Below are positions 1 to 64,000 of a DNA stretch of 64,000 nt, in pieces. Every line of letters begins with the position of its first letter. Positions within the stretch are counted from its first letter, which is position 1. The notes beneath the pieces were generated by a model that saw only the letters and a list, made by a program, of their open reading frames with translations, searched no databases and was not told where the DNA came from. The stretch lies in contig SGBD01000001.1 of assembly GCA_004195035.1 (NCBI GenBank), forward strand, positions 664,368 through 728,367, given 5' to 3'. Made by a program: the position numbers and the translations under genes. Source of the stretch: Candidatus Acidulodesulfobacterium ferriphilum. GTDB taxonomy: Bacteria; SZUA-79; Acidulodesulfobacterales; Acidulodesulfobacteraceae.

Positions 1-393
1 GTGGAATCTATATTTAAAAAGTGCAATTTTCAAAAGGCGGCGGCAAGAAAACTAAATCTTTTAAATTTTCGGTGTTTAAATGCAAACATATTCGCATATA
101 AAGATTTTAGCAACATCTTTGCTATAACCACGCGAGCGGCTTTTAACGCGGACGAACTTATTAACTTAATAGAAAAATTGAACTTAAAAAATGGCGTCGA
201 TTTATATTTATTCTTATCGAAAACGGATGAGGTAAAAAAAATCGAAAACTTTAAATATAAATCCAAACGGGTTCGCTTGGATAGAATCTTATTTTATAAA
301 ACGGACTACGATGCGGGTAAAAATAGCGATTTTAAGCTTATCGCAAACTTTATCGCAATGCCGCAACCCGCATCCGTGCCAATTCAGGAATAA
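1..393 (+). CDS. Hypothetical protein, probably truncated at the window edge
   Basis: The frame is open from the first base to a TAA at 391-393 and gives 130 residues. The GTG at position 1 may be only an internal codon, so the true start may lie upstream. There are no membrane segments. The C-terminal half (a strand-like LDRILFYKTD, a Gly-Lys turn, then FKLIANF) loosely resembles the last strands of 2H phosphoesterases such as RNA 2',3'-cyclic phosphodiesterase ThpR, but no clear HxT catalytic motif is present. The ThpR comparison is a weak inference and the gene is best treated as unassigned. Confidence 0.5.
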   Translation: MESIFKKCNFQKAAARKLNLLNFRCLNANIFAYKDFSNIFAITTRAAFNADELINLIEKLNLKNGVDLYLFLSKTDEVKKIENFKYKSKRVRLDRILFYKTDYDAGKNSDFKLIANFIAMPQPASVPIQE

Positions 394-437
394 GCCGCGG
401 GATTAAGCTCCGCTTTCCGCCAAGGTTTTATATTAAG

Positions 438-815
438 TTAAGCAGGTATTAGAAAGGGCAGCCGGGTTAAAATTTCACCGGCTTTTTTATCTTTATTGCT
501 CTCAACGCAAAATACTTTCCATTGCACCGATCCGCTTACGCTGTATTCAACCTGCAAACCTTCAGGTTTTCCGTGATAATAATTAAATTCGAGAAACGTC
601 CTCTGGTTAACCCAATTTATAAACTGCTTTCCATGCAATTTACCCTCGCAATAATTTCGCTCATAATGTTTTTTGCCATTTCTATAAAATCCTTCTGTTT
701 TTCCATGTAATTTCCCATTTATATTATAACGGGATATAGATTTTATTCTTGTTTTTTCCTTATCATAATAAGTAACGACTTTTTTTAATTTTTCAATATA
801 ATTATTATCTTCCAT
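438..815 (-). CDS. MORN/YwqK-like repeat protein
   Basis: About 125 residues with at least three degenerate repeats of the type N-G-K-L-H-G-x-x-x-x-[FY]-Y-x-[ND]-G-K (roughly residues 30-45, 45-62 and 79-92). These are typical of MORN-variant proteins annotated as YwqK-family antitoxins. There is no signal peptide or catalytic motif. The frame is open to an ATG at 875, but a TATAAT-like box lies at about 882-887 on the same strand, so transcription would begin near 875; I therefore prefer the internal ATG at 815. Neither start has a good ribosome site. The gene stands alone and diverges from lexA. The biological role of YwqK-like proteins is poorly defined. Confidence 0.6.
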   Translation of the reverse strand: MEDNNYIEKLKKVVTYYDKEKTRIKSISRYNINGKLHGKTEGFYRNGKKHYERNYCEGKLHGKQFINWVNQRTFLEFNYYHGKPEGLQVEYSVSGSVQWKVFCVESNKDKKAGEILTRLPFLIPA

Positions 816-930
816 AATTTTAATATCTTTTTTAAATTTAGCGCAGTAATTTATTTTGCATATAATCATGTTCATATATTATAATATAAACTATTTGAAA
901 AGGTAAATTATAATTCCGCGATTTAAGTAC

Positions 931-960
931 TTGACATGTTCGCCGTTTGTTCGCTATAAT
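931..960 (+). promoter_or_regulatory. lexA promoter with embedded GTTC-N7-GTTC operator
   Basis: A -35 TTGACA (931-936) and a -10 TATAAT (955-960) are separated by 18 bp. The spacer carries two direct copies of GTTCGC (938-943 and 949-954), giving GTTC-N7-GTTC with an 11-bp period, about one helical turn. That matches the LexA box known from Alphaproteobacteria. A repressor bound there would cover the promoter, so autoregulation of lexA is a natural reading. The downstream lexA start codon is at 994. Confidence 0.8.
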
Positions 961-993
961 GCAATAAAAAATAAAAAATTACCCAAACCTGCA

Positions 994-1716
994 ATGCTTA
1001 GCAAACAACAAAAGAATGTTTTGGACTTTATAGAAAAATATTTTCACGATAAAGGCTATTCCCCTTCCTATAAAGAGATAGGCGCCGCCCTCGGATTATC
1101 TTCTAAATCTACGATATTTAAACATATAAAATCGCTTAAAGAAAGAGGGGTCATAGATACCGTTCCGGGTAAAAAGAGGTCTGTTTATCCGGTTATACCG
1201 GTTATACCTGCTTTTAACAAAAATCAAATTCCGGCGGCGCCGGTTTCTTTGGTGAAAGATGCAAAGAGTTTTAACGCCGCGGATATAAAAAATGCCGGTC
1301 ATAATATCGATTTGGACTCAATAAGCAATACGGCATCCATCCATTTATACGGATATATAGCCGCGGGTTATCCCATCGAAGCCGTACAAATCGACGAGTT
1401 TATCGAGGTACCGAATAGTTTGGCGGGCGGCGAATCTAAAAACATATTCGCGCTTAAGGTTAGAGGCGAGTCTATGATAGAAGATATGATTATGGACGGG
1501 GATATAATAATATTGAAAAAATGCAGCGAGGTTCCTAACGGCAAAATAATTGCGGCAATGATAGACGGTTACGAGGCTACTTTAAAAAGATATTACAGGC
1601 TCAAGGACGGCAGGGTTAAGCTCACGCCCTCCAATCCCAATTATAAGCCGATTATACTCGATTACGACAAAGTCAAGATAATAGGCAAACTTGTAGGATT
1701 GTTACGAAAATATTAA
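994..1716 (+). CDS. lexA: LexA repressor, SOS regulator
   Basis: 240 residues. The N-terminal winged helix (residues 1-65) includes YSPSYKEIGAALGLSSKST, the usual LexA recognition region. The C-terminal S24-type autoprotease domain has the Ala124-Gly125 cleavage bond (IAAGYP), the catalytic Ser160 in RGESM and the Lys198 in EATLKRY. The linker between domains is unusually long (about residues 66-115). The longer frame begins with a TTG at 931 that lies in the -35 box, so I place the start at the ATG at 994, about 30 bp after the -10 element. It would repress SOS genes until RecA filaments trigger self-cleavage. Confidence 0.95.
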   Translation: MLSKQQKNVLDFIEKYFHDKGYSPSYKEIGAALGLSSKSTIFKHIKSLKERGVIDTVPGKKRSVYPVIPVIPAFNKNQIPAAPVSLVKDAKSFNAADIKNAGHNIDLDSISNTASIHLYGYIAAGYPIEAVQIDEFIEVPNSLAGGESKNIFALKVRGESMIEDMIMDGDIIILKKCSEVPNGKIIAAMIDGYEATLKRYYRLKDGRVKLTPSNPNYKPIILDYDKVKIIGKLVGLLRKY

Positions 1717-1939
1717 ATTATAACAGTCAAAAATTATAAATTGTGCAAAACTAATGTATAAATGTATAATGCGGTCATAAAGTCTATAAGTTATTATAAA
1801 ATATAGCGGAAATATTTAGGCCAGAACATTACAAATCCAAAATAATAGGGGGAAAATAGTTAGGTGATAAAAGATTTTAAAAATAATCGAATTTAAGACG
1901 ATATTAAAATAAGTAAATATAATAAAAGACAAAAAAAAT

Positions 1940-2917
1940 ATGAATAATATAAATGTAATAAACGAAAAATATAATGTTAATATTGCTCGCTCTGCTGCGC
2001 GTAAAACCGTTCAAAATAAGGATAAAAAAGAAATAAAAATAAAAGACGCCTTTTTATATCTTGCCGACTGTATGAATGTATTTTGCAAGATAGCCGATAA
2101 TAGCATAGATTTTATCGCTACGGATCCTCCTTATTTTTTAGACGGTATGGGCGATGAATGGTCGGATGTTGAATTAAGGAAAAGAGAATCAAAAGCCGGC
2201 GTTGTTCGCGGTCTCCCAAGAGGAATGAAATTCGATCCTTCACAAGGGAAACGACTCGAAATTTTTTTTTATAATGTTTCAAAAGAGGCAATTAGAGTAT
2301 TAAAGCCGGGCGGCTTCATGGCTTCCTTCTCGTCAGGCCGGCTTTTTCATCGCATCGCCTCGGCATCGGAAAATGCAGGTTTTGAAATACGCGATATGTT
2401 AATATGGGAACATAACGGCGGGCAGGGAAAGGCATTTACCCAAGATCATTTCGTTAGAAAAATGAAAATTTCCAATGATGAAAAAGAAAATATTATTAAG
2501 AAATTACAAAATAGAAAAACGCCTCAATTAAGACCAAAATTTGAGAGTATCCTCTTAGCACAAAAACCAAAAGAAGGAACATTTGTCGAAAATTGGTTGA
2601 AATGGGGTACAGGTCTTATTCGCACGGACTTTGAAACTCAACAAACGACCATCCTTAACTACAGAAAACCAAATATGAGAAAAGAAATTGGACATATGAC
2701 GATAAAACCTGTAGAGATAATGGAAAGATTAATTGAAATATTTAGCGTTCAAGGACAAGTAGTCCTTGATCCGTTTATGGGAAGCGGAACGACAGGCGTT
2801 GCGGCATTAAGAAAAATGAGAAAATTTATAGGTTTTGAAATTGAAAAAGAATATTTTAAAATTGCAAAGAAACGGCTTGAACGGTTTAACGCGCAGCGAA
2901 GCGAGCAATTGTTATGA
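1940..2917 (+). CDS. DNA methyltransferase of a type II restriction-modification system
   Basis: 325 residues. The catalytic motif DPPYFLDGMGDEW (motif IV, about residues 63-75) precedes the SAM-binding motif LDPFMGSGTTG near residue 275. This permuted order is that of beta-class N6-adenine or N4-cytosine amino-methyltransferases. TIKPVEIMERLI before motif I is also typical. The next gene starts inside its stop codon (ATGA, 4-bp overlap) and encodes an HNH endonuclease, so the pair should protect and cut the same site. The recognition sequence cannot be read from the protein. The start lacks a Shine-Dalgarno sequence. Confidence 0.92.
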   Translation: MNNINVINEKYNVNIARSAARKTVQNKDKKEIKIKDAFLYLADCMNVFCKIADNSIDFIATDPPYFLDGMGDEWSDVELRKRESKAGVVRGLPRGMKFDPSQGKRLEIFFYNVSKEAIRVLKPGGFMASFSSGRLFHRIASASENAGFEIRDMLIWEHNGGQGKAFTQDHFVRKMKISNDEKENIIKKLQNRKTPQLRPKFESILLAQKPKEGTFVENWLKWGTGLIRTDFETQQTTILNYRKPNMRKEIGHMTIKPVEIMERLIEIFSVQGQVVLDPFMGSGTTGVAALRKMRKFIGFEIEKEYFKIAKKRLERFNAQRSEQLL

Positions 2918-3651
2918 AAAAATTGGATAAACATGGCGAATATACATCTATGCCGCTTAGCGAAATAGAGAAATGGTATAAACAACTTAACAAAGAATAT
3001 AGTTTAAACCTTTCTAAATACGGGGTTAAATTACCTAAAAGAAACAGTATAAAAGCTCTATGGCTTATTTTCTTACGAAAAAATAAAGGTACACTAGTTC
3101 ATAAAGACACTATTTCTTCTTTCGTTGCAAGTATAAAGCCTAACGCAGGCAAAGATCAACAGGTTAGACATTTAGCAAGCGATGGATGGTATATTCTTAA
3201 CAAAGGAGATAAAATTCCTGACAAAAAAAGCACGGTGCCAAGCGGCTATCATGTTCTTATTACTACCGAAAGTCCAAAGCCTACATTTCTTTTTAACTCA
3301 TTAAAACGAGCCGGAAGGATCGCCGCAAAAAATTTTAATGAGTTAAAAGCCGTATACGGATTTCGTTGTGCCTCATGCGGATCTAAAGAAGGGGAACCGC
3401 ATTTTCTTGAGCCTGATAAAAAAACGCAATTGCAGCAAGGACATATGAATCCAAGTAAACCAATTACGCTTGATAACCTAATCCCTCAATGCCAAATTTG
3501 CAATCAAGCATACCAAGATGATTTTGTTTTTGACATAAAAGGAAGAGTTGTTGCCGTTGCTTCCGTAAAACCTGTTTTAAAAGCCGAAAAAGAAATACAA
3601 GATGAAATATTCAAAGAATTACAAGAATTACAAGAAAGAAATGTTCCTTGA
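2914..3651 (+). CDS. HNH-family type II restriction endonuclease
   Basis: 245 residues. The C-terminal half carries a zinc-finger HNH nuclease: Cys152-x2-Cys155, then GHMNP with His177, then DNLIPQCQICN with Cys193-x2-Cys196 and Asn197. The N-terminal ~120 residues probably bind DNA but have no motif I recognise. It is translationally coupled to the methyltransferase through an ATGA overlap, which supports its role as the cognate restriction enzyme. An alternative is a stand-alone HNH homing-type enzyme, but the coupling argues against it. No controller gene is seen, unless the upstream 220-bp gap holds regulatory sites. Confidence 0.85.
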   Translation: MKKLDKHGEYTSMPLSEIEKWYKQLNKEYSLNLSKYGVKLPKRNSIKALWLIFLRKNKGTLVHKDTISSFVASIKPNAGKDQQVRHLASDGWYILNKGDKIPDKKSTVPSGYHVLITTESPKPTFLFNSLKRAGRIAAKNFNELKAVYGFRCASCGSKEGEPHFLEPDKKTQLQQGHMNPSKPITLDNLIPQCQICNQAYQDDFVFDIKGRVVAVASVKPVLKAEKEIQDEIFKELQELQERNVP

Positions 3652-3841
3652 ATGAAGCAACCCTATGATATTTTTAAAATTGTAAAATTAAAAAAATAAA
3701 ATATAGCCGCAAGTTTATGTTACTGCTGCGGTAAAGATGTGTCAGGTAAGTTTAATAATTTAACTTTTAATTATGGAGGCGTTCAACCAAAAATCTATAA
3801 AAATTTACAGATTTTTAGATTTGGAGCGACGGTCGTTAATT

Positions 3842-4810
3842 ATGATAATAGTTACTGGCGGGGCAGGTTTTATAGGGTCTAATATTGTAGAAGCTCTTAA
3901 CAAAAAGGGTGAAACAAATATTTTAGTTGTCGATAATCTTACCGACGGCCGAAAAATGCGCAATCTTGCAGACCTCGATATTTTGGACTACATGGACAAG
4001 GATGATTTTTTGACGAACATCAAATCAGGATATGACTTTGGAACCGTTAAGGCTATTTTTCATGAAGGCGCATGCTCTTCCACAACCGAATGGGACGGAA
4101 AGTTTATAATGAGAAACAACTTTGAATACTCAAAAGAGTTATTAAAATGGTGTCAGGGAACGGGGACGCAATATATATATGCATCATCCGCTTCCGTTTA
4201 CGGCGGCGGCCAAAATGGATTTAAGGAGGATAGGCTTTGTGAACACCCTATTAATATGTATGCCTACTCTAAGTTTCAATTTGACCAATATGTGAGAAGT
4301 ATTATAAAAAAGACAAAATATCAGATAGCAGGCTTCAGATATTTTAATGTCTATGGGCCGAGGGAAACTCATAAAGGAACTATGTCGAGCGTTGCGTTTC
4401 ACTTTAATAACCAGATACTTGCAAATAGCAAGGCGAAACTCTTCGAGGGGACCGGCGGTTATGGAAACGGCGAGCAAAGGCGTGATTTTATTTATGTCGA
4501 AGACTGCGCAGATGTTAATTTATGGTTTTTAGACCATCCGGGTAAATCAGGAATATTTAATCTCGGAACGGGAAAAGCAAGGTCATTTAACGATGTCGCA
4601 AACGCCGTAATAAAATGGCATGGCTCAGGAAAGATTGAATATATACCCTTCCCCGACCACCTTAAAGGCGCATATCAGAGCTTTACCGAAGCGGATATTG
4701 CCGCTTTACGCGGCATAGGATACGGAAAACCTTTTCTATCAATCGAGGAAGGGGTTAAGAAATATTTGGACTGGCTGAATAACGGCGATAAAAGCCGTTT
4801 ATCACACTGA
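3842..4810 (+). CDS. hldD: ADP-L-glycero-D-manno-heptose 6-epimerase
   Basis: About 322 residues of an extended short-chain dehydrogenase fold. The NADP-binding GGAGFIGSN lies at residues 6-14. HldD-specific stretches include [13 protein letters not shown], the [11 protein letters not shown] serine region, the catalytic YSKF and the [12 protein letters not shown] loop. It converts ADP-D-glycero- to ADP-L-glycero-D-manno-heptose for the LPS inner core, which implies a Gram-negative envelope. The open frame extends 23 codons upstream (from 3773), but homology begins at MIIVTGG, so I use the ATG at 3842. A GGAG lies about 14 nt before it. No other LPS gene is adjacent. Confidence 0.95.
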
Positions 4811-4820
4811 AAAACAATAT

Positions 4821-4866
4821 TAAAATCTATTATGTTTCACATGAAACATAATAGATTTTTGTTAAT
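4821..4866. terminator. Palindromic stem after hldD followed by T tract
   Basis: A near-perfect inverted repeat at 4822-4860 (arms of about 19 bp, one central mismatch) begins 11 bp after the hldD stop and ends in a run of T. It can serve as an intrinsic terminator. Its core is a parS-like 16-mer, so the same DNA may have two roles. Confidence 0.55.
4833..4848. promoter_or_regulatory. parS-like ParB binding site (one mismatch)
   Basis: TGTTTCACATGAAACA differs from the bacterial parS consensus TGTTTCACGTGAAACA at one central base. It is one of three such sites in the window, all on the same side of dnaA. Its role as a centromere site is inferred from sequence; no parA or parB is in the window. 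Confidence 0.65.
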
Positions 4867-4880
4867 AGGGGGGATTGATT

Positions 4881-5129
4881 ATGATAGCAAGTATGTTTGG
4901 ATTTGGAATGCTCTTTATGTTTCTATTCTGGATTGCTTCGATAGTGTTATGGATTAGCGCGCTTATCGATATTCTTAAAAGCGATTTCAGGGGCGGATCC
5001 GATAAGATTGTATGGCTTTTAGTCGTGGTTTTTTTACCGCTTTTAGGGGCAATACTGTATTTCACGATCGGAAAAAACCAAAAGGTTAATAAGCCGGCAG
5101 GGGACAGTAATCAAAATAATCCTCGATAG
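4881..5129 (+). CDS. Small membrane protein with PLDc_N-type domain
   Basis: 82 residues. Two hydrophobic segments (about residues 3-28 and 42-64) flank the sequence ALIDILKSDFRGGSDKIVW, and the second ends in FLPLLGAILYF. This matches the PLDc_N (phospholipase D/nuclease N-terminal) membrane domain, often found alone as a short protein of unknown role. The ATG at 4881 is preceded by a strong GGGGGG ribosome site (4868-4873), so the in-frame TTG at 4875 is not used. The C-terminal tail is polar. Confidence 0.75.
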   Translation: MIASMFGFGMLFMFLFWIASIVLWISALIDILKSDFRGGSDKIVWLLVVVFLPLLGAILYFTIGKNQKVNKPAGDSNQNNPR

Positions 5130-5143
5130 TCGGCGGCAAAAAG

Positions 5144-5992
5144 CTATTTTTTTATCATACCCTTTAAAACATCTAAATCGATTTTATGTTCCCTGTCGCT
5201 TCCGGGTGTTTCGATGATTAACGGTATGTCTTCGAGTCTTTTATCGTTTACGATAAATCCGAATGCATCCTGACCGATACATCCCTTCCCTATCGAAGCA
5301 TGCCTATCTACTTTGGAACCGAGAGGCTTTAGGGAATCGTTAAGATGCACGACCTTTAACTTATTAAAGCCGATAATATCTTCAAAATCTTTCATAAATT
5401 TATTATATTCGGACAAAGTTCTTATATCACAGCCTGCCGCAAAGATGTGGCATGTATCGATGCAAACACCTAATCTTTCGCTATTTCCAGCCAGTCCAAT
5501 AATCCCCGCGATATGTTCCAGCCTGTATCCTATCTGGTTACCCTGCCCTGCCGTAGTTTCAAGAACTAAAATAACATCTTTAAATTCCGCCGTTTGCTTT
5601 ATAATTCCGCTCAAATTTAATGCAATTTGTTTTATTGTTTCCTCTTCGGATAAATATTTATTTGAACCGGGATGAAATACCAAATATTTTATGCCAAGCA
5701 GACTGCATCTTTTAATTTCATTTATAATACCGAAGGTAGATTTTTCTTTTATTGTTTCATCCGTGCTTCCGAGATTAACTAAATATGAAAGGTGGGCCGC
5801 AACTGTTAAACTTTCGCCAACTGCGCATTTTTTAAAAGAAGAGATTTCGTTAGAATCAAGCTCCTTCGCCGACCATTGCAACTGGTTTTTTGTAAATATC
5901 TGAACGGCATTGGACCCCGTAATTTTTGCATGCGCACAGACATTTTTTAGTCCCCCTGCAATAGAAACATGTGCACCTAATAATATTTTCAT
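5144..5992 (-). CDS. nfo: Endonuclease IV (AP endonuclease)
   Basis: 282 residues, the normal length for Nfo. It opens with LLGAHVSIAGG and contains the TIM-barrel metal sites of the family: VFHPGS, VLETTAGQG, CIDTCHIFAAG, VVHLNDS, DRHASIGKG and the terminal LIIETPG. It cleaves DNA 5' of abasic sites using three zinc ions. The gene is convergent with the small membrane protein at 4881-5129 and divergent from bfr. There is no clear Shine-Dalgarno sequence before the ATG at 5992. Confidence 0.97.
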   Translation of the reverse strand: MKILLGAHVSIAGGLKNVCAHAKITGSNAVQIFTKNQLQWSAKELDSNEISSFKKCAVGESLTVAAHLSYLVNLGSTDETIKEKSTFGIINEIKRCSLLGIKYLVFHPGSNKYLSEEETIKQIALNLSGIIKQTAEFKDVILVLETTAGQGNQIGYRLEHIAGIIGLAGNSERLGVCIDTCHIFAAGCDIRTLSEYNKFMKDFEDIIGFNKLKVVHLNDSLKPLGSKVDRHASIGKGCIGQDAFGFIVNDKRLEDIPLIIETPGSDREHKIDLDVLKGMIKK

Positions 5993-6096
5993 GGTATAAT
6001 TAATTATAATTTAATTTTTTGCCGCGTTGCAATATTTATCAAAATATTTTATTATCTCCTGATTTTTTATATAATATTTTAAAAGCTGAGGTGCTT

Positions 6097-6564
6097 ATGA
6101 AAGGAAACGAAGAAATTCTTAAAAGGCTTAATCTAAGATTAGCCGAGGAATTAACCGCTATCAATCAATACATGGTTCACTCCGAAATGTGCGATAACTG
6201 GGGTTATGGCGAGCTTCATAAAGAAATCGAAAAGCGGGCGATAGACGAAATGAAACATGCCGAAAAATTAATCGGCAGGATATTATTTCTTGAAGGCATA
6301 CCTACAGTTTCAAATTACAACAAAATGTATATAGGTTCAACGGTCGAATTAATGCATAAAAACGACAGAAATGCCGAAGAGAATGCCATTAAAGCATACA
6401 ACGAAGATATAAAGTTTGCCGCCGAGATTAAAGACAACGGAACAAAGGATTTAATCCAATCCATACTTGACGAGGAAGAGGCGCATATCGACAAACTTGA
6501 AGAATATCTGGATCAAATTGGGCAAATGGGACTTCAAATTTATCTTTCTACATATAGAAAGTAA
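6097..6564 (+). CDS. bfr: Bacterioferritin
   Basis: 155 residues. All ferroxidase ligands are visible: Glu18, Glu51, His54, Glu94, Glu127 and His130. The haem ligand Met52 in IDEMKHAEKL is also present, which separates it from haem-free ferritins. It stores iron as a ferric mineral in a 24-mer shell. The frame is open upstream to 6019, but homology begins with MKGNEEILKRLN and a GAGGTG ribosome site sits at 6088-6093, so the start is the ATG at 6097. No Fur box was recognised upstream. Confidence 0.96.
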   Translation: MKGNEEILKRLNLRLAEELTAINQYMVHSEMCDNWGYGELHKEIEKRAIDEMKHAEKLIGRILFLEGIPTVSNYNKMYIGSTVELMHKNDRNAEENAIKAYNEDIKFAAEIKDNGTKDLIQSILDEEEAHIDKLEEYLDQIGQMGLQIYLSTYRK

Positions 6565-6630
6565 AAATAGGGAGAATTGATAAGAAAAATACAACCTTTG
6601 CAGCCTTTGACGGAATAAGCCGGTAAGATT

Positions 6631-7752
6631 ATGGATACAATAGAAAAATTAAGAATCCTTTCGAAAGATTCCCGCTACGATATGGCATGCGCCTGCGGTT
6701 CGAACAATGATGACCGCAGAAAAAGGGGGCTGGACGGAAAATGGCTCTATCCCGTTACCCTTCCAAACGGCGGATATTCCATACTCTTAAAAACGCTCCT
6801 TTCTAATTCCTGCTCGAATGACTGCAAATACTGCCCTATCCGTTCCGATGCCGATGTACTTAGATGCACCCTTAAACCCGAGGAAGCCGCAAACCTGTTT
6901 ATGGATTATGTTAAAAATAAAAAGGTTTTCGGTCTTTTTTTAAGTTCGGGAATAATCAATAATCCGGATTATACAATGGACAGAATTAATGCCGTTTCCC
7001 GTTTGCTCAGGTATAAACACCGTTATAAAGGGTACATACATTTGAAAATCATTCCCGGTGCATCGGATGCGGCTATCGAGGATTCTATCGCCCTTGCAAG
7101 CGCCGTATCGTTGAATATCGAAACGCCGGGCAAAGAAAGATTCGATTTGCTTTCGAGCAAAAAGAATTATATAAACGATATAATCCGTCCGATAAAACTT
7201 ATCAGCAGATTAACATCTAAAGGCAGCCGGTTTTCAAGGGTAAAATCCACGACGCAGTTTATCGTGGGTGCTTCAAATGAAACGGATTCCGAAATCATAA
7301 AATATGTGTTCGGCCTATATAAAAAACTTAATTTCCAGAGAGTTTATTTTTCCGCATACCAGAAAGGCCTCGGTCATCATACCATACCCGGAGAACAAAA
7401 ACAGGACTCCTCCCCCGAACAAACCTTTATGCGCGAACACCGTCTTTATCAGGTCGATTATCTTATAAGAAAATACGGATTCTCCGGCAGCGACATTATC
7501 CTTGATAAATCCGGCAATTTAGAACTGGATAAAGACCCTAAAGAGATGTGGGCTGACCGTCATCCTGAGTTTTACCCCGTAAGGATTAATAAGGCGGATA
7601 AAGGATCGCTGCTCAGGGTTCCGGGGCTTGGACCATCCACGGCGGACATGATACTTAAAACGCGGCTTCACGAAAAGATAACGCGGCTTGAGGACCTGGG
7701 CATAAAAGGCAAGAGGCTCGAGAATGTAAAAAAGTATGCGATTATAGAATAA
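6631..7752 (+). CDS. Radical SAM protein, putative DNA modification or repair
   Basis: 373 residues. The [4Fe-4S] SAM-cluster motif is Cys61-x3-Cys65-x2-Cys68 (CSNDCKYC). Two more cysteines lie near the N terminus (Cys20, Cys22). A helix-hairpin-helix DNA-binding motif (LLRVPGLGPSTADMIL) is near residues 331-350. This layout matches the family named putative DNA modification/repair radical SAM protein, usually encoded beside a uracil-DNA-glycosylase-like partner. No such partner is seen next to it here; the next gene is a nitroreductase 390 bp away. The substrate of the family is unknown. Confidence 0.88.
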   Translation: MDTIEKLRILSKDSRYDMACACGSNNDDRRKRGLDGKWLYPVTLPNGGYSILLKTLLSNSCSNDCKYCPIRSDADVLRCTLKPEEAANLFMDYVKNKKVFGLFLSSGIINNPDYTMDRINAVSRLLRYKHRYKGYIHLKIIPGASDAAIEDSIALASAVSLNIETPGKERFDLLSSKKNYINDIIRPIKLISRLTSKGSRFSRVKSTTQFIVGASNETDSEIIKYVFGLYKKLNFQRVYFSAYQKGLGHHTIPGEQKQDSSPEQTFMREHRLYQVDYLIRKYGFSGSDIILDKSGNLELDKDPKEMWADRHPEFYPVRINKADKGSLLRVPGLGPSTADMILKTRLHEKITRLEDLGIKGKRLENVKKYAIIE

Positions 7753-8142
7753 AAAATAAAATAAACGGCGGGTGTCATTCCTGCGTAAGTAGATATAAAC
7801 GCATGCCGTTTATACAGAATTTATAATATGTTGAAACAACTTTAATAGTTTCTAACGGTGATTTAAGGAAGTATATATTCCGTTTTTAACTGGACGGCGT
7901 TTCCGGAAATTACTGAACGCCAATTCCTGAAACTAATTTTACCGCAGGTTAATCTTTATTTATAGCAAACCCACCTCTGACCATTCGCTGTTAAAATTCC
8001 CTTGACATAAATTTTATAAATTGTATAATTATACATACTAACCGTTTAGTATATAATTTAGGCATGTAAGTTTGAACTGCTTATAAATGAACTGTTATTG
8101 TTATTAAATATTAACTAATCTTTAAACAGGAGACAATCAATT
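7753..8142 (+). other. 390-bp intergenic region
   Basis: There is no gene here. At 7773-7787 it holds a short fragment (TGTCATTCCTGCGTA) matching the core arm of the MITE-like repeats found elsewhere in the window. Its right end carries the promoter and TetR-type operator of the nitroreductase cluster. Nothing else was recognised. Confidence 0.6.
8002..8052 (+). promoter_or_regulatory. Promoter and TetR-type operator of the nitroreductase cluster
   Basis: The -35 TTGACA (8002-8007) and -10 TATAAT (8024-8029) are 16 bp apart. Directly after the -10, at 8035-8052, is the inverted repeat ATACTAA-CCGT-TTAGTAT. Its place over the transcription start, and a TetR gene third in the same cluster, suggest negative autoregulation. 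Confidence 0.7.
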
Positions 8143-8814
8143 ATGGAACTGTTTGAAGCCCTGCTTACGCGTACGTCTAAAAGAGATTTTGAAGATAAGC
8201 CCGTGCCGAAAGAAACAATCGATAAAATTTTATCCGCCTCTTTAAGGGCGCCTTCATGGGCAAATTCACAGCCGTGGGAAATAGCCGTTTCAACGGGTAA
8301 AACAAGCGAATTTATTAAGAAAAGCGTTTATAAACTCGCATCGGAGGATGACCCCGGAAATCCCGATTTTCCGTTTCCGCTGTCCCCTGCATTGTGGCTG
8401 GACAAACAAAACGCCAATATGTTTGAAACCGGAAAATTAATATATGAATCTATGGGTATTTTACGGGACGATGCCGCAAAGAGAAAAGATTTTGCTTTAT
8501 ATAATCAAGATTTTTTTGGTTCTCAAACGGCAATATATATTTATATGGATGAAAAATTGGGAATCTGGTCTGCCCTCGACTCGGGGATGCTCATTCAAAA
8601 TATTCTCTTAGGCACGCATGCCGCGGGTCTCGGCGCCTGCCCGCAGGCTTATATAGTTAGATATCCCGATGTATTAAGGGAAGCATTTAAACTGCCGGGA
8701 AGCAAAAAATTCCTTCTGGGCATCTCTATCGGTTTTTATAAAAAAGACAGCGCCGCCAATAACATAAAAACATCCAGAGTTGAATTGAAAGATGCGGTTA
8801 AATATTACGATTGA
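8143..8814 (+). CDS. Nitroreductase-family FMN protein
   Basis: 223 residues. The N terminus LLTRTSKRDFEDKPVP and the stretch LRAPSWANSQPWE are the FMN-binding signatures of the nitroreductase fold. LGAGLGACPQAY-type residues (GLGACPQAY) near residue 165 also fit. Such enzymes reduce nitro, quinone or other electrophilic substrates with NAD(P)H; the substrate here is unknown. It is first in a cluster with a TusA-like protein and a TetR regulator, downstream of a TetR-type operator, which suggests induction by an electrophile. The start has a modest AGGAG site. Confidence 0.9.
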   Translation: MELFEALLTRTSKRDFEDKPVPKETIDKILSASLRAPSWANSQPWEIAVSTGKTSEFIKKSVYKLASEDDPGNPDFPFPLSPALWLDKQNANMFETGKLIYESMGILRDDAAKRKDFALYNQDFFGSQTAIYIYMDEKLGIWSALDSGMLIQNILLGTHAAGLGACPQAYIVRYPDVLREAFKLPGSKKFLLGISIGFYKKDSAANNIKTSRVELKDAVKYYD

Positions 8815-8868
8815 TGAATTTTTCTTAAAATTAAAATATTTTTTAATAATGAATAATGGGGGTGTATT

Positions 8869-9117
8869 ATGGATAATAACCGTAAAATCGATATTACGGG
8901 CATGTGTTGCTCCGTTCCGATAATAAAGATATCCAGAGAGCTTAAGGATATGCAAAGCGGGGATATTTTGTTAGCCCTTTCGGATAAAGTTTCTATGGAA
9001 AACGATATTCCAGCTTTTTGCAGGCAGTCCGGAAATGAGCTTCTCGGCTTGGAAACCTCCGAGCAAGACCAAAAATTGCCTGAAGGCACGATTGCATTTT
9101 ACATTAAAAAGGGATAA
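8869..9117 (+). CDS. TusA/SirA-like sulfur carrier family protein
   Basis: 82 residues. It has the TusA arrangement: a first strand with DITGMCCSVPIIKISREL, a DILLALSD strand, and a helix before SGNELLG. The usual C-P-x-P motif is changed to C-S-V-P, with an extra Cys just before, so the sulfur-carrying cysteine remains but the first proline does not. Canonical TusA carries persulfide sulfur; the role of this variant is open. A GGGGGTG ribosome site precedes the ATG. It lies 54 bp after the nitroreductase and 12 bp before the TetR gene, in the same direction. Confidence 0.75.
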   Translation: MDNNRKIDITGMCCSVPIIKISRELKDMQSGDILLALSDKVSMENDIPAFCRQSGNELLGLETSEQDQKLPEGTIAFYIKKG

Positions 9118-9129
9118 CTTATTAGAGGA

Positions 9130-9735
9130 ATGAAAAAAAATGAGGTTAAAAGAAAAGAGATAATAGACGCATCCTTTGAGCTTATGCTTACGAAAGGTTA
9201 CGAAGGCACGTCCATTCAGGATATTACCGATAAGATAAACGCCACTAAGGGCTTAATCTATCACTATTTCGATTCTAAAAAAGATGTTGCCGCCGCAGTC
9301 ATAGAAGAAGCGATAAAACCCGCCTATAACGAATTCTGGGGACATACTTGGAACGAGCTGTACGGCGGCGGTGAAAATCCTTTAGAAAACATCATTGCCG
9401 TCATTGATAAACTTTATGAAAAAAAAGCAGGGGAATTTTCAAAGACCGGCTGCCCCCTCGGAAACCTGATACTCGAATTATCTGCGAAAGATATATATCT
9501 TTCACGTCTGACCAATGAAATTCTTATTGTATGGCATACCCATATAGAGAAGGCATTGCTTAAGGCAAAGGAAAAAGGGATTATCGGCAAAGACGCCGAT
9601 ATAATTAATATCGGTAATTTTATAATAGCAGGAGTCGAAGGCTGCGTTATGCTTTCCAAATCTAAACAAAACAAAGAAGTGTTAAAGGGGTGCTTCGATA
9701 CCTTAAAAAACTATATAAGGTCGTTGCAATTATAA
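9130..9735 (+). CDS. TetR-family transcriptional regulator
   Basis: 201 residues. The N-terminal helix-turn-helix reads TKGYEGTSIQDITDKINATKG followed closely by LIYHYFDSKKD, the TetR signature (only part of that is quoted contiguously here). The C-terminal ligand domain contains GCPLGNLILELS, seen in TetR members of the AcuR/YcdC kind. It is the likely binder of the operator at 8035-8052 upstream of its own cluster. The ATG at 9130 is only about 2 nt after an AGAGG, which is close, but no better in-frame start exists. Confidence 0.9.
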   Translation: MKKNEVKRKEIIDASFELMLTKGYEGTSIQDITDKINATKGLIYHYFDSKKDVAAAVIEEAIKPAYNEFWGHTWNELYGGGENPLENIIAVIDKLYEKKAGEFSKTGCPLGNLILELSAKDIYLSRLTNEILIVWHTHIEKALLKAKEKGIIGKDADIINIGNFIIAGVEGCVMLSKSKQNKEVLKGCFDTLKNYIRSLQL

Positions 9736-9903
9736 TAAAAATAACAAAAATAATAAATCAGTCAGCGAACATTATACGGGGATAGTTATGGATAAGGAAG
9801 ATATCCAGTATCTAATAAAACTTTATCTTTATCCGAACTGTTTCAAAAAATAAGTCGGATTGCGGATATTAAAAATTTGTAAAAATTTAAAAGGGGGAAA
9901 ATT

Positions 9904-10536
9904 ATGAAAAATATTGACGGAATACCGGTATATGAGACCCTGCGGGAAATAGTAGATCCGTCCCGCAGCTGCCTTGTCATCTGGGATGTGCAGAATGCGA
10001 CCGCCGAACGCGTATTCAATAAAGATGAATTTATAAAAAATCTTAAAAACTTCACTGGCAGATTAAGGGGCAAAATGCCTTTTATCTACAGTAAAATTGC
10101 CACAGACCTTCCCAAAGGCTTTGCATCTTCTTGGTCTTATTACTGGAGGATGAAAATGTTTAACGTAAGCAATCCCGACGATATGTTCAAGACTGCGTTT
10201 TCTTCCGGAGCAATGGAAATATGCAGGGATGTAAAACCGTTCGAAGGCGATATAGTAATAGATAAATATACCGCAAGCCTATTTGTCGGGACGTATTTCG
10301 AGCATTTATTGAGGAATAGGGGGATAACAACGGTAATATTTACGGGGATAGCGACTGAAATCGGCATAGAATCTTCCGCAAGAGATGCGTCGAACAAGGG
10401 TTTTTATCCCGTCATTGTTTCCGATTGCGTTTCGTCAATGGGCAAAGAAAACCATGAGAGGTCACTTAAGAATATGGAAAGCATGTTTTTTATCTGTGAA
10501 AATTCGCATGATATTGTGGAAGCCGCCCTTAATTAA
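9904..10536 (+). CDS. Isochorismatase-like hydrolase lacking the catalytic cysteine
   Basis: 210 residues of the cysteine-hydrolase/isochorismatase fold. Asp28 (IWDVQN) and Lys121 (IDKYTASLF) of the catalytic triad are present. At the nucleophile position, in [15 protein letters not shown], there is Gly154 instead of Cys. True isochorismatases such as EntB and PhzD also have Gly there and use acid catalysis, whereas nicotinamidases need the Cys. It may therefore act on a vinyl ether or be non-hydrolytic; the substrate is unknown. It has an AGGGGG ribosome site and precedes an aldo/keto reductase by 40 bp. Confidence 0.85.
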
Positions 10537-10576
10537 GGTGCGGAACAATATTAACTTTTAAATTTATGGGGGTTTT

Positions 10577-11632
10577 ATGCAATATGCAAGGCTTGGCAAA
10601 ACGGGACTTAAGGTTTCAAGGCTCTGCCTTGGAGCTATGACATTCGGGTTCAAATTTAGAAACATCGGCGCGGTCGGACAGGATGACGCAAATATTATGG
10701 TTAAAAAGGCCTATGAATCCGGTATAAATTTTTTTGACACGGCGGATATGTATTCATTCGGGCAATCGGAAGAAATCCTTGGAAACGCATTAAAAGAGCT
10801 TAACGCGCCGAGAGAAAAATTCGTCATCGCCACAAAGGTTCGTTCGCCTTTAAGCGAAGAAGCTATGAAAGGAACAGGTGATATAAACAATGCCGGACTT
10901 TCAAGAAAACACATAATGGAAGCCTGCAATAACAGCTTAAAAAGATTAAAGACGGACTATATCGACCTTTATCAGGTGCACGGCTGGGACTCGTCCTGCG
11001 AAATGGAAGAAACGCTGGAGGTGCTAAACGACTTGGTAAGGCAGGGAAAAGTATTGTATCCGGGCGTTTCAAACTGGAGCGCAAGGCACATAATGAAAGC
11101 CCTATATTTAGCCAAAGCCAAAAATTTCAGCCGTTTTGTTTCTCTTCAGGCATATTATTCTTTGGCGGGAAGAGACTTGGAACACGAACTTCTTCCTTTG
11201 TGCAACGAGGAAGGACTCGGCGTTCTTCCGTGGTCTCCGTTATCGGGAGGCTTTTTGACCGGCAAATATACCCGCCAAAACCCGAAACCGGCCGGAGCGA
11301 GGAGAAGCGAGTTTAGTTTTCCGCCCATAGACGAGAGGAGTTATGACGCAATAGATGTATTGTCCGAAATAGCTAAACATAAAAGTATCTCGATTCCTCA
11401 GGCGTCGCTTGCATGGCTTTTGGCTCAAAAAGGCGTTACATCGGTTATTATAGGCGCAAACAAAATGTCCCAGCTTGAGGATAACCTTAAATCCACGGAG
11501 ATAAGCCTGACGGATGAGGAAATTAAAAAACTTTCAGATGCAACGAAGCCCAAAAAATTATATCCGCAATGGATGATTGAATGGCAGAATGAAAGAAGAT
11601 CGCTGAATCCCGATGAATTAAATATGAGTTAA
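10577..11632 (+). CDS. Aldo/keto reductase
   Basis: 351 residues. The catalytic tetrad is visible: Asp in FFDTAD, Tyr in DMYSFGQSEE, Lys in IATKV and His in YQVHGWD. The N-terminal LGKTGLKVSRLCLGAMTFG and the C-terminal TSVIIGANKMSQLEDNL (NADPH-binding) are typical of the YajO/IolS-like group. It would reduce an aldehyde or ketone with NADPH. It follows the isochorismatase-like gene in the same direction with a GGGGG ribosome site. The physiological substrate cannot be inferred. Confidence 0.93.
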   Translation: MQYARLGKTGLKVSRLCLGAMTFGFKFRNIGAVGQDDANIMVKKAYESGINFFDTADMYSFGQSEEILGNALKELNAPREKFVIATKVRSPLSEEAMKGTGDINNAGLSRKHIMEACNNSLKRLKTDYIDLYQVHGWDSSCEMEETLEVLNDLVRQGKVLYPGVSNWSARHIMKALYLAKAKNFSRFVSLQAYYSLAGRDLEHELLPLCNEEGLGVLPWSPLSGGFLTGKYTRQNPKPAGARRSEFSFPPIDERSYDAIDVLSEIAKHKSISIPQASLAWLLAQKGVTSVIIGANKMSQLEDNLKSTEISLTDEEIKKLSDATKPKKLYPQWMIEWQNERRSLNPDELNMS

Positions 11633-11663
11633 ATAAAAATATTTAAATTTTTAATCGATATTA

Positions 11664-12059
11664 ATGGAAACGCATAATTTTTCGATAAAAACCGGCAAAA
11701 GAACCGAACTAATCGATATTACAGGAGCAATCGAAGGTTTTGTTTTAAAATCTTCAAATGCCGCAGGATTATGCCTGATTTATTCTCCCCACACGACTAC
11801 GGGCATTATTATTAATGAGGCATACGACCCCGATGTTGCTTTCGATATAAATTATTTTTTAGATAATTTAGTGCCGAAAAATCTTCCTTACCGCCATAGC
11901 GAAGGAAATTCGGATGCCCATATAAAATCGTCGATAATAGGAAATTCAAGGATTATACCCTATTCTGACAATAAACTGAATCTCGGAAGATGGGAAGGGA
12001 TTTTTTTCTGCGAATTTGACGGGCCAAGACAAAGAAATATAAATTTAACTTTCGTTTAG
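11664..12059 (+). CDS. YjbQ/UPF0047-family protein
   Basis: 131 residues, full length for the family. It contains the conserved LIYSPHTTTGIIINE and HSEGNSDAHIKSSIIG segments with the metal-binding His residues, and ends in a FDGPRQR-type motif. Members have weak thiamine-phosphate synthase activity in E. coli, but the true role is unsettled. It is 31 bp after the aldo/keto reductase and may be in the same transcript. There is no obvious Shine-Dalgarno sequence before the ATG. Confidence 0.9.
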   Translation: METHNFSIKTGKRTELIDITGAIEGFVLKSSNAAGLCLIYSPHTTTGIIINEAYDPDVAFDINYFLDNLVPKNLPYRHSEGNSDAHIKSSIIGNSRIIPYSDNKLNLGRWEGIFFCEFDGPRQRNINLTFV

Positions 12060-12140
12060 AAAATTTGCATTAAAAAAACATCGCCGCTTAATTAAATGGA
12101 TAAAATAATAAAATAAAATAATAAAACGGGGGTGCGGATA

Positions 12141-12545
12141 ATGATTAACACTCTGTATTCCATTGCAATATCAACCGTTTATGTTATCCACCTGCTATAC
12201 GCGCTTGTAATCGTCATCGGCTTTATATTAATAATAATCGGCTTTTTTGCGGGTTGGCGCTGGATTAGAAATTTTACCTTCAGGTTAATTCATCTCTCGA
12301 TGATAGGAATTGTTGCGGTAGAAGCCATGTTTAATGTCGAATGCCCTCTAACATGGCTTGAATATAAGCTGATGTCCTTAGACCACATAAAGCATGGCTC
12401 CATGCCGTTTATCGCGGGCATGGCGGACAAGGTTTTATATTACAATTTTCCAATCTGGTTATTTAATGCAATATATATAATATTTGGGCTGATCGTTGTT
12501 ATTGCATGGTTTATAATGCCGCCTGTTCTTTCGAGAAATAATTAG
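12141..12545 (+). CDS. DUF2784-family membrane protein
   Basis: 134 residues with four hydrophobic segments (about 4-35, 48-68, 90-100 and 108-130). The middle contains VEAMFNVECPLTWLEYKL, a conserved feature of the DUF2784 family, whose function is unknown. The ATG at 12141 follows a GGGGG at 12128-12132; the in-frame GTG at 12132 lies inside that ribosome site and is not used. It is convergent with the alcohol dehydrogenase on the other strand. Confidence 0.75.
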   Translation: MINTLYSIAISTVYVIHLLYALVIVIGFILIIIGFFAGWRWIRNFTFRLIHLSMIGIVAVEAMFNVECPLTWLEYKLMSLDHIKHGSMPFIAGMADKVLYYNFPIWLFNAIYIIFGLIVVIAWFIMPPVLSRNN

Positions 12546-12582
12546 AATTTCTACCTACAATTTTAGGTTTTAGGAATATGAT

Positions 12583-13611
12583 TTATGAAATTTTCAAAAC
12601 TTTGGCACCGAAAATCTTTTTATTTTTTATCTCGTTTAAAGCAATATTTGCTTCCTCTAAGTTAAAAATCCGAATTTCCGGTTTAATATCATGATTAGAC
12701 GCAATCTTTAAAACCTCTTTGATGTCGTCAAAAGTTACATTTGCAACCGATTTTATCTCCTTTTCCATCCATAAATCTCTTGAATAATCTATATTTATAA
12801 GATAATCTTTATCGAAATCTTCCTTTCTTATGTTATTTATAACGAGCCGCCCGTTCGGCTTTAAATTTTTTAAAATCTCCACAACGGGCTTCCATACCGG
12901 CGTGGTATCGATAATCGCGTTTAGCTTTTCGGGCGGCGTTTCCTGAATATCGCCACTCCAGTACGCGCCAAGCTCCGCGGCGAGTTTTCTTTCGCTTCCC
13001 GATCTTGCAAAAACGAACAGCTTTAAATCGGGATAAATTGCTTTTGCTATCTTCAAAACCAAATGATTCGAAGCCCCGAATCCGAGAAAACCTAAATTCG
13101 TTTTATCTTTAATATTTGTTAATTTTAAAGCCCTGTATCCGACTGCGCCTGCGCATAACAAAGGCGAAGCCTCTTCATCGGTGAAATTTTCAGGAATCAA
13201 AGCTGCATAATCCTCACTTATTTTCGTGTATTCGGCATAACCGCCGTTCACATCTTTTCCGGTAGCGGCAAAATCGGGACACAAGTTTTCAAAACCGCTC
13301 TTGCAGTATTCGCACCTTCCGCAGGCGGAATTAATCCAGCCGATTCCTACCCTGTCGTTTTTCTTCAGCTTTTTTACCTCGCTTCCTATTTCAATTACCC
13401 TTCCGACAATTTGATGACCGGGAATAACAGGCAACTTAATCGGTTTAATCCTGCCTTCGATTTCATCTAATTCGGTATGGCATACGGCGCAGGCATTTAC
13501 CTTAACTAACACCTCGTTTTTGTTAATTTCCGGCGTTTTGGCGTTTGTATAATCTAAAGGATTTTGATTTATTTTAAAATCGGATATTTTAGTTAATACC
13601 ATAGATTTCAT
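12583..13611 (-). CDS. Zinc-dependent alcohol dehydrogenase
   Basis: 342 residues. The catalytic zinc ligands Cys44 (AVCHTELDE) and His in VIPGHQIVG are present. The structural zinc loop has the four-cysteine pattern CGRCEYCKSGFENLC near residues 101-115. The Rossmann motif is GFGASNH, so it uses NAD(P). It would oxidise or reduce a primary or related alcohol/aldehyde; the exact substrate is unknown. An AGGAGGT ribosome site precedes the ATG. It lies 81 bp downstream of hgcB in the same direction and may be co-transcribed with hgcAB. Confidence 0.93.
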   Translation of the reverse strand: MKSMVLTKISDFKINQNPLDYTNAKTPEINKNEVLVKVNACAVCHTELDEIEGRIKPIKLPVIPGHQIVGRVIEIGSEVKKLKKNDRVGIGWINSACGRCEYCKSGFENLCPDFAATGKDVNGGYAEYTKISEDYAALIPENFTDEEASPLLCAGAVGYRALKLTNIKDKTNLGFLGFGASNHLVLKIAKAIYPDLKLFVFARSGSERKLAAELGAYWSGDIQETPPEKLNAIIDTTPVWKPVVEILKNLKPNGRLVINNIRKEDFDKDYLINIDYSRDLWMEKEIKSVANVTFDDIKEVLKIASNHDIKPEIRIFNLEEANIALNEIKNKKIFGAKVLKIS

Positions 13612-13692
13612 AGCATAAAGACCTCCTTATTGCGGGTTGTTCGTTTGCTTGTTTTAGGTGTCGTACACTTTTTCATTTTTTTTAGCTTCCCT

Positions 13693-13986
13693 TTAACAAC
13701 ATTCCTTGGACAACGAGCTGTCGCAGTCGCACGAAGGCGCGCCGCCGCTTATCATCCCGTTTATTATGCCCGATGCGCATCCTACTCCGGAATTTACGGA
13801 AATTGCCCCATATTTGCAGTTAAGGGCGCAGGCGCCGCATTCCATACATAAGTCCTTATCGGCAACGCCGACTTTTTTATTTTTTAGTCGAAATACTCCA
13901 TGGGGACATACGTCGATGCATACAAAACAGTTAGTGCATTTTTCGGCAAAAAATTTAAGGCTCGATACATTCTTAAGATATTTCAT
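13693..13986 (-). CDS. hgcB: HgcB, ferredoxin partner of mercury methylation
   Basis: 97 residues. Two [4Fe-4S] motifs occur: C17-x2-C20-x2-C23-x3-CP and C47MECGACALNC57. The latter is the signature second cluster of HgcB. Cys70 in GVGCASGIING and the terminal vicinal pair Cys96-Cys97 match the extra cysteines known to matter in HgcB. Its ATG overlaps the hgcA stop by 4 bp (ATGA), so the two are translationally coupled. HgcB reduces the HgcA corrinoid so that it can accept a methyl group; it may also hand Hg(II) to HgcA. The C-terminal CDCDS region adds Cys86 and Cys88. Confidence 0.96.
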   Translation of the reverse strand: MKYLKNVSSLKFFAEKCTNCFVCIDVCPHGVFRLKNKKVGVADKDLCMECGACALNCKYGAISVNSGVGCASGIINGMISGGAPSCDCDSSLSKECC

Positions 13987-15050
13987 ATAACCGCCAATTT
14001 ATGAAGTTTATAAATTATCAACAAAACAATAGATATAACAGTAGATATTAAATAAACCGGCAGGGCTGTTTTCAATTCCTTTTTTACTCCGGACATATTT
14101 GTAAATGTCGTAGAACCCGTAAATTGCAATGCTAAATACGAGCTTGCCATAGGAAAGAAAAGAATTGCCGAGATAAAAATTAGAATATTTTTTAGCTCTG
14201 GTGAATTAAACAGGAAAATTACAGGGGCGGTTAATAACATTCCGGTTATCCAGCCTTTTAAGGCAAATGAACGAAAAGGTATAAAAGGAAGGGCGGCGGG
14301 AGTTATAAACGAACCTGCTATAATACTAACAAGTCCAAGCAACAGAAAAGGCTCTCCGTAAACCCATGCGCTTTTAAATAAAATGCCCGTCGGCTGAATA
14401 CCGAAAAATAAAAGTATAATAGCTGCAAAAATAATAAATTTATTCATTGCCGGAATAATTTCTCTCGGCGTAAGAATAAGCCTGTCTAAAATAGAAAATT
14501 TAATTTTTCTCATTTCCGGAGTTTTTCTTCTGCCGGAATTTAAATAAGCTTTAATGTCTTCTGCATACACGGGACCGAAATAAACTTTAAACCCCGTCCG
14601 TTTAAAAACGGAATCGGCATTAACGCCGACCGCTCCAAGCTGGGGAAGTATTATCCGCCTGTGATTTAAAAAATTTCCGAGTTTAACCCCGCCTATCCGC
14701 TTTACAAGCTCTTCGGTGCCGAATGTCCCTTTTCCTGCGGCGCACCAGACATTTATTCCTTTTGTATCTAATACTAATATCCACGCACTCAAGCCGCTTA
14801 ATGCTTTTCTAAGAATATCGAAGCTTAATTTATAATTTGCGCTTGCAAATACCTCGGAATTCGCATCCGGTTCGCCGACAGCATACAGCCCCGGTTTAAT
14901 CCTATATTTCATCCTGAACGAATTACTTATCCTGCATTTTATGGAGCCTGAATAATCCGGGCGCGACCACTCCGAAGAAACCCTGTTAACCTTTTCAAAC
15001 TGGTCCGGCTTTTTACAAAACTCTAAAATATTTATGTTTTCATTAATCAT
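13983..15050 (-). CDS. hgcA: HgcA, corrinoid protein of mercury methylation
   Basis: 355 residues. The diagnostic cap-helix motif NVWCAAGKGTFGTEEL is at residues 100-115, with Cys103 as the lower-axial cobalt ligand. The N-terminal corrinoid-binding domain (about 1-185) is followed by five membrane segments (about 200-350), as in known HgcA. It transfers a methyl group from its corrinoid to Hg(II), forming methylmercury. It lies 61 bp after arsC on the same strand, and the gap holds an exact parS. No Shine-Dalgarno sequence precedes the ATG at 15050. The gap shows no hairpin with a U tract, so read-through from the ars operon is plausible. Confidence 0.97.
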   Translation of the reverse strand: MINENINILEFCKKPDQFEKVNRVSSEWSRPDYSGSIKCRISNSFRMKYRIKPGLYAVGEPDANSEVFASANYKLSFDILRKALSGLSAWILVLDTKGINVWCAAGKGTFGTEELVKRIGGVKLGNFLNHRRIILPQLGAVGVNADSVFKRTGFKVYFGPVYAEDIKAYLNSGRRKTPEMRKIKFSILDRLILTPREIIPAMNKFIIFAAIILLFFGIQPTGILFKSAWVYGEPFLLLGLVSIIAGSFITPAALPFIPFRSFALKGWITGMLLTAPVIFLFNSPELKNILIFISAILFFPMASSYLALQFTGSTTFTNMSGVKKELKTALPVYLISTVISIVLLIIYKLHKLAVI

Positions 15051-15086
15051 TATTTACAAATTTTTCATTTTAAATTTTATATTTTA

Positions 15087-15102
15087 TGTTTCACGTGAAA
15101 CA
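15087..15102. promoter_or_regulatory. Exact parS consensus site
   Basis: TGTTTCACGTGAAACA is an exact match to the bacterial parS consensus. It lies in the arsC-hgcA gap, and the dyad continues about 8 bp on each side (15079-15110). No T tract follows it in the direction of transcription, which argues against a simple terminator. Confidence 0.85.
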
Positions 15103-15111
15103 TAAAATATT

Positions 15112-15537
15112 TTAAATAATAGTTTTTAGAAAATCTTTTACTCTAATTTCAATTTCATCCCTGATTTTTCTAAAAAAATCAAGTTTTTCTTCTTCGCTTC
15201 CCTCGACATTCGCAGGATCCAATAAATCCCAGTGAAGATTTTTAGTTTTTGCCCCTACATACGGACAGTTATCTTTAGCATCTCCGCACAAAGTAATTAT
15301 ATAATCGGCATTTGTTAAATCTATATCGTCCAAAGATTTTGATTTATATTCGGTTAAGTCGATGCCTTTTTCAGCCATAACCTTTACAGTTAATGGATTT
15401 ACCGGCTTGGGGGATACCCCTGCGCTCAAAATTATCAAATTTTTATCTTTGTAAATCTTTTCCTTTAAATCTCTGGTAAATCCTTCTGCCATTTGACTTC
15501 TTGCAGAGTTTCCCGCGCATAAAAATATGATTTTCAT
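15112..15537 (-). CDS. arsC: Arsenate reductase, thioredoxin-coupled type
   Basis: 141 residues of the low-molecular-weight phosphatase fold. The P-loop is Cys7-AGNSAR, and the redox relay cysteines are Cys84 and Cys91 (ITLCGDAKDNCP). The DP of the family (LLDPANVEGSEEEK) is present. The second P-loop cysteine of S. aureus ArsC is Ala here. It reduces arsenate to arsenite, which ArsAB can export. It starts 11 bp after arsB with a strong GGGGGG site and is the last ars gene before hgcA. Confidence 0.96.
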   Translation of the reverse strand: MKIIFLCAGNSARSQMAEGFTRDLKEKIYKDKNLIILSAGVSPKPVNPLTVKVMAEKGIDLTEYKSKSLDDIDLTNADYIITLCGDAKDNCPYVGAKTKNLHWDLLDPANVEGSEEEKLDFFRKIRDEIEIRVKDFLKTII

Positions 15538-15548
15538 TGCCCCCCCAT

Positions 15549-16868
15549 TTAAAATTTCACCAGCATTCCCAAATAAAGACCCAAAAGCGTAACAAATAAT
15601 ACGGGGATTGTTAAAATTATTCCTATTTTAAAGTAATAACCCCAGCTTATTTTAATTCCTTTTCTTTCCAATACATTAAGCCATAATAAAGTCGCCAGCG
15701 AACCGATCGGCGTAATTTTAGGTCCCAAATCGCATCCTATAACATTAGCATATACGGCAGGTTTCAGCATTATGCTTTTAAGATTTGCCGAATGAATCGC
15801 AAGGGAATTTATCATTACCGTCGGCATATTATTCATAATCGAAGACACAAAAGCAGCCAAATACCCTGTATAAATCGTTAAAACAAAACCGCCGAAACGG
15901 GAAAAATAAGAAATAGACCTGCCGAGCAGCTCGGTTAAGCCTACATTCTTTAAACCAAAAACAACAAGATACATTCCGATTGAAAATATCACTATGCTCC
16001 ACGGGGCGTTTTTAAACACACTTTTTAAATTAACGGCCGGGCTCTTAAAACCCATAAAAGAAAATATAATTGCAAACATTATTGCAAAAAGCGAAACGGG
16101 AAGGTTAAGAAACTCGCTTGCAAAATAACCGCCTAAAAGCAAAACCAGAATTAAAAAAGAATATTTAAAAAGTTTTTCGTCTTTTATGGCATCTTTAGGT
16201 ATTTTTAATGAACCGACATCATAACGGGCGGGAATATCTTTCCTGAAAAAAAGATAAAGCGCGCAAGCCGAAATTACAATAGAGAAGATATCGGGTGTAA
16301 ACATATTTATAAAATATGTAAAAAAACCTATATTGAAATAATCCGTTGATACAATATTTACAAGGTTTGAAGTTTTTAACGGAAGCGATGCCGTATCGGC
16401 AATAAATCCTCCCGCTATAATAAACGGAAGCATATTTTTCCTGTTAAATTTAAGCGCCTTCATCTTTTCATATACTATAGGCGTGATAATAAGCGCGGCT
16501 CCGTCATTAGCAAATAAAGCGGCAACTAATGCTCCAAGAAGTATAACGTATATAAATAATTTTCTGCCGCTTCCCCCCGCAAATCTTGCAATATGCAGTG
16601 CCGCCCATTCAAAAAAACCGACTTCGTCAAGTATTAAAGATATAATTATCGTGGCCACGAAAGTAAATGTCGCATCCCATACAATATCAATAACTTTGAA
16701 AATATCGATATATTGTATTATGCCGAAAATAAAGGCTAAAACCGCGCCTATTACGGCGCTGTAACCTATTCCTATATTGTAGGGCTTTTTTATAACAAGA
16801 AAAAGCGTGAATAGAAAAATGGCTATGGCAAAAATAATTTTATATTCATGAGATAATAGTAAATCCAT
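15549..16868 (-). CDS. arsB: Arsenite efflux permease ArsB
   Basis: 439 residues with about 12 membrane segments. Family landmarks include ALFANDGAALIITPIVYEKM, SIMNNMPTVMINSLAI and IGCDLGPKITPIGSLATLLW. It exports arsenite and antimonite, alone or energised by ArsA, which is encoded directly upstream. It belongs to the ArsB family, not Acr3. The start at 16868 has an AAGGTG about 11 nt upstream. It lies between arsA (57 bp) and arsC (11 bp). Confidence 0.96.
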   Translation of the reverse strand: MDLLLSHEYKIIFAIAIFLFTLFLVIKKPYNIGIGYSAVIGAVLAFIFGIIQYIDIFKVIDIVWDATFTFVATIIISLILDEVGFFEWAALHIARFAGGSGRKLFIYVILLGALVAALFANDGAALIITPIVYEKMKALKFNRKNMLPFIIAGGFIADTASLPLKTSNLVNIVSTDYFNIGFFTYFINMFTPDIFSIVISACALYLFFRKDIPARYDVGSLKIPKDAIKDEKLFKYSFLILVLLLGGYFASEFLNLPVSLFAIMFAIIFSFMGFKSPAVNLKSVFKNAPWSIVIFSIGMYLVVFGLKNVGLTELLGRSISYFSRFGGFVLTIYTGYLAAFVSSIMNNMPTVMINSLAIHSANLKSIMLKPAVYANVIGCDLGPKITPIGSLATLLWLNVLERKGIKISWGYYFKIGIILTIPVLFVTLLGLYLGMLVKF

Positions 16869-16925
16869 AGTATATATGCACCTTTATTGTAAAGATTAAA
16901 ATAAATATTACGGAAATATATTTAG

Positions 16926-18680
16926 TTAAAATACGCTGGAATAAAGCGCGTCCAAAGTTTTTTGATTATTAATCCCGCCTGAATATTGCGGTATCGTAAA
17001 AAGAGGAATGCCAAATTTTTGCTTTATAGATTCAAGATAAGTCTCCTGCATTTTCTTCCTGCCGTTAAAAAAACTGTCGTTAAAATTACCGCCGAGAATA
17101 TAATTTACAATCAGAAAGGAGGTATTAATCCCTGCCGCTTTTAAATCGTCGTATGCCCTTTTGGCTTCCTCAATCGGACTGTATTCGGGATAAAGGCAGA
17201 GCGAAAATATGGTTTTATTTGTATTTTTAAGTATTTTAACAAATTCTTCAAGCCTTGCATCTTTCTTGTCCATTTTTGCGTATTCCAAACTGATATATAA
17301 AAGCCTTAAGGCATGACCGGTGGGCGCGGCATCGAAAATTATAACATCGTAATCTTTATACCCAAAAAAGTAACTGCTGAATTTTTTAAAAACGGCAACC
17401 TCTTCGGTGCAGGGGGAGTTTAACTCCTCTTCCAAAACCTTAAGCGATTGTTCATTATTTGAATAAGATTTAAAATATTCGACGGTATTTTTCTTATATT
17501 CATCCAGAGCCGAATCGGGGGAAATTCCGGCAAAATAGAGATTATCGTCATCCTCCGACTTTACGGGAATCCCGCCGATAATTTCTAATCCGGTTATTTT
17601 TGCGATATGCCCTGAATAATCGGCGGAAACCACTAATGTTTTCATTCCTTTGTCCGCAAAATATTTCCCGAACAAAAGCGAAGACACGGTTTTACCTGTC
17701 CCCCCTTTACCCGTGAAAAACAGGTAAAACGGCGCCTTTTGAGGCGTTATATTTTGAACAAGTTCATTGTTTTTTTGTTTAATGTCGATTTCGTCCGTAA
17801 AAGCAATTTTATCTTCATCGGAATTTTCAATCAAATTTAAAAAAAAGACGGTCAGCGACCTTAATCCCTTTACCTCATTCTTTTTTAAATTTATTTTTAA
17901 GGTTTTAAAGCCCATTGAATCTATTTGTTTTAAAATTTTCCTCTGGTCTGCAATAATATCTTTAAATTCCGCCTTGCGATATAATTCATCCGGTAAAATA
18001 GCATTTACAATGATTTCAATATTTGTTATGCCGAACTTTTTTACTTCTTCGGTTGAATTTTTAATTTCGAGCAAATCGAGTTCTTTTGGATGCATTACAA
18101 ATACGAAAGTTGTAAGTTCCGGGTCTTTTAATCCGTTCAGGGCAGTTTTATATTGATTATAATATCCGTCAATATTTACTACAGGACCCATACAGGTCTG
18201 TCCCGCGCCTTTTTTAACTTCATCGATATATGCCGTCCATTCCATAGGCAGTTCAAGGAGTCTTAAAGTGTGGGCGGAAGGAGCCGTGTCAAATATAATA
18301 ATGTCGTAATCTTTCTTAAGAAAAAGCCCGGTAAAACTGTTAAAAAAAGCTATCTCGGAGGTGCATGGGGATTTAAATTCTTCTTCGATAGAATTTAGAA
18401 CCTCTTCAGGCAAGAACTCTGCGCTGTCCCCTAGAACCTTTTGTTTATACTTTAAGACCTCCGCATCCGAATCCATTTCTACCGCGTAAAGATTTTCAAA
18501 TCCTTCAATCTTTTTTTCGGTACTTCCTATTTTTTGTTCAAAAACATCGCTCAGGTTAGAAGCCGGGTCGGTCGAAACAATCAATGTTTTTTTCCCTTCA
18601 AGCGCGAACCTCACGGCAAATGCCGATGATATGGTCGTCTTGCCGACGCCTCCCTTGCCGTGAAAAAAATAATAATGCAT
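16926..18680 (-). CDS. arsA: Arsenite-stimulated ATPase ArsA, two-domain
   Basis: 584 residues with two homologous halves. The P-loops are GKGGVGKTTIS (about residues 9-19) and GKGGTGKTVSS (about 330). Each half has a DTAPSAHTLRLLELP- or DAAPTGHALRLL-type signal sequence. Metal-site cysteines are seen in SPCTSEIAF, GQTCMGP and SPCTEEVAVF. It forms the ATP-driven ArsAB pump. The 38-bp spacing to arsD fits co-expression with that chaperone. Length matches the classical duplicated ArsA. Confidence 0.97.
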   Translation of the reverse strand: MHYYFFHGKGGVGKTTISSAFAVRFALEGKKTLIVSTDPASNLSDVFEQKIGSTEKKIEGFENLYAVEMDSDAEVLKYKQKVLGDSAEFLPEEVLNSIEEEFKSPCTSEIAFFNSFTGLFLKKDYDIIIFDTAPSAHTLRLLELPMEWTAYIDEVKKGAGQTCMGPVVNIDGYYNQYKTALNGLKDPELTTFVFVMHPKELDLLEIKNSTEEVKKFGITNIEIIVNAILPDELYRKAEFKDIIADQRKILKQIDSMGFKTLKINLKKNEVKGLRSLTVFFLNLIENSDEDKIAFTDEIDIKQKNNELVQNITPQKAPFYLFFTGKGGTGKTVSSLLFGKYFADKGMKTLVVSADYSGHIAKITGLEIIGGIPVKSEDDDNLYFAGISPDSALDEYKKNTVEYFKSYSNNEQSLKVLEEELNSPCTEEVAVFKKFSSYFFGYKDYDVIIFDAAPTGHALRLLYISLEYAKMDKKDARLEEFVKILKNTNKTIFSLCLYPEYSPIEEAKRAYDDLKAAGINTSFLIVNYILGGNFNDSFFNGRKKMQETYLESIKQKFGIPLFTIPQYSGGINNQKTLDALYSSVF

Positions 18681-18718
18681 GTTTTATTTCTCCGGTTTAT
18701 CTTAAGATTAAGTTAAAT

Positions 18719-19045
18719 TTACGAAGATAACGAAGAAATATAACTATAAACCTCTTTTTCTTCGGGGTATCTCCCGTATGTTATAACCTTTCCGTTTAAG
18801 ATGCAAACCGGCAGGGCGGCTTTGCCTTCATTTTTAATTAAGAGCTGAACCGAAGGATTTTCAAGGAATTTCTTTGGTTCCTGCGATATTGTCTGTCTTT
18901 TGATTTCAATATATTCGCCGAAATCCGCTTTCAATTTGTCGATTAAATTCCTTGCTTTTATAAGTTTTTCATCTGGATTTGGACCGCAAACGCCGGTGGA
19001 ACAACAAAGCGCCGGGTCAAAAATCTCAAAAACAATCTTATTCAT
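18719..19045 (-). CDS. arsD: Arsenic metallochaperone ArsD
   Basis: 108 residues. It opens with IVFEIFDPALCCSTGVCG, with the arsenite-binding cysteines Cys14, Cys15 and Cys20. The rest is a thioredoxin-like fold ending VCILNGKVITYGRYP. ArsD delivers arsenite to ArsA and also weakly represses the operon. An AGGAGG ribosome site lies before the ATG. It sits 41 bp after arsR. Confidence 0.96.
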   Translation of the reverse strand: MNKIVFEIFDPALCCSTGVCGPNPDEKLIKARNLIDKLKADFGEYIEIKRQTISQEPKKFLENPSVQLLIKNEGKAALPVCILNGKVITYGRYPEEKEVYSYISSLSS

Positions 19046-19086
19046 ATAGCCTCCTGCCTCCTTTTAAAAAATTTAATAAATCAGGT

Positions 19087-19419
19087 TTAAACAGCGCATA
19101 TTTTGTCATCGCAATCATTGCTTTTAGCTTCTTTTAAATTTTTAATTCCAAATGAATTATCATAAAGGTTTTCGATTTCTTTAAATGCTTCCCCGTTAAG
19201 AGAATAATAAACCCACTTCCCTGCTTTCCTTCCGTTAATTAACCCCGCCTTTTTTAATGCAGATAAATGATGCGAAACTAATGTCTGTTCCATACCAAGT
19301 TCGTTATAAATAACGCATACGCATTTTTCTCCGTTTTTTAATTCGGAAACGATTTTGAATTTGCTTTCGTCGCCAAGCAGTTTGAAAAAATTTTTGAGTA
19401 CCAACTCATCCTTTGTCAT
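19087..19419 (-). CDS. arsR: ArsR-family arsenic-responsive repressor
   Basis: 110 residues with a winged-helix fold; the recognition helix reads EQTLVSHHLSALKKAGLI. The alpha-3 metal site is Cys33-Val-Cys35 (KCVCV), as in E. coli-type ArsR. A further Cys103-x4-Cys108 pair sits at the C terminus and may add a site. It is first in the ars operon and just downstream of a 30-bp palindrome that is its likely operator. If transcription continues into hgcAB, it would also control mercury methylation. Confidence 0.95.
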   Translation of the reverse strand: MTKDELVLKNFFKLLGDESKFKIVSELKNGEKCVCVIYNELGMEQTLVSHHLSALKKAGLINGRKAGKWVYYSLNGEAFKEIENLYDNSFGIKNLKEAKSNDCDDKICAV

Positions 19420-19460
19420 AAATTTACACTATATTAAAAATTAAAGAATAATGAAAAATC

Positions 19461-19519
19461 TAAATATATGAATTATAATTCATATATTTATGATATAACT
19501 TTTTATTTTATATTGTCAA
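19461..19519 (-). promoter_or_regulatory. ars promoter and ArsR-type palindromic operator
   Basis: A perfect 30-bp palindrome spans 19461-19490, centred on ATGAATTATAATTCAT. Upstream on the minus strand, a TTGACA -35 lies at 19514-19519, and a TATATC/TATCAT-like -10 overlaps the edge of the palindrome. The operator would cover the start of transcription. The arsR ATG is 42 bp further on. Confidence 0.8.
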
Positions 19520-19578
19520 TAAATAATTTTATATTTTATATTTTATATTTTATGTTCAGCTTATTTTTAATTTACGCG

Positions 19579-20109
19579 TTAAAGAGGGTTTTTGATTTCA
19601 TTTAATTTTTTTATAGTTTCCTTTAAAAAAGCGGGGAGATCGGACGGCTGCCTCGATGTTACAAGGTTGCCGTCAACCACGACATCTTTATCGATATATA
19701 AAGCGCCTGCTTCTTTAAGCTCGGGGGCAACAGTCTTGTAGGATGTCGCTTGTCTGCCTTTTAAAAGTCCTGCCGTAATTAAGGTCTGCGGTCCGTGGCA
19801 TATTGCGGCAACAGGTTTTTCCTTTTCAAAAAAAGATTTGGCGATTCTAACGGCGTCTTTATCCTTTCTGACGGTTTCGGGAGCTTTCCCTCCGGGAAGT
19901 ATAAGCATATCGTAATCGTCGGGGTTTATTTCGCCAAGAGCTTTGTTCGCCTCTACCTCGTATCCGTGCTTGCCTTTTATCCTGCCCTTTTTCACCCCCG
20001 CAATATCGATTTGGACGCCTTCCTCCTTTAAACGGTAATACGGAACCAAAAGTTCGGTATCTTCAAAATCGTCCGCGCTAATGATTAACGCTTTTAATAA
20101 TTTTGCCAC
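19579..20109 (-). CDS. DJ-1/PfpI-family protein
   Basis: 176 residues. The nucleophile elbow is AAICHGPQTL with a Cys, and the acidic partner lies in DDFEDTELLVPYYRL. The mid-region DMLILPGGKAPETVRKD matches YhbO/PfpI stress proteins. Such proteins act as proteases, glyoxalases or deglycases; which applies here is unknown. It lies on the same strand as the ars operon but upstream of the ars promoter, so it is a separate unit that ends near that promoter. Confidence 0.93.
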   Translation of the reverse strand: MAKLLKALIISADDFEDTELLVPYYRLKEEGVQIDIAGVKKGRIKGKHGYEVEANKALGEINPDDYDMLILPGGKAPETVRKDKDAVRIAKSFFEKEKPVAAICHGPQTLITAGLLKGRQATSYKTVAPELKEAGALYIDKDVVVDGNLVTSRQPSDLPAFLKETIKKLNEIKNPL

Positions 20110-20422
20110 GGTTTCCCTCCTTCTTTTGCCAAAGTTCCTTTATCTTTAGTTTATCTCTTGATTTGCCGTTTTTATGTGCTATATTAAATTATATCAACAA
20201 AATAAGAAAAATATATACTTTAATCCTGCATTAGAAATTTATTTTCTGGATTCCTGCTTTCGCAGGAATGACTGTGCGGGATTGAGGTTTTAACCCAACA
20301 GTTGTCATTCCTGCGAAAGCAGGAATCCAGAATTTACGTAAAATAGAAACATTTAAATATTTTCTAATGCAGGATTAAGGATATAATATACATTTATTTT
20401 TATTTGATTATACTTCAAAACT
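20110..20422. other. 313-bp intergenic region
   Basis: It separates the divergent PfpI-like and FAD enzyme genes. Most of it is occupied by a MITE-like inverted repeat (20221-20377). I saw no convincing promoter beyond general AT-rich sequence. Confidence 0.6.
20221..20377. repeat. MITE-like inverted repeat, copy 1 (TAATCCTGC ends)
   Basis: 157 bp with perfect 17-bp terminal inverted repeats (TAATCCTGCATTAGAAA and its complement). Inside are two opposed hairpins with the core ATTCCTGC-TTTC-GCAGGAAT, bounded by CTGGA and TGAC. No coding capacity. The inner core is shared with four other copies in the window, but these outer ends are unique to this copy. Confidence 0.85.
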
Positions 20423-21493
20423 TTGAACTTTAAAGAGGAACGCCATATCAGTATTGCCGGGGCAGGACCTGCCGGTTTGACCGCCGCCATAGTCCTTGCG
20501 AAACAGGGCTATAAGGTGCGTGTTTACGAAATGTCCCCCGATGTCGGCCATCGTATGAATGTCGGCTTTCAAGGGCTGGAAAACTGGAGCTCCGAAAAAG
20601 ATATAACCGCGCTGTTAAAGGATATAGGCATAGATGTTAATTTTTTATGCGTCCCTTATTGCGGGGGCGATATATACGCTCCCGGAATAGCCCCGCTGGA
20701 AATAAAATCCGGAAAACCTATTTTCTATCTTGTAAAAAGAGGTGCGGGCGGCGGTTCGCTTGACGAGGGGCTAAAGAAACAGGCTATTGCGCTTGGGATT
20801 GAAATACTTTTTAAACGCCGCATAGCATCGTCTTCGGAAGAAGCCGTAATAATAGGCACGGGTCCAAAAACCGCGGATTTTATAGCGGCGGGCATAACAT
20901 TCGATACGGAAATGAATGACAGGGCGGCTGTGGTTTTCGATGACGAAATAGCTCCGAAAGGATATGCGTACCTGCTTGTCAATAACGGTTATGGAACGGC
21001 GGCAACCGTAATTTACGACGATTGCAAAAATGAAAAAAAATATTTCGGCAATATGCTTGAGTTTTTCAAAAATAACAAGCCCTTTAACATTAAAAATGAA
21101 AAAAGGTTTGGCGGCCGCGGCAATTTTTTTATCGGGGATACACAGGTATATCATAACAAAATATATATAGGAGAAGCGGCAGGGTTTCAGGACTACCTTT
21201 GGGGATTTGGAATGAGGTATGCGATTCTATCCGGTTATATGGCCGCAAATAGTATAATTTCAGGTTTGAATTACGATTTACTTTGGAAAAAGGAATTAAA
21301 ACCTATGCTGGAAACATCCCTCGTTAACAGATATTTATTCGAAAAATTCGGCAACACGGGATATAGATACCTCGCCAAGAAATTTGCAAAAGGCGACCCG
21401 TGCGATTTTCTTAAACGCAATTACAATCAATCTTTTTTAAAAAATCTTCTCTTGCCCGTTGCAAAAAGCAGGTATAAAAGCAGGGTAAAATAA
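20423..21493 (+). CDS. FAD-dependent oxidoreductase, geranylgeranyl-reductase-like
   Basis: 356 residues. An N-terminal FAD-binding Rossmann motif [14 protein letters not shown] is followed by [15 protein letters not shown] second FAD stretch, [22 protein letters not shown], matches the GD-motif region of geranylgeranyl reductase or squalene-epoxidase-like flavoproteins. It may reduce isoprenoid or other double bonds, but the substrate is unknown. The only in-frame start is a TTG at 20423 with no Shine-Dalgarno sequence, so the exact start is uncertain. It runs 59 bp before the Cu-type ATPase. Confidence 0.82.
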
Positions 21494-21552
21494 AAACCGC
21501 GAGTACAAAAACTGCCTGTGTGTACAATGCGGATGTGAATACAAGGGGGGCT

Positions 21553-23817
21553 ATGAAAGTTCAAGAAGAAGGTCAAAGTTCCGAAAAAACAAGGTATGAT
21601 ACATATATCTGCCCAATGCATCCGGAAGTAAGCCGGCCGGCACCCGGCTTCTGTCCTATATGCGGGATGGCTCTTGAACCCGCGTTCCCGCCCGCTCCCA
21701 AACCTAAAACAGAGTGGGTATGCCCCATGCATCCGCAGATTATTCGCAATGCGCCGGGAGTTTGCCCAATATGCGGGATGGCTCTTGAACCGCGCTCCGG
21801 TTCTTTAGAAGAAGAAAAGAATGCCGAGCTTTTAAATATGACAAGACGCTTTTGGGTTAGTCTCGTCCTAACCGTTCCGCTTCTGTTGGTTGCCATGAGC
21901 GTTTATGTTCCTGCAATATCTATTGAAAGCCTTCTCCCTCCTAAAATATCGGAATGGATTGAACTTATACTTGCCACGCCTGTAGTTTTATGGGGAGGAT
22001 GGCCGTTTTTTGTCAGGGGGGTCAATTCTATAAAAAACCGCAGCTTAAACATGTTTACGCTGATAAGCTTAGGCGTCGGAGTCGCATATTTATACAGCCT
22101 TATGGCTGCGCTTATGCCGCAGATATTCCCCGCGTCTTTTCGGGGTAAAGGCGGGCAGGTAGATACGTATTTCGAAGCCGCCGCTTTTATTACGACGCTT
22201 GTACTTCTCGGTCAGATGCTTGAACTTAAGGCTCGCAGTAAAACGGGAGCGGCAATTAAAGCGTTGCTCGGTCTATCTCCTAAAACGGCAAGGCTTATAA
22301 AGGGGGAAAAAGAGGAAGATATCCCTCTTGACGAGGTTAACCCCGGCGACTTGCTTCGCGTCCGCCCGGGCGAAAAAATTCCAGTTGACGGCATAGTAAC
22401 GGAGGGAACAAGTTCGGTTGACGAGTCTATGATTACGGGGGAATCCATCCCCGTGGAAAAACATAAAGGAGACAAAATAATAGGCGCAACCCTGAACGGC
22501 ACGGGGTCTCTTATAATGAAGGCCGAAAAAGTAGGCGCCGATACCCTGCTTTTCAGGATTGTTCAAATGGTTGCCGAAGCGCAAAGAAGCCGCGCTCCTA
22601 TCCAGAAACTCGCCGATATTGTAGCCGGTTACTTTGTTCAGATAGTAGTCGCTGTTGCCGTTTTAACCTTTATTATCTGGTCATTGTTCGGCCCCGAACC
22701 AAGAATGGCGCTTGCGCTTGTCAATGCCGTTGCAGTGCTGATAATTGCATGTCCCTGCGCCCTTGGGCTTGCAACGCCTATGTCGATAATGGTAGCTACG
22801 GGAAAGGGGGCTACGGAGGGGGTGCTTTTCAAAAATGCCGAGGCAATCGAGATTATGAAAAAAGTGGATACCCTTGTGGTGGATAAGACGGGAACACTCA
22901 CGATAGGCAAACCTAAACTTGCCACAGTGGTTCCGGCGGCAGGATTTGACGAAAATAAAATATTGTTTTTTGCGGCCGGCATCGAAAAGGGAAGCGAACA
23001 TCCGCTTGCGGCGGCTATCGTTTCCGGGGCAGACGAAAGAGGGATAACGCAGGGAAAAACCGAATCTTTTGAATCATTGACGGGTAAAGGGGTTATAGGC
23101 AATATAGAAGGACGCCGCATCGCGCTCGGTAACCATATACTCTTAGACGACCTGAAAATAGACCATAAAAATTTGGACTTAAAAGCCGAGGAAATGAGGC
23201 GGGACGGAAAAACAGCAATGTTCGTGGCGGTCGATGAAAAAGCCGCCGGACTTATCGGCGTGGCAGACCCCATAAAAGATACCACTTTTGAGGCAGTTAG
23301 ACAGCTCCATGAAGAAGGAATCCATATAGTTATGCTTACAGGGGATAACCGCACCACCGCCGAGGCTGTTTCTAAGAAACTTGGCCTCGATGAGGTGATT
23401 AGCGAGGTGTTGCCCGATCAGAAGGCTTTGATGGTAAAAAAATTGCAGGATGAGGGAAGAACCGTTGCAATGGCGGGAGACGGGGTAAATGACGCACCTG
23501 CCCTCGCACAGGCTCATGTCGGTATAGCCATGGGAACAGGTACCGATGTTGCAATGGAAAGTGCCGGCGTAACTTTAGTTAAAGGCGACTTAAGAGGAAT
23601 AGTGCGGGCAAGGCGCTTAAGCAGATTAACGATGCGCAACATCAAACAGAACCTTTTTTTTGCTTTTATTTACAATACGGTGGGCATTCCTATCGCCGCA
23701 GGCATTCTTTACCCTTTTTTTGGTATTTTACTCAGTCCGGCTATCGCAGCAGCGGCAATGAGCTTTAGTTCGGTATCGGTGGTAAGCAACGCCCTGAGGC
23801 TGCGAAGGGTCGCATAG
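21553..23817 (+). CDS. Copper/silver-type P1B ATPase with two N-terminal heavy-metal domains
   Basis: 754 residues. Two tandem metal-binding domains of the CPMHP...PGxCPxCGMALEP type occupy residues 18-46 and 55-83. The transmembrane metal motif is Cys400-Pro-Cys402, the phosphorylated Asp444 lies in DKTGTLT, and [19 protein letters not shown] and [11 protein letters not shown] follow. CPC with this N terminus marks the CopA/SilP-like Cu+/Ag+ exporters of the inner membrane. The ATG at 21553 has an AAGGGGGG site; an upstream in-frame GTG at 21520 is not needed. It is flanked by mercury and arsenic operons. Confidence 0.95.
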
Positions 23818-23843
23818 AATGTTCCGCTTTAGCGGTTCAGTTT

Positions 23844-24107
23844 TTAACTTTCCGGCTTCAGGATATCTTTCATCTCTTTTACATCTCTCACTATTACCTT
23901 CCACCACCAGTTAAAAACTTCGACCTTGTCGCTTAATTCATTGACTTTACGCTCAATATATGTTTCATTTTCATTATTCACAAAAAGTTTTTTTACATCT
24001 CCGTCATAACTATATATTTCTTCTAAGTAGTCTTTAATATTGTCTATTTCTATCAACAAACTTTGTATAGTATCTTGAAAATCTTCATTTTTTTCCGTTT
24101 TATCCAT
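23844..24107 (-). CDS. Small hypothetical protein downstream of merA
   Basis: 87 residues, acidic, rich in charged residues and predicted to be mostly helical (possible coiled coil at about 10-30 and 48-80). There is no cysteine, signal peptide or membrane segment. A WWW triplet lies at about residues 67-69. It begins 26 bp after the merA stop on the same strand and so probably belongs to the mer transcript. I do not recognise the family, and the lack of cysteine makes direct metal binding unlikely. Confidence 0.65.
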   Translation of the reverse strand: MDKTEKNEDFQDTIQSLLIEIDNIKDYLEEIYSYDGDVKKLFVNNENETYIERKVNELSDKVEVFNWWWKVIVRDVKEMKDILKPES

Positions 24108-24133
24108 TGTTTTACCTCACCTATATCATTAAA

Positions 24134-25834
24134 TTATGCGCAGCAGCTGAGTTTGCTGACATCTTTGGTAAATGTTTGAGCAGCCAGCTTAAGTCCTTCC
24201 GCCATAGTAGGATAAACGCCTATTTCTTCGCCGATTTGCTGAATTGTATAACTATTTTGAATATAAACGCTTGCCTGCTGGATTGTTTCCGACGAGTTGT
24301 GCGCTAACATATGAATTCCGATAACCTTGTTTGTTTTTTTATCCGCTATCATCTTTATCAGCCCCTCCGTTTTAAAAATAGCCTGGGCTTTAGGAACGAA
24401 TTCGACCGGAAAAACAACCTTAATTACATCATAGCCTTCTTTTATAGCCGCTTCCTCCGTTAATCCGACGGAAGATACTTCAGGGTCGGTAAATGTCGTA
24501 TGCGCAACGGAAGAGTAGTCCGCTTTTATATGTTTGCCGTGAAGCATGTTACCTGCGGCTATCTTGCCGTCATACGCGGCAGTCGTAACTAACCTCATTA
24601 AACCGGTAACATCGCCGCAAGCATAAATATCGGGATTCATAGTCTTAAGTTCGCCGTCCACTTTAATAAAACCCTGTTTATAGGTTTCGACGCCGACAGC
24701 CTCCAAATTTAAATCTTCGGTATTCCCTACAACGCCGGTTGCCATTAAAAATTCATCGAACTTGACCGTTTTCAGCCCTTCTCCCGTTTCAATTTCGGCA
24801 TATTTTTTGCCGTCCTCTTTATAAAGGCGTTTTATAGAGGAGTTCAGTAAAAACTCTATTCCTTCGTTTTTTAAGATTTGCAAAAGCGACTCCGAGATTT
24901 CGGGCTCTTCATTAAGCAAAATCCTGCCTGAACGCCCTACCACTACCACCTTTGAACCGAATCTTCTAAACATCTGGGCAAATTCAAGCGATACTGCCCT
25001 TGTGCCCAATATTAAAAGTGTTTCCGGCAGGTAATTTAAGTTTAATATCTCTTCGTTTGTAATATAGCCGGCCTCCCCCAATCCTTTAATATCTATTATC
25101 TGGTTCGTCGAACCCGTCGCAATAATAAATTTATCCGAGGTAATTTTATAAGGGTCTATGTTTTTATCGTTCGGGATAACCTCAATCGAATTTTTTGACG
25201 CAAAACTTCCTCTGCCTTCTATAAATGTAATATTGCCGTAACCCCTTAATACATTATAATATTTCATTTCCCTAAGGCTGTTAAGAAGTTCGGTTTTCAC
25301 TTTTATGAGTTCTTTTATGTCAATCCGCGCCTGCTTTGTTTCTATGCCTTTAAATTTATTACTCAAAGGTTCGTAGTATATTCTAGCCGCTTCCAAAAGA
25401 TGTTTTGAAGGAACACAGCCCCTGTTAAGGCATGTGCCGCCTATAACCCAGTTTTCGATAACGCACACTTTTTTGCCTTCGTCGGCAAATTTAATAGCCG
25501 AGGAAAAAGCGGCAGAACCGCTGCCTATTATTATTAAATCGTAATCATAATTATGGTTTTTGCCGGTCTGACTATTATTGTCCGCCTCCGTCTTTTTTTC
25601 TTCGGCTTCCGAAACATAGGCGGTTTCGTGAGATAAGGGGGTATAGCCGGCATTTTCTATATTTTTCTTTATATCTTCAACTTTTATGTCGTCTAATGCC
25701 AAAATCGTGCTTTCTTTTTTCGATAAAGAAGTATCTACTTTAATAACCCCCTTTACTCTATTTATCGCTTTATTTACAGATGTAACGCAGTGTTCGCAGG
25801 TCATACCCTCAACATTTATTTTTATTTTCTTCAT
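24134..25834 (-). CDS. merA: Mercuric reductase with N-terminal HMA domain
   Basis: 566 residues. The N-terminal heavy-metal domain has GMTCEHC (Cys13, Cys16). The FAD-disulfide core has IIIGSGSAAFSSA and the redox pair Cys135/Cys140 in GGTCLNRGCVPSK. The C terminus ends in SCCA, with the vicinal Cys564-Cys565 that distinguish MerA from lipoamide dehydrogenase. It reduces Hg(II) to volatile Hg(0) with NADPH in the cytoplasm. It lies 103 bp after merT. A remnant of a second merA copy is at 27485-27580. Confidence 0.97.
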   Translation of the reverse strand: MKKIKINVEGMTCEHCVTSVNKAINRVKGVIKVDTSLSKKESTILALDDIKVEDIKKNIENAGYTPLSHETAYVSEAEEKKTEADNNSQTGKNHNYDYDLIIIGSGSAAFSSAIKFADEGKKVCVIENWVIGGTCLNRGCVPSKHLLEAARIYYEPLSNKFKGIETKQARIDIKELIKVKTELLNSLREMKYYNVLRGYGNITFIEGRGSFASKNSIEVIPNDKNIDPYKITSDKFIIATGSTNQIIDIKGLGEAGYITNEEILNLNYLPETLLILGTRAVSLEFAQMFRRFGSKVVVVGRSGRILLNEEPEISESLLQILKNEGIEFLLNSSIKRLYKEDGKKYAEIETGEGLKTVKFDEFLMATGVVGNTEDLNLEAVGVETYKQGFIKVDGELKTMNPDIYACGDVTGLMRLVTTAAYDGKIAAGNMLHGKHIKADYSSVAHTTFTDPEVSSVGLTEEAAIKEGYDVIKVVFPVEFVPKAQAIFKTEGLIKMIADKKTNKVIGIHMLAHNSSETIQQASVYIQNSYTIQQIGEEIGVYPTMAEGLKLAAQTFTKDVSKLSCCA

Positions 25835-25937
25835 GATTTTCTCCTGTATTTATAATGTTCGCAATAAATGTTGCGAATATATGTTATTAATAATAAACAT
25901 TTACGCAAAGACAGGCAGGCAGTTTGTCTTCCCCGCC

Positions 25938-26396
25938 TTACAGTTGCGGCCACGCCATAAAAATCTGGCCGGTATCGACATATAAATATATGAATATCAA
26001 GGCCGTAATCAATATAGACGAGAAAAAAACTATCTTGCTAAAATTAAGCGAACCAGCCGATGCCTCGCAATCGCATGATTCTCCGCCTGCGCTTTCGCCG
26101 ATATTAGATGCACTTTTTTGTAAAGATATTTTCGGCATTATATAAATAAAGAAAAAGGATAAAAGGATGCCGACAATATTTAATATCAAGAAATAATTTC
26201 TGTAAGGCGAGATAACTCCCAGAAAAGAGGCGGTGGAACCTAAAACTCCCCCTGTGCTTGCACCCACTCCCAGTATGCTGAAAACTAACGGTCCCCAGCA
26301 GCAAGCCCCTCCCAAAATTGCGAACAGGGCTGCGGAACCGGAAGTTACACTGGAGCTTGCGCCGGAAATTGCGTTAGACATATTTTTTGTTTTCAT
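25938..26396 (-). CDS. merT: Mercuric ion transporter MerT
   Basis: 152 residues with four likely membrane segments (about 22-42, 46-62, 66-88 and 122-142). The first carries the vicinal Cys32-Cys33 in GGACCWGPLVFS, the MerT signature. A cytoplasmic loop pair occurs at Cys108 and Cys110 (ESCDCE). It moves Hg(II) inward for reduction by MerA. The extra membrane segment relative to the three-segment MerT of Tn21 resembles MerT variants with four segments. It lies between the merP-like gene and merA. Confidence 0.9.
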   Translation of the reverse strand: MKTKNMSNAISGASSSVTSGSAALFAILGGACCWGPLVFSILGVGASTGGVLGSTASFLGVISPYRNYFLILNIVGILLSFFFIYIMPKISLQKSASNIGESAGGESCDCEASAGSLNFSKIVFFSSILITALIFIYLYVDTGQIFMAWPQL

Positions 26397-26474
26397 AATA
26401 CTTTACCTCTTTGCTTATTTACATAATTAATAATTAATAAATAATTAAATTAATCGATATATTATACCGTTAAT

Positions 26475-26861
26475 TTATTTTATATAATGGGCGGTATAAT
26501 GAAACATGGCGTTCGATGCGCCGTCTATTGCCTTTATAAAGGTTTCGGGCGGAATGTTTCCGTGAAACTTTACTATTGCCTCCTGATTTTCCATATCAAC
26601 TTTTGCCGAAACAACCCCTTTTATCTTATATAACGCATTCTGAATAGAGGTTATGCAAAAAGTATCCCCGCACACAAGCCCGTAAACTTTAAATTTATCC
26701 GTATTAAGAGCGTTTGTCTTCGTAAAAACGGCAGGCGTAAGCGCCCCCGAAACGGCGTTTTTTTGATAGACGAATGCCGATACCGACGATACCTGCAAAG
26801 CTAAAATCAAAACAGCGAAAATACCCGCAATAACATTTTTCCAATTTAAATAACTTTTCAT
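26475..26861 (-). CDS. MerP-like periplasmic metal-binding protein
   Basis: About 128 residues. An N-terminal signal or anchor segment (residues 8-29, ending VSSVSAF) is followed by an HMA-like domain from about residue 57 (VYGLVCGDTFC, ALYKIKGVVSAKVDMEN). The usual C-x2-C is replaced by Cys64-x4-Cys69, so the binding loop is two residues longer. Position first in the mer operon supports a MerP role, bringing Hg(II) to MerT. The ATG at 26861 has a GGAGG site 5 nt upstream and is preferred to the codon at 26873. Confidence 0.78.
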   Translation of the reverse strand: MKSYLNWKNVIAGIFAVLILALQVSSVSAFVYQKNAVSGALTPAVFTKTNALNTDKFKVYGLVCGDTFCITSIQNALYKIKGVVSAKVDMENQEAIVKFHGNIPPETFIKAIDGASNAMFHYTAHYIK

Positions 26862-26923
26862 AAAAACCTCCAAATCGTTTATTTTTTATAATTTTTCTTT
26901 TTTATTCCAAACTCAATATTTAT

Positions 26924-26955
26924 ATTTTACACCTTATACTTTGGTATAATGTCAA
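26924..26955 (-). promoter_or_regulatory. mer operon promoter with MerR-type operator
   Basis: On the minus strand, TTGACA (26950-26955) and TAAAAT (26924-26929) are 20 bp apart, a stretched spacer of the MerR-activated kind. The spacer holds the dyad TTATAC-CAAA-GTATAA (26934-26949), centred between the two elements. It drives the merP-like, merT and merA genes. Confidence 0.8.
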
Positions 26956-27027
26956 GCTTTTTTTAATATAAATATATGATAAAATAGATGTTTAAAATAT
27001 TAATAGGATTTACAATAAAAAAATGTC

Positions 27028-27059
27028 TTGATATTATGTTTAACTATAAGGTTTATAAT
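27028..27059 (+). promoter_or_regulatory. Promoter of merR, a second MerR-type operator
   Basis: On the plus strand, TTGATA (27028-27033) and TATAAT (27054-27059) are again 20 bp apart. Aligned over 32 bp with the mer promoter, 24 positions match, including TATAAGGT next to the -10. The dyad is weaker than in the mer promoter. This suggests that MerR also acts on its own promoter. Confidence 0.65.
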
Positions 27060-27086
27060 TGTATTATGAAGGGAAGATAAAAAAAT

Positions 27087-27482
27087 ATGACTATCGGACA
27101 GTTAGCCAAAACGGTTAATTTAAACACCCAAACCATAAGGTATTACGAGCGCATAGGGTTAATTAATAAACCCGATACAAATGAAGCGGGATACAGGATA
27201 TATCCGGAAAAGGCTGCCGATGTTTTGCGTTTTATAAAACACGCAAAGGATATCGGTTTTTCCTTAAAGCAGATTTCCGAACTTTTTTCATTAGATAACA
27301 ATAAATATAACACCTGCTCGAATGTGAAAAAGTTGGCCGAAGAAAAAGTCTATGAAATAGACAAGAAACTTAATTCTTTAAATCTGATGCGCAAAGAGCT
27401 TTTAAATCTTATATCGTTATGCGAAGAAAAAACCGATAACCAAAGGTGCCCGATTTTAGATATTTTAAAGTTCGAAAGTTAG
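27087..27482 (+). CDS. merR: Mercury-responsive regulator MerR
   Basis: 131 residues. The helix-turn-helix TIGQLAKTVNLNTQTIRYYE and the wing NEAGYRIYP are those of MerR. Mercury-binding cysteines are Cys77 (before the dimer helix), Cys112 and Cys121, with the diagnostic C-x8-C spacing of Hg(II)-sensing MerR. It is divergent from the mer operon and would activate it through the stretched promoter at 26924-26955. It ends 2 bp before a merA fragment. Confidence 0.96.
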   Translation: MTIGQLAKTVNLNTQTIRYYERIGLINKPDTNEAGYRIYPEKAADVLRFIKHAKDIGFSLKQISELFSLDNNKYNTCSNVKKLAEEKVYEIDKKLNSLNLMRKELLNLISLCEEKTDNQRCPILDILKFES

Positions 27483-27484
27483 CG

Positions 27485-27580
27485 CAGGAAATAGGGGTTT
27501 ATCCGACCATGGCAGAGAGCTTGAAACTTTGCGCCCAGACATTTACGAAAGATATAAGCAAACTTAGCTGCTGCGCGTAA
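27485..27580 (+). pseudogene. Fragment of merA, last 31 codons
   Basis: Directly after the merR stop, an in-frame stretch encodes EIGVYPTMAESLKLCAQTF and then TKDISKLSCCA with a TAA at 27578-27580. It is nearly the same as the C terminus of the merA at 24134-25834 (about 3-4 differences), but in the opposite orientation. There is no start codon or upstream part. It is the scar of a second, merR-linked merA that was deleted. Confidence 0.88.
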
Positions 27581-27591
27581 TCCTGGCAATT

Positions 27592-28011
27592 TTATTTATT
27601 CAGATAATTCCTTATTTCATCTATAAAGTTTATAAAATCGACTAAATGGTTCTTGAATATTTCGTAAACAATAGAATCGTCAACATCATCGTAAGAGTGG
27701 ATTATTAAATTTCTAAATTTAGCCATAGATTCATAGATTTTAAAATTTTTTGCCGATATTATGCCGCTTGACGAAATAATTTCAAAACATTCGCCGTAGG
27801 ATCCCGGTTCCTTAAGATCCAGCCCTCCTACTAAGTGTTTGCAGACGTCTATCATCTGCTCTATACACAATTCGATATTTCTTTCTATAAACCTTTTTGC
27901 CATCACGTTATTTTTAAATTCCTTGAACGAATCTACTTTAACAGGTTCAATCTCGTTCAAAAATTCTTTTATTTTGCGCAGTTTTTTTTCTATTAACACT
28001 TTATCTATCAT
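27592..28011 (-). CDS. hepT: HepT-like HEPN toxin
   Basis: About 139 residues, helical, with the HEPN catalytic motif R-x4-H-x-Y as RNLIIHSY. HepT toxins are RNases held in check by MntA, which AMPylates the motif tyrosine. The start is best placed at the ATG at 28011 (MIDKVLIEKK), which overlaps the end of the mntA gene by 11 bp; the frame open to 28047 would overlap more. The antitoxin gene lies directly upstream, the usual order for this pair. Confidence 0.9.
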   Translation of the reverse strand: MIDKVLIEKKLRKIKEFLNEIEPVKVDSFKEFKNNVMAKRFIERNIELCIEQMIDVCKHLVGGLDLKEPGSYGECFEIISSSGIISAKNFKIYESMAKFRNLIIHSYDDVDDSIVYEIFKNHLVDFINFIDEIRNYLNK

Positions 28012-28444
28012 ATTTGTCCATCCCTGAGATATATTTATATTCGTCATATTGAGATATTACGTTTTCCCTGAATTTCCCAAAAAATTTTTCGTCTTTTATA
28101 ACGAGGTTTATCTTGTTTTTCATAACCTGATGCTTAAAAAGCGGCGAGCCGCCGTTAAGGATAGCTAAGTGTGCTTCCATTCCAGCAATTTTAGATAGTT
28201 TATCGATTTCGCGAAGAATTTCAAATCCGGTCGGAGGGTTTTCGTATAGAACGGCAATATCTAAATCGCTGTTCTTCCCCATCCTTTTAGCGGCAAAAGA
28301 ACCAAATATAAAAGCAAGCATTATATTATCATCTTTATATAAAAAGTCCTTTAATTTTAATATATTATCATTGCTTATCGTATTAATATTAGTTGGATTA
28401 GTATTCATATTATTATTCATAATATTAAAAATAATATCAAACAA
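28001..28444 (-). CDS. mntA: MntA-like nucleotidyltransferase antitoxin
   Basis: 147 residues or fewer. The minimal nucleotidyltransferase motif GSFAAKRMGKNSDLDIAVL fits G-S-x10-D-x-D. It would AMPylate and neutralise the HepT toxin encoded downstream. The N-terminal ~25 residues are Asn/Thr-rich with several possible ATG codons, and none has a good ribosome site, so the start is uncertain. The pair follows the merA scar and may be an inserted module. Confidence 0.9.
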   Translation of the reverse strand: MFDIIFNIMNNNMNTNPTNINTISNDNILKLKDFLYKDDNIMLAFIFGSFAAKRMGKNSDLDIAVLYENPPTGFEILREIDKLSKIAGMEAHLAILNGGSPLFKHQVMKNKINLVIKDEKFFGKFRENVISQYDEYKYISGMDKYDR

Positions 28445-28728
28445 GCGTTTCGTTATTTATATGGATAGACATTTTAAAGTTATTAACATGCAGGTTTTTA
28501 CGCTTTAATTATATATACTACTATTCCGGAAATAAATCAAATTGATGGCGGGTCATGCCAAGGTGGCCCCAAATTTGCCTGTGTTGCCTTAATCCTGTCC
28601 TTAAAAATTTTCTAATTTTTTATATTTTTATGGCATAATTTATTTTGTAATGATATTATGCTGAATAATAATAATTAAATATTAACTTTCCAAAATTATT
28701 AAATTAATTAAAATGGGAGGAATGCAAA

Positions 28729-29718
28729 ATGAAAAAGATTTTAATTTTGTTTGCAGCATTTTTTATGTTTAGCGCCGTTAATGTTTATGCGCAAACCATG
28801 TCAAAATACGGGTATCCTGTCGGTTATGAGGCAAATTCAAAACCTGCCTATTACAACAGCAATAAACCTAAAAATTATTCTATCGATTCAATAATTAATT
28901 CGATTAATATCTATTATGAAAATGATTATTTTCATTACGGAGAATATACTCCTAACTTGCCGGGTTTTTATTCCGCATCACAGCCTGCTGGTTCCTATCT
29001 TGATGGCGAGCATATAGGATTTCACGGCTGGGGAATATCTTTTCAAAACATTTTAACCAAACAAGTACCGATATGGTATAAAGCAAGCTATTCTTACTTG
29101 CCGGGCTCGGGCACATACGACGAACCTGTAGGCATTACTAATATAGGACATTCCTCGGATATGTCAAGATATGGATTTAGATTGGGTTATGTTTTTCATA
29201 TTGGCAGCAGAATAGCTTTAATACCTAATTTTGGCTATGAATGGGTAAACTGGAATAGAAATATCCCCGGTTTAAATAGTGATTATTATCATCTTAATTA
29301 CTATATGATAGGATTAAAGGGTTATTACATACCGCCTGTATTGAATAATAATTTGTGGATTGAAGGCGAGGCTTATTATCTTAACGACATACACGATACC
29401 GTTGATATTGGATTTACGGGTCCAGGATATGTTTATGAAGCACCTTATATTACAGATGCTCATTATAATTTTACAATGGCTCCTAAAGCCGGTTACATAT
29501 TAGGTGCGAAAATTGGTTACACGGTTTTAAAATACAAAAATATATCAGTAAGTCCTTATTTAGGATTTAAATTTAGCCAAAATAAAATGGGGAGGTCTAA
29601 TATTAATACAGAAGAAGGGTATATCATCAATGGAAATGTTTATGCAGCCTCTGTTACTGAACCATCCGACCAATATAACCAGATATTTTTACAATTCGGT
29701 TTAAAATTCGGATTTTAA
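28729..29718 (+). CDS. Putative outer-membrane beta-barrel protein
   Basis: 329 residues. A signal peptide (residues 1-21, cleavage after VYA) precedes a Tyr- and Gly-rich body of alternating strands. The last residue is Phe, in LQFGLKFGF, the C-terminal signal for Bam insertion. No enzyme or transport motif is visible. A GGGAGG site lies before the ATG. It heads a run of lipoprotein genes, so an envelope role is likely, but the family is not recognised. Confidence 0.7.
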   Translation: MKKILILFAAFFMFSAVNVYAQTMSKYGYPVGYEANSKPAYYNSNKPKNYSIDSIINSINIYYENDYFHYGEYTPNLPGFYSASQPAGSYLDGEHIGFHGWGISFQNILTKQVPIWYKASYSYLPGSGTYDEPVGITNIGHSSDMSRYGFRLGYVFHIGSRIALIPNFGYEWVNWNRNIPGLNSDYYHLNYYMIGLKGYYIPPVLNNNLWIEGEAYYLNDIHDTVDIGFTGPGYVYEAPYITDAHYNFTMAPKAGYILGAKIGYTVLKYKNISVSPYLGFKFSQNKMGRSNINTEEGYIINGNVYAASVTEPSDQYNQIFLQFGLKFGF

Positions 29719-29756
29719 TTAACATTTACGGTTATTAAATTATTAAGGAGGGGGTT

Positions 29757-30215
29757 ATGAAAAGAAAGAGCGCGTATTTAGTAATTAAACTATCATCCTT
29801 GATTTTATTTTCTTTAGCGATTGTTGGTTCTTTTTCAGGCTGTGCAACAATTGTAGGAAAAAGTGCGCCTGCGAATGTAAGCATCCGCAGCTTTCCTGAA
29901 CATGCAAAAGTTAAGGTTACAAATTCTGAAGGCAACTTGGTGTATGAAGGAACAACGCCGACCATGGTATCACTGAAAAAATATGACGGTTATTTTTCCG
30001 GTCAGACTTATACGATGACTTTTTCCAAAAAGGGCTACCTGAAATATGTTGCTACCGATGGAATGAAGGTAAACGGCTGGTCATGGTATATAGAAGGCAA
30101 TTTAATATTTGGCGGCGTAATCGGATGGTTTATTGTTGACCCGCTTACAGGAGCTATGTGGGATGTAAATAGCCATCATATCGATGCTGCCTTGGTCGGT
30201 GCTCAATCAAAATAG
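29757..30215 (+). CDS. PEGA-like lipoprotein, copy 1
   Basis: 152 residues. A lipobox (GSFSGCATI) puts the lipidated Cys at residue 29. The body resembles a PEGA-type beta domain: VSIRSFPEHAKVKV, an EGTTPTMVSL turn, then TFSKKGYLKY. A hydrophobic FGGVIGWFIVDPLTGAMW follows, as in lipoproteins annotated near this family. It is probably anchored to the outer membrane. From codon 22 on, 366 bp appear identical to the gene at 32545-32997, while the signal peptide coding differs. The function is unknown. Confidence 0.78.
   Translation: MKRKSAYLVIKLSSLILFSLAIVGSFSGCATIVGKSAPANVSIRSFPEHAKVKVTNSEGNLVYEGTTPTMVSLKKYDGYFSGQTYTMTFSKKGYLKYVATDGMKVNGWSWYIEGNLIFGGVIGWFIVDPLTGAMWDVNSHHIDAALVGAQSK
29821..30186 (+). 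repeat. 366-bp direct repeat, copy A
   Basis: This stretch is identical by eye to 32609-32974. It covers most of the lipoprotein gene but stops abruptly inside the coding region at both ends. Confidence 0.88.
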
Positions 30216-30240
30216 GTAAAAATCTTAAAGGGAAATATAA

Positions 30241-30867
30241 ATGAAAAAACTTTTTATTTCTATTGCGATAATGCTTTTGCCGTTTATTCTTTCGGGTTGC
30301 CCCGTTACGGTTTTGCTATCCTCAATGCCCGGAAAGGTTAATTTGGCATATATCCCCGAACCGAATGTCAAGCCTTTAGCAGGGTCTAAGAATATAGCCG
30401 TCCATGTTGCCGTGTCTGACTCAAGGAAGCATAAAAAGGTCGGCAATAAGAGGATTTTCCCTTCGGATATAGTAATGGCGGCAATTTATTCAAAACAAAA
30501 CGTCGCCTATGTATTTAAAACTGCTTTAGAAAAAGAATTAAAAGCAAAAGGTTTTAAAACGGGGTCTGGTTCCAACGCTAATGTAAATGTTCTTGCCGAT
30601 ATTACATACTTTTATAACAACTATGGAATTGGCTTCATGTCGCAGAGCGCCGTCGCTAAAATTGCATTTTCCGTTAATGTGGTTAATAAGGAGGGAAATA
30701 TTATATATTCCAACAATTATATCGCACATGGGAAATTAAGCGGCACAGGGGTTATTATCGGCAGCAGCATGGATGCCGGAATTGCGCTAAATAAAGCGCT
30801 GAAGAAGGGCATAAAAAAATTATTATCCGACAGGAACTTTATAAATTCTCTTCTTAGAGCTAAATAA
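30241..30867 (+). CDS. YajG-like lipoprotein
   Basis: 208 residues with a lipoprotein signal (lipobox LSGC, Cys at residue 20). The body contains VHVAVSDSRKHKKVGNKR, an ALEKELKAKGF helix and an AVAKIAFSVNV strand, as in YajG-family outer-membrane lipoproteins of unknown role. It lies 25 bp after the PEGA-like gene. A paralog lies on the other strand at 30957-31565, and the two converge on a shared terminator. Confidence 0.78.
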   Translation: MKKLFISIAIMLLPFILSGCPVTVLLSSMPGKVNLAYIPEPNVKPLAGSKNIAVHVAVSDSRKHKKVGNKRIFPSDIVMAAIYSKQNVAYVFKTALEKELKAKGFKTGSGSNANVNVLADITYFYNNYGIGFMSQSAVAKIAFSVNVVNKEGNIIYSNNYIAHGKLSGTGVIIGSSMDAGIALNKALKKGIKKLLSDRNFINSLLRAK

Positions 30868-30890
30868 TAACGTAAATTTATTATATTTTG

Positions 30891-30927
30891 CTTAATCCCT
30901 GTATAATACCATTATACAGGGATTAAG
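30891..30927. terminator. Bidirectional intrinsic terminator
   Basis: A perfect 16-bp stem (30891-30906 with 30912-30927) and a 5-nt loop sit between the two convergent YajG-like genes. A short T run follows on the plus strand. Confidence 0.8.
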
Positions 30928-30956
30928 GTATTTTTATAATTTGCAACAATATCGTT

Positions 30957-31565
30957 TTATTTTGTTTGTAGTAAAGCCGCCGTAAATTTAGGGTCATTAA
31001 ATAATATATTAACCCCGTTTTGTAGCGCGCGATCCAGAGCCACTCCCGCATTGCTTCCCGATGCAATCATAATGCCGCCATTTTCGCCTGTCGCAAAAAT
31101 TTTACGGTGGAATAACTGCTCGCCGTGCTTGTTCTTTACGATAACCGTCATATTTAATTTAGCTACGGCACTGCCGGAAATAAATCCCATATTGAAGTTA
31201 TTATAGAATTTCGTAATACCGACATTAACGAAAACGATAGCTTTTTTTCCAATTCTAAAACCGCGTGCCTGCAGTTCTTTTTCAATGGCATTGCGGACAG
31301 TGTCGGCCACGTTTTTCTTGGCATAAATCGGCGCCATTACCATGCCGAAGCCGTTTTTCTTGTTGCCGACCCTCTTATTCTTGCGCAGGTCTTGAACGTG
31401 AACGCCGACAATTACATTTCGAGCCGCCTTTATTTTCCTTACGTTGTTCTGCAGTCCATAGTGCAAAGGAACGGATGATGTAGTTAGAGCGCACCCGCTA
31501 AGTATTGGTATAACAAGTAAAGTTGAAATAACAACAATAAAAGTTTTATTAATTTTATTAATCAT
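30957..31565 (-). CDS. YajG-like lipoprotein, convergent paralog
   Basis: 202 residues. The lipobox ILSGC places the lipidated Cys at residue 25. The body is clearly related to 30241-30867: DLRKNKRVGNKK, AIEKELQARGF, KFYNNFNMGF and SAVAKLNMTV align with its counterparts. It is probably an outer-membrane lipoprotein of unknown function. The convergent arrangement of two related genes points to an old inverted duplication. An AGGAGG-like site precedes the ATG. Confidence 0.78.
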   Translation of the reverse strand: MINKINKTFIVVISTLLVIPILSGCALTTSSVPLHYGLQNNVRKIKAARNVIVGVHVQDLRKNKRVGNKKNGFGMVMAPIYAKKNVADTVRNAIEKELQARGFRIGKKAIVFVNVGITKFYNNFNMGFISGSAVAKLNMTVIVKNKHGEQLFHRKIFATGENGGIMIASGSNAGVALDRALQNGVNILFNDPKFTAALLQTK

Positions 31566-32414
31566 GTTGAAATCCTCCCTTATTAATTAAAGCTAATTAA
31601 TTAAAGCTTTACGACCGCTGCGGACTTGCACGGACCTGCATAGGGAGAATATTGTCAGGGGAGGGGGATGTATCCACTATGATTAGTGAATAAAATGAAA
31701 AAAGGCTTCTATGTGAAAACCTTGATTTCATAATTAACCCCAATGCTTATCAAGGAGGTTAAGTTTAAATAAACAACTATTTAAATACATTTAATAAATG
31801 TTACCTTAAATATAATCATACTTTCTTAAAAAAGGCAAATAAAATTTTAGAACCCTAATCCCGATTTAGAATAAAAAAAATAGCTGTAAATATGACAAAC
31901 CCCCCTTATTTTTTCTATGTTTACGTGATAATAATCACTGAAATCTCCAACCAAAAAGGTTTCACAAACTGTAGAAAAAAATAAGGGGTTATTAACAATA
32001 GATACAACAAAAGAAGATATAACCGAATGTACCTTGGCTTATTTTTGAAAAATTTAACTACTGCGGGAGAATTTTGTTTAAAAACAGCCTTAAAATCTGA
32101 TTTTTCAATATATTTTACAGAAATTGTTTTTTTGGAGTCAAAATAAAATTATTTTTATAATACCGCATATAAAAATAACCTATTTTTTTAAAAAAATAAA
32201 AAAATCGGTTAAGTTATAGTGGTATTAAATTTCTAAATTGGGATTTGGGATAATCTGAAATAAAAAAAGATACTCCAGCTATAAACAGCGATTTATCTAA
32301 TGTTTTAGGCAATTTTTATTTTATTTTTTTTCAAAAATATCGCAAATTAAAAAATATTGATTATTTATAAAATAATGATATGATTAAAATAAAATATGAT
32401 AATTTATAACGGCT
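31566..32414. other. ~850-bp noncoding AT-rich region
   Basis: No gene longer than a few dozen codons is seen. It contains the ~400-bp element at 31850-32251 with two internal hairpins. The remainder is AT-rich and featureless to me. Confidence 0.6.
31850..32251. repeat. Degenerate ~400-bp element with MITE-type ends
   Basis: The left end AACCCTAATCCCGATTTAGA (31851-31870) is mirrored at 32230-32251 with about three mismatches. The same end type borders the copy at 46334-46509. The inner CTGGATTCCTGC core is absent. Instead there are two large imperfect hairpins (arms 31902-31917/31972-31988 and 32158-32164/32221-32227 plus inner pairs). No coding frame is present. Confidence 0.65.
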
Positions 32415-32558
32415 ATGATAAATTTTAAAAATCAAAAGGGGTTGTTATATATCGTAATTATTTCGCTTACCGGCGGTTTAGTTATGGGATTGATTATTCA
32501 ATCCATTAAATTAATTAAGGATATAAATAAGAAAAGGAGGAGTCATGAAAAAAAATAA
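32415..32558 (+). CDS. Possible 47-residue single-span membrane protein
   Basis: The frame ATG (32415) to TAA (32556-32558) encodes a peptide with a hydrophobic stretch (LLYIVIISLTGGLVMGLII, residues 10-28) and a basic tail. It overlaps the start of the next lipoprotein gene by 14 bp, and that gene's AGGAGG site lies within it. No ribosome site is evident for its own start. It may be a real small membrane protein or a chance frame. Confidence 0.35.
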   Translation: MINFKNQKGLLYIVIISLTGGLVMGLIIQSIKLIKDINKKRRSHEKK

Positions 32559-32997
32559 TTTAAATCAAGCAATTAAATTATCGTCATTGGTTTTACTTTC
32601 TTTAGCGGTTGTTGGTTCTTTTTCAGGCTGTGCAACAATTGTAGGAAAAAGTGCGCCTGCGAATGTAAGCATCCGCAGCTTTCCTGAACATGCAAAAGTT
32701 AAGGTTACAAATTCTGAAGGCAACTTGGTGTATGAAGGAACAACGCCGACCATGGTATCACTGAAAAAATATGACGGTTATTTTTCCGGTCAGACTTATA
32801 CGATGACTTTTTCCAAAAAGGGCTACCTGAAATATGTTGCTACCGATGGAATGAAGGTAAACGGCTGGTCATGGTATATAGAAGGCAATTTAATATTTGG
32901 CGGCGTAATCGGATGGTTTATTGTTGACCCGCTTACAGGAGCTATGTGGGATGTAAATAGCCATCATATCGATGTTTCATTAAGTCATTCTCATTAA
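32545..32997 (+). CDS. PEGA-like lipoprotein, copy 2
   Basis: 150 residues, with the same mature protein as 29757-30215 apart from the last six residues. The signal peptide differs (KNNLNQAIKLSSLVLLSL against KRKSAYLVIKLSSLILFSL) but keeps the lipobox FSGC. An AAGGAGG site lies 6 nt before the ATG. It ends at a strong terminator at 33051-33096. The function is unknown; the pattern of identity suggests gene conversion between the two copies. Confidence 0.78.
   Translation: MKKNNLNQAIKLSSLVLLSLAVVGSFSGCATIVGKSAPANVSIRSFPEHAKVKVTNSEGNLVYEGTTPTMVSLKKYDGYFSGQTYTMTFSKKGYLKYVATDGMKVNGWSWYIEGNLIFGGVIGWFIVDPLTGAMWDVNSHHIDVSLSHSH
32609..32974 (+). repeat. 366-bp direct repeat, copy B
   Basis: Identical by eye to 29821-30186, in the same orientation, 2.8 kb away. 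Sequence on both sides differs. Confidence 0.88.
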
Positions 32998-32999
32998 AA

Positions 33000-33309
33000 C
33001 ATTGGTTAAAAGTGATTTATAAATAAAATTTAAAATCTTTATTTAATTTTATGACCTTAACTACATTAATCTCAATGTAGTTAAGGTCATTTTTCTATAT
33101 ACTTTAAAAAATTTAAATTTGCAATACATTAGCGCATCATACCGAAATGGTAATGCCCTACCTAAATTATCATAATTTATTTTGCCTCGTATGTATTTGA
33201 CTTTAGGATTAATTGCGTGTATATTTCAAATTAAGAGCGATGCGCCGTAAACCATCCGGCGTAGTATAATAGAATGGGGAAAAGCAGCGGGTAACGGGAG
33301 ATTAAAGAG
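33000..33309. other. ~310-bp intergenic region
   Basis: It holds the terminator at 33051-33096. Before the hydrolase gene there is a small inverted repeat CGCCG...CGGCG (about 33245-33262) followed by a TATAAT (33265-33270). No matching -35 was found. Nothing else was recognised. Confidence 0.55.
33051..33096 (+). terminator. Strong intrinsic terminator
   Basis: A perfect 17-bp stem (33051-33067 with 33074-33090), a 6-nt loop and a following T tract end the transcript of the second PEGA-like lipoprotein gene. Confidence 0.9.
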
Positions 33310-33975
33310 ATGGAAAAGAATGATAACCTGTTTCCTATACGCAAAGAGATTTTAATTAAGGTAAAGGGCAAAGATATTGCGGGGAGCATGGAAATTCCCG
33401 CAAAAGCTAAAGGGCTTGTCATTTTTGCCCACGGGAGCGGCAGCAGCAGGTTCAGCCCGAGAAACAGGTATGTGGCGGGGATTTTAAATAAAAACAATCT
33501 CGGCACGCTTCTGTTTGACTTGCTCACCGTCGAAGAAGAAAAGATAGATGAATATACCGCCGAGTACCGTTTTAATATACAACTTCTTGCGGAACGGCTT
33601 GAGGGTGTTACCGATTGGCTGCTTAAGGAACCATCATTAAAGGGTTTAAAATTAGGCTATTTTGGGGCAAGCACCGGAGCGGCGGCGGCTTTAATCGCTG
33701 CGGCCAAAAAATCCGACATTATCTATGCCGTCGTTTCAAGGGGCGGCCGCCCCGACCTTGCCATGGAGAGTTTGCCCGGGGTTAAAGCGCCCACGCTGTT
33801 AATAGTCGGGGGAGAAGATTTTGAGGTTATCGAATTAAATAAGGCCGCGTACGAAAATATTTCGGCTAAAAAAAGGCTTGAAATTATACAGGGCGCTACC
33901 CATCTATTCGAAGAACCGGGAGCGCTGGAAGAGGTTGCCCTAATTACGGCAAAGTGGTTTACAGGAAATTTGTAG
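33310..33975 (+). CDS. Alpha/beta hydrolase, dienelactone-hydrolase-like
   Basis: 221 residues. The oxyanion-hole region is FAHGSGSSRFSPRN. The catalytic triad is Ser in GASTGAAA, Asp in VGGEDFEV and His in GATHLFEEPG. The type is close to phosphoribosyltransferase-linked hydrolases and the dienelactone hydrolase group. The substrate is unknown. It stands alone between the lipoprotein cluster and pabCB. Confidence 0.88.
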   Translation: MEKNDNLFPIRKEILIKVKGKDIAGSMEIPAKAKGLVIFAHGSGSSRFSPRNRYVAGILNKNNLGTLLFDLLTVEEEKIDEYTAEYRFNIQLLAERLEGVTDWLLKEPSLKGLKLGYFGASTGAAAALIAAAKKSDIIYAVVSRGGRPDLAMESLPGVKAPTLLIVGGEDFEVIELNKAAYENISAKKRLEIIQGATHLFEEPGALEEVALITAKWFTGNL

Positions 33976-33994
33976 TTCGGAATTTTTAATATCT

Positions 33995-34618
33995 TTAATA
34001 TATTATATCTTTTATATCGATTTCTATATCCCCGGGTTCAAGCATGGCATTGATTAAAGATATTTTTTGAAAATCTTTTAAGCCTTTAACGGAAACCGTT
34101 CCTTCGGAGGTAATGCCACAATCTAAAAGATAACGCCTTTTTACCCCGTTTAACAAAAAAGCGTCCGGCGTAATCCATTTCTTGCCGTCGAATAAAATAA
34201 CATTGGAAAACGAGGTATCGGTTATTAAACCGTTTTTTACAATAAGTATATCGGTTATATCATCCAATCCTTTTAATAATGAATTTATGAAACTTCTGTC
34301 TTCATATTTAAACGAATAATCAAATAACCCGCCGGGGGATAAAAACGGGTAAGTATCTAAATTAACTATTTTTAATCTTTTAATTTTCCTTTTAAAATAA
34401 GGGGTAATTTCAATATCTTCAATATTGCTCGAATAAACTACCCTGCATTTGTAAATCCCCTGCCGATATGTTTTAGCTTCCGGCAAAAAATCCGCAAGCG
34501 ATTGCCCGCAATCAATATTAAAAAAATGCGCAATGGTTGCGTTCATTCTCTTATCGTGATAATCGATTAACTTATAATTTCCGTCCGCCAATTTAATTGT
34601 TTCAATAAATCGGAACAT
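33995..34618 (-). CDS. pabC: 4-amino-4-deoxychorismate lyase (PabC-like)
   Basis: 207 residues of the class IV aminotransferase fold, short for the family. It has FIETIKL at the start, a Lys in FDYSFKYED that would bind PLP, and ITDTSFSNVILFDGKKWITP. It would release pyruvate from aminodeoxychorismate to give p-aminobenzoate for folate. Its start overlaps the end of pabB by 17 bp, so the two are coupled. A branched-chain aminotransferase is an alternative but is unlikely given the partner. Confidence 0.88.
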   Translation of the reverse strand: MFRFIETIKLADGNYKLIDYHDKRMNATIAHFFNIDCGQSLADFLPEAKTYRQGIYKCRVVYSSNIEDIEITPYFKRKIKRLKIVNLDTYPFLSPGGLFDYSFKYEDRSFINSLLKGLDDITDILIVKNGLITDTSFSNVILFDGKKWITPDAFLLNGVKRRYLLDCGITSEGTVSVKGLKDFQKISLINAMLEPGDIEIDIKDIIY

Positions 34619-35594
34619 AAATTTTTTCCACCATTTCGTTATATTCCTTTTTTGCGTCGCTATAAACCGTTATCCCGCCGCCGCTTCTATAAAAACAGTA
34701 ATCCCCTTTCTTTTCGATAAATCTTATCATAACCGAGCTTTTAAGATTTTTCCCGTCATATATGCCGAAAACACCGGTATAATAGCCCCTTTTATCAAGT
34801 TCAGCCTCTTTAATAATCTCTAAAGTTTGCCTTTTCGGCGCCCCGCAGATAGACCCTGCAGGAAGCATATTAAAGAGAATATCGCCGAAACGATACATTA
34901 AATCCGGTTTGACCTTACCTTCAATCTCGGAAACCATCTGTAATAACTCTCCAAAATTTGTCTTTACTTTGCAGGTAAAACAGAATCTGTTTACCTTTAC
35001 GCCTTCACATACGATATTTAAATCATTCCTCAAAAGATCCACGACCGTTAAATGTTCCGCTTTTTCTTTTTTATCGTTTAAAAGGATTTCTTCCGCATCG
35101 GGAATATTTGCGTCGATTGTTCCTTTAATCGGATAGGTAAATATACTGCCTGCCGTTATGTTAATAAAAGTCTCGGGGGAAAACAATACAAACTCATTTT
35201 CTTCATTCTTAAAATAAAGCTTGTATCTCGACGAGCTTTTATGAAATATTTCTTCCAAGCTGAAATTAATTTCGACAGGGTTTTTAAAGGTTAGGTTTAA
35301 AAGGTACGAATTGCCGTTTTTCTGGTTTTCGATAACATTATTAAAAGCTTTTTTATAAACTTCGAAGGAAATGGGGCGTTTTTGAATATTTAATTCTTTA
35401 TTGCCTTTGATAAGGTCAACATTATCATCATAGTTTTTTACTCCGTCTATAAAATACTTAATACAAAGATCGTTTAGTTCGGATAACTTTAAAACCATGG
35501 GAAACTCCATCTCATAATCGATAATAAAAAGAAATTGAATCCCTTTTCTCGTATAAAAATTCATTCTTTCAATAAAATCGGGTTTCGAAGCCAT
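34602..35594 (-). CDS. pabB: Aminodeoxychorismate synthase component I
   Basis: 330 residues, a chorismate-binding domain with little N-terminal extension. The PIKGT motif at 155-159 contains Lys157, which forms the covalent intermediate in PabB and is Ala in anthranilate synthase. DLLRNDL, GSICGAPK and the YYTGVFGIY loop follow. With glutamine or ammonia it forms aminodeoxychorismate. No amidotransferase subunit (pabA) is adjacent. It is coupled to pabC downstream. Confidence 0.93.
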   Translation of the reverse strand: MASKPDFIERMNFYTRKGIQFLFIIDYEMEFPMVLKLSELNDLCIKYFIDGVKNYDDNVDLIKGNKELNIQKRPISFEVYKKAFNNVIENQKNGNSYLLNLTFKNPVEINFSLEEIFHKSSSRYKLYFKNEENEFVLFSPETFINITAGSIFTYPIKGTIDANIPDAEEILLNDKKEKAEHLTVVDLLRNDLNIVCEGVKVNRFCFTCKVKTNFGELLQMVSEIEGKVKPDLMYRFGDILFNMLPAGSICGAPKRQTLEIIKEAELDKRGYYTGVFGIYDGKNLKSSVMIRFIEKKGDYCFYRSGGGITVYSDAKKEYNEMVEKIYVPIY

Positions 35595-35644
35595 ATCATA
35601 TTATTCCCTATTTATGGATTTGAGTCAAGATGCAGTGCCGGGTC

Positions 35645-35806
35645 CAAAATTGCCGATAGAAACTCTTAAAACTGCTTCAAAATATTATCAATACTGGATT
35701 CCTGCCTACGCAGGAATGACAATCCCTGCATTTAACTTTTCATCCAACAGGCGTCATTCCTGCGTAGGCAGGAATCCAGAAAAATAATTTTCTATCGGCA
35801 ATTTTG
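35645..35806. repeat. MITE-like inverted repeat, copy 2 (CAAAATTGCC ends)
   Basis: 162 bp with perfect 18-bp terminal inverted repeats (CAAAATTGCCGATAGAAA). It carries the double hairpin core CTGGATTCCTGCCTACGCAG. Direct copies of GTGCCGGG lie at 35635-35642 and 35806-35813 and could be a target duplication. It is the same element as copy 5 in opposite orientation. Confidence 0.88.
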
Positions 35807-35886
35807 TGCCGGGACGCAATATTGAATTTTAAAAACAAAGCGGTTATAATAATATAAACTAAACTGCCGCTAAGCAATTACAAAAA

Positions 35887-36630
35887 ATGCCTGTTATCTC
35901 CCCTTTTGACATAATCATAGGAATTATTATCGTTTTAATCGCTTTTTTTGTCAGGGCGACAATAGGTTTCGGTTCGGGGCTGATTTCCGTATCTTTGCTG
36001 ACGATATTCCTTCCGATAAGAATAACCGTCCCCGCTGTTTTTATTCTCGATTTTTTAGGCAGTATCCTGCTCGGAGCATACGATTTTAAAGAAGTAAAAT
36101 GGAGCGACCTTTCCTATTTGCTTCCGGCAACCGTTTTTGGCCTTTTATCCGGCGCATATATTTTAAAATACGCAAACCCTCAAAAACTGACCATTTTCCT
36201 TGGAATTTTTATTTTAACATATATAATATACGCTTTAAAGGTTAAACAAAATAAATTGCCTTATGTGAAAAATAGCGTGGGAGCTCCTCTGGGATTTTTA
36301 GGCGGGCTAATCGGCAGCTTATACGGCGGCGGCGGACCTCCGATAGTAGCATATCTGCAAATGAAGCACCACGGCAAACGCACATTTAGGGCCACATTTC
36401 AAATAGTCGCAATTACGGATAGCATTTTTAGGGCCGTAATTTATGCCTCCTTCGGTCTTTTAACGATTGAGGTATTAAAATTTTCCGCAATTTTAATACC
36501 CTCTTTGTTGGCGGGACTTTTTTTGGGAAATAAACTCCATTTTGTCATAAATCAAAAAACATTTTACTATTTAGTGATTATAATATTAACAATAGCCGCT
36601 TTGGGATTAATATTTCACTCTATATTTTAG
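35887..36630 (+). CDS. TauE/SafE-family anion exporter
   Basis: 247 residues with about eight hydrophobic segments. The two family repeats are seen as IGFGSGLISVSLLTI and LGGLIGSLYGGGGPPIVAYL, each with the Gly-rich stretch of TauE/SafE transporters. Members export sulfite, sulfonates or other organic anions; the substrate here is not indicated by neighbours. It starts soon after a MITE-like repeat and ends near a homopolymer tract. No clear ribosome site is present. Confidence 0.9.
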   Translation: MPVISPFDIIIGIIIVLIAFFVRATIGFGSGLISVSLLTIFLPIRITVPAVFILDFLGSILLGAYDFKEVKWSDLSYLLPATVFGLLSGAYILKYANPQKLTIFLGIFILTYIIYALKVKQNKLPYVKNSVGAPLGFLGGLIGSLYGGGGPPIVAYLQMKHHGKRTFRATFQIVAITDSIFRAVIYASFGLLTIEVLKFSAILIPSLLAGLFLGNKLHFVINQKTFYYLVIIILTIAALGLIFHSIF

Positions 36631-36661
36631 CAAAAACATAAACGCAAGAACGAATGAAACA

Positions 36662-36687
36662 CCCCCCCCCCCCCCAAAAAAAAAAAA
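36662..36687. repeat. Poly-C (14) / poly-A (12) tract
   Basis: A run of about 14 C is followed by about 12 A in the gap between the convergent TauE-like and hydrogenase small-subunit genes. The length may be affected by sequencing error. It lies outside any gene. Confidence 0.7.
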
Positions 36688-36730
36688 TCTAAAAAGAGGA
36701 TATTATCATTACCTGCGGGATATTATTCCT

Positions 36731-37255
36731 TTAAGGCGAAGTTTTTAACATACCCATAAAGCTTAAAAACCCGGATATTATTGCTTCGGGTTCGGGCGGA
36801 CATCCCTTTATGTGCATTGCAACCTTTAAATATTTTGAAACGGGGCCGCATACGGCATAGGAATCTTTAAAAGGCCCGCCTGTTTCGGGGCAATCGCCCG
36901 CCGTAATAACGAATTTAGGTTCAGGAACAAACTCAAAAGTCTTTAAGAGCGGATTAAGCATGTTCCTTGTCAAACATCCCGTTATAATAATGACATCCGC
37001 ATGCTTTGGGGAAGCGACAAATTTTATGCCGAATCTTTCTAAATCGTAATAAGGATTGGAAAGAGCGGCAAGCTCGGTTTCGCAGGCGTTGCAAGAACCC
37101 GTATCGACAAGCCTTACAAATAAACTCCTGCCGAATATCCTGTCAATCGAGCGTTTTAATTCATCCCCTTTTCCTTTGATTGAAACAGAATCAATATTGC
37201 CGCTAACAATATCCTGCGTCTTATTTTTAAATAATAATTTGATTAAAAAGCTCAT
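36731..37255 (-). CDS. Hydrogenase-4/complex-I-like small subunit (HyfI/NuoB type)
   Basis: 174 residues. It binds one [4Fe-4S] cluster through Cys in GSCNACETEL (C-x2-C), AGDCPETGG and KGCPPEPE. These match the NuoB or HyfI proximal cluster, so electron transfer is retained. It is the last gene of a six-gene complex and follows the large subunit after 168 bp that hold a strong hairpin. It forms the peripheral module with the large subunit at 37424-38929. Confidence 0.9.
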   Translation of the reverse strand: MSFLIKLLFKNKTQDIVSGNIDSVSIKGKGDELKRSIDRIFGRSLFVRLVDTGSCNACETELAALSNPYYDLERFGIKFVASPKHADVIIITGCLTRNMLNPLLKTFEFVPEPKFVITAGDCPETGGPFKDSYAVCGPVSKYLKVAMHIKGCPPEPEAIISGFLSFMGMLKTSP

Positions 37256-37327
37256 ATATTACCACCCGTTATAAATGTAGAAATTTCTTATATAGATTAC
37301 CGCTTCGCTCTCGACTTCAGTATCTTC

Positions 37328-37364
37328 GGCACGCAAGGGCGGCGTGGGCCCTTTAACGCGTGCC
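37328..37364. other. Hairpin between large and small subunit genes
   Basis: GGCACGC/GCGTGCC (7 bp) and AAGGGC/GCCCTT (6 bp) form a GC-rich stem with a 4-nt bulge. It lies in the 168-bp gap ahead of the small-subunit gene and could affect its expression or be a REP-like insertion. Confidence 0.55.
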
Positions 37365-37423
37365 TTCGATATGTGAAGTTTCTTTAAAACTTTCCTGCCT
37401 CCTTCGGAATGACAAACACTGGA

Positions 37424-38929
37424 TTACATATCGTTCCCTGAATAAGATAAATTCAGGCTTTTGTTTATTAACGGAAAATCCGCAATTATATTGCCCAATA
37501 CGCCGTACTGAATGGAAGGCCATATCCTGAAAGACGGGTCTATATATTTAAGCCTGAAAATTTTTCCGCTGTCATCCGCCATTATGTAAAAAAACGCATT
37601 GCCCCTCGGTGTTTCCGCATTGCCTACGGCATATTTATATGCCTCTGCCCTGTTTCCGCAGGGCGATATAATGCCTCCCTCCGGCAAGTTAAACAAAAGC
37701 CCGCCCACGATTTTTACGGAAAGCAGAATTTCTTTAATCCTCAAAGCCGTTCTTGCAAAAACATCCCCGCTCTCGAGCAAAACAGGTTTTAGGTTAAACT
37801 TCTCGTATATAAGATAGGGAAATTCCACTCTGGAATCTCTCGGCAGTCCCGATGCCCGCGCGCTTATGCCGCATAACGAAAGCTCTTCCGCCGTCTTTTT
37901 GTTAATTTTTCCCGTAAATTCCAGCCTGTCTAAAACAGTCGATGAATTTAAAATAAATGCTTCACACTCTTTTATTGCCTTTTCGACCTTTTTAATAATA
38001 TTATCTATCGTAAATAGCTTAGAAGAATCAAAATCTACGCTCACGCCGCCGGGTACAAGCGCGTTAAACATAAACCTGTGTCCGGTTAAACTTTTGTTGA
38101 GCCTCATTAATTCTTCCTGCAAAGCAAACAGGTTTTGCGCGGGCAATGCAAAACCTATATCCATAAAAATCCATGCTATGTCCCTGACATAGTTCCAAAT
38201 ACGCTCGAGTTCGGCAAGTACTACCCTGATATGTTTTGCTCTTTCGGAAATCGCTGCATCCAAAAGATTTTCGACTGCTTCAAGATAGCTTACGGCTATA
38301 TTTACATTGTTATCGCCTGAAACCCGGGAAATCAAATTTAACGCTTCGTTAAAATCCTTTCCCTCGCAAATTTTTTCTATTCCTTTGTGTTTCCAGAAGT
38401 GCCTTATCTCAAGCTGTAAAACAGGCTCTCCAGCCAGCGAAAACCTAAAATGCCCTGGTTCTATAATGCCGGCATGCACCGGGCCGACAAGAACCTCAAA
38501 AATTCCCTCTCCCGAAACCTCTTTATACTTATAGTCACCGTATTTTTTAAATTCGGGAATTGCGTTGTTATAATCCTTTCTTAAAGGATGGACGGAAAAA
38601 TCCCAATTTTCGGGATATAGCATCAGTGGTCTTAAATCGGGATGTCCAAGGGGTGTAAGTCCAAATAAATCATTGATTTCCCTTTCATACATCTTGGCGG
38701 CGGGACAAATTTTAGAAACAGATTGAAAGTTTTCATCCACAGGAATGGAATATTCACCTATAATATTTTTGCCCCCGAAAAAATACCTTATGTTAAATTT
38801 TGAATTTATACTTCTCTCGTCATTTGCAACGATGCCCAGCAAATATTTTCCGGACTCTTTAATATTATTAGCCGATTTTATAAAATCGCTTGATGTGGTA
38901 ATATGCTTATCTACTATAATTTTATTCAT
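37424..38929 (-). CDS. Hydrogenase-4-like large subunit lacking the Ni-Fe ligands
   Basis: 501 residues, a HycE/HyfG-type fusion of a 30-kDa domain (about 1-130) and a 49-kDa/large-subunit domain (about 145-501). In hydrogenase the first pair is RVCGIC; here it is RVSGDN, with Ser204 and Asn207. The second pair DPCxxC becomes NLSYSG, with Ser495 and Gly498, and the protein ends three residues later. All four metal-binding cysteines are missing, so it cannot be a [NiFe]-hydrogenase. It matches the energy-converting hydrogenase related (Ehr) class. The gene overlaps the upstream stop by one base (TAATG). Confidence 0.92.
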   Translation of the reverse strand: MNKIIVDKHITTSSDFIKSANNIKESGKYLLGIVANDERSINSKFNIRYFFGGKNIIGEYSIPVDENFQSVSKICPAAKMYEREINDLFGLTPLGHPDLRPLMLYPENWDFSVHPLRKDYNNAIPEFKKYGDYKYKEVSGEGIFEVLVGPVHAGIIEPGHFRFSLAGEPVLQLEIRHFWKHKGIEKICEGKDFNEALNLISRVSGDNNVNIAVSYLEAVENLLDAAISERAKHIRVVLAELERIWNYVRDIAWIFMDIGFALPAQNLFALQEELMRLNKSLTGHRFMFNALVPGGVSVDFDSSKLFTIDNIIKKVEKAIKECEAFILNSSTVLDRLEFTGKINKKTAEELSLCGISARASGLPRDSRVEFPYLIYEKFNLKPVLLESGDVFARTALRIKEILLSVKIVGGLLFNLPEGGIISPCGNRAEAYKYAVGNAETPRGNAFFYIMADDSGKIFRLKYIDPSFRIWPSIQYGVLGNIIADFPLINKSLNLSYSGNDM

Positions 38930-40443
38930 TAAAAATTTATCTTTCCTCCAAATTCGGCCGATGCCGATTTTACGATATGTAAAAACTGGGATGGTATATA
39001 AAATAACAATATCGAAGAAATCAGCAAAAGAATTAAAGGGGCATACAGCATAAACGGATGGATCCCTTTTTCTCCTTTATCTTGATTGTCTTTATTTGTC
39101 CCTCTATTAGCCCTGTTTTCATTTTGCTGCCCATTTTCGCCGCCTTTAACGCCTATACCTATATACATTTTAAGAATTTTACTAAAAAGTCCTGCAAAAA
39201 TAAAAATCAATAACAAGAAAACTAAAAATCCAAACCAGATATTGGTTTTAAATACGCCGAACATAATATAAATTTCTCCCAGAAACATTGCAAAGGGGGG
39301 CATTCCGCTAATTCCCATCACCCCAAAAAGAAGCATAAGCCCCGTAATCGGAAAACGCTTGGATAAACTTCTTATTTTATCGATTTTTCTTTCATGGGTA
39401 ACCGCAAGAATATTACCCGAAGATAAAAATAAGGCTCCCTTATTTAAAGCATGAAATAATATCTGAAAAAGGCTCCCTATTACGGCAATTCCGCCAATAC
39501 CAAAACCTAACGCAATAAGACCCATATTTTCCATAGAGGAAAACGCGAAAAGGCGTTTATAATCCTTTTGCTTTATTATTGACAACGCGGAAACAAAAAT
39601 CGTGAGAAAACCAAAACCTATCAAAAAATATCTCGGATAATATATTTCTGCCGAAACATTAATTTGGTAAAATCTTAAAATGCCCAATAGCGCCGTGTTA
39701 AGTAGAACCCCCGATAATAAAGCGCTAACCGGACTCGGACCCTGCGAATGGGCATCCGGAAGCCAATTATGCATAGGCGCAAAACCCACCTTCGTTCCAA
39801 ACCCGACAAGGGCAAGAATAAACGCAAGCATAAGAAAGTTTTTGTCTAATTCCGAACCCGCCTGTATAATATTAATAAAGGATAAAGATTTCATGCTTTC
39901 GCCGTAAATCTGCGAAGTCGTGAAATATAAAATAACGATGGCAAAAAGCCCTATTGCTATGCCGACCGAACACATAATTACATACTTCCATGTTGCCTCA
40001 AAAGATTCTTTTGTCCTGTTGAAGGAAACCAACAAAGCTGTAGCCAAGGTAGTCGCCTCAAGCCCCGTCCAGTAAATGCCGAGGTTATTGGACATTATCG
40101 AAACCATCATGCTAAAAACGAATAAATTTTTCCAAAAATAGTAAAATTTAAATTTTCTTTTCGACAATCCGTGTTTTATTTCCGTCCTCACATATCCAAA
40201 CGAATAAAAAGCGACAAATAATTCAAGGGTTGAAACGGTAATAAGTATTACCAGATTGATATAATCGACAAAGAAAAGTCCTCCGAAAAATACGGAGATA
40301 GCATGAAAAGATAAAGAAATTGCGACAACCGTTAAAAAAACTAATGTAGAAATTATCAGCTGTAAATAAGACATTAATAAAACATCCGTAAAAACGGAAA
40401 AAATTAAGGCAACCGCCGGAAGTATCAATACTAATTCATACAT
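38929..40443 (-). CDS. Antiporter-like membrane subunit (HyfF/NuoN type)
   Basis: 504 residues with about 14 membrane segments. It contains the proton-pumping helices of the NuoN/MrpD family, including GFGTKVGFAPMHNWLPDAHSQ with its Lys and His, and a broken-helix region. It is a proton- or sodium-translocating subunit of the complex. A polar, Asn/Lys-rich loop (about 440-470) near the C terminus is unusual. It is directly coupled to the large subunit. Confidence 0.93.
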   Translation of the reverse strand: MYELVLILPAVALIFSVFTDVLLMSYLQLIISTLVFLTVVAISLSFHAISVFFGGLFFVDYINLVILITVSTLELFVAFYSFGYVRTEIKHGLSKRKFKFYYFWKNLFVFSMMVSIMSNNLGIYWTGLEATTLATALLVSFNRTKESFEATWKYVIMCSVGIAIGLFAIVILYFTTSQIYGESMKSLSFINIIQAGSELDKNFLMLAFILALVGFGTKVGFAPMHNWLPDAHSQGPSPVSALLSGVLLNTALLGILRFYQINVSAEIYYPRYFLIGFGFLTIFVSALSIIKQKDYKRLFAFSSMENMGLIALGFGIGGIAVIGSLFQILFHALNKGALFLSSGNILAVTHERKIDKIRSLSKRFPITGLMLLFGVMGISGMPPFAMFLGEIYIMFGVFKTNIWFGFLVFLLLIFIFAGLFSKILKMYIGIGVKGGENGQQNENRANRGTNKDNQDKGEKGIHPFMLYAPLILLLISSILLFYIPSQFLHIVKSASAEFGGKINF

Positions 40444-40505
40444 TATATCGAGTCCTTTAATAATTTAATAATATAACCTTAAATAAAGTTTATTTAAATT
40501 TATAT

Positions 40506-41123
40506 TCATACGGCGGCATTTCTTTTCAGGTTTAGTATAAGGATAGATAATATGAGTATGCCGACAAAAAGATCGAAAAGCACGCCCAACTCAACTAAAA
40601 GGGGCATACCGTGGGTTATACTATTAGCCGCTAAAAAAATAGCGTTATCTATGGTTAAAAATCCGATAATTTGGGAGAACAAAGTTTTTCTTGTAATCAT
40701 AAGCATAGCTCCAATCAAAAATGTAGCAAGGGAAATCGTGAAAACAAAAGCCCCGAATGTTATGCCTGCCGTAACAATTTTTTGAGCTATCAAATTGGAA
40801 AGCAGGGTTAAAGAACCTGCGAAAACAACGGCCTCCGGTATGCCTATATACATATCTATTTCTTTATCCATTTTAACCTTCTTAAGCGTTTTAAATAAAA
40901 AATAGGGAATTAGAATAACCTTAAAGATTACCGTAATAACAAAAGACCCGTATAAATTTATAGAATTAAAATGAACGGCGCCCATTAAAATATAAAACGC
41001 CAGCATAAGTGATTGAAACGAATAAAGCTTTATTGCAAATTTAATAAAAGGGGAGCCGACATTTAAAACCACTGAAACTAATATTAAAATGATAAATAGC
41101 TCGGCTATTTTTTCCATTAACAT
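40506..41123 (-). CDS. Hydrogenase-4 component E-like membrane protein
   Basis: 205 residues with six or seven membrane segments. The arrangement FSQIIGFLTIDNAIFLAANSI and HGMPLLVELGVLFDLFVG is the conserved part of HyfE, a MrpC/NuoK-like subunit. It is part of the membrane arm. Two ATG codons (41123 and 41117) are possible. Confidence 0.9.
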   Translation of the reverse strand: MLMEKIAELFIILILVSVVLNVGSPFIKFAIKLYSFQSLMLAFYILMGAVHFNSINLYGSFVITVIFKVILIPYFLFKTLKKVKMDKEIDMYIGIPEAVVFAGSLTLLSNLIAQKIVTAGITFGAFVFTISLATFLIGAMLMITRKTLFSQIIGFLTIDNAIFLAANSITHGMPLLVELGVLFDLFVGILILSILILNLKRNAAV

Positions 41124-41149
41124 TTTGAAATTCCTTAAATTTTCAAATT

Positions 41150-42130
41150 TTAAAACCCTCTGATAGATAAAATCATCGCTATTAAAGACAAAATAAAAGA
41201 CACGGAAAGTATGTTCGGCACCCTGAATATCCTCATTTTAGGGTTAAAGATTTCAACGCCTGCAATAAAAACACAGAGAATAATCATCTTTAAAAAATAT
41301 ACCGCCAAAGCTAACGGAATCTGGTAGATATGCGCGGCCGTATATGGAAATAAGATAAGGGACATTACGGTTAAAAAGACGGTAAGTTTCAAATAACTGC
41401 CGTATTCAAATAAACCGAGATGTTTTCCGCTAGCCTCCAAAATATTTGCTTCATGAAACATCGTAAGTTCAAGATGTGTCTCGGGATTATCAATCGGGAT
41501 CCTTGCGTTTTCGGATATGCTTACGATAAAGAGCGAAATAAACAGTAAAAAAGGAATAGCAATAGATATAGCATGGAGATGAACGCCCGATAAAAAGGCA
41601 TTGGCGGCCCCTTTTTGAATAAAATAAAATATATCGGTTATTCTTCCCTTTTTAGTATAAATGGCAAGGGATATAAAAACAAATATCAAAGACGGCTCGG
41701 AAAGAACGGTTAAAAACAACTCCCTGCTTGCCCCGAGTCCTCCGAAAGCGCTGCCCTGATCCATTGCATAAAGGGTCATAAAGAAGGTTGACAGGGCAAG
41801 GGTATAAGCAATCAGTATTACATCGGAAGATATGCCGAGCAAAGAATACCTGTAAAATGCGGGCAGCATTAATAATATTACAAGATATGAAACAAAAACG
41901 ATATAAGGGGTTATATTGGATATAAAAGTCGCATCTTTGGATAAAACGATCTCCTTTTTTAATAACTTATTAAAATTTATATAAAACTGAAAAATGCCTA
42001 TTCCTTTTTGCCCTCTTGCCCGCTGTTTTAATTTATGAATAAAACCCGCAAAAAAAGGCGCAAGAAAGACTATTATAAAAAATTGAATGATCCCTATTGT
42101 CAAATGTTGAATATTATAATTATAAGTCAT
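41150..42130 (-). CDS. HyfC/NuoH-like membrane subunit
   Basis: About 326 residues with eight membrane segments. HKLKQRARGQKGIGIFQFY, then AMDQGSAFGGLGASRELFL and NPETHLELTMFHEANILEAS, are hallmarks of NuoH/HycD. It links the peripheral module to the membrane arm. The frame is open to 42193, but those extra codons lie in a hairpin (42171-42217) and are not hydrophobic, so I prefer the ATG at 42130. Confidence 0.9.
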   Translation of the reverse strand: MTYNYNIQHLTIGIIQFFIIVFLAPFFAGFIHKLKQRARGQKGIGIFQFYINFNKLLKKEIVLSKDATFISNITPYIVFVSYLVILLMLPAFYRYSLLGISSDVILIAYTLALSTFFMTLYAMDQGSAFGGLGASRELFLTVLSEPSLIFVFISLAIYTKKGRITDIFYFIQKGAANAFLSGVHLHAISIAIPFLLFISLFIVSISENARIPIDNPETHLELTMFHEANILEASGKHLGLFEYGSYLKLTVFLTVMSLILFPYTAAHIYQIPLALAVYFLKMIILCVFIAGVEIFNPKMRIFRVPNILSVSFILSLIAMILSIRGF

Positions 42131-42170
42131 ATCGTTTATATGTACCCCGACTTCGACATAATTTTTTGTC

Positions 42171-42217
42171 ATTCCCGTCTGCATCAAAGGCATGCTTTGA
42201 TAAATGCAGACGGGAAT
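42171..42217. other. Hairpin between hyfB-like and hyfC-like genes
   Basis: A 14-bp perfect stem (42171-42184 with 42204-42217) is extended by a 5-bp inner stem around a GCATG loop. Its start GTCATTCCCG resembles the arms of the dispersed repeats. It is inside the operon and could act as a processing or REP-like site. Confidence 0.65.
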
Positions 42218-42242
42218 ATCCGCAAAAGCGGTAATCCATTTA

Positions 42243-44159
42243 TTACCTTATTATAAATATGTATATAATGAAGCAAACTATTAACGATAAAAATAAATAC
42301 CCTAAAGAAACATTTATATTTTCCGAATTGGTTAATATGTTAAAAATATCGGATAATTTTAAATATAATTTTTCTATGGGAATATAAAAGTATTTTTCGA
42401 AAATATCGTTAATTTCTTCGGTATAAACGGATTTAGACCTGAAATATTTTTTTACGTCCTTTTCAAAGTTAACCTCGGAAACGGAGGAATAAAAAGAGGA
42501 AAAAACCTTCATTATGCTTGAGGAAAATCCGCTGCCGGAATACTGAGCTTTTGAATTTTTTTCATCGAGCCCGCATGACCATGTTTCAAATATCCTTTTT
42601 TTATCGGTAGAGAATATCCTGAGATAGAAAAATAAAATTAATAAAATTAAAACAAAGGTAATTGCAACTAAACCGGGCATGTATAAGGTGTAGGATTGTG
42701 CATGCGTAAGGCGCACGGCGGAAAACGGACTTGCACCGGCGGTCCCGCCCGTTAAATAAAATATAATCATATTCAAAGCCGATATTATTTGATAAGGATA
42801 AATACCGATAAAAACGCATAACAAAACAGGAATTGCCATTCCTATTCTTTCGACAGCATGGGGCTCTGCGGCATTTTCGGCGTGAACCGTTCTGGGCTTT
42901 CCCAGAAAGGTAACGCCGAATAGTTTTGTAAAAGCGGCTACCGCCGCAGCCCCGCTCAGCGACAAAAGGGCAATGGCTATAACGGAAAAATACACCATAT
43001 ATAAATTCCCCGTAAAGACGGAGCCGATTAAAGAAACATACAAATACCACTCGCTTAAGAAACCGTTTAGCGGCGGGAGCGCGGAAATTGACATCACCCC
43101 TATAAGAAATAAAACTGATAACTGCCTCATTTTTTTAGAAAGTCCGCCCAGTTTTTCCATATTTCTAGTATGGGTATATTTGTCAATTAGTCCAGAACCC
43201 ATAAAAAGCGAACTCTTGCTTAACCCATGGTTTATTATATGAAGCAAAACGGCTAACATTGCAAGATGTTCTAAAGACTTAAAATTTTCAATCTTTGCCC
43301 AGTAAGATATGCCTATGCCCATAAAAATTATGCCCATGTTTTCGATTGTTGAAAAGGCCAGCAGTTTTTTTATATCCTTTTGAACCATTGCGTACATTAT
43401 GCCTAAAAGCGCCGATAAAGCCCCTAAAATAAGCAATGCTATGCCCAAAAAAGAGCCGCTGCCGGAGCTAAAAATAAATAAAAATTTTAAAATACCGTAT
43501 ATCGCCATATTGACCATTATGCCTGACATAATAGCGGAAATGTTTGCCGGGGCAACCGGATGGGCATAGGGAAGCCATGTATGAAAGGGCATAATGCCGG
43601 CTTTAATGGAAAATCCGAGTATTGCGATTGCTATTATAATAACCCCGGCAGCACCTTTATAGTTGTCGAAAGACAACGAGGAGGTTTTTAAATACAGCAT
43701 GATAAAACTTGCCGTTATGAGAACGGTTCCGATATGCGTCATTAAAAAATATAAAAAGCCCGCCCTTCTCGATTCCTCGCTTTCCTCGTAAATAACCAAT
43801 AAAAAGGAAAATATCGACATTAATTCCCAAAATATCAAAAATGTCAGCATATCGTTGCTTATAACAAGAATTATCATGGATATTATAAAGAAAAAAGAAT
43901 AGAAAAAGAGGGACGGTTTTTTATCGTATTTCTCCCCGTATTTAATCGAAAAAATCGAGATAAATATGGAAATAGACGATATGAATATAACAAAAAACAC
44001 GGAAAGGGGGTCAAATTTGAACGAAAAGCTTAGGAATGCTGATTTTATAATAAATTCTTGCTTAAAATCATAAAAACTTAAGGCTGTAAAAAAAGCAGGG
44101 ATTAAAATGGACAGGCATCCGAAGAAATATCTATAAATATCGTTATATTTAGCATTCAT
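42243..44159 (-). CDS. HyfB/NuoL-like antiporter subunit
   Basis: 638 residues with about 14 or more membrane segments. GFSIKAGIMPFHTWLPYAHP with Lys and His, and the following antiporter core, mark the NuoL/MrpA/HyfB family. A C-terminal extension with lateral-helix character is present. It is the first gene of the operon and probably a proton-translocating unit. A GGGGGAGG lies about 24 nt upstream of the ATG, which is distant. Confidence 0.93.
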   Translation of the reverse strand: MNAKYNDIYRYFFGCLSILIPAFFTALSFYDFKQEFIIKSAFLSFSFKFDPLSVFFVIFISSISIFISIFSIKYGEKYDKKPSLFFYSFFFIISMIILVISNDMLTFLIFWELMSIFSFLLVIYEESEESRRAGFLYFLMTHIGTVLITASFIMLYLKTSSLSFDNYKGAAGVIIIAIAILGFSIKAGIMPFHTWLPYAHPVAPANISAIMSGIMVNMAIYGILKFLFIFSSGSGSFLGIALLILGALSALLGIMYAMVQKDIKKLLAFSTIENMGIIFMGIGISYWAKIENFKSLEHLAMLAVLLHIINHGLSKSSLFMGSGLIDKYTHTRNMEKLGGLSKKMRQLSVLFLIGVMSISALPPLNGFLSEWYLYVSLIGSVFTGNLYMVYFSVIAIALLSLSGAAAVAAFTKLFGVTFLGKPRTVHAENAAEPHAVERIGMAIPVLLCVFIGIYPYQIISALNMIIFYLTGGTAGASPFSAVRLTHAQSYTLYMPGLVAITFVLILLILFFYLRIFSTDKKRIFETWSCGLDEKNSKAQYSGSGFSSSIMKVFSSFYSSVSEVNFEKDVKKYFRSKSVYTEEINDIFEKYFYIPIEKLYLKLSDIFNILTNSENINVSLGYLFLSLIVCFIIYIFIIR

Positions 44160-44561
44160 TTGTTATTTATCGAAACTCTTAACCTCCCCCTTTCTTTTAA
44201 AAATTATTTACTTATTTATCTATATAAAATAAATAAAAATTAAATGTAAATTAAAGCAAACTTTTAGATTATAACAAAAATTAAAAAATTAGCAAGAAAT
44301 ATTTAATACCCAAATCCCGATTTAGAAATTTATTTTCTGGATTCCTGCCTACGCAGGAATGACTTTACCTAATTTATCGTTTCACCCGTTGGATGTCATT
44401 CCTGCGTAGGCAGGAATCCAGAATTATTAATGCGTTGCAGTATTTTTAACAATCTCTATCGGCAATTTTGGGTAATTTTTCAATAAGTTATTAATTCTTT
44501 TATTCTTTTTAGGATATAATATTAGTAAATAATAAAAGAATACTCTAAGGGGGCATATATT
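44160..44561. other. 402-bp intergenic region
   Basis: It lies between the divergent hydrogenase-like operon and the small gene at 44562. It contains MITE-like copy 3 (44307-44474) and AT-rich flanks that presumably include both promoters, although none was clear. Confidence 0.55.
44307..44474. repeat. MITE-like inverted repeat, copy 3 (mixed ends)
   Basis: 168 bp. The left end TACCCAAATCCCGATTTAGA is of the CCCGATTTAG type, and the right end CTATCGGCAATTTTGGGTA is of the TTGCCGATAG type. The inner double-hairpin core is intact. It looks like a hybrid of two element types. Confidence 0.82.
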
Positions 44562-44753
44562 ATGCATACAACATTAAACATGCCGGATAAACCGTCCGAA
44601 GAAGACAAGGACGGCAAGAGTAAGGGTAAAACGGAAAGAACCGCCTACCGGAATCTTTTTGAAAGGGTTAAGCAGAACGAAAGGCAAAAAATTAAAGAAG
44701 AACTTGATAAAAAAGAAATAAAAGATTATAACGAAGAAGAAAAAGAAAAATGA
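44562..44753 (+). CDS. Small charged hypothetical protein
   Basis: 63 residues, very rich in Lys and Glu, with no hydrophobic segment. The C-terminal half is likely a single charged helix. A good AAGGGGG site precedes the ATG, and it overlaps the next gene by 4 bp (ATGA), which supports a real gene. Family unknown. Confidence 0.65.
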   Translation: MHTTLNMPDKPSEEDKDGKSKGKTERTAYRNLFERVKQNERQKIKEELDKKEIKDYNEEEKEK

Positions 44754-45457
44754 AAAAAATAATCTTTATGTTTTTAAGCTTATTTTTATTTATAACATTG
44801 TTAAGCGGGTGCGCCACCGCTCCGCCGCCTCCTATATTTTCAAGCATTATAATCCCTCCAGGAAAAGGTAAAATCAAGATTGCGATAAAGAAAAGGGATG
44901 TGCGGTTTGCAACAACCAGCTTCGGTTTTTTTAGCAGCAATAGTCCTTTAACGAATCGCCGCGTCGCTATTTATAACTGTATAGGGTTAGGAATAATAAA
45001 AAATATCGATAATGCCGATGTTTTCATAGTGAATAGAAAACCGATTGACAAAAAAATAACCTATATTCATGATTTCGGGAATACGGTTACATGGGCGGTT
45101 CCAAGCGCTGCAGATGATGCAGGGATGGTTTCGGCTGCCATCATTTTGCCGTTCGCCATTTTAGGGGAAGGTTTAGCAGGGGGCAGAGGTTCTCTCCCTT
45201 CTTCCGGTTCAGGTAATTTTCATTTTAATATAGTTAAGTTTAATGCGGATGTTTTTATAAACGGCAAAAACAATATTATTAATGCGCGCGGCTCGCACGA
45301 TAATTCATTTTCATTTTCAAGCGACAATCGTCTGCTTTTAAGAACATCCTGCGATGATTTTGCAAAAAAACTTAAATCTATCCTTATTAAGAATAATGCC
45401 GGAAAAATAATAATTCCGCAATCATCGGGTATCGGCGTTGTTAAAAAGGGAAAGTGA
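44750..45457 (+). CDS. Hypothetical lipoprotein
   Basis: 235 residues with a lipobox LLSGC (Cys at about residue 21). The mature protein begins with ATAPPPPIF, a Pro-rich linker. A glycine-rich stretch (FAILGEGLAGGRGSLPSSGSG) is near the middle. It is probably outer-membrane anchored. It is coupled to the small charged protein upstream. No family was recognised. Confidence 0.7.
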   Translation: MKKIIFMFLSLFLFITLLSGCATAPPPPIFSSIIIPPGKGKIKIAIKKRDVRFATTSFGFFSSNSPLTNRRVAIYNCIGLGIIKNIDNADVFIVNRKPIDKKITYIHDFGNTVTWAVPSAADDAGMVSAAIILPFAILGEGLAGGRGSLPSSGSGNFHFNIVKFNADVFINGKNNIINARGSHDNSFSFSSDNRLLLRTSCDDFAKKLKSILIKNNAGKIIIPQSSGIGVVKKGK

Positions 45458-45726
45458 TTAATGCAAAAATCATTATTAATCTTCATAAAAGAGAATTAAA
45501 CCCATCATAAATAATATGATAGTGAAAGCAAGACAATAGTAAGGCAACGGCCAATTATTGTTGAGCCGCATTTCTGAAAGCGACGGGCAAGAGGAGAATA
45601 AAGAATTAAAATCGGAAAAGAAATTTTCGATGGACAAGGGCAATGATATAACTGATAGCAAGATAAAAATGGAAACAAAATAGTACCGGAATAATCTTTA
45701 ATACTAAATAATGGGGGAATTGCAAT

Positions 45727-46332
45727 ATGGATATTAAAAATGCGGCTTACCCTGCCTTGCATTTATGGTGGAGGTACACATGGAGAATATGGTTATTTCT
45801 TTTTGCGATAGGTAGCCTGCTTGTTATCATAGGAAGCCTTTCGGTGGGTGAAAGCGGTATGATGTTTTTTGCCGAAATGATGAAAAACCATCTATACCGT
45901 TATACGCCCTATAATATGAAAGTAATGGGTATAATGACCGCGCTTATATTAATATTTTTTATTGCGGCGTTATTTTTTGGCATATGGCTGTTTCGTTCAG
46001 AGCTTTTTAAGAAAAATTTCGTTTTTAACGACAAACCGGAAAGATTTTCTGTAAGTTACGATAATACGATTTTAAATATTCCCGTATCGTGGAATAATGC
46101 CTTAGGGCTTTGGTGGGGTGTTGTCTGGCGCGGATTTGTTTTAGGTATTATTGCGCGGCTGCTATTTTTCTGGACAGGTCCTTTAATGATGCTGATTAAT
46201 ATTGCCGTAAGTTATTTGGCATTTTTATGGCTTTTATCATATAATTACGGAAAAACTAAGATAATCGTATCGGCATCAACCGATGATGATTTCACTAATA
46301 ACGGCATTCAATATCCTAAAATGGATAAATAG
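45727..46332 (+). CDS. Hypothetical membrane protein with internal repeat
   Basis: 201 residues with about five membrane segments. Two similar starts, LHLWWRYTWRIWLF (about residue 12) and LGLWWGVVWRGFVL (about residue 127), suggest an internal duplication. A GGGGG site precedes the ATG. The stop is directly next to MITE-like copy 4. The 270 bp upstream hold only a possible ~40-codon frame. No known family was recognised. Confidence 0.65.
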   Translation: MDIKNAAYPALHLWWRYTWRIWLFLFAIGSLLVIIGSLSVGESGMMFFAEMMKNHLYRYTPYNMKVMGIMTALILIFFIAALFFGIWLFRSELFKKNFVFNDKPERFSVSYDNTILNIPVSWNNALGLWWGVVWRGFVLGIIARLLFFWTGPLMMLINIAVSYLAFLWLLSYNYGKTKIIVSASTDDDFTNNGIQYPKMDK

Positions 46333-46333
46333 G

Positions 46334-46509
46334 TTATAACCCTAATCCCGATTTAGAAATTTATTTTCTGGATTCCTGCTTTCGCAGGAATGACTTTGAG
46401 AGGATTTATCGTTTCACTCGTTGGGTGTCCCAACCCGCTTCAGCAGGAATCCAGATTTGCTTAGCATTGGAATATATAAATATTTTCTAAATCGGGATTA
46501 GGGTTATAA
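46334..46509. repeat. MITE-like inverted repeat, copy 4 (CCCGATTTAG ends)
   Basis: 176 bp with perfect 26-bp terminal inverted repeats (46334-46359 and 46484-46509). The left core hairpin is intact (TTTC loop), but the right arm is eroded. It starts 2 bp after the upstream stop codon and ends 6 bp before a parS-like site. Confidence 0.88.
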
Positions 46510-46515
46510 GATTTA

Positions 46516-46531
46516 TGTTTCATGTGAAACA
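46516..46531. promoter_or_regulatory. parS-like ParB binding site (one mismatch)
   Basis: TGTTTCATGTGAAACA is the exact reverse complement of the variant at 4833-4848 and differs from parS consensus at one central base. It lies between a MITE-like repeat and the 3' end of mnmG, 13.4 kb from dnaA. Confidence 0.7.
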
Positions 46532-46544
46532 AATTTTTAGCAAA

Positions 46545-48356
46545 TCAGGACTTATGGCATCTCATCAATAAAATACCGACGGCGGCAGGCGTAATACCGG
46601 AAATCCTGCCGGCTTCGGCGATGGTTTCGGGCTTAATCTTATTAAGTTTTTCGATTACTTCGAGCGACAGACCCGGAATTGTATTAAAATCAATATCTTT
46701 ACTTAACTTAATGCCCTCAAATTTTTTTAACCGGCTGATTTCTTCCTTTTGCCTGTTGATATAGCCCTCGTATTTGATAAAAAGCTGTGCCCTGTTTAGT
46801 ATATCCCTTCCGAATTTGTCGATTTCCGCCCCAAATTCATTCATAAGATTTTCCATCGCAACATCCGGCCGCTTTAACAGGTCGTAATATTTTCCGTTTT
46901 CATAGGATTTTAAAAAAGATAATAATTCATTAAACCTGGATAATCTGTCTTTATATATAGAGTATCTTTCTTCGTCTAACAAGCCTGCCTCTTTGCCGTA
47001 TTCGCAAAGCCTGAAATCGGCATTGTCTTCCCGCAACAAAAGCCTGTATTCGGCTCTGGATGTAAACATTCTATAAGGTTCGGCGGTTCCAAGCGTAATT
47101 AAATCGTCGATTAAAACTCCTATATACGCCTCGTCTCTTGCAAGTATCAGAGGCTTTTCGCCCTTAATCTTCAAAGCGGCGTTAATTCCGGCGATAATCC
47201 CCTGAGCCGCCGCCTCTTCATAGCCCGATGTTCCGTTAATCTGCCCCGCCAGAAAAAGATTTTCGATATTTTTGGTTTCTAAAGAATGTTTAAGCTGGAC
47301 GGGCAGTACATAATCGTATTCAATGGCATATCCCGGCCTCATGATTTTAACATCTTCAAGCCCTTTTATCGTTCTTAAAAATTTAAGCTGGGTATCCAAC
47401 GGCAGGCTTGTCGAAAGCCCGTTCGGATAGTATTCGACGGAATCAAGGCTTTCCCTTTCCAAAAATATCTGGTGCCTTTCTTTATCTTTAAACCTGACGA
47501 CCTTATCCTCTATGGACGGGCAGTACCTCGGCCCGACGCCCTTGATAACCCCGCAATATAAAGGGGATTTATCGAGATCGCTTAAAATTATATTATGGGT
47601 TTTTTCATTGGTGTAGGTTATATAACAGCTGATGCCGTTCGTGATATTCTTATCCGCAATGGAAAAAGGTATAAAATCGTCCTCGCCTTTTTGCTCCTCA
47701 AGCCCGGAAAAATCGATCGTTCTTCCGTCTAATCTTGGGGTTGTGCCTGTTTTAAGCCTTCCGAGTTCAAGACCGTTTTCGATTAAACTTAAAGAAAGCT
47801 TATCGGCGGCAAAATCCCCCGCCCTTCCAGCGCTATAATTAAAAAGCCCGATGTGGATAAGCCCCTTTAAAAATGTTCCGGTAGTTAAAATAACCGCATT
47901 GGAATAAAGGTTTTCGCCTGTCCATAAAACAACCCCTTCCGCTCTTCCTTGATTTACAATTAATGAATCGACCATGGATTGAATTATGGTTAAATTTCCG
48001 GCCGATTCAAGAGCATTTTTCATATAAGCTTTATAACGAAACATGTCTGCCTGAGCGCGGGAAGACCTGACTGCGGGGCCTTTTTTGGTGTTAAGCGTTC
48101 TAAACTGGATGCCTGTTTTATCTATCGCCTTGCCCATTTCTCCGCCAAGGGCGTCTATTTCCCTTACGAGATGCCCTTTGGCTAAACCGCCTATTGCCGG
48201 GTTGCAGGACATCTGTCCGATATTGTCTAAATTAATAGTTATGACGGCGGCGCTCAAGCCGATTTTTGCGGCCGCCAAAGCGGCTTCTATGCCTGCATGT
48301 CCGGCACCGACGACAATTACATCGAAAAAATTATCTTTGTCTTTTTTTATAATCAT
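46545..48356 (-). CDS. mnmG: tRNA uridine 5-carboxymethylaminomethyl modification enzyme MnmG
   Basis: 603 residues. The FAD-binding VVGAGHAGIEAALAAA at the start, then IGGLAKGHLVREIDALGG and the RMFTSRAEYRLLLREDNAD signature, are those of MnmG/GidA. With MnmE (encoded at 55701-57128) it modifies the wobble uridine of several tRNAs. In many genomes it sits beside parAB near the origin; here it stands alone, with only a parS-like site adjacent. Confidence 0.97.
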   Translation of the reverse strand: MIIKKDKDNFFDVIVVGAGHAGIEAALAAAKIGLSAAVITINLDNIGQMSCNPAIGGLAKGHLVREIDALGGEMGKAIDKTGIQFRTLNTKKGPAVRSSRAQADMFRYKAYMKNALESAGNLTIIQSMVDSLIVNQGRAEGVVLWTGENLYSNAVILTTGTFLKGLIHIGLFNYSAGRAGDFAADKLSLSLIENGLELGRLKTGTTPRLDGRTIDFSGLEEQKGEDDFIPFSIADKNITNGISCYITYTNEKTHNIILSDLDKSPLYCGVIKGVGPRYCPSIEDKVVRFKDKERHQIFLERESLDSVEYYPNGLSTSLPLDTQLKFLRTIKGLEDVKIMRPGYAIEYDYVLPVQLKHSLETKNIENLFLAGQINGTSGYEEAAAQGIIAGINAALKIKGEKPLILARDEAYIGVLIDDLITLGTAEPYRMFTSRAEYRLLLREDNADFRLCEYGKEAGLLDEERYSIYKDRLSRFNELLSFLKSYENGKYYDLLKRPDVAMENLMNEFGAEIDKFGRDILNRAQLFIKYEGYINRQKEEISRLKKFEGIKLSKDIDFNTIPGLSLEVIEKLNKIKPETIAEAGRISGITPAAVGILLMRCHKS

Positions 48357-48416
48357 TAATTTTGTCCAAAATAAAATTTTTTACTTGCTATATTTACTTA
48401 TTATACAAAAATAACT

Positions 48417-48579
48417 CAAAATTGCCGATAGAAATCTTTGAAACTGTTTCAACATATTATAAAATTCTGGATTCCTGCCTACGCAGGAATGACGCCTGTT
48501 GAATGAAAAGTTAAATTCAGGGATTGTCATTCCTGCGTAGGCAGGAATCCAGAAAAGAAATTTTCTATCGGCAATTTTG
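48417..48579. repeat. MITE-like inverted repeat, copy 5 (CAAAATTGCC ends)
   Basis: 163 bp with terminal repeats of the CAAAATTGCCGATAGAAA type. The inner 32 bp are nearly the reverse complement of copy 2 (two differences), so it is the same element inverted. The double hairpin core is intact. Confidence 0.88.
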
Positions 48580-48606
48580 GGAATAACCACAGAATAACCA
48601 CAACAT

Positions 48607-48634
48607 TTGACATATTTATTTTTGGTGATATACT
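48607..48634 (+). promoter_or_regulatory. Candidate promoter of the formate dehydrogenase operon
   Basis: TTGACA (48607-48612) and TATACT (48629-48634) are 16 bp apart, about 70 bp ahead of the start codon. A second TTGACA at 48645 with TATAAT at 48674 has a 23-bp spacer, which is too long for a usual promoter. Confidence 0.45.
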
Positions 48635-48706
48635 CAAATTAAATTTGACATCCTAATCAACTTAATTAATTCTTATAATTTTTAAGATTAAATACGGAGG
48701 GGCAAA

Positions 48707-51700
48707 ATGCAGGTTTCAAGGCGCTCGTTCATTAAAGGGGTATTGATAGCCTCAATAATCGGGGAAACCGATTTATTCGGCCTGTCCATGGATAAAGCCA
48801 TGGCGGAATCAAGAACATTAAAAATAGAAAAGGCAAAAGAAACTAAAAGCATCTGTCCGTTTTGCGCAGTAGGATGCAGTATGATAGCATATTCTACGGG
48901 AGACGGTTCCGTAAACGCAAGGCCGTCTATTATGCATATAGAAGGCGATCCCGACAGCCCGATAAATCAGGGAAGGCTCTGCGCGAAAGGCTCCGCGACA
49001 ATGCAGATAACGGTAAATAAAAACAGGGTTAAAGCCCCTCTTTACAGAAGAAAGGGTTCAAAAGAGTGGGAAGAGGTTTCATGGGATTTTGCATTGGATA
49101 GAATTGCGTTGCTTATTAAAGAAGAAAGGGATAAGAATTTTATAACAAAAGACAATGAAGGCTACGCTTTAAATCAGCTTCCGACTATCGCCGCGGTAGG
49201 AGGTTCCCCCTGCGCAAACGAAAACAACTACCTTTTTGTAAAAGCTATGAGGTCGCTTGGTCTCGTCTATATAGACGGACAGGCAAGGATATGACACGCT
49301 CCCACAGTGGTCAGTTTGGCCGCTTCCTTTGGTCGTGGGGCAATGACAAATCATTGGATAGATCTGAAAAACTCGGATGTCGTGATGGTAATGGGCGCAA
49401 ACCCTGCTGAAAATCATCCTGTCGGCTTCAGATGGGCGCTAAAAGCGCGCGAGAAAAAAAATGCAAAAATAGTAGTAATAGATCCCCGTTTAACCCGAAC
49501 CGCGGCGGTTGCCGATATTTTTATCCCTTTGAGGTCCGGAACCGACATTGCGTTTTTAGGCTGGCTCATCAATTACACCGTCTCCAACAATTTATATTTT
49601 AAAGAATATGTCGTAAATTATACCAACGCCCCGTTCCTTGTTAAAAGTAATTTCGGATTCAGGGACGGCCTTTTCAGCGGCTACATTGAAAACGAACATA
49701 AATACGACACCGAAAGCTGGGGCTTCCAGCTTGATACAAAGGGCAATGTTCTGAAAGATATTTCGCTTGAAAATCCGCAATCCGTTTTTCAAATAGTCAA
49801 AAAGCATTATTCAAGATACACCGCCGAAACGGTTTCTAAAATAACAGGAGTATCCGAAGAAAAGCTAATCGAAGCCGCGCATGTTATATGTTCCACCGGC
49901 AATCCAAATACGGTCGGAACCGTAATGTATGCAGTCGGATGGACTCAGCATACCGTCGGCTCCCAAAATATAAGGGCGGCATCAATGCTTCAGCTTCTTT
50001 TAGGCAATATCGGAAGACCGGGGGGCGGCGTTAACGCCTTAAGAGGTCATGCGAATGTGCAGGGGCAGACGGATCACGGTCTTGTTGCCACAACTCTGCC
50101 CGGCTATCTTAAAATGCCTGCCAAAACGCAAATAGACCTAAAAACATATTTAAAAGAAAATACCCCTTCTAAAATAGATACGCATGCCGTAAACTACTGG
50201 TCTAATACTTCCAAATTTCTCGTCAGCCTGTTAAAGGCATGGTGGGGGGGCAATGCTACGAAAGAAAACGATTTTAATTATGAATACCTCCCGAAGCTTG
50301 ACAGCAATACGACATGGATGTTCGCTTTTAACGCGATGTTTTACGGAAAGATAAACGGGCTTATAGATTTCGGAATGAATCCGGCGTGCGTGGGTCCAAA
50401 TTCCGATAAAATGCTTGCTTCGCTCGGAAGGCTGAAGTGGCTTGTCGTCATAGACCCTTTTGCCCATGAAACCGCATGTTTCTGGAAAAGGCCGGGGAAT
50501 GATTATGATTCCAAGGGGATAGCCGCTAATTCCGCAGATATCGATACGGAGGTTTTCATGCTTCCCTCTTCCGACTGGATAGAGGAGGATGGTTCCTTTA
50601 CAAATAGCGGCAGGTGGGTACAATGGAAATATAAATCTTACGACCCCGCGCATAACGCAAAATCCGATACATGGATAATATCTAATATTTTCTTGAAAAT
50701 CAGGAAACTGTACGAGAAAAGCGGAGGGGTATTCCCTGAACCAATTACAAAACTATCGTGGAATTATGAGGATATATATTCCCCTACAAAGGAGGAAATA
50801 GCAAAAGAGATTAACGGAAGAGACCTAAAAACGGGGAAGCTGCTTCCTTCATTTGTCGTTTTAAAAGACGACGGCAGCACTTCCAGCGGAAACTGGATAT
50901 ATTCAGGGTCGTTTACGGAAGCTGGAAATATGATGAAAAGGAAAAAACTGACGGATAATACCAAAATGGGCATGTTCCATGAGTGGTCATGGAGCTGGCC
51001 GGTCAACAGGAGGATACTGTACAACAGGGCATCCGCCGACATTAAGGGAAATCCATGGAATGAAAAACTTCGCGCTTTATGGTGGAACGGCAAGGAATGG
51101 GTGGGCGATGTGCCTGATTATCCGCCGACAGCCCCGCCTTCAAAAGAAATCGGTCCTTTTATTATGACTAACAGCGGTTATGCCAATATATTTTCCAGCG
51201 CCCTTGTCGATGGTCCTATTGCCGAACATTATGAACCTATAGAATCGCCCACGGTTAACATTCTTCATCCGAATGTTTCGATAAACCCGGCGGTAAAATT
51301 TTTTAAAGACAAGCTCGACATTATCGGAAAATCCTCCAAATATCCTTATGTATGCACGACTTACAGGGTTGCCGAACATGAGCATTACCTTACCCGATGG
51401 GTTCCGTATCTCGTCGAAATAATGCCGGATTTTTTCGTCGAGCTTCCCCATGAACTTGCAAAAGAAAAAGATATTCAAAACGGGGACAAGGTTAAGGTAT
51501 CTTCGGCAAGAGGCGAGGTCGTCGGCGTCGCGGTCGTTACAAAAAGAATCGAACCGCTTATCGTCAACGGTAAAAAGGTATGGCAGATAGGCGTTCCGCT
51601 TCACTGGGGGTACGAAGGATTGGTTAAGGGTCCTCTTGCAAACTTGCTTACTCTTACTGTCGGAGACCCGAATGCCTTCACGCCGGAATACAAAACATTC

Positions 51701-51724
51701 CTTGTTAATATTTCTAAACCGTAA
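48707..51724 (+). CDS. fdnG: Formate dehydrogenase alpha subunit, selenoprotein
   Basis: 1005 residues when the TGA at 49292-49294 is read as selenocysteine (codon 196). Context around it, QARI-U-HAPTVVSLA, matches the Sec site of FdnG-type enzymes. A Tat signal (SRRSFIKG) marks export. The [4Fe-4S] motif CPFCAVGC and the Mo/W-bis-MGD domains follow. Downstream, FGRGAMTNHW and MGANPAENHP are typical. It oxidises formate in the periplasm. A GGAGGGG site precedes the ATG. The gene would look like two frames (195 and 805 codons) without Sec decoding. Confidence 0.95.
49292..49340 (+). promoter_or_regulatory. Selenocysteine UGA and bacterial SECIS-like hairpin
   Basis: TGA is at 49292-49294. After 12 nt, GTGGTC (49307-49312) pairs with GGCCGC (49318-49323) around the loop AGTTT; pairs include G-U wobble. 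CCCAC (49301-49305) and GTGGG (49335-49339) can extend the stem. The distance matches E. coli SECIS elements bound by SelB. Confidence 0.8.
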
Positions 51725-51736
51725 GGAGAGATTATC

Positions 51737-53212
51737 ATGATTAATAATAGTATAGCCATAAAAAACGCTTCGGCTGTTTCGTCAAATTCACCTGCTATAA
51801 GAACGGAAATGCCCGAATTAGTTAAGCTTATAGACCTCTCAAGATGCACCGGGTGCAAGGCTTGCGAGGTGGCGTGCAAGGAATGGAACAACCTGCCCCC
51901 GGATAAAACCGAAAACTTCGGAAGCATGCAGCTTCACCGCTCGCTTACTCCTACGACATGGACGATGGTATATTTTAACGAAGCCGTAATAGACGGAAAT
52001 GTCAAATACCTTATGAGAAAAAACGGATGCATGCATTGCGAAAATCCGGCCTGTCTTACCGCATGCCCTTCCCCTTATGCTATCGTTCAATATGAAAACG
52101 GCATAGTGGATTTCAATCAGGACAAATGCACCGGCTGCCAATTTTGCGTCTCGGCCTGCCCGTTCAATATTCCCCAATTTGACTCCGTATCCAATAGGGT
52201 ATATAAATGCACGCTTTGCATAGACAGAATAGACGCGGGGCTTCCCCCTTCGTGCGCCAAAGCCTGTCCTACTTCCGCTATAACATTTGGAGAAAAACAT
52301 AAGATATTGGACAACGCAAAGACGGAAATTAAAAAACTTGTAAAAAGAGGGTTTAAAAACGCAAAGCTATACAGCCCCAAAGGCGTCGGCGGAACCCATG
52401 TTATGACTATCCTTCCATACGGAAATAATACGGAAGATTACGAACTCCCAAAAAATCCCGAAGTTTCGCCGCTTACGACATTCACTAAGGGTCCGCTTGC
52501 GGTATTCGGAGGTTTATTTATGGGGCTGACCACTCTCGGTTCGTTTGCGCACCTCATAACCGCCGGACAGTCGAAAGCGCCGGAAGCTTTAGCCGCTAAA
52601 GAGGGCAAAGAGGAGGAAATAGACAGGCATAATCTTGCAACCAGAATTATTCACTGGACTGTGGCAATTTCCGCCGTTTTGCTCATTGTATCGGGGTTAT
52701 CCCTTTATTCCCCGAAACTTTTCTGGCTGTCAAATATCCTTGGCGGACCGCAGTCTTCCCGGTTCCTTCACCCGTGGATAGGGGTTATATTCCTTATATC
52801 GTTCGGCCTCCTTTTTATCAGATGGTTTAAGGATATGGCGATAAAGCCGTATGATATAGATTTCATTAAAAATATATATTCGTACTTGATTCATGACGAA
52901 AAAAATATCGTTAAATCGGATAAATTTAACGGCGGACAAAAGTTGGTCTTCTGGTGTTTTTCGGCGGGGCTCGCACTGCTTTTTATCTCGGGACTGTTTA
53001 TATGGTTTCCCGGTTTTTTCGGCTCCTTTGCGGCAAGATTCGGCCTTTTTCTTCACGAGTTGACGGCAATATTTTTTATAAGCGCGATAATAGCGCACTT
53101 TTATCTGAGCTTAATAGCCATCCCCGGTTCGCTCGCCGGCATGATTACGGGAAAAGTAAAATCGTCATGGGCAAGATTCCATCACGGATTATGGCTTAAC
53201 GGCAATAAATAA
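51737..53212 (+). CDS. Formate dehydrogenase beta-gamma fusion (FdnH-FdnI-like)
   Basis: 491 residues. The N-terminal ~245 form the Fe-S subunit: CTGCKACEVACKEW, CMHCENPACLTACP, CTGCQFCVSACPF and CTLCIDR...CAKACP give four [4Fe-4S] sites. One membrane segment (about 255-275) follows, as in FdnH. From about 300 to the end there are four membrane segments with His residues (IIHWT, FLHPWIG, LHELTA, AHFYL) of the cytochrome b556 subunit. In most bacteria these are two genes. It would carry electrons from formate to the quinone pool. It starts 12 bp after the alpha subunit. Confidence 0.93.
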   Translation: MINNSIAIKNASAVSSNSPAIRTEMPELVKLIDLSRCTGCKACEVACKEWNNLPPDKTENFGSMQLHRSLTPTTWTMVYFNEAVIDGNVKYLMRKNGCMHCENPACLTACPSPYAIVQYENGIVDFNQDKCTGCQFCVSACPFNIPQFDSVSNRVYKCTLCIDRIDAGLPPSCAKACPTSAITFGEKHKILDNAKTEIKKLVKRGFKNAKLYSPKGVGGTHVMTILPYGNNTEDYELPKNPEVSPLTTFTKGPLAVFGGLFMGLTTLGSFAHLITAGQSKAPEALAAKEGKEEEIDRHNLATRIIHWTVAISAVLLIVSGLSLYSPKLFWLSNILGGPQSSRFLHPWIGVIFLISFGLLFIRWFKDMAIKPYDIDFIKNIYSYLIHDEKNIVKSDKFNGGQKLVFWCFSAGLALLFISGLFIWFPGFFGSFAARFGLFLHELTAIFFISAIIAHFYLSLIAIPGSLAGMITGKVKSSWARFHHGLWLNGNK

Positions 53213-53226
53213 GGAGATACGAAACG

Positions 53227-54093
53227 ATGGATAGTTTTGAGCAGGTAATAAAAAATATCGACCTTAAGTTATATGCTTTAGGCAAAAGAAAGGAGGCGGG
53301 GGCAGACCTTGAAGGCGTATCCGACATTTATAAAAATATCCTTATTTCGCAAAAAAACCTTGTTTCAAAAATTTTAAAGGAAAATATTAAAGATATTTAC
53401 AGCTTGCCTTTGCCTGTAAGGGGGAAAACTTTTGACCGCCCGCTTATCGGAAACATGAATGTTAATGTTGCCTGCATAGCAAATCTGTTTGATTTTTTTA
53501 TTAAAAACATTCCGTTGCATAGCATTTCATCCGGTTTAAATAATGATATAGAAAAATATGCGCGCAATTTTTTTAATGATAATTATGATTATTTGACACG
53601 CCTTAAATCGGACGAGATTATTTTATTTGAGGGATTTTTAAGACCATTTTTGGAGTCTATGGCTATATGTATGAAAAATAAAGATGGTCAGGGTCTCAGC
53701 GAATATAATTCCAATGATAACCTCGATAATTTTAGCAATACCTGCTCTTTTTGCGGCAGTGAGCCTTCTTACGGTTTTTTAAAATCCGATGATGAAACGC
53801 AAAATTATTTAATGCTTGAATGTTCAAAGTGCGGAAGCGCATGGCGATATTACAGGGTTCAGTGTGTTTTTTGCGGCGAGGAAGACCCCTCTAAGTTAGA
53901 AATTTTCAAATCCGATGAATACGGCAATGCCTGTCTGCAATACTGCAAGATATGCAAAAATTATTTTAAGATAATCGACCTTAGAAACGACCAGACTCTT
54001 ATACCCGAGATTGAGGATATTCTTACTATCCCTCTCGATATCTGGATGCATAAAAATATGCCCTTAGAAATTTCCGCAAATACGGTTGCGTAA
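53227..54093 (+). CDS. fdhE: Formate dehydrogenase accessory protein FdhE
   Basis: 288 residues. Three zinc or iron motifs of the rubredoxin type are present: CSFCGSEP, CSKCGSAWRYYRVQCVFCGEE and CKICKNYFK. This pattern defines FdhE, which is needed for maturation of Tat-exported formate dehydrogenases. It follows the beta-gamma gene by 14 bp with an AAGGAG site. The N-terminal ~150 residues are helical. Confidence 0.93.
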   Translation: MDSFEQVIKNIDLKLYALGKRKEAGADLEGVSDIYKNILISQKNLVSKILKENIKDIYSLPLPVRGKTFDRPLIGNMNVNVACIANLFDFFIKNIPLHSISSGLNNDIEKYARNFFNDNYDYLTRLKSDEIILFEGFLRPFLESMAICMKNKDGQGLSEYNSNDNLDNFSNTCSFCGSEPSYGFLKSDDETQNYLMLECSKCGSAWRYYRVQCVFCGEEDPSKLEIFKSDEYGNACLQYCKICKNYFKIIDLRNDQTLIPEIEDILTIPLDIWMHKNMPLEISANTVA

Positions 54094-54111
54094 TATCTCC
54101 AAAAACTACAA

Positions 54112-54190
54112 AGCCACCCCCGGTTTATTGCATAATTTGTATAATTACATTAGCAAAACAAGCATTAACAATAACCGGAAAGGTGGTTAT
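54112..54190. terminator. Imperfect long stem between convergent genes
   Basis: The arms at about 54112-54130 and 54169-54190 (CCACC...CCGGTT and AACCGG...GGTGG) pair with a few mismatches around a long AT-rich loop. They lie between fdhE and the convergent beta-propeller gene and may end both transcripts. Confidence 0.4.
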
Positions 54191-54195
54191 GAAAA

Positions 54196-55614
54196 TTACC
54201 CTGTTATCTTCGAGGTCGGTATTGCATAAACCCAGCCGAAATTACTTCCGATAAACATCGTATGGTCAACTATAACCGCATTCTGCGGGCCGAAGCCGCC
54301 GTTGCCCGAAACATATACATGGATAATTTTTCCGTTCGCCTTATTCACCGCAAATATCTTTCCGTTGCCAACCGGAAAGAACAGGTCTTGGCCCTGAATG
54401 CTCGGGGCGGCTTTCATCCTGACATGCAATGGGGTTTTCCAAAGAATCCTGCCTGTTTTTGCATCTAAAGCATAAGCCGTAGCCGTAACCGGACTTCCCG
54501 TATAAACAACCCCTTTGTAAATCATCGGAACGGCATCTTTATTTCTTGGCGGCACAATACCCTCGCCAAGATTAGTTGACCATAAAATTTTTCCGTTTTT
54601 CGCATTGAAGCCAATTTCGACGCTTGAAGAACGATGAATGCCGGGGGCTTTATGTTCAATCTGTATGACGGCTATACCATTTTTTACGGAAACCGCGGGA
54701 GAACCGTCTCCCATTGAACTGGAAAACACCTCCTCCGGCATAACTTTCCATGCGAGTTTACCCGCATCGGCATTTACGGCATAAAGATAATTTGGGTGCG
54801 TTCCGCCCATAATAATTAAATTATGATACCTCGCAGCCGACGACATACTTACAAACGATTTAATATATACCTTCCATAAGAGTTTGCCTGTGGCGGCATC
54901 AAGAGCATAAATATGCCCGTCGCCGTTGCCGAAAATAAATTTATTTTTATAGTAAACACCCGTCGGCATATCTTCGCCTTTTGTGTGATAAGCCCAAACA
55001 AGATGGCCATTTTTTGCATTTAACGCATACACTCCGCTAATATCGACTCCCCTGATAACTTGAGCGCCCGGAACGCCGAATTTTACAGCATGGGAATATG
55101 CAAAAACAGAATTACCGCCTCCTACATATACCAATTCGCCCCTCGAAGTATTCGCAACAATAGGGGTTGACATAATTTGGTTTAAGACATTAGCCTTCCA
55201 GATAAGCTTCCCGTTTGCCGCATTAATGGCATAAACATAACCGTTATCATTTGGCGCAAAGACCACGCCTTTAACAACTGCAACGCCGATCGGTATGCCG
55301 ATAAGATCGCGGACATTGGTGATGCCGACATACTTCTTTTTAATCAGTGGTACAGGCATATCAAAAGGTATCGCGTCTTTAACCCCAAACTTCCAAGAAA
55401 CGGCGGCGGCTTTTTCACCGGATTTGTTAAATGTTGCGGCATGTCCCGGATTTAAAGCGTACATGTGCCAGCTTGACGGGTAAACCACGCCGGCTATGCC
55501 GGGCACGGAAGTAACGGACGGCTTGGAAACTTTTTTTGCGCATCCTGAAAGAAAAAACATTCCGCTGATTGCAATTAATGCAATCAGAGCAATGCCTGAT
55601 AAGTTCCTTTTCAT
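54196..55614 (-). CDS. PQQ-like beta-propeller lipoprotein
   Basis: 472 residues with lipobox FLSGC (Cys at about residue 25). The body consists of repeats of the type VYALNAKNGHLVWAY, ANGKLIWKA, ATGKLLWKV and KTGRILWKT, which form an eight-bladed propeller as in PQQ dehydrogenases and BamB. No PQQ- or calcium-binding catalytic residues were identified, so it is more likely structural or a binding protein. It is convergent with fdhE. Confidence 0.85.
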   Translation of the reverse strand: MKRNLSGIALIALIAISGMFFLSGCAKKVSKPSVTSVPGIAGVVYPSSWHMYALNPGHAATFNKSGEKAAAVSWKFGVKDAIPFDMPVPLIKKKYVGITNVRDLIGIPIGVAVVKGVVFAPNDNGYVYAINAANGKLIWKANVLNQIMSTPIVANTSRGELVYVGGGNSVFAYSHAVKFGVPGAQVIRGVDISGVYALNAKNGHLVWAYHTKGEDMPTGVYYKNKFIFGNGDGHIYALDAATGKLLWKVYIKSFVSMSSAARYHNLIIMGGTHPNYLYAVNADAGKLAWKVMPEEVFSSSMGDGSPAVSVKNGIAVIQIEHKAPGIHRSSSVEIGFNAKNGKILWSTNLGEGIVPPRNKDAVPMIYKGVVYTGSPVTATAYALDAKTGRILWKTPLHVRMKAAPSIQGQDLFFPVGNGKIFAVNKANGKIIHVYVSGNGGFGPQNAVIVDHTMFIGSNFGWVYAIPTSKITG

Positions 55615-55700
55615 TCTTGTCCCCCATTTTAATTAATTAAGATTAATTTTAACTCTCCTGCGGCGCTTCGCTTAAGGTTGGTAAAAAACACCCCATTATA

Positions 55701-57128
55701 TTATTTCCCGATGCAAAACTCTTTGAAAAGCTTATCGAGTATATCTTCATTTGTAACGCCGCCGATTATTTCATCCAGATAACAGGTAGCCTCCCTTAAA
55801 TCAATTGATATAAGTTCGAGAGGTTCCTTACGTTTATATTTCTCAATCCCTTTTTGTAATAAGTCGTAAGATTTTTCTAGTAATGCCTTTTGCCTTATAG
55901 TCGTAATGCTGACATCTTCTTTAACGCCGCTTTCTATTTTTAAAATTATATCGTAAAGGGCATCTTTTAACAAATCTATTCCGATATTATTTTTAACGCT
56001 CATCGAAACCAACTTTGATGATGCAAATTGATCAACCGCCTTCCTAAATAGCTCGTCCTTTTTATTTATTAAATCGCCTGGCGGCAATAAATCAATCTTA
56101 TTCAAAACTAAAATCACATTTTTAAGCTTGAGTATTTCATAATCTACGGTGAAATTAAAATCCGTAAAATCATCCTGCGCATCGCAAATATAAATTACTA
56201 TATCGGCTTTTTCGATTTGAATGTGCGTTAATTTTATACCTTCACTTTCGATTAAATCATTGGATTTACGCAATCCCGCGGTATCGACGACTTTTATCGG
56301 TTTATTGAATAAAAATATATTGTCTTCGATGTAATCCCTCGTGGTTCCGGGCATATCCGAAACGATTGCCCTGTTTTTTCCCAGCAAGGCATTTAAAAGA
56401 CTGGACTTTCCGGCATTAGGTTTTCCTGCTATAACAACGCTTAAACCCTGCCTGTTTAAGTTATAATTTTCATAAGAGTTAATCAAATCTTTAATTGAAC
56501 CTGCAAGATTATAAGCCGCTTTAAAGAACGCGCTATCTATATCTTTAAACTCTTCCTCCGGAAAATCGATTAACGCTTCCACCGCAGCCAAAAGATAAAG
56601 ATAATCATCTTTAACGGCTTTTATCCTTTTTTCCAGAAGGCCGTTTAATTCGTTGTTGGCAATCAAAAGCGTCTTTACCGAATTAGCCTTTATAATTTCT
56701 AAAATTGCCTCTGCCTTAATAAGGTTTATTTTGTTATTTAGGTATGCCCTTTTGGTGAATTCCCCGTTATAAGCAAGCCTCGCCCCCGATTTCAGTATGA
56801 TTTCAAGAATATAGCGCGTATTGAATATGCCTCCGTGGGGATATATCTCGAACATATCCTCGCCGGTGTATGAATCCGGACCTTTTATATAAATGCAGGC
56901 GGCTTCATCTATAAAGGAACCTATAAACGGATCATAAATCCTGCCGGCGTAAAAATAACGCGGCGTAAGCGGATAAGCGCTTTTGCCGTACGGCCTAAAA
57001 ATTTTTCCTATAATAGTTATAGAGTCTTTTCCTGAAGCCCGTATAATGCTTATAGCGCCCTCGCCGGCGGGGGAAGATATTGCGCAAATAGTGTCGATTT
57101 CTTTAAAAAGCGAGGATTTAACGGCCAT
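55701..57128 (-). CDS. mnmE: tRNA modification GTPase MnmE
   Basis: 475 residues. The GTPase domain has GKPNAGKSSLLNALLG, DMPGTTRDYIED, DTAGLR and NKIDL. The protein ends in FCIGK, with the conserved C-terminal Cys. The N-terminal domain binds a folate derivative. It works with MnmG on wobble uridines. The usual jag/khg gene between yidC and mnmE is absent here. Confidence 0.97.
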   Translation of the reverse strand: MAVKSSLFKEIDTICAISSPAGEGAISIIRASGKDSITIIGKIFRPYGKSAYPLTPRYFYAGRIYDPFIGSFIDEAACIYIKGPDSYTGEDMFEIYPHGGIFNTRYILEIILKSGARLAYNGEFTKRAYLNNKINLIKAEAILEIIKANSVKTLLIANNELNGLLEKRIKAVKDDYLYLLAAVEALIDFPEEEFKDIDSAFFKAAYNLAGSIKDLINSYENYNLNRQGLSVVIAGKPNAGKSSLLNALLGKNRAIVSDMPGTTRDYIEDNIFLFNKPIKVVDTAGLRKSNDLIESEGIKLTHIQIEKADIVIYICDAQDDFTDFNFTVDYEILKLKNVILVLNKIDLLPPGDLINKKDELFRKAVDQFASSKLVSMSVKNNIGIDLLKDALYDIILKIESGVKEDVSITTIRQKALLEKSYDLLQKGIEKYKRKEPLELISIDLREATCYLDEIIGGVTNEDILDKLFKEFCIGK

Positions 57129-57233
57129 TTTTAGCTAACCTTAAAGCCATATAAAGGCATATGGATTATATAATAACCATGCAACTAAAATAACGAAACA
57201 ACCTTGGATTTATCCAGTTTACCCGTCTAATAA

Positions 57234-58787
57234 TTAAGCAAATTTTCTATTAATAATATATTGTTGGGCGATGGTTAATATATTGTTAACCGTCCAGTAT
57301 AAAAGAAGCCCTGCAGGAAAGTGGATAAAAACAAAGGTAAAAACTATCGGAAGGATTAACATTATTTTAGCCTGAGTGGGGTCCCCGATAACGGGGTTCA
57401 TTTTTTGCGAAATCAACATGGTCAGCCCCATCAAAACGGGTAAAATATAATAAGGATCCTGGATTGAAAGATTATGTATCCAGAAGACAAACGGCGCGTT
57501 TCTAAGCTGTATGGACATTAAAAGCGTCATATACAAGCCGTAAAAAACCGGAATTTGCAATATCATAGGCAGGCATCCGCCGAAAGGGTTGACTCTGCTT
57601 TCTTTATAAAGTTCCATAATTTTTTTATTTAATTCTGTCTTGTTGTCTTTATATCTTTCCCTTAATTCGTTTATTTTAGGGGTTAACTTTTGCATCTGTT
57701 TCATCGATTTAAAACCCGTATAGGTAAGCGGATAAAAAACGATTCTTATGGCCAAAACAAGGAGTATTATTGCAAGACCGTAATTATGAACAAAGCCGTA
57801 AAAAAATTCCAGTACGTGCAATAAAATTATCGAGAAAAATCCAAAAAATCCAAAATCCAGAGTTGAATTAAGGCTGTGCCCCAGCGGCGTAAGCAGGGAT
57901 AATTTTTTTGGACCGCCGTAAACATTCAAAGAAATATCGGCGGTTTTTTTAGGAGAAACCAATACCGTTTTAGGAATTATAAAAGAGATTATTTCGCCGG
58001 TTTTTTTAACGGAAACGGTATTGCCGGGCGATACCGCCGCAAGCATAAAGTATTTTGAGTTAAAACCCGCAAACGAAATATCTCCTTTATATTTTGTGGT
58101 TTGGGTCGTATCAGGTGTTACAGAACCTTTATTAATATAAATAACCGGCGAAAAATTGATGTAATTTAAATTTTTAGAAACAGGTTTTAAGGTAGCCGAA
58201 AGAACATAATGACCCTTGAATATTATAGGTTTATTTGTAAGGTTTTTAATAGAAATGTCATTAGTTAAAAGATATTTTCCGTTTAAAAATTTATAGTCCT
58301 TTACTAAGATTATCTTATTATTAATATCGTAAAAAAATTTAATCGAATCTTTTTCTTTTTTTATGTTTACAAGCTTAAGGGACGATTGGGCATTTTGGGG
58401 AATAAAATTAATTATCTGCGCTGTTTTTTGCGTGTTTGCCAGATTAACCTTGTTTTCTAAATTTTTTTCGGTATATGAATAATTTAAAAGATTTAATTTG
58501 GAAACGGCGCCGTCTGGTATGTTAAACATTGCATAAATTTTGTCCCCTTTATATGATACGCTTTTGATGGATTGGACGGATTTTGATACGGCAATCAGCT
58601 TTTTAGATTTGGAAGGGGCATTTTTTTCTACGACAGGTTCCTTGGTCTGCGCCTGCGTAATCTTGCTGCTTGTAGCCCCCGGCTTGGTAACCGCGGCCTT
58701 GTTTTGCCCTGTATGGGGCATAAGATAGCCCCATGCTAAAATTAAGATAACGGATAAAATTGACGCGATTATAATTCTTTTTTCCAA
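57234..58787 (-). CDS. yidC: Membrane protein insertase YidC
   Basis: 517 residues. An N-terminal anchor (about 5-22) is followed by a periplasmic beta domain (to about 310), then five conserved membrane segments with GLAIILLVLAIRIVFYPLT, CLPMILQIPVFYGLY and PAGLLLYWTVNNIL. The long periplasmic domain is typical of Gram-negative bacteria. It inserts proteins in the inner membrane. It follows yidD by 21 bp. Confidence 0.97.
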   Translation of the reverse strand: MEKRIIIASILSVILILAWGYLMPHTGQNKAAVTKPGATSSKITQAQTKEPVVEKNAPSKSKKLIAVSKSVQSIKSVSYKGDKIYAMFNIPDGAVSKLNLLNYSYTEKNLENKVNLANTQKTAQIINFIPQNAQSSLKLVNIKKEKDSIKFFYDINNKIILVKDYKFLNGKYLLTNDISIKNLTNKPIIFKGHYVLSATLKPVSKNLNYINFSPVIYINKGSVTPDTTQTTKYKGDISFAGFNSKYFMLAAVSPGNTVSVKKTGEIISFIIPKTVLVSPKKTADISLNVYGGPKKLSLLTPLGHSLNSTLDFGFFGFFSIILLHVLEFFYGFVHNYGLAIILLVLAIRIVFYPLTYTGFKSMKQMQKLTPKINELRERYKDNKTELNKKIMELYKESRVNPFGGCLPMILQIPVFYGLYMTLLMSIQLRNAPFVFWIHNLSIQDPYYILPVLMGLTMLISQKMNPVIGDPTQAKIMLILPIVFTFVFIHFPAGLLLYWTVNNILTIAQQYIINRKFA

Positions 58788-58808
58788 AAAAATTCTCCAT
58801 TAAAAATA

Positions 58809-59033
58809 TTAGTTTCTGGGAACAGGGTCGTATCCGCCTTTCGATAAAGGATTGCACCTTAAAATCCTGTACGAAGATAGATATAAAGCTTTGATAAAGC
58901 CAAAAGACTTAAAACATTCAAGCGCATACTCCGAACAAGTTGGATAAAACCTGCAGCTTTGCGGCAGTAAGGGAGATATCAATCTCTTATAAAAATTTAT
59001 TATTCCTATAAAAATTTTATTTAGAATTTTCAT
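58809..59033 (-). CDS. yidD: Membrane protein insertion efficiency factor YidD
   Basis: 74 residues. [19 protein letters not shown] and [14 protein letters not shown] define YidD. It overlaps the rnpA stop by 4 bp (ATGA) and precedes yidC, as in many bacteria. It helps insertion of membrane proteins by YidC and Sec. Confidence 0.95.
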
Positions 59034-59362
59034 TTTATTAACAAAAACTCAAGTTCATCGGATAATTGGCGCTTGGAAGAAGGATGCCTTGCAATCAGGA
59101 TTGCGCAATCGATTTTTTTAAGGTTATATTGATTAAGCCTTATAAATTCTTTAATCTGCCTTTTTAACTTATTTCGCCTTGCCGAATTTAAGAGCTTTTT
59201 TTTAAAAGATATTAAAAATTTAAACCGATCGGATTCGGTATAAAAGATAATCGAGCTTTTTTGAAGTTTTTTACTGCCTTTATTAAAGATATAGTTAATA
59301 TATCCTTTATCTTTTAGTTTAAAACTATCCCTTAATTTAAACCTGATAGGTGAAATAGCCAT
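59030..59362 (-). CDS. rnpA: Ribonuclease P protein component
   Basis: 110 residues. The RNR motif is seen as [15 protein letters not shown], preceded by the beta-sheet strand [10 protein letters not shown]. It binds RNase P RNA for 5' maturation of tRNA. It is between rpmH and yidD, the canonical order. Confidence 0.94.
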
Positions 59363-59426
59363 TAAAGCCGGCGCTAAAAATAAATATATTTTTGGTAATC
59401 GATAAAAAATTTACAAGAGTAAAAAA

Positions 59427-59576
59427 TTATTTGGAACTTATAACGGGAACCAGTATCTTGCGCCCTTTTCTTCTGCGTCTTGATAAAACTAATCTTCCGT
59501 TCTTTGTACTCATGCGGCTCAAAAAACCGTGAGTTCTCTTTCTTTTTAATTTACTGGGTTGAAATGTTCGTTTCAT
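59427..59576 (-). CDS. rpmH: Ribosomal protein bL34
   Basis: 49 residues, read directly from the minus strand: [18 protein letters not shown] at the start, then [19 protein letters not shown] at the end with TAA at 59427-59429. It is strongly basic and matches L34, with the core RTHGFLSRM. It is the first gene of the rpmH-rnpA-yidD-yidC-mnmE run away from the origin. Confidence 0.95.
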
Positions 59577-59618
59577 AAGGTTGCTCCAAACTAAATTTTA
59601 AAATTATGATAAATTTTA

Positions 59619-59647
59619 ATTAAAGCAAATAAGAATAAAGATGTCAA
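59619..59647 (-). promoter_or_regulatory. rpmH promoter
   Basis: On the minus strand, TTGACA (59642-59647) and TTTAAT (59619-59624) are 17 bp apart, about 43 bp before the rpmH start. Confidence 0.65.
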
Positions 59648-59899
59648 GAATTTTTATTTTCACACTTTAAAGCCAAAATATGCTATTATAAGGGTGCAAG
59701 AAGAAATTTATTCACTAACATATTGATTTTATTATAAAAAATTTATTATAATATTATTGAAATATATTTAAAAATTTGATAAGGTTTTAATTATCGCATA
59801 TTTTTATTTTGTTTTATTTTAAAATTTATTAAAAGTATTAAATTAATTTAAATAAATCTTAAATTTTAAAATATAACTTATCGTAATTATTATACTTTT

Positions 59900-59927
59900 A
59901 GAGTTATCAACAAGTGTTGATAACTCT
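59900..59927. promoter_or_regulatory. Head-to-head DnaA boxes in a 28-bp palindrome
   Basis: TTATCAACA (59904-59912) and its complement TGTTGATAA (59915-59923) differ from the DnaA box TTATCCACA at one base. They face each other with 2 bp between, and the dyad extends to AGAG/CTCT on both sides. It lies 52 bp before dnaA and may serve both initiation and autoregulation. Confidence 0.75.
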
Positions 59928-59978
59928 GTTTAATTCTAATATTCCTCTTATTATAAATAATACTAAAATAATAAATTT

Positions 59979-61391
59979 ATGGATTTTGTAGAACCTTTAT
60001 TGGAAGAATTAAGAAAAGAGATAGGCAGTAATAATTTTAATATCTGGTTTATCCCTGCCAATATTACATTAAATAAAAATACCATAACCTTTTCTGTCCC
60101 TAATAAATTCTTTAAAGATATTATAAACGAATCTTATAAAGATATTATTTTAAATATCTGGAAAAAACTAAACAATAACGATGAATTAAATTTTATTTAC
60201 GATATAAACGACGAAAACGGCTATGATATTAAAAATTATTATCAAAACCTGATTAAATTGGATAATAACAAAATTAATCAGGAAGAAAATAATGGCTGTT
60301 TAACCAGAGTATCTTTAACCGCGCAGCCTGATACAGAAAATAAACCTGCGAATAAAAAAAATCCTAAAAAGAATTATATAAATTTAAATCCCAAATACAC
60401 TTTCGAAAATTTCGTTATAGGCTCCGGAAATCAGTTTGCGCATGCGGCTAGCTTTGCCGTCGCCAATCTCCCCGGGCAAACATATAATCCAATGTTTATC
60501 TATAGCGATGTCGGGCTTGGCAAAACGCATTTGCTCAATGCTATCGCTAATAAAATACTTAAAGAAAAGGATTTAAATATATGCCTTGTTTCATCGGAAA
60601 AATTTACAAATGAAATGATTACTTCCATAAGGGATGATAAGATGGTAGAATTTAGGAATAAATATAGAAATGTCGATGTGCTTTTAATAGACGATATACA
60701 ATTTATTGCAGGAAAAGAACGCACTCAGGAGGAGTTTTTTTATACCTTTAATTCGTTATATGAAAACCAGAAACAGATCGTCGTTTCAAGCGATAAAATT
60801 CCAAGGGATATTATAAGCCTCGAAGAAAGAATAAGATCAAGATTTGAATGGGGATTAATAGCAGATATTCAACCGCCCGATTTTGAAACCAGGATAGCAA
60901 TCCTTAAAAAAAAGGCTTTCCTTAATAATATAGATTTTCCAGACGATGTTCTAAATCTTTTGGCGGATAAAATTAATTCTAATATAAGAGAATTAGAGGG
61001 CGCAATGATTAAAATCGCCGCCTTTTCGTCGTTTACCGGAAAACCTATTTCAATAGACCTTGCGAGAGAGGCTACTTTAAATATTTTAAAGGAAGAAGAA
61101 AAGGTTATTACGGCAGAGGCGGTAATAAAAGTTGTCTGTAATTATTTTAATATTAAAATCTGCGATATTAAATCAAATAAAAAATTAAAGGAATTTGTCG
61201 TTCCCAGGCAATTAGCGATGTATTTAATAAGGAATCATACTAATTTATCGTTTCCCGAAATAGGCGACAAATTTGGCGGCAAGGATCATTCATCTATTGT
61301 TTATGCGGTTAATAAAGTTAAAAAAATGCTAAAGAATAACGATGAATTAGAAAAAACTTTAGATACTATTATCAAAATAATTAAAAAATAG
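59979..61391 (+). CDS. dnaA: Chromosomal replication initiator DnaA
   Basis: 470 residues. Domain I (1-~80), a polar linker (~90-135), an AAA+ domain (~140-350) and a C-terminal DNA-binding domain with GGKDHSSIVYAVNKV are seen. The Walker A is YSDVGLGKTHLL, where the first Gly-Gly of most DnaA (GGVGLGKT) is Ser-Asp. Walker B is LLIDDIQF. It binds the origin boxes and melts DNA. The ATG at 59979 has no clear ribosome site. Confidence 0.97.
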   Translation: MDFVEPLLEELRKEIGSNNFNIWFIPANITLNKNTITFSVPNKFFKDIINESYKDIILNIWKKLNNNDELNFIYDINDENGYDIKNYYQNLIKLDNNKINQEENNGCLTRVSLTAQPDTENKPANKKNPKKNYINLNPKYTFENFVIGSGNQFAHAASFAVANLPGQTYNPMFIYSDVGLGKTHLLNAIANKILKEKDLNICLVSSEKFTNEMITSIRDDKMVEFRNKYRNVDVLLIDDIQFIAGKERTQEEFFYTFNSLYENQKQIVVSSDKIPRDIISLEERIRSRFEWGLIADIQPPDFETRIAILKKKAFLNNIDFPDDVLNLLADKINSNIRELEGAMIKIAAFSSFTGKPISIDLAREATLNILKEEEKVITAEAVIKVVCNYFNIKICDIKSNKKLKEFVVPRQLAMYLIRNHTNLSFPEIGDKFGGKDHSSIVYAVNKVKKMLKNNDELEKTLDTIIKIIKK

Positions 61392-61641
61392 TTTATATAA
61401 AATTAATAAAATATTGTTGATAAAAATGTTTAATTCATGTTTATATCGTGTTTAAAAAAAATAATTAAAAAAAATTAAACAATGTTTTTTAGAAAAGGCA
61501 TGAAAATTACACATACTATTAAACAATATATTATTTAATAATTCTAAATAGTTATAGAGTTATAAACAGATTAAACACCACTATTACTATTAGGTTTTTA
61601 AAATATTATTAAATTAATAATAATAATAGGAAAATTAAAAA
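61392..61641. other. dnaA-dnaN intergenic region with DnaA-box-like site
   Basis: 250 bp, AT-rich. TGTTGATAA at 61415-61423 is the same DnaA-box variant as at 59915. A TTATAAACA at about 61560 differs by more. With the pair upstream of dnaA, this could make a bipartite origin around dnaA. Confidence 0.5.
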
Positions 61642-62904
61642 ATGTTAAATTTTAAAATTAAAAAGGAGAGTTTTTTAAATTGCTTATTTATAGTTCAAGG
61701 GGCATCCGAAAGAAAAGGAACCCTGCCTATTCTTTCCAATCTTTTAATAGAAAATATAGGAAAAGATTCTATTAAAATAAGCGCAACGGATTTAGAAATT
61801 AGCATTATAACATACTGCAAAGCGGAAGTTATCTCCGAAGGCAAGGTTGCCGTAAATTCAAAAAAAACTTACGGCATCGTAAGAGAATTTCCTGAAAGTA
61901 AAAATGAAGACGGCATTGTTATAAGTTTTAAAGAAAACGATTCAGGGATTGTTACTATCAGCTATAAAAAAACGGTTTTTAAATTAACAACGGTGCCCGC
62001 CATAGATTATCCGACGATTGTTGATTTTAAATCGGAAGATAATTTTAATATCGATTTTAAAATATTAAAGAAACTTATTAATAATGTTATATTTTCCACA
62101 GCGGCGAACGAAGAGACAAAGAGAAATCTTACGGGCGTATATTTTGTTTTGGTTAATTTAAACGGACAGAATTATCTCAGATTAGTTGCAACCGATGGGC
62201 ATAGATTAGCTTTAGCTCAAGCGGAAATTATTTATAGCGGTAAAACAAATGAAGGTATTTATGATTTATTAAAAAATGGAGTGATAATACCTAAAAAGGT
62301 TTTAGCCGAGATTTTAAAGTTGGATAAATCTGATTCGGTTAATATTTCAATAAATTCAAATAATATATTTTTTAATTTTACAGGAAAATTTACCGCTCCG
62401 CTCCCTGCCGAAGGTCCGACAAAACCCCTTAAAGATTTGGGTAGCGCAGATATTCCTATAAAGGGTACCGAGCTTATATCCAGATTAATCGAAGGAAAAT
62501 TTCCTGACTATCAAACCGTAATACCTAAAGATAATTATAAGACATCGATAATAAATACTAAGAATTTTTTTAATTCGATTAAAAGGGTTTCTTTATTAGC
62601 CGAGGAAAAAAGCCATTCTATAGAACTAAGTTTCAGCGATAATAATTTATTAATTAAAACGGTAAATACAAGCGTTGGAGAGGCAAGCGACGAATTAGAT
62701 ATTAAATATAGCGGCGAACCCATAAGTATTAAATTAAATTCAAGGTATATTATGGATTTTATCTTAAATATTATGGAGGAAAATATAAAAGTCAAATTTA
62801 ACACGATTTACACCCCTTTTGTTGTTGAACCCTTCACGGGTGATAACGAAAGCGGTGATAAAATAATGGAAATTATAGGCGTATTTATGCCTATGAGATA
62901 TTAA
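61642..62904 (+). CDS. dnaN: DNA polymerase III beta clamp
   Basis: 420 residues, longer than the usual ~370. It has the three-domain clamp pattern: LPILSNLLIE near the start, LVATDGHRLALA in domain 2, LISRLIEGKFPDYQTVIP in domain 3 and a terminal MPMRY. An insertion of about 30 residues (247-276, Pro- and Lys-rich) precedes the ISRLIEG motif. It forms the sliding clamp. An AGGA site lies about 10 nt upstream. Confidence 0.96.
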   Translation: MLNFKIKKESFLNCLFIVQGASERKGTLPILSNLLIENIGKDSIKISATDLEISIITYCKAEVISEGKVAVNSKKTYGIVREFPESKNEDGIVISFKENDSGIVTISYKKTVFKLTTVPAIDYPTIVDFKSEDNFNIDFKILKKLINNVIFSTAANEETKRNLTGVYFVLVNLNGQNYLRLVATDGHRLALAQAEIIYSGKTNEGIYDLLKNGVIIPKKVLAEILKLDKSDSVNISINSNNIFFNFTGKFTAPLPAEGPTKPLKDLGSADIPIKGTELISRLIEGKFPDYQTVIPKDNYKTSIINTKNFFNSIKRVSLLAEEKSHSIELSFSDNNLLIKTVNTSVGEASDELDIKYSGEPISIKLNSRYIMDFILNIMEENIKVKFNTIYTPFVVEPFTGDNESGDKIMEIIGVFMPMRY

Positions 62905-62927
62905 TATATTAAAAAATGGGGTAATTA

Positions 62928-64000
62928 ATGAGCGAAAACGAAAAAAATTTATATAAAGATAATACCGGAACCTATAAGGGTTCCGATATTCAAGTTTTGG
63001 AAGGATTGGAGGCCGTTAGAAAGATACCCGGAATGTATATAGGTTCAACCGGCATAGAAGGACTTCACCATTTAGTTTACGAGGTTGTGGATAACAGCAT
63101 CGACGAAGCATTGGCCGGCTATTGTAAAAATATATATGTCCGCATCAACATTAACGGCAGTATTACCGTAGAAGATGACGGAAGAGGGATTCCTGTGGAT
63201 ATTCACGAACCCCAGGGTGTTTCCGCGGCACAGGTTGTTCTTACCGTACTTCATGCCGGAGGCAAGTTTGATAAAAAATCATATAAAGTATCCGGCGGTC
63301 TTCACGGCGTCGGCATCTCCGTCGTGAACGCTTTATCGAAAAGATTGGATATGGAAATATACAGAGACGGTTATGTTTATAGGCAAAGTTATAGCAAAGG
63401 CGTCCCGCTCGGCAAACTTGAACAATGTGAAAAGACCACAAAAAGAGGAACATCCATAACCTTTTCACCCGATGACGAGATTATGGAGGTTAACAGCTTT
63501 GATTTTGATATATTATCAAACAGACTAAGGGAGCTTGCCTTTTTAAATGCAGGCATACATATAAATATTATAGACGAAATCAATAATAAATCACATGACT
63601 TTAAGTATGACGGCGGCATTAAATCTTTTGTCGAATATATAAATCAGAATAAAAGCGTCATTATAAAAGAACCGATTTTAATATCGGCAAAAAAAGACGA
63701 TGTTATAACGGAAATCTCCCTTCAATATAACGACGGCTATTCCGAAATATTATATTCGTATGTAAACAATATCAACACAAAGGAAGGAGGGACGCATTTA
63801 GTAGGTTTTAAATCCGCTTTAACAAGGGTTATAAATAATTATTACACGGCAAATTTAGCTAATTTCAAAGATAGAGGCGGCAAACGCAACGAAGTTATTC
63901 AAATTTCAGGCGATGATGTAAGAGAGGGTTTAATCGCCGTTATAAGCGTTAAAATGCCCAATCCCCAGTTTGAAGGCCAAACTAAAACTAAACTCGGCAA
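62928..64000 (+). CDS. gyrB: DNA gyrase subunit B, 5' part
   Basis: The ATG at 62928 opens a frame that runs off the window (about 357 codons). SDIQVLEGLEAVRKIPGMYI, EVVDNSIDEALAG, DGRGIPVDIH and VSGGLHGVGISVVNALS are the ATPase motifs of GyrB. It follows dnaN by 23 bp; the recF gene often found between them is absent. ParE is an alternative, but position favours GyrB. Confidence 0.94.
   Translation, partial: MSENEKNLYKDNTGTYKGSDIQVLEGLEAVRKIPGMYIGSTGIEGLHHLVYEVVDNSIDEALAGYCKNIYVRININGSITVEDDGRGIPVDIHEPQGVSAAQVVLTVLHAGGKFDKKSYKVSGGLHGVGISVVNALSKRLDMEIYRDGYVYRQSYSKGVPLGKLEQCEKTTKRGTSITFSPDDEIMEVNSFDFDILSNRLRELAFLNAGIHINIIDEINNKSHDFKYDGGIKSFVEYINQNKSVIIKEPILISAKKDDVITEISLQYNDGYSEILYSYVNNINTKEGGTHLVGFKSALTRVINNYYTANLANFKDRGGKRNEVIQISGDDVREGLIAVISVKMPNPQFEGQTKTKLG

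Follow-up and report, generated by a model that had tools for sequence, protein, structure and literature searches.

The mercury methylation genes hgcAB of Candidatus Acidulodesulfobacterium ferriphilum stand at the end of an arsenic resistance operon and behind a parS site, and the most probable explanation is that arsRDABC, parS and hgcAB form a coherent, exchangeable cassette, transcribed as a single ArsR-repressed transcript running from arsRDABC through parS into hgcAB. The stretch analysed (the window, 64,000 nucleotides) represents bases 664368-728367 of contig C1 in a genome of 1.87 Mb on 7 contigs.

All seven genes are located on the minus strand. The first is arsR (19087-19419), encoding an ArsR/SmtB repressor with a CVC motif (Pfam HTH_5, NCBIfam HTH_metalloreg), followed by the arsenite metallochaperone gene arsD (18719-19045; NF033727, above cut-off), arsA for a two-domain arsenite pump ATPase (16926-18680; PF02374 and TIGR00345, above cut-offs), the arsenite efflux permease gene arsB (15549-16868; TIGR00935, above cut-off) and arsC (15112-15537), encoding a thioredoxin-linked arsenate reductase of the low-molecular-weight phosphatase type (PF01451, above cut-off). 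ArsC is full length and scored 151 bits against the equivalog TIGR02691, below its cut-off of 174. The five genes run in one direction with close spacing, and the complete arsRDABC operon described in the first-pass annotation is backed by Pfam or NCBIfam profiles for every member. After a gap of 61 bp (15051-15111) follow hgcA (13983-15050), encoding the corrinoid mercury methylation protein (NF040863, 390 bits, cut-off 275), and directly downstream, with a 4-bp overlap, hgcB for the ferredoxin (13693-13986; NF040864, 113 bits, cut-off 99). HgcA carries the cap helix sequence NVWCAAGK at residue 100 and C-terminal hydrophobic segments from residue 198 on, consistent with its membrane part, while HgcB contains two CX2CX2CX3C (4Fe-4S) clusters, Cys70 and the terminal pair Cys96-Cys97. 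Since HgcA and HgcB pass curated cut-offs with their diagnostic residues in place, and the ars genes were confirmed by the profiles, the earlier observation of a seven-gene run on one strand, with its gene identities and 61-bp spacing, was correct.

The ars operon is preceded by a sigma-70-type promoter, TTGACA-18-TATCAT (19490-19519, minus strand), which matches the consensus at 11 of 12 positions and is the best in the region. Directly after its -10 box lies a 28-bp perfect palindrome, AAATATATGAATTATAATTCATATATTT (19462-19489), a predicted ArsR operator; it occurs once in the window, without a second copy near hgcA, and was absent from shuffled sequences. The same promoter-operator layout before arsR was found in six relatives (G002, G008, G021, G022, G023 and G025) and was ambiguous in G012, near a contig end. 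The operator core is conserved among the relatives, and the CVC pair of ArsR is kept in 9 of 9 aligned copies.

Most of the gap between arsC and hgcA is taken up by a 32-bp perfect palindrome (15079-15110), overlooked in the first-pass annotation, within which lies an exact copy of the 16-bp parS core TGTTTCACGTGAAACA (15087-15102), the only exact match in the genome. A whole-genome search allowing up to two mismatches yielded four parS-like sites, all in C1:660840-710898; the other three have one mismatch each, and two more of the four fall in the window, after an epimerase gene (4833-4848) and beside gidA (46516-46531). The parB gene is found at 659 kb of C1 with parA adjoining, gidA at 711 kb and dnaA at 725 kb, and the cumulative GC skew has a broad minimum at approximately 700-765 kb. 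ParB, encoded 20 kb from the hgcA-side site, has an HTH_ParB domain and a GERRYR motif, known from CTP-binding ParBs. By these markers, the region is the chromosome origin region, and the site before hgcA is a parS in both sequence and position: its core is exact, and it is one of a few sites clustered near the origin and parAB in a genome encoding a cognate ParB, which is expected to bind at 15087-15102. Because parS occupies the junction, a transcript reading from arsC into hgcA must cross the predicted ParB complex.

The palindrome might alternatively act as RNA, in the form of an attenuator or terminator hairpin, or as the operator of another regulator, with no ParB site involved. The 76 nt around it have an RNA fold z-score of -3.65, the hairpin is stable in eight species (-8.9 to -19.1 kcal/mol), and the arms beyond the 16-bp core pair despite sequence differences between species. 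However, the sequence after the stem is A-rich, not U-rich, and gave no score in the terminator scan; the exact 16-mer with extended arms also stands beside parA and gidA, including in genomes that lack hgcA; and the ParB described above is encoded 20 kb away. This explanation is thus very improbable. Elsewhere in the family parS is found beside parA, gidA and an alcohol dehydrogenase gene, in many cases with extended palindromic arms, and the parS flanks contain 392 paired flank cells vs 272 +/- 13 in shuffles. Many sites of the family (e.g. L139:2672, L137:10670 and L128:4039) lie within perfect palindromes of up to 40 bp whose arm sequences vary.

The first-pass annotation had reported no terminator between arsC and hgcA, and an intrinsic terminator search of the gap likewise found none. 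Read-through from arsC into hgcA is plausible, because the gap holds neither a terminator nor a conserved local promoter before hgcA, and read-through into hgcAB would be the simplest model; induction of methylmercury formation by arsenite would then be expected. Either the ParB complex or the hairpin could stop or weaken this read-through. Taken further, hgcAB may be a separate transcription unit that parS/ParB or the hairpin insulates from the ars genes, their adjacency being positional and without arsenite drive. Such a unit could start from a promoter-like sequence between the two genes (GTGAAA-16-TAAAAT, 15094-15067), and it would agree with the retention of hgcAB when the upstream gene changes, as in G016, where a nuoB-like gene takes this place and ars genes are lacking, and with the repression by Pseudomonas aeruginosa ParB of genes beside intergenic parS sites (PMC5521831). 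However, the promoter-like sequence is weak, such matches in the region are at the shuffle level (20 found vs 20.9 expected), and, judged by eye, neither the G008 nor the G016 leader keeps this one; as the sole weak match, at background frequency and unconserved, it was rejected as a local hgcA promoter. The upstream gene is, moreover, codirectional and close at every parS-hgcA locus, and a separate unit is considered rather unlikely.

The family set comprised 30 genomes, 11 of them with hgcA; for the most part the relatives are metagenome-assembled genomes on short contigs, in which gene loss and missing sequence are not always separable. Nine of the 11 have a parS with 0 or 1 mismatch immediately 5' of hgcA, and at eight of these nine loci its distance to the hgcA start codon is 35-56 bp (36 bp in C. 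A. ferriphilum). The gene before parS is arsC of arsRDABC in C. A. ferriphilum, in G023 (arsRDABC-hgcAB) and in G021, where arsRDABC-hgcA is followed by the contig end; arsC also precedes parS in G002 (arsRDAC-hgcAB) and, after arsR, in G025. In G008 this place is held by arsA, G012 and G022 have a reduced arsR-parS-hgcAB order, and in G016 a nuoB-like gene precedes parS-hgcAB without ars genes. The first-pass annotation had proposed a search for the same gene order in related genomes, and its recurrence in G023, in G021 up to the contig end and, as arsRDAC, in G002 makes misassembly very unlikely. Two genomes, G006 (split over two contigs) and G007, carry hgcAB without parS, and in the hgcA-less G003, G004, G005 and G018 no parS was found after the ars genes. 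Among 80 hgcA loci (1.17 Mb in total) searched with up to two mismatches, parS was present in six, all from this family, and in 0 of 74 from other lineages.

The parS site is thus a more constant companion of hgcAB than the ars genes are, the link being the tighter one because G016 keeps parS-hgcAB without ars genes, although neither partner is obligatory for hgcAB, given the lack of ars genes in G016 and of parS in G006 and G007. The nine parS-hgcA loci overstate their independence, since they are related by descent and transfer. In G008 and G012, remnants of the arsC 3' end adjoin parS (by eye), and for this reason arsC-parS-hgcA looks like the ancestral order, from which ars genes would have been deleted later. 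In G025 a parS is found behind the nuoB-like gene as well, and the G016 layout could stem from a deletion between such a site and the hgcA parS. In G022 (L033, contig C3, 4000-4689), the first ~80 residues of ArsC continue in frame into HgcA from residue ~143, the two parts meeting at the short shared sequence AATGCCGATT; this fusion looks like the product of a deletion in which parS and the HgcA cap helix were lost, or else like a binning or strain artefact.

In the GidA tree C. A. ferriphilum falls beside its congeners G001 and G002, whereas in the HgcA and ArsA trees it groups with G008, G021 and G023, which belong to another genus. In AU tests, grouping with G002 was rejected for HgcA (p 0.0001), grouping with G002 and G003 for ArsA (p 1e-63), and grouping with G008, G021 and G023 for GidA (p 7e-7); because these groupings were chosen once the trees had been inspected, the p values serve as guides. 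Over approximately 13.7-19.55 kb of the window, the DNA is 86-91.5% identical to that of the other genus, and this identity drops sharply at both borders, while with G002 of the same genus the cassette is 73-77% identical vs 82-90% for the flanking genes. Given the sharp borders and conflicting trees, the exchanged block begins with the arsR promoter, closes with hgcB and contains parS, and this unit of about 5.9 kb (13693-19550) has crossed between genera. No integrase or plasmid carrier for the transfer was identified, hgcA had no match in the plasmid and viral collections, and searches for Rfam elements near the cassette and for tRNA genes, as insertion sites, in the window gave none. The HgcA of G007 (L026), a genome from another genus whose hgcA lacks a parS, clusters strongly with that of G012 (L027), hinting at a second hgcAB transfer within the family.

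What parS does at this position is a separate question from transcription. The probable answer is that it is an ordinary origin-region centromere site, kept for segregation only and without effect on hgcAB, a reading compatible with the single ArsR-controlled transcript favoured here. Elsewhere in the family, parS sites keep to fixed positions (parA, gidA, the alcohol dehydrogenase gene), and clustering near the origin is common for chromosomal parS sites (PMC7022226). That parS accompanies hgcAB but is missing after the ars genes of genomes lacking hgcAB, and that it moved along with the transferred cassette, argues against a purely segregational role; both points are suggestive, not decisive. 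The site might instead belong functionally to hgcAB, ParB at the leader setting or timing hgcAB transcription on top of ArsR, with the parS copies aiding recombination of the cassette into sites near the origin; this is unlikely, and the idea that ParB loaded 36 bp before hgcA tunes its expression is speculative. If true, it would tie mercury methylation to chromosome segregation, for example through cell-cycle timing.

In the model that we infer for the transcript as a whole, ArsR would repress the promoter ahead of arsRDABC-parS-hgcAB, and arsenite or another thiophilic metal would release ArsR, switching on one long transcript which would provide arsenic detoxification and, by crossing parS with its putatively bound ParB, the HgcAB pair.

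A few kb from the cassette, the window contains a mer operon (23844-27482) with merR (27087-27482) on the plus strand and, on the minus strand, genes for a merP-like HMA protein (26475-26873) and a merT-like membrane protein with GGACCWGP (25938-26396), and merA (24134-25834; above the NCBIfam cut-off). With this operon near hgcAB, the genome has genes for mercury reduction as well as for mercury methylation. A search for MerB in the family gave no match, but control genomes likewise gave none, so that the result does not speak for its absence. In G008, hgcB is followed on its strand by merP-like, merT-like and 87-aa genes (L022, 7365-9085), so that the run there is arsRDA-parS-hgcAB-merP/T-like. 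A HepT-MntA type VII toxin-antitoxin pair adjoins merR (27592-28444). The window also carries a repeated inverted-repeat element of REP/MITE-like type, in which CATTCCTGCGAAAGCAGGAATCCA and its variants face each other ~30 bp apart (20244-20332, 35695-35778, 44338-44420, 46369-46392 and 48468-48551); one copy adjoins the parS at gidA.

How hgcAB is regulated and what its native role is are open questions in the field. A complete arsenic efflux operon moving between genera together with hgcAB, probably under one common promoter, strengthens the view that mercury methylation genes form part of metal(loid) stress responses, and leads to the prediction that methylmercury could rise with arsenic in mine waters. 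The parS at the junction adds a new, directly testable factor to the regulation question.

Regulation of hgcAB by an ArsR-like protein, with a response to arsenic, is described for Pseudodesulfovibrio mercurii ND132 (Gionfriddo et al. 2023, cited in PMC10349881). As far as the available account of that work goes, an ArsR-family gene lies there upstream of and codirectional with hgcAB, which resembles the arsR-parS-hgcAB order of G022 and G012, whereas in C. A. ferriphilum the full arsRDABC separates arsR from hgcA and parS precedes hgcA; co-transcription was shown in ND132, while here gene order, strand and the missing terminator would fit it. Arsenic genes beside hgcAB, as in this genome, were also reported for hgcAB neighbourhoods with acr3, arsC, arsM and arsR (PMC7438021) and for contigs with arsC, acr3/arsB, arsA and arsD (PMC10349881); in the available portions of these two reports, a complete arsRDABC ahead of hgcAB under one conserved ArsR promoter is not described, and parS is not mentioned. 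Metagenome-assembled genomes of candidate phylum SZUA-79 from acid mine drainage carry hgcAB (PMC9948709), and these are probably the same lineage and the same genes as in this genome; arsR, gene order and parS, all described here, go unmentioned in that text. A parallel to the junction is found in P. aeruginosa, where ParB represses genes beside parS3 and parS4 (PMC5521831): as here, parS is intergenic and near a gene start, and an exact core lies near parAB and the origin, although the neighbours of parS3 and parS4 are not metal genes and the ParB effect was measured there, while our comparison draws on DNA sequence. Among the papers searched, none combined hgcA with parS or ParB. The association of ars genes with hgcAB was thus already known, whereas the parS at hgcA and a cassette exchangeable between genera appear to be new.

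Follow-up and report, generated by a model that had tools for sequence, protein, structure and literature searches.

What a hydrogenase-4-like membrane complex does once every cysteine ligand of its nickel-iron center has been replaced is the question raised by a six-gene operon of Candidatus Acidulodesulfobacterium ferriphilum. The operon lies in the stretch of 64,000 nucleotides analyzed here (the window, from whose first letter all positions are counted), and ORF calling placed its genes on the minus strand in the order ehrB-C-E-F-L-S, between 36731 and 44159.

42243..44159, minus strand: ehrB, HyfB/NuoL-type antiporter-like proton-channel subunit, 638 aa (Pfam Proton_antipo_M/N)
41150..42193, minus strand: ehrC, HyfC/NuoH-type membrane anchor, 347 aa (Pfam NADHdh)
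40506..41123, minus strand: ehrE, HyfE-type membrane subunit, 205 aa (NCBIfam hydrogenase 4 membrane subunit model, E value of 2e-19, below cut-off)
38929..40443, minus strand: ehrF, HyfF-type antiporter-like subunit, 504 aa (Pfam Proton_antipo_M; hydrogenase 4 subunit F models, below cut-off)
37424..38929, minus strand: ehrL, large subunit with fused NuoC-like N terminus, 501 aa (Pfam Complex1_30kDa and Complex1_49kDa)
36731..37255, minus strand: ehrS, NuoB/HyfI-like small subunit, 174 aa (Pfam Oxidored_q6; nearest solved chain, 7z0s_G)

EhrL joins a NuoC-like part to a NuoD/HycE-like part. NCBIfam hydrogenase-4 models were the top matches for EhrB (the subunit B model), EhrE, and EhrF, all scoring under the equivalog cut-offs, and a Pfam search with EhrE returned zero matches. 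The ehr genes are under purifying selection, with dN/dS values of 0.03 to 0.20 for all six against genomes G002 and G016 (dS values for G016 being near saturation). The chromosomal slot of the operon, between pabBC and mnmG-mnmE-yidC-rnpA, is common to the genus of the window and its sister genus g6. The ehrL-ehrS spacer (37256-37423) measures 168 bp in the window and ∼25 to 45 bp in G002 and G016.

The first-pass annotation had placed Ser204, Asn207, Ser495, and Gly498 of EhrL at the positions of the four [NiFe] Cys ligands, and this was borne out by both sequence and fold upon comparison with E. coli HycE, the closest solved relative (7z0s_E; phmmer E value of 4.6e-60). phmmer paired EhrL RVSGDN with HycE RVCGIC and LSYSGND with PCYSCTD, and when EhrL was aligned by MAFFT, each of the four ligand columns was occupied by Cys in both HycE and HyfG. 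The AlphaFold model of EhrL (mean pLDDT, 90.8; pTM, 0.92) superposed on HycE over 494 residues at 1.9 Å, with a Z score of 46.8. The replacement residues are identical in near relatives, the C-terminal signature NLSYS/AGND occurs in all family relatives reaching that far, and the signature motifs of EhrL, VGPVHAGIIEPGHFRF and DFPLxNKSxNLSYxGNDL, are invariant across phyla. EhrL stops at its signature motif, without the C-terminal extension that is cleaved from hydrogenase precursors, and close Cys-bearing relatives stop there too. A second reading of the DNA did not restore the cysteines, and a sequencing or frame error was ruled out, as at least 10 close relatives carry the same residues. A chance C-terminal pairing, with DPSFRIW (residues 464 to 470) as the equivalent of DPCxxC, was rejected because HMMER, MAFFT, and the fold all put HycE DPCYSC on NLSYSG. 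Judged from sequence and predicted fold, EhrL would be incapable of holding a [NiFe] center; because such a center cannot be carried, the complex is predicted not to be a hydrogenase.

In complex I, His38 and Tyr87 of Nqo4 (49-kDa subunit) are quinone head-group ligands; both are absent from EhrL, with I156 at the His38 column and G205 at the Tyr87 column (as aligned, in a loop of low confidence in the model). As these ligands are not conserved, a quinone as acceptor is only a guess.

Ehr designates the energy-converting (Ech) hydrogenase-related complex (Coppi 2005 and Marreiros 2013, as cited in PMC4378227). Ehr complexes have been reported in Geobacter (GSU0739-0745; PMC7894505), Sulfobacillus (PMC4378227), comammox Nitrospira (PMC10284858), ammonia-oxidizing archaea (PMC10432482), and CPR (PMC7304191); they are spread over many bacterial and archaeal phyla. 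In the papers found, their function is given as unknown or no more than suspected, the suspicion being that a redox reaction is coupled to ion translocation. The operon is almost certainly a member of this known family and not a new kind. The Ehr-type assignment made in the first-pass annotation is supported by the missing [NiFe] ligands of the large subunit (in sequence and fold), by the synteny and order of the antiporter-like, NuoH-like, HyfE-like, large, and small subunit genes, by the signature motifs, and by phylogeny. A scan of public genome contigs with an EhrL alignment yielded at least 578 confirmed relatives, and 80 loci were sampled, from Nitrospirota, Rokubacteria, Acidobacteriota, Chloroflexota, CPR, Verrucomicrobiota, Pseudomonadota, Bacillota, and several archaea. 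These 80 loci repeatedly show the B-C-E-F-L-S set, with S leading in some lineages. The large subunit has none of the NiFe Cys at 66 of the 80 loci, all four at 13, and SCSC at 1 (L078).

Phylogeny of the large subunit, which had been proposed as a check, put the window in a clade of its family (starred in the tree) whose members are all Cys-less, and not among hydrogenases; the motif columns were omitted from this tree. EhrL of the window is 34 to 45% identical to Ehr outside its genus-level relatives, in a distinct lineage clade. Several independent Cys losses, as in the free quick tree, were not upheld when all Cys-less rows were forced into one clade, which gave a likelihood above that of the free tree (p-AU of 0.98; quick trees with an assumed root); a single origin of the Cys-less state is not rejected by these alignments.

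L078 (Desulfosporosinus sp. UBA8487), with Ser-Cys-Ser-Cys at the four NiFe Cys positions, is nested among Cys-bearing Bacillota enzymes and retains a ferredoxin-type small subunit; it possibly represents a recent partial Cys loss. The window genome has a second Cys-less complex-I-like cluster (L148:10256-17644; contig 1, ∼814 to 822 kb) in the order C-E-F-L-S-B, in which L has RISGLHA and S has an N-terminal ferredoxin domain. This cluster adjoins a NorB-like nitric-oxide-reductase gene and genes resembling cydAB, and G004 has a similar one (L163). In two genomes of genus g2, G004 (L138) and G017 (L141), ehrL is truncated after ...NKETVLDL, and a close ehrS homologue was sought in both and not found; the Ehr complex seems, from these sequences, to have been lost in this sublineage. 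Selenocysteine in g2 ehrL (a TGA in G004 and G017) was ruled out on the same two observations.

The window operon was compared with named systems. It shares with other Ehr a large subunit without CxxC motifs, the small, NuoH-like, HyfE-like, and antiporter-like subunits, and synteny; the Nitrospira, Nitrososphaerota, and CPR Ehr among the sampled loci have the motifs and gene order of the window. It differs from other Ehr in its distinct clade, in an Asn at the TM8 Lys position of EhrB, and in the FdsA/NuoEF link of the sister genus. E. coli formate hydrogenlyase (HycE; 7z0s) and hydrogenase-4 (Hyf) have the same subunit folds and the order B-C-E-F-G/L and are the best solved relatives of the L, S, and B subunits, whereas the window operon lacks the NiFe Cys, HyfA/HyfH, HyfD, and the C-terminal maturation peptide. 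Six-gene group 4 [NiFe] hydrogenases of Bacillota (e.g., L071, L077, L081, L085, and L100) have a near-identical module and the same C-terminal end point; unlike the window operon, they have all four Cys, and their small subunits are mostly ∼235 to 263 aa with ferredoxin motifs. The Q and P modules of complex I (NuoB, CD, H, and L/M/N) share the EhrL fold (Z score of ∼42), the FeS site, and the channel residues, but the window operon is without NuoE/F/G/I, including the NADH-oxidizing NuoE/F/G, and does not conserve the His38/Tyr87 quinone ligands. A separate complex I cluster is present in the window genome (L129). Mycobacterium tuberculosis Rv0082-Rv0087 is probably a similar hydrogenase-like set.

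The small-subunit [4Fe-4S] ligands, described earlier as intact, are so: EhrS C55, C58, C122, and C152 align with the four cysteines of HyfI/HycG, giving one [4Fe-4S] site without a ferredoxin domain. The pump subunits had likewise been called intact, and for the main channel residues this stands. EhrB retains E112, K186, K315, and E370, EhrF retains E129, K218, K335, and E390, and EhrC E166, D235, E238, E242, and E253 match the acidic residues of NuoH. The exception is the TM8 lysine of NuoM (K265), which is Asn in EhrB (N217) and EhrF (N249); HyfF has Asn there as well. In EhrB this exception is lineage specific, as the TM8 Lys is present in 33 of 34 other FeS-type EhrB proteins and Asn occurs in only two EhrB records among the sampled loci.

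Group 4 [NiFe] hydrogenases (Hyf/FHL) have four Cys ligands and a HyfH/NuoI-like or fused ferredoxin input. EhrL has none of the former, and HyfA/HyfH/NuoI-like genes were not found in the window operon, in agreement with the first-pass annotation. A ferredoxin input module is also absent from ∼52 of the 57 Cys-less loci with a small subunit (a few long Cys-rich small subunits being ambiguous); the exceptions have a ferredoxin-fused small subunit (L062, L072, and L091) or a separate HyfH-like gene (L057 and L065). Its absence is therefore the rule in Cys-less Ehr and is not peculiar to the window. Among the 13 Cys-bearing relatives, the small subunit has two ferredoxin motifs in 8 and one in 3, and L075 has a separate gene. 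In these sequences, members without the hydrogenase site have mostly lost the input wire as well.

Outside the window, the loss of redox cofactors extends to the small subunit. The EhrS cluster ligands are lost in 13 sampled loci, where CCCC is replaced by DCDD, TCDD, SEGD, DTDN, and similar sets and the core pump residues are kept. Nine of these loci are of CPR type (L044, L052 [partial sequence], L066, L079, L080, L082, L087, L089, and L101), and four are from archaea/Dehalococcoidales (L092, L093, L095, and L098); the EhrL signature loops are kept in both subclades. Five further genomes of one small phylum (L164 to L168) have the same DCDD/TCDD in EhrS, and distant NuoB-like paralogues in that phylum have Cys at the three testable positions. 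This repetition, together with the Cys of the paralogues, makes an assembly error unlikely. ATP synthase genes stand directly before the cofactor-free module on the same strand in L052, L087 (743-11422), and L101 and nearby on the other strand in L079. Large-subunit Cys loss in CPR has been described (PMC7304191); neither cofactor-free Ehr, nor small-subunit cluster loss, nor an association of Ehr with ATP synthase in CPR turned up in the papers searched. The loss of the small-subunit [4Fe-4S] ligands in two Ehr subclades is the most novel point of this analysis, and it lies outside the window.

The electron donor had been regarded as unknown. It is not wholly open, since genomes of g6 cluster an FdsA-type formate dehydrogenase and NuoE/F genes with the operon. 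Downstream on the ehr strand, g6 genomes encode a NuoE/F fusion and an FdsA-type formate dehydrogenase alpha subunit with a NuoG-like N terminus. The ehr-NuoE/F-FdsA cluster is present in seven g6 genomes (G008, G014, G016, G020, G023, G026, and G028), with gaps of ≤95 bp in G016, and a gene for a MopB oxidoreductase of ∼690 aa precedes the g6 ehr operon where the contig extends that far. FdsA/NuoEF linkage to ehr was not found in the window or in genus g2; in the window, the MopB, NuoE/F, and FdsA genes are gone from both ehr flanks. Its genome does encode, unlinked to ehr, a related FdsA (66% identity), NuoF (57%), NuoE, and MopB (70%), but this FdsA belongs to a sister subtype and not to the Ehr-linked subtype, which makes it a putative ortholog of the partner at most. 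No FDH or NuoF gene was found near ehr at the 80 public loci (flanks of up to 10 kb), where recurrent neighbors were mostly shadow ORFs. For Margulis- and Saganbacteria, fdhA together with nuoE/nuoF-like genes has been proposed as the Ehr partner set (PMC6349859). In Geobacter, every Ehr subunit reached a higher abundance with formate than under conditions containing hydrogen (PMC7894505). A formate/NADH module of the NuoE/F-FdsA type is the best donor candidate, put forward tentatively at a little under even confidence.

Formate dehydrogenase genes of another type lie beside the operon in the window:

48707..51724, plus strand: FDH-N alpha subunit, Sec containing (Tat motif RRSFIK; in-frame TGA; TIGR01553 above cut-off across one TGA)
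51737..53212, plus strand: fused FDH-N beta and gamma (b-type cytochrome) subunits
53227..54093, plus strand: FdhE-like FDH accessory protein (match under curated cut-offs)

This FDH-N was ruled out as a direct Ehr donor, since its Tat motif and family predict a periplasmic enzyme; being Sec dependent, Tat targeted, and of FDH-N type, it would reach Ehr only via the quinone pool. The window genome encodes HypD along with an ordinary [NiFe] hydrogenase on contig 2, and the Hyp genes adjoin this hydrogenase. Hyp maturation is thus available in this genome but, from its gene context, serves another enzyme, and G008 (100% complete) has Ehr and lacks HypD.

We consider the Ehr complex to be probably a redox-driven pump. 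The best explanation overall, a non-hydrogenase pump with an FeS center in EhrS, a docked NuoE/F-FdsA-type FDH as donor, and a non-H2 acceptor, is one that we hold to be evenly poised between right and wrong. Ehr would be an L-shaped relative of complex I and formate hydrogenlyase, with one N2-like [4Fe-4S] cluster in EhrS and an ion-pumping membrane arm formed by EhrB, EhrF, and EhrC. Because the HyfH/NuoI wire is missing, any redox enzyme feeding the complex would need to bind EhrS itself; a formate dehydrogenase of the cytosolic NuoE/F-FdsA type could do so, with formate or NADH as the donor. Electrons would then pass from the docked dehydrogenase through the EhrS cluster to an acceptor in the old [NiFe] cavity, which would lie between EhrL, EhrS, and EhrC and be lined by the invariant VGPVHAGIIEPGHFRF and NLSYxGNDL loops. 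The acceptor bound in this cavity may be a non-H2 one, possibly a quinone, and its reduction would drive ion pumping.

The complex might instead run in reverse, oxidizing quinol (fed, e.g., by periplasmic FDH-N or by sulfur or iron oxidation) while the proton-motive force pushes electrons via EhrS to a low-potential acceptor, such as NAD+ or CO2, the CO2 case being formate synthesis by FdsA. The intact pump arm is consistent with such operation, as are the periplasmic quinone-type FDH-N encoded ∼4.5 kb away (syntenic in G002), the acid, metal-rich sites from which related genomes appear to come, judging by isolate names, and the large pH gradient of an acidophile. However, residues of a quinone site were not identified, the FDH-N linkage occurs only in genus g1, and complex I of the same genome could do the same job; reverse operation is unlikely. 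A different objection, to electron transfer as the essential function, comes from some Ehr relatives in which even the FeS site is gone and the pump residues persist. The L/S arm could be a ligand- or conformation-gated regulator of the ion-translocating arm (Mrp-like exchange), with an FeS center that is structural or a remnant. The invariant E/K channel residues of the two subclades without NiFe and [4Fe-4S] ligands, the module directly after ATP synthase genes in three loci, and the scarcity of electron-input ferredoxins among Cys-less members all point this way. Retention of all four FeS cysteines in the window and in most Ehr members nevertheless argues for their use, and the FDH/NuoEF clustering in g6 argues for redox coupling, which leaves a non-redox role doubtful. 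That the conserved Ehr function requires no redox cofactor, so that Ehr, that of the window included, is a complex-I-shaped ion translocator driven by neither a hydrogenase nor an Fe-S electron path and the cluster of the window a lineage-specific formate/NADH coupling, strikes us as quite improbable.

Two further readings concern hydrogenase itself. The shared fold of EhrL and HycE and the Hyp genes of the window genome would suit a true hydrogenase with unusual ligands, but replacement of all four Cys is lineage wide, the Hyp genes have as their neighbor another [NiFe] hydrogenase of ordinary type, and the complete genome with Ehr and no HypD makes the idea harder still to sustain; we find it barely credible. 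Nor do we see appreciable likelihood that the operon is a decaying remnant of hydrogenase-4. The truncated ehrL and missing close ehrS homologue of G004 and G017 indicate that the complex is dispensable in places, but the window has six complete ORFs with low dN/dS, and the signature motifs are invariant across phyla.

For the preferred redox-driven pump, the g6 lineage offers a testable lead in the form of a candidate electron donor, FdsA/NuoEF, in the same gene cluster as ehr; proof of this donor would provide a substrate for an orphan ion pump of wide distribution. That the hydrogenase site and the ferredoxin input were lost in parallel, and the last FeS cluster after them in some lineages, illustrates one way of rewiring complex-I-like pumps. 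A specialist would turn to the FDH linkage of g6 and to the cofactor-free subclades; the window operon alone is of moderate interest.

The window also contains mercury and arsenic genes. A mercury-methylation pair, hgcA and hgcB, lies at 13693-15050 on the minus strand; HgcA has the motif INVWCAAGK, a CdhD domain, and a membrane tail, and HgcB is a ferredoxin of ∼97 aa. The window hgcA was matched in 11 of 30 family genomes, and in G016 hgcAB lies inside the Ehr-FDH cluster. hgcAB has been reported for lineage SZUA-79 (PMC9948709), and membership of the window in that lineage is a guess. Near hgcAB are a mer-like cluster (24134-27482), with an HMA-fused mercuric-reductase-like flavoprotein (Pfam) and putative MerT/MerP-like and MerR-like proteins, and ars-like genes (15112-18680) for putative ArsA, ArsB, and ArsC-like proteins.
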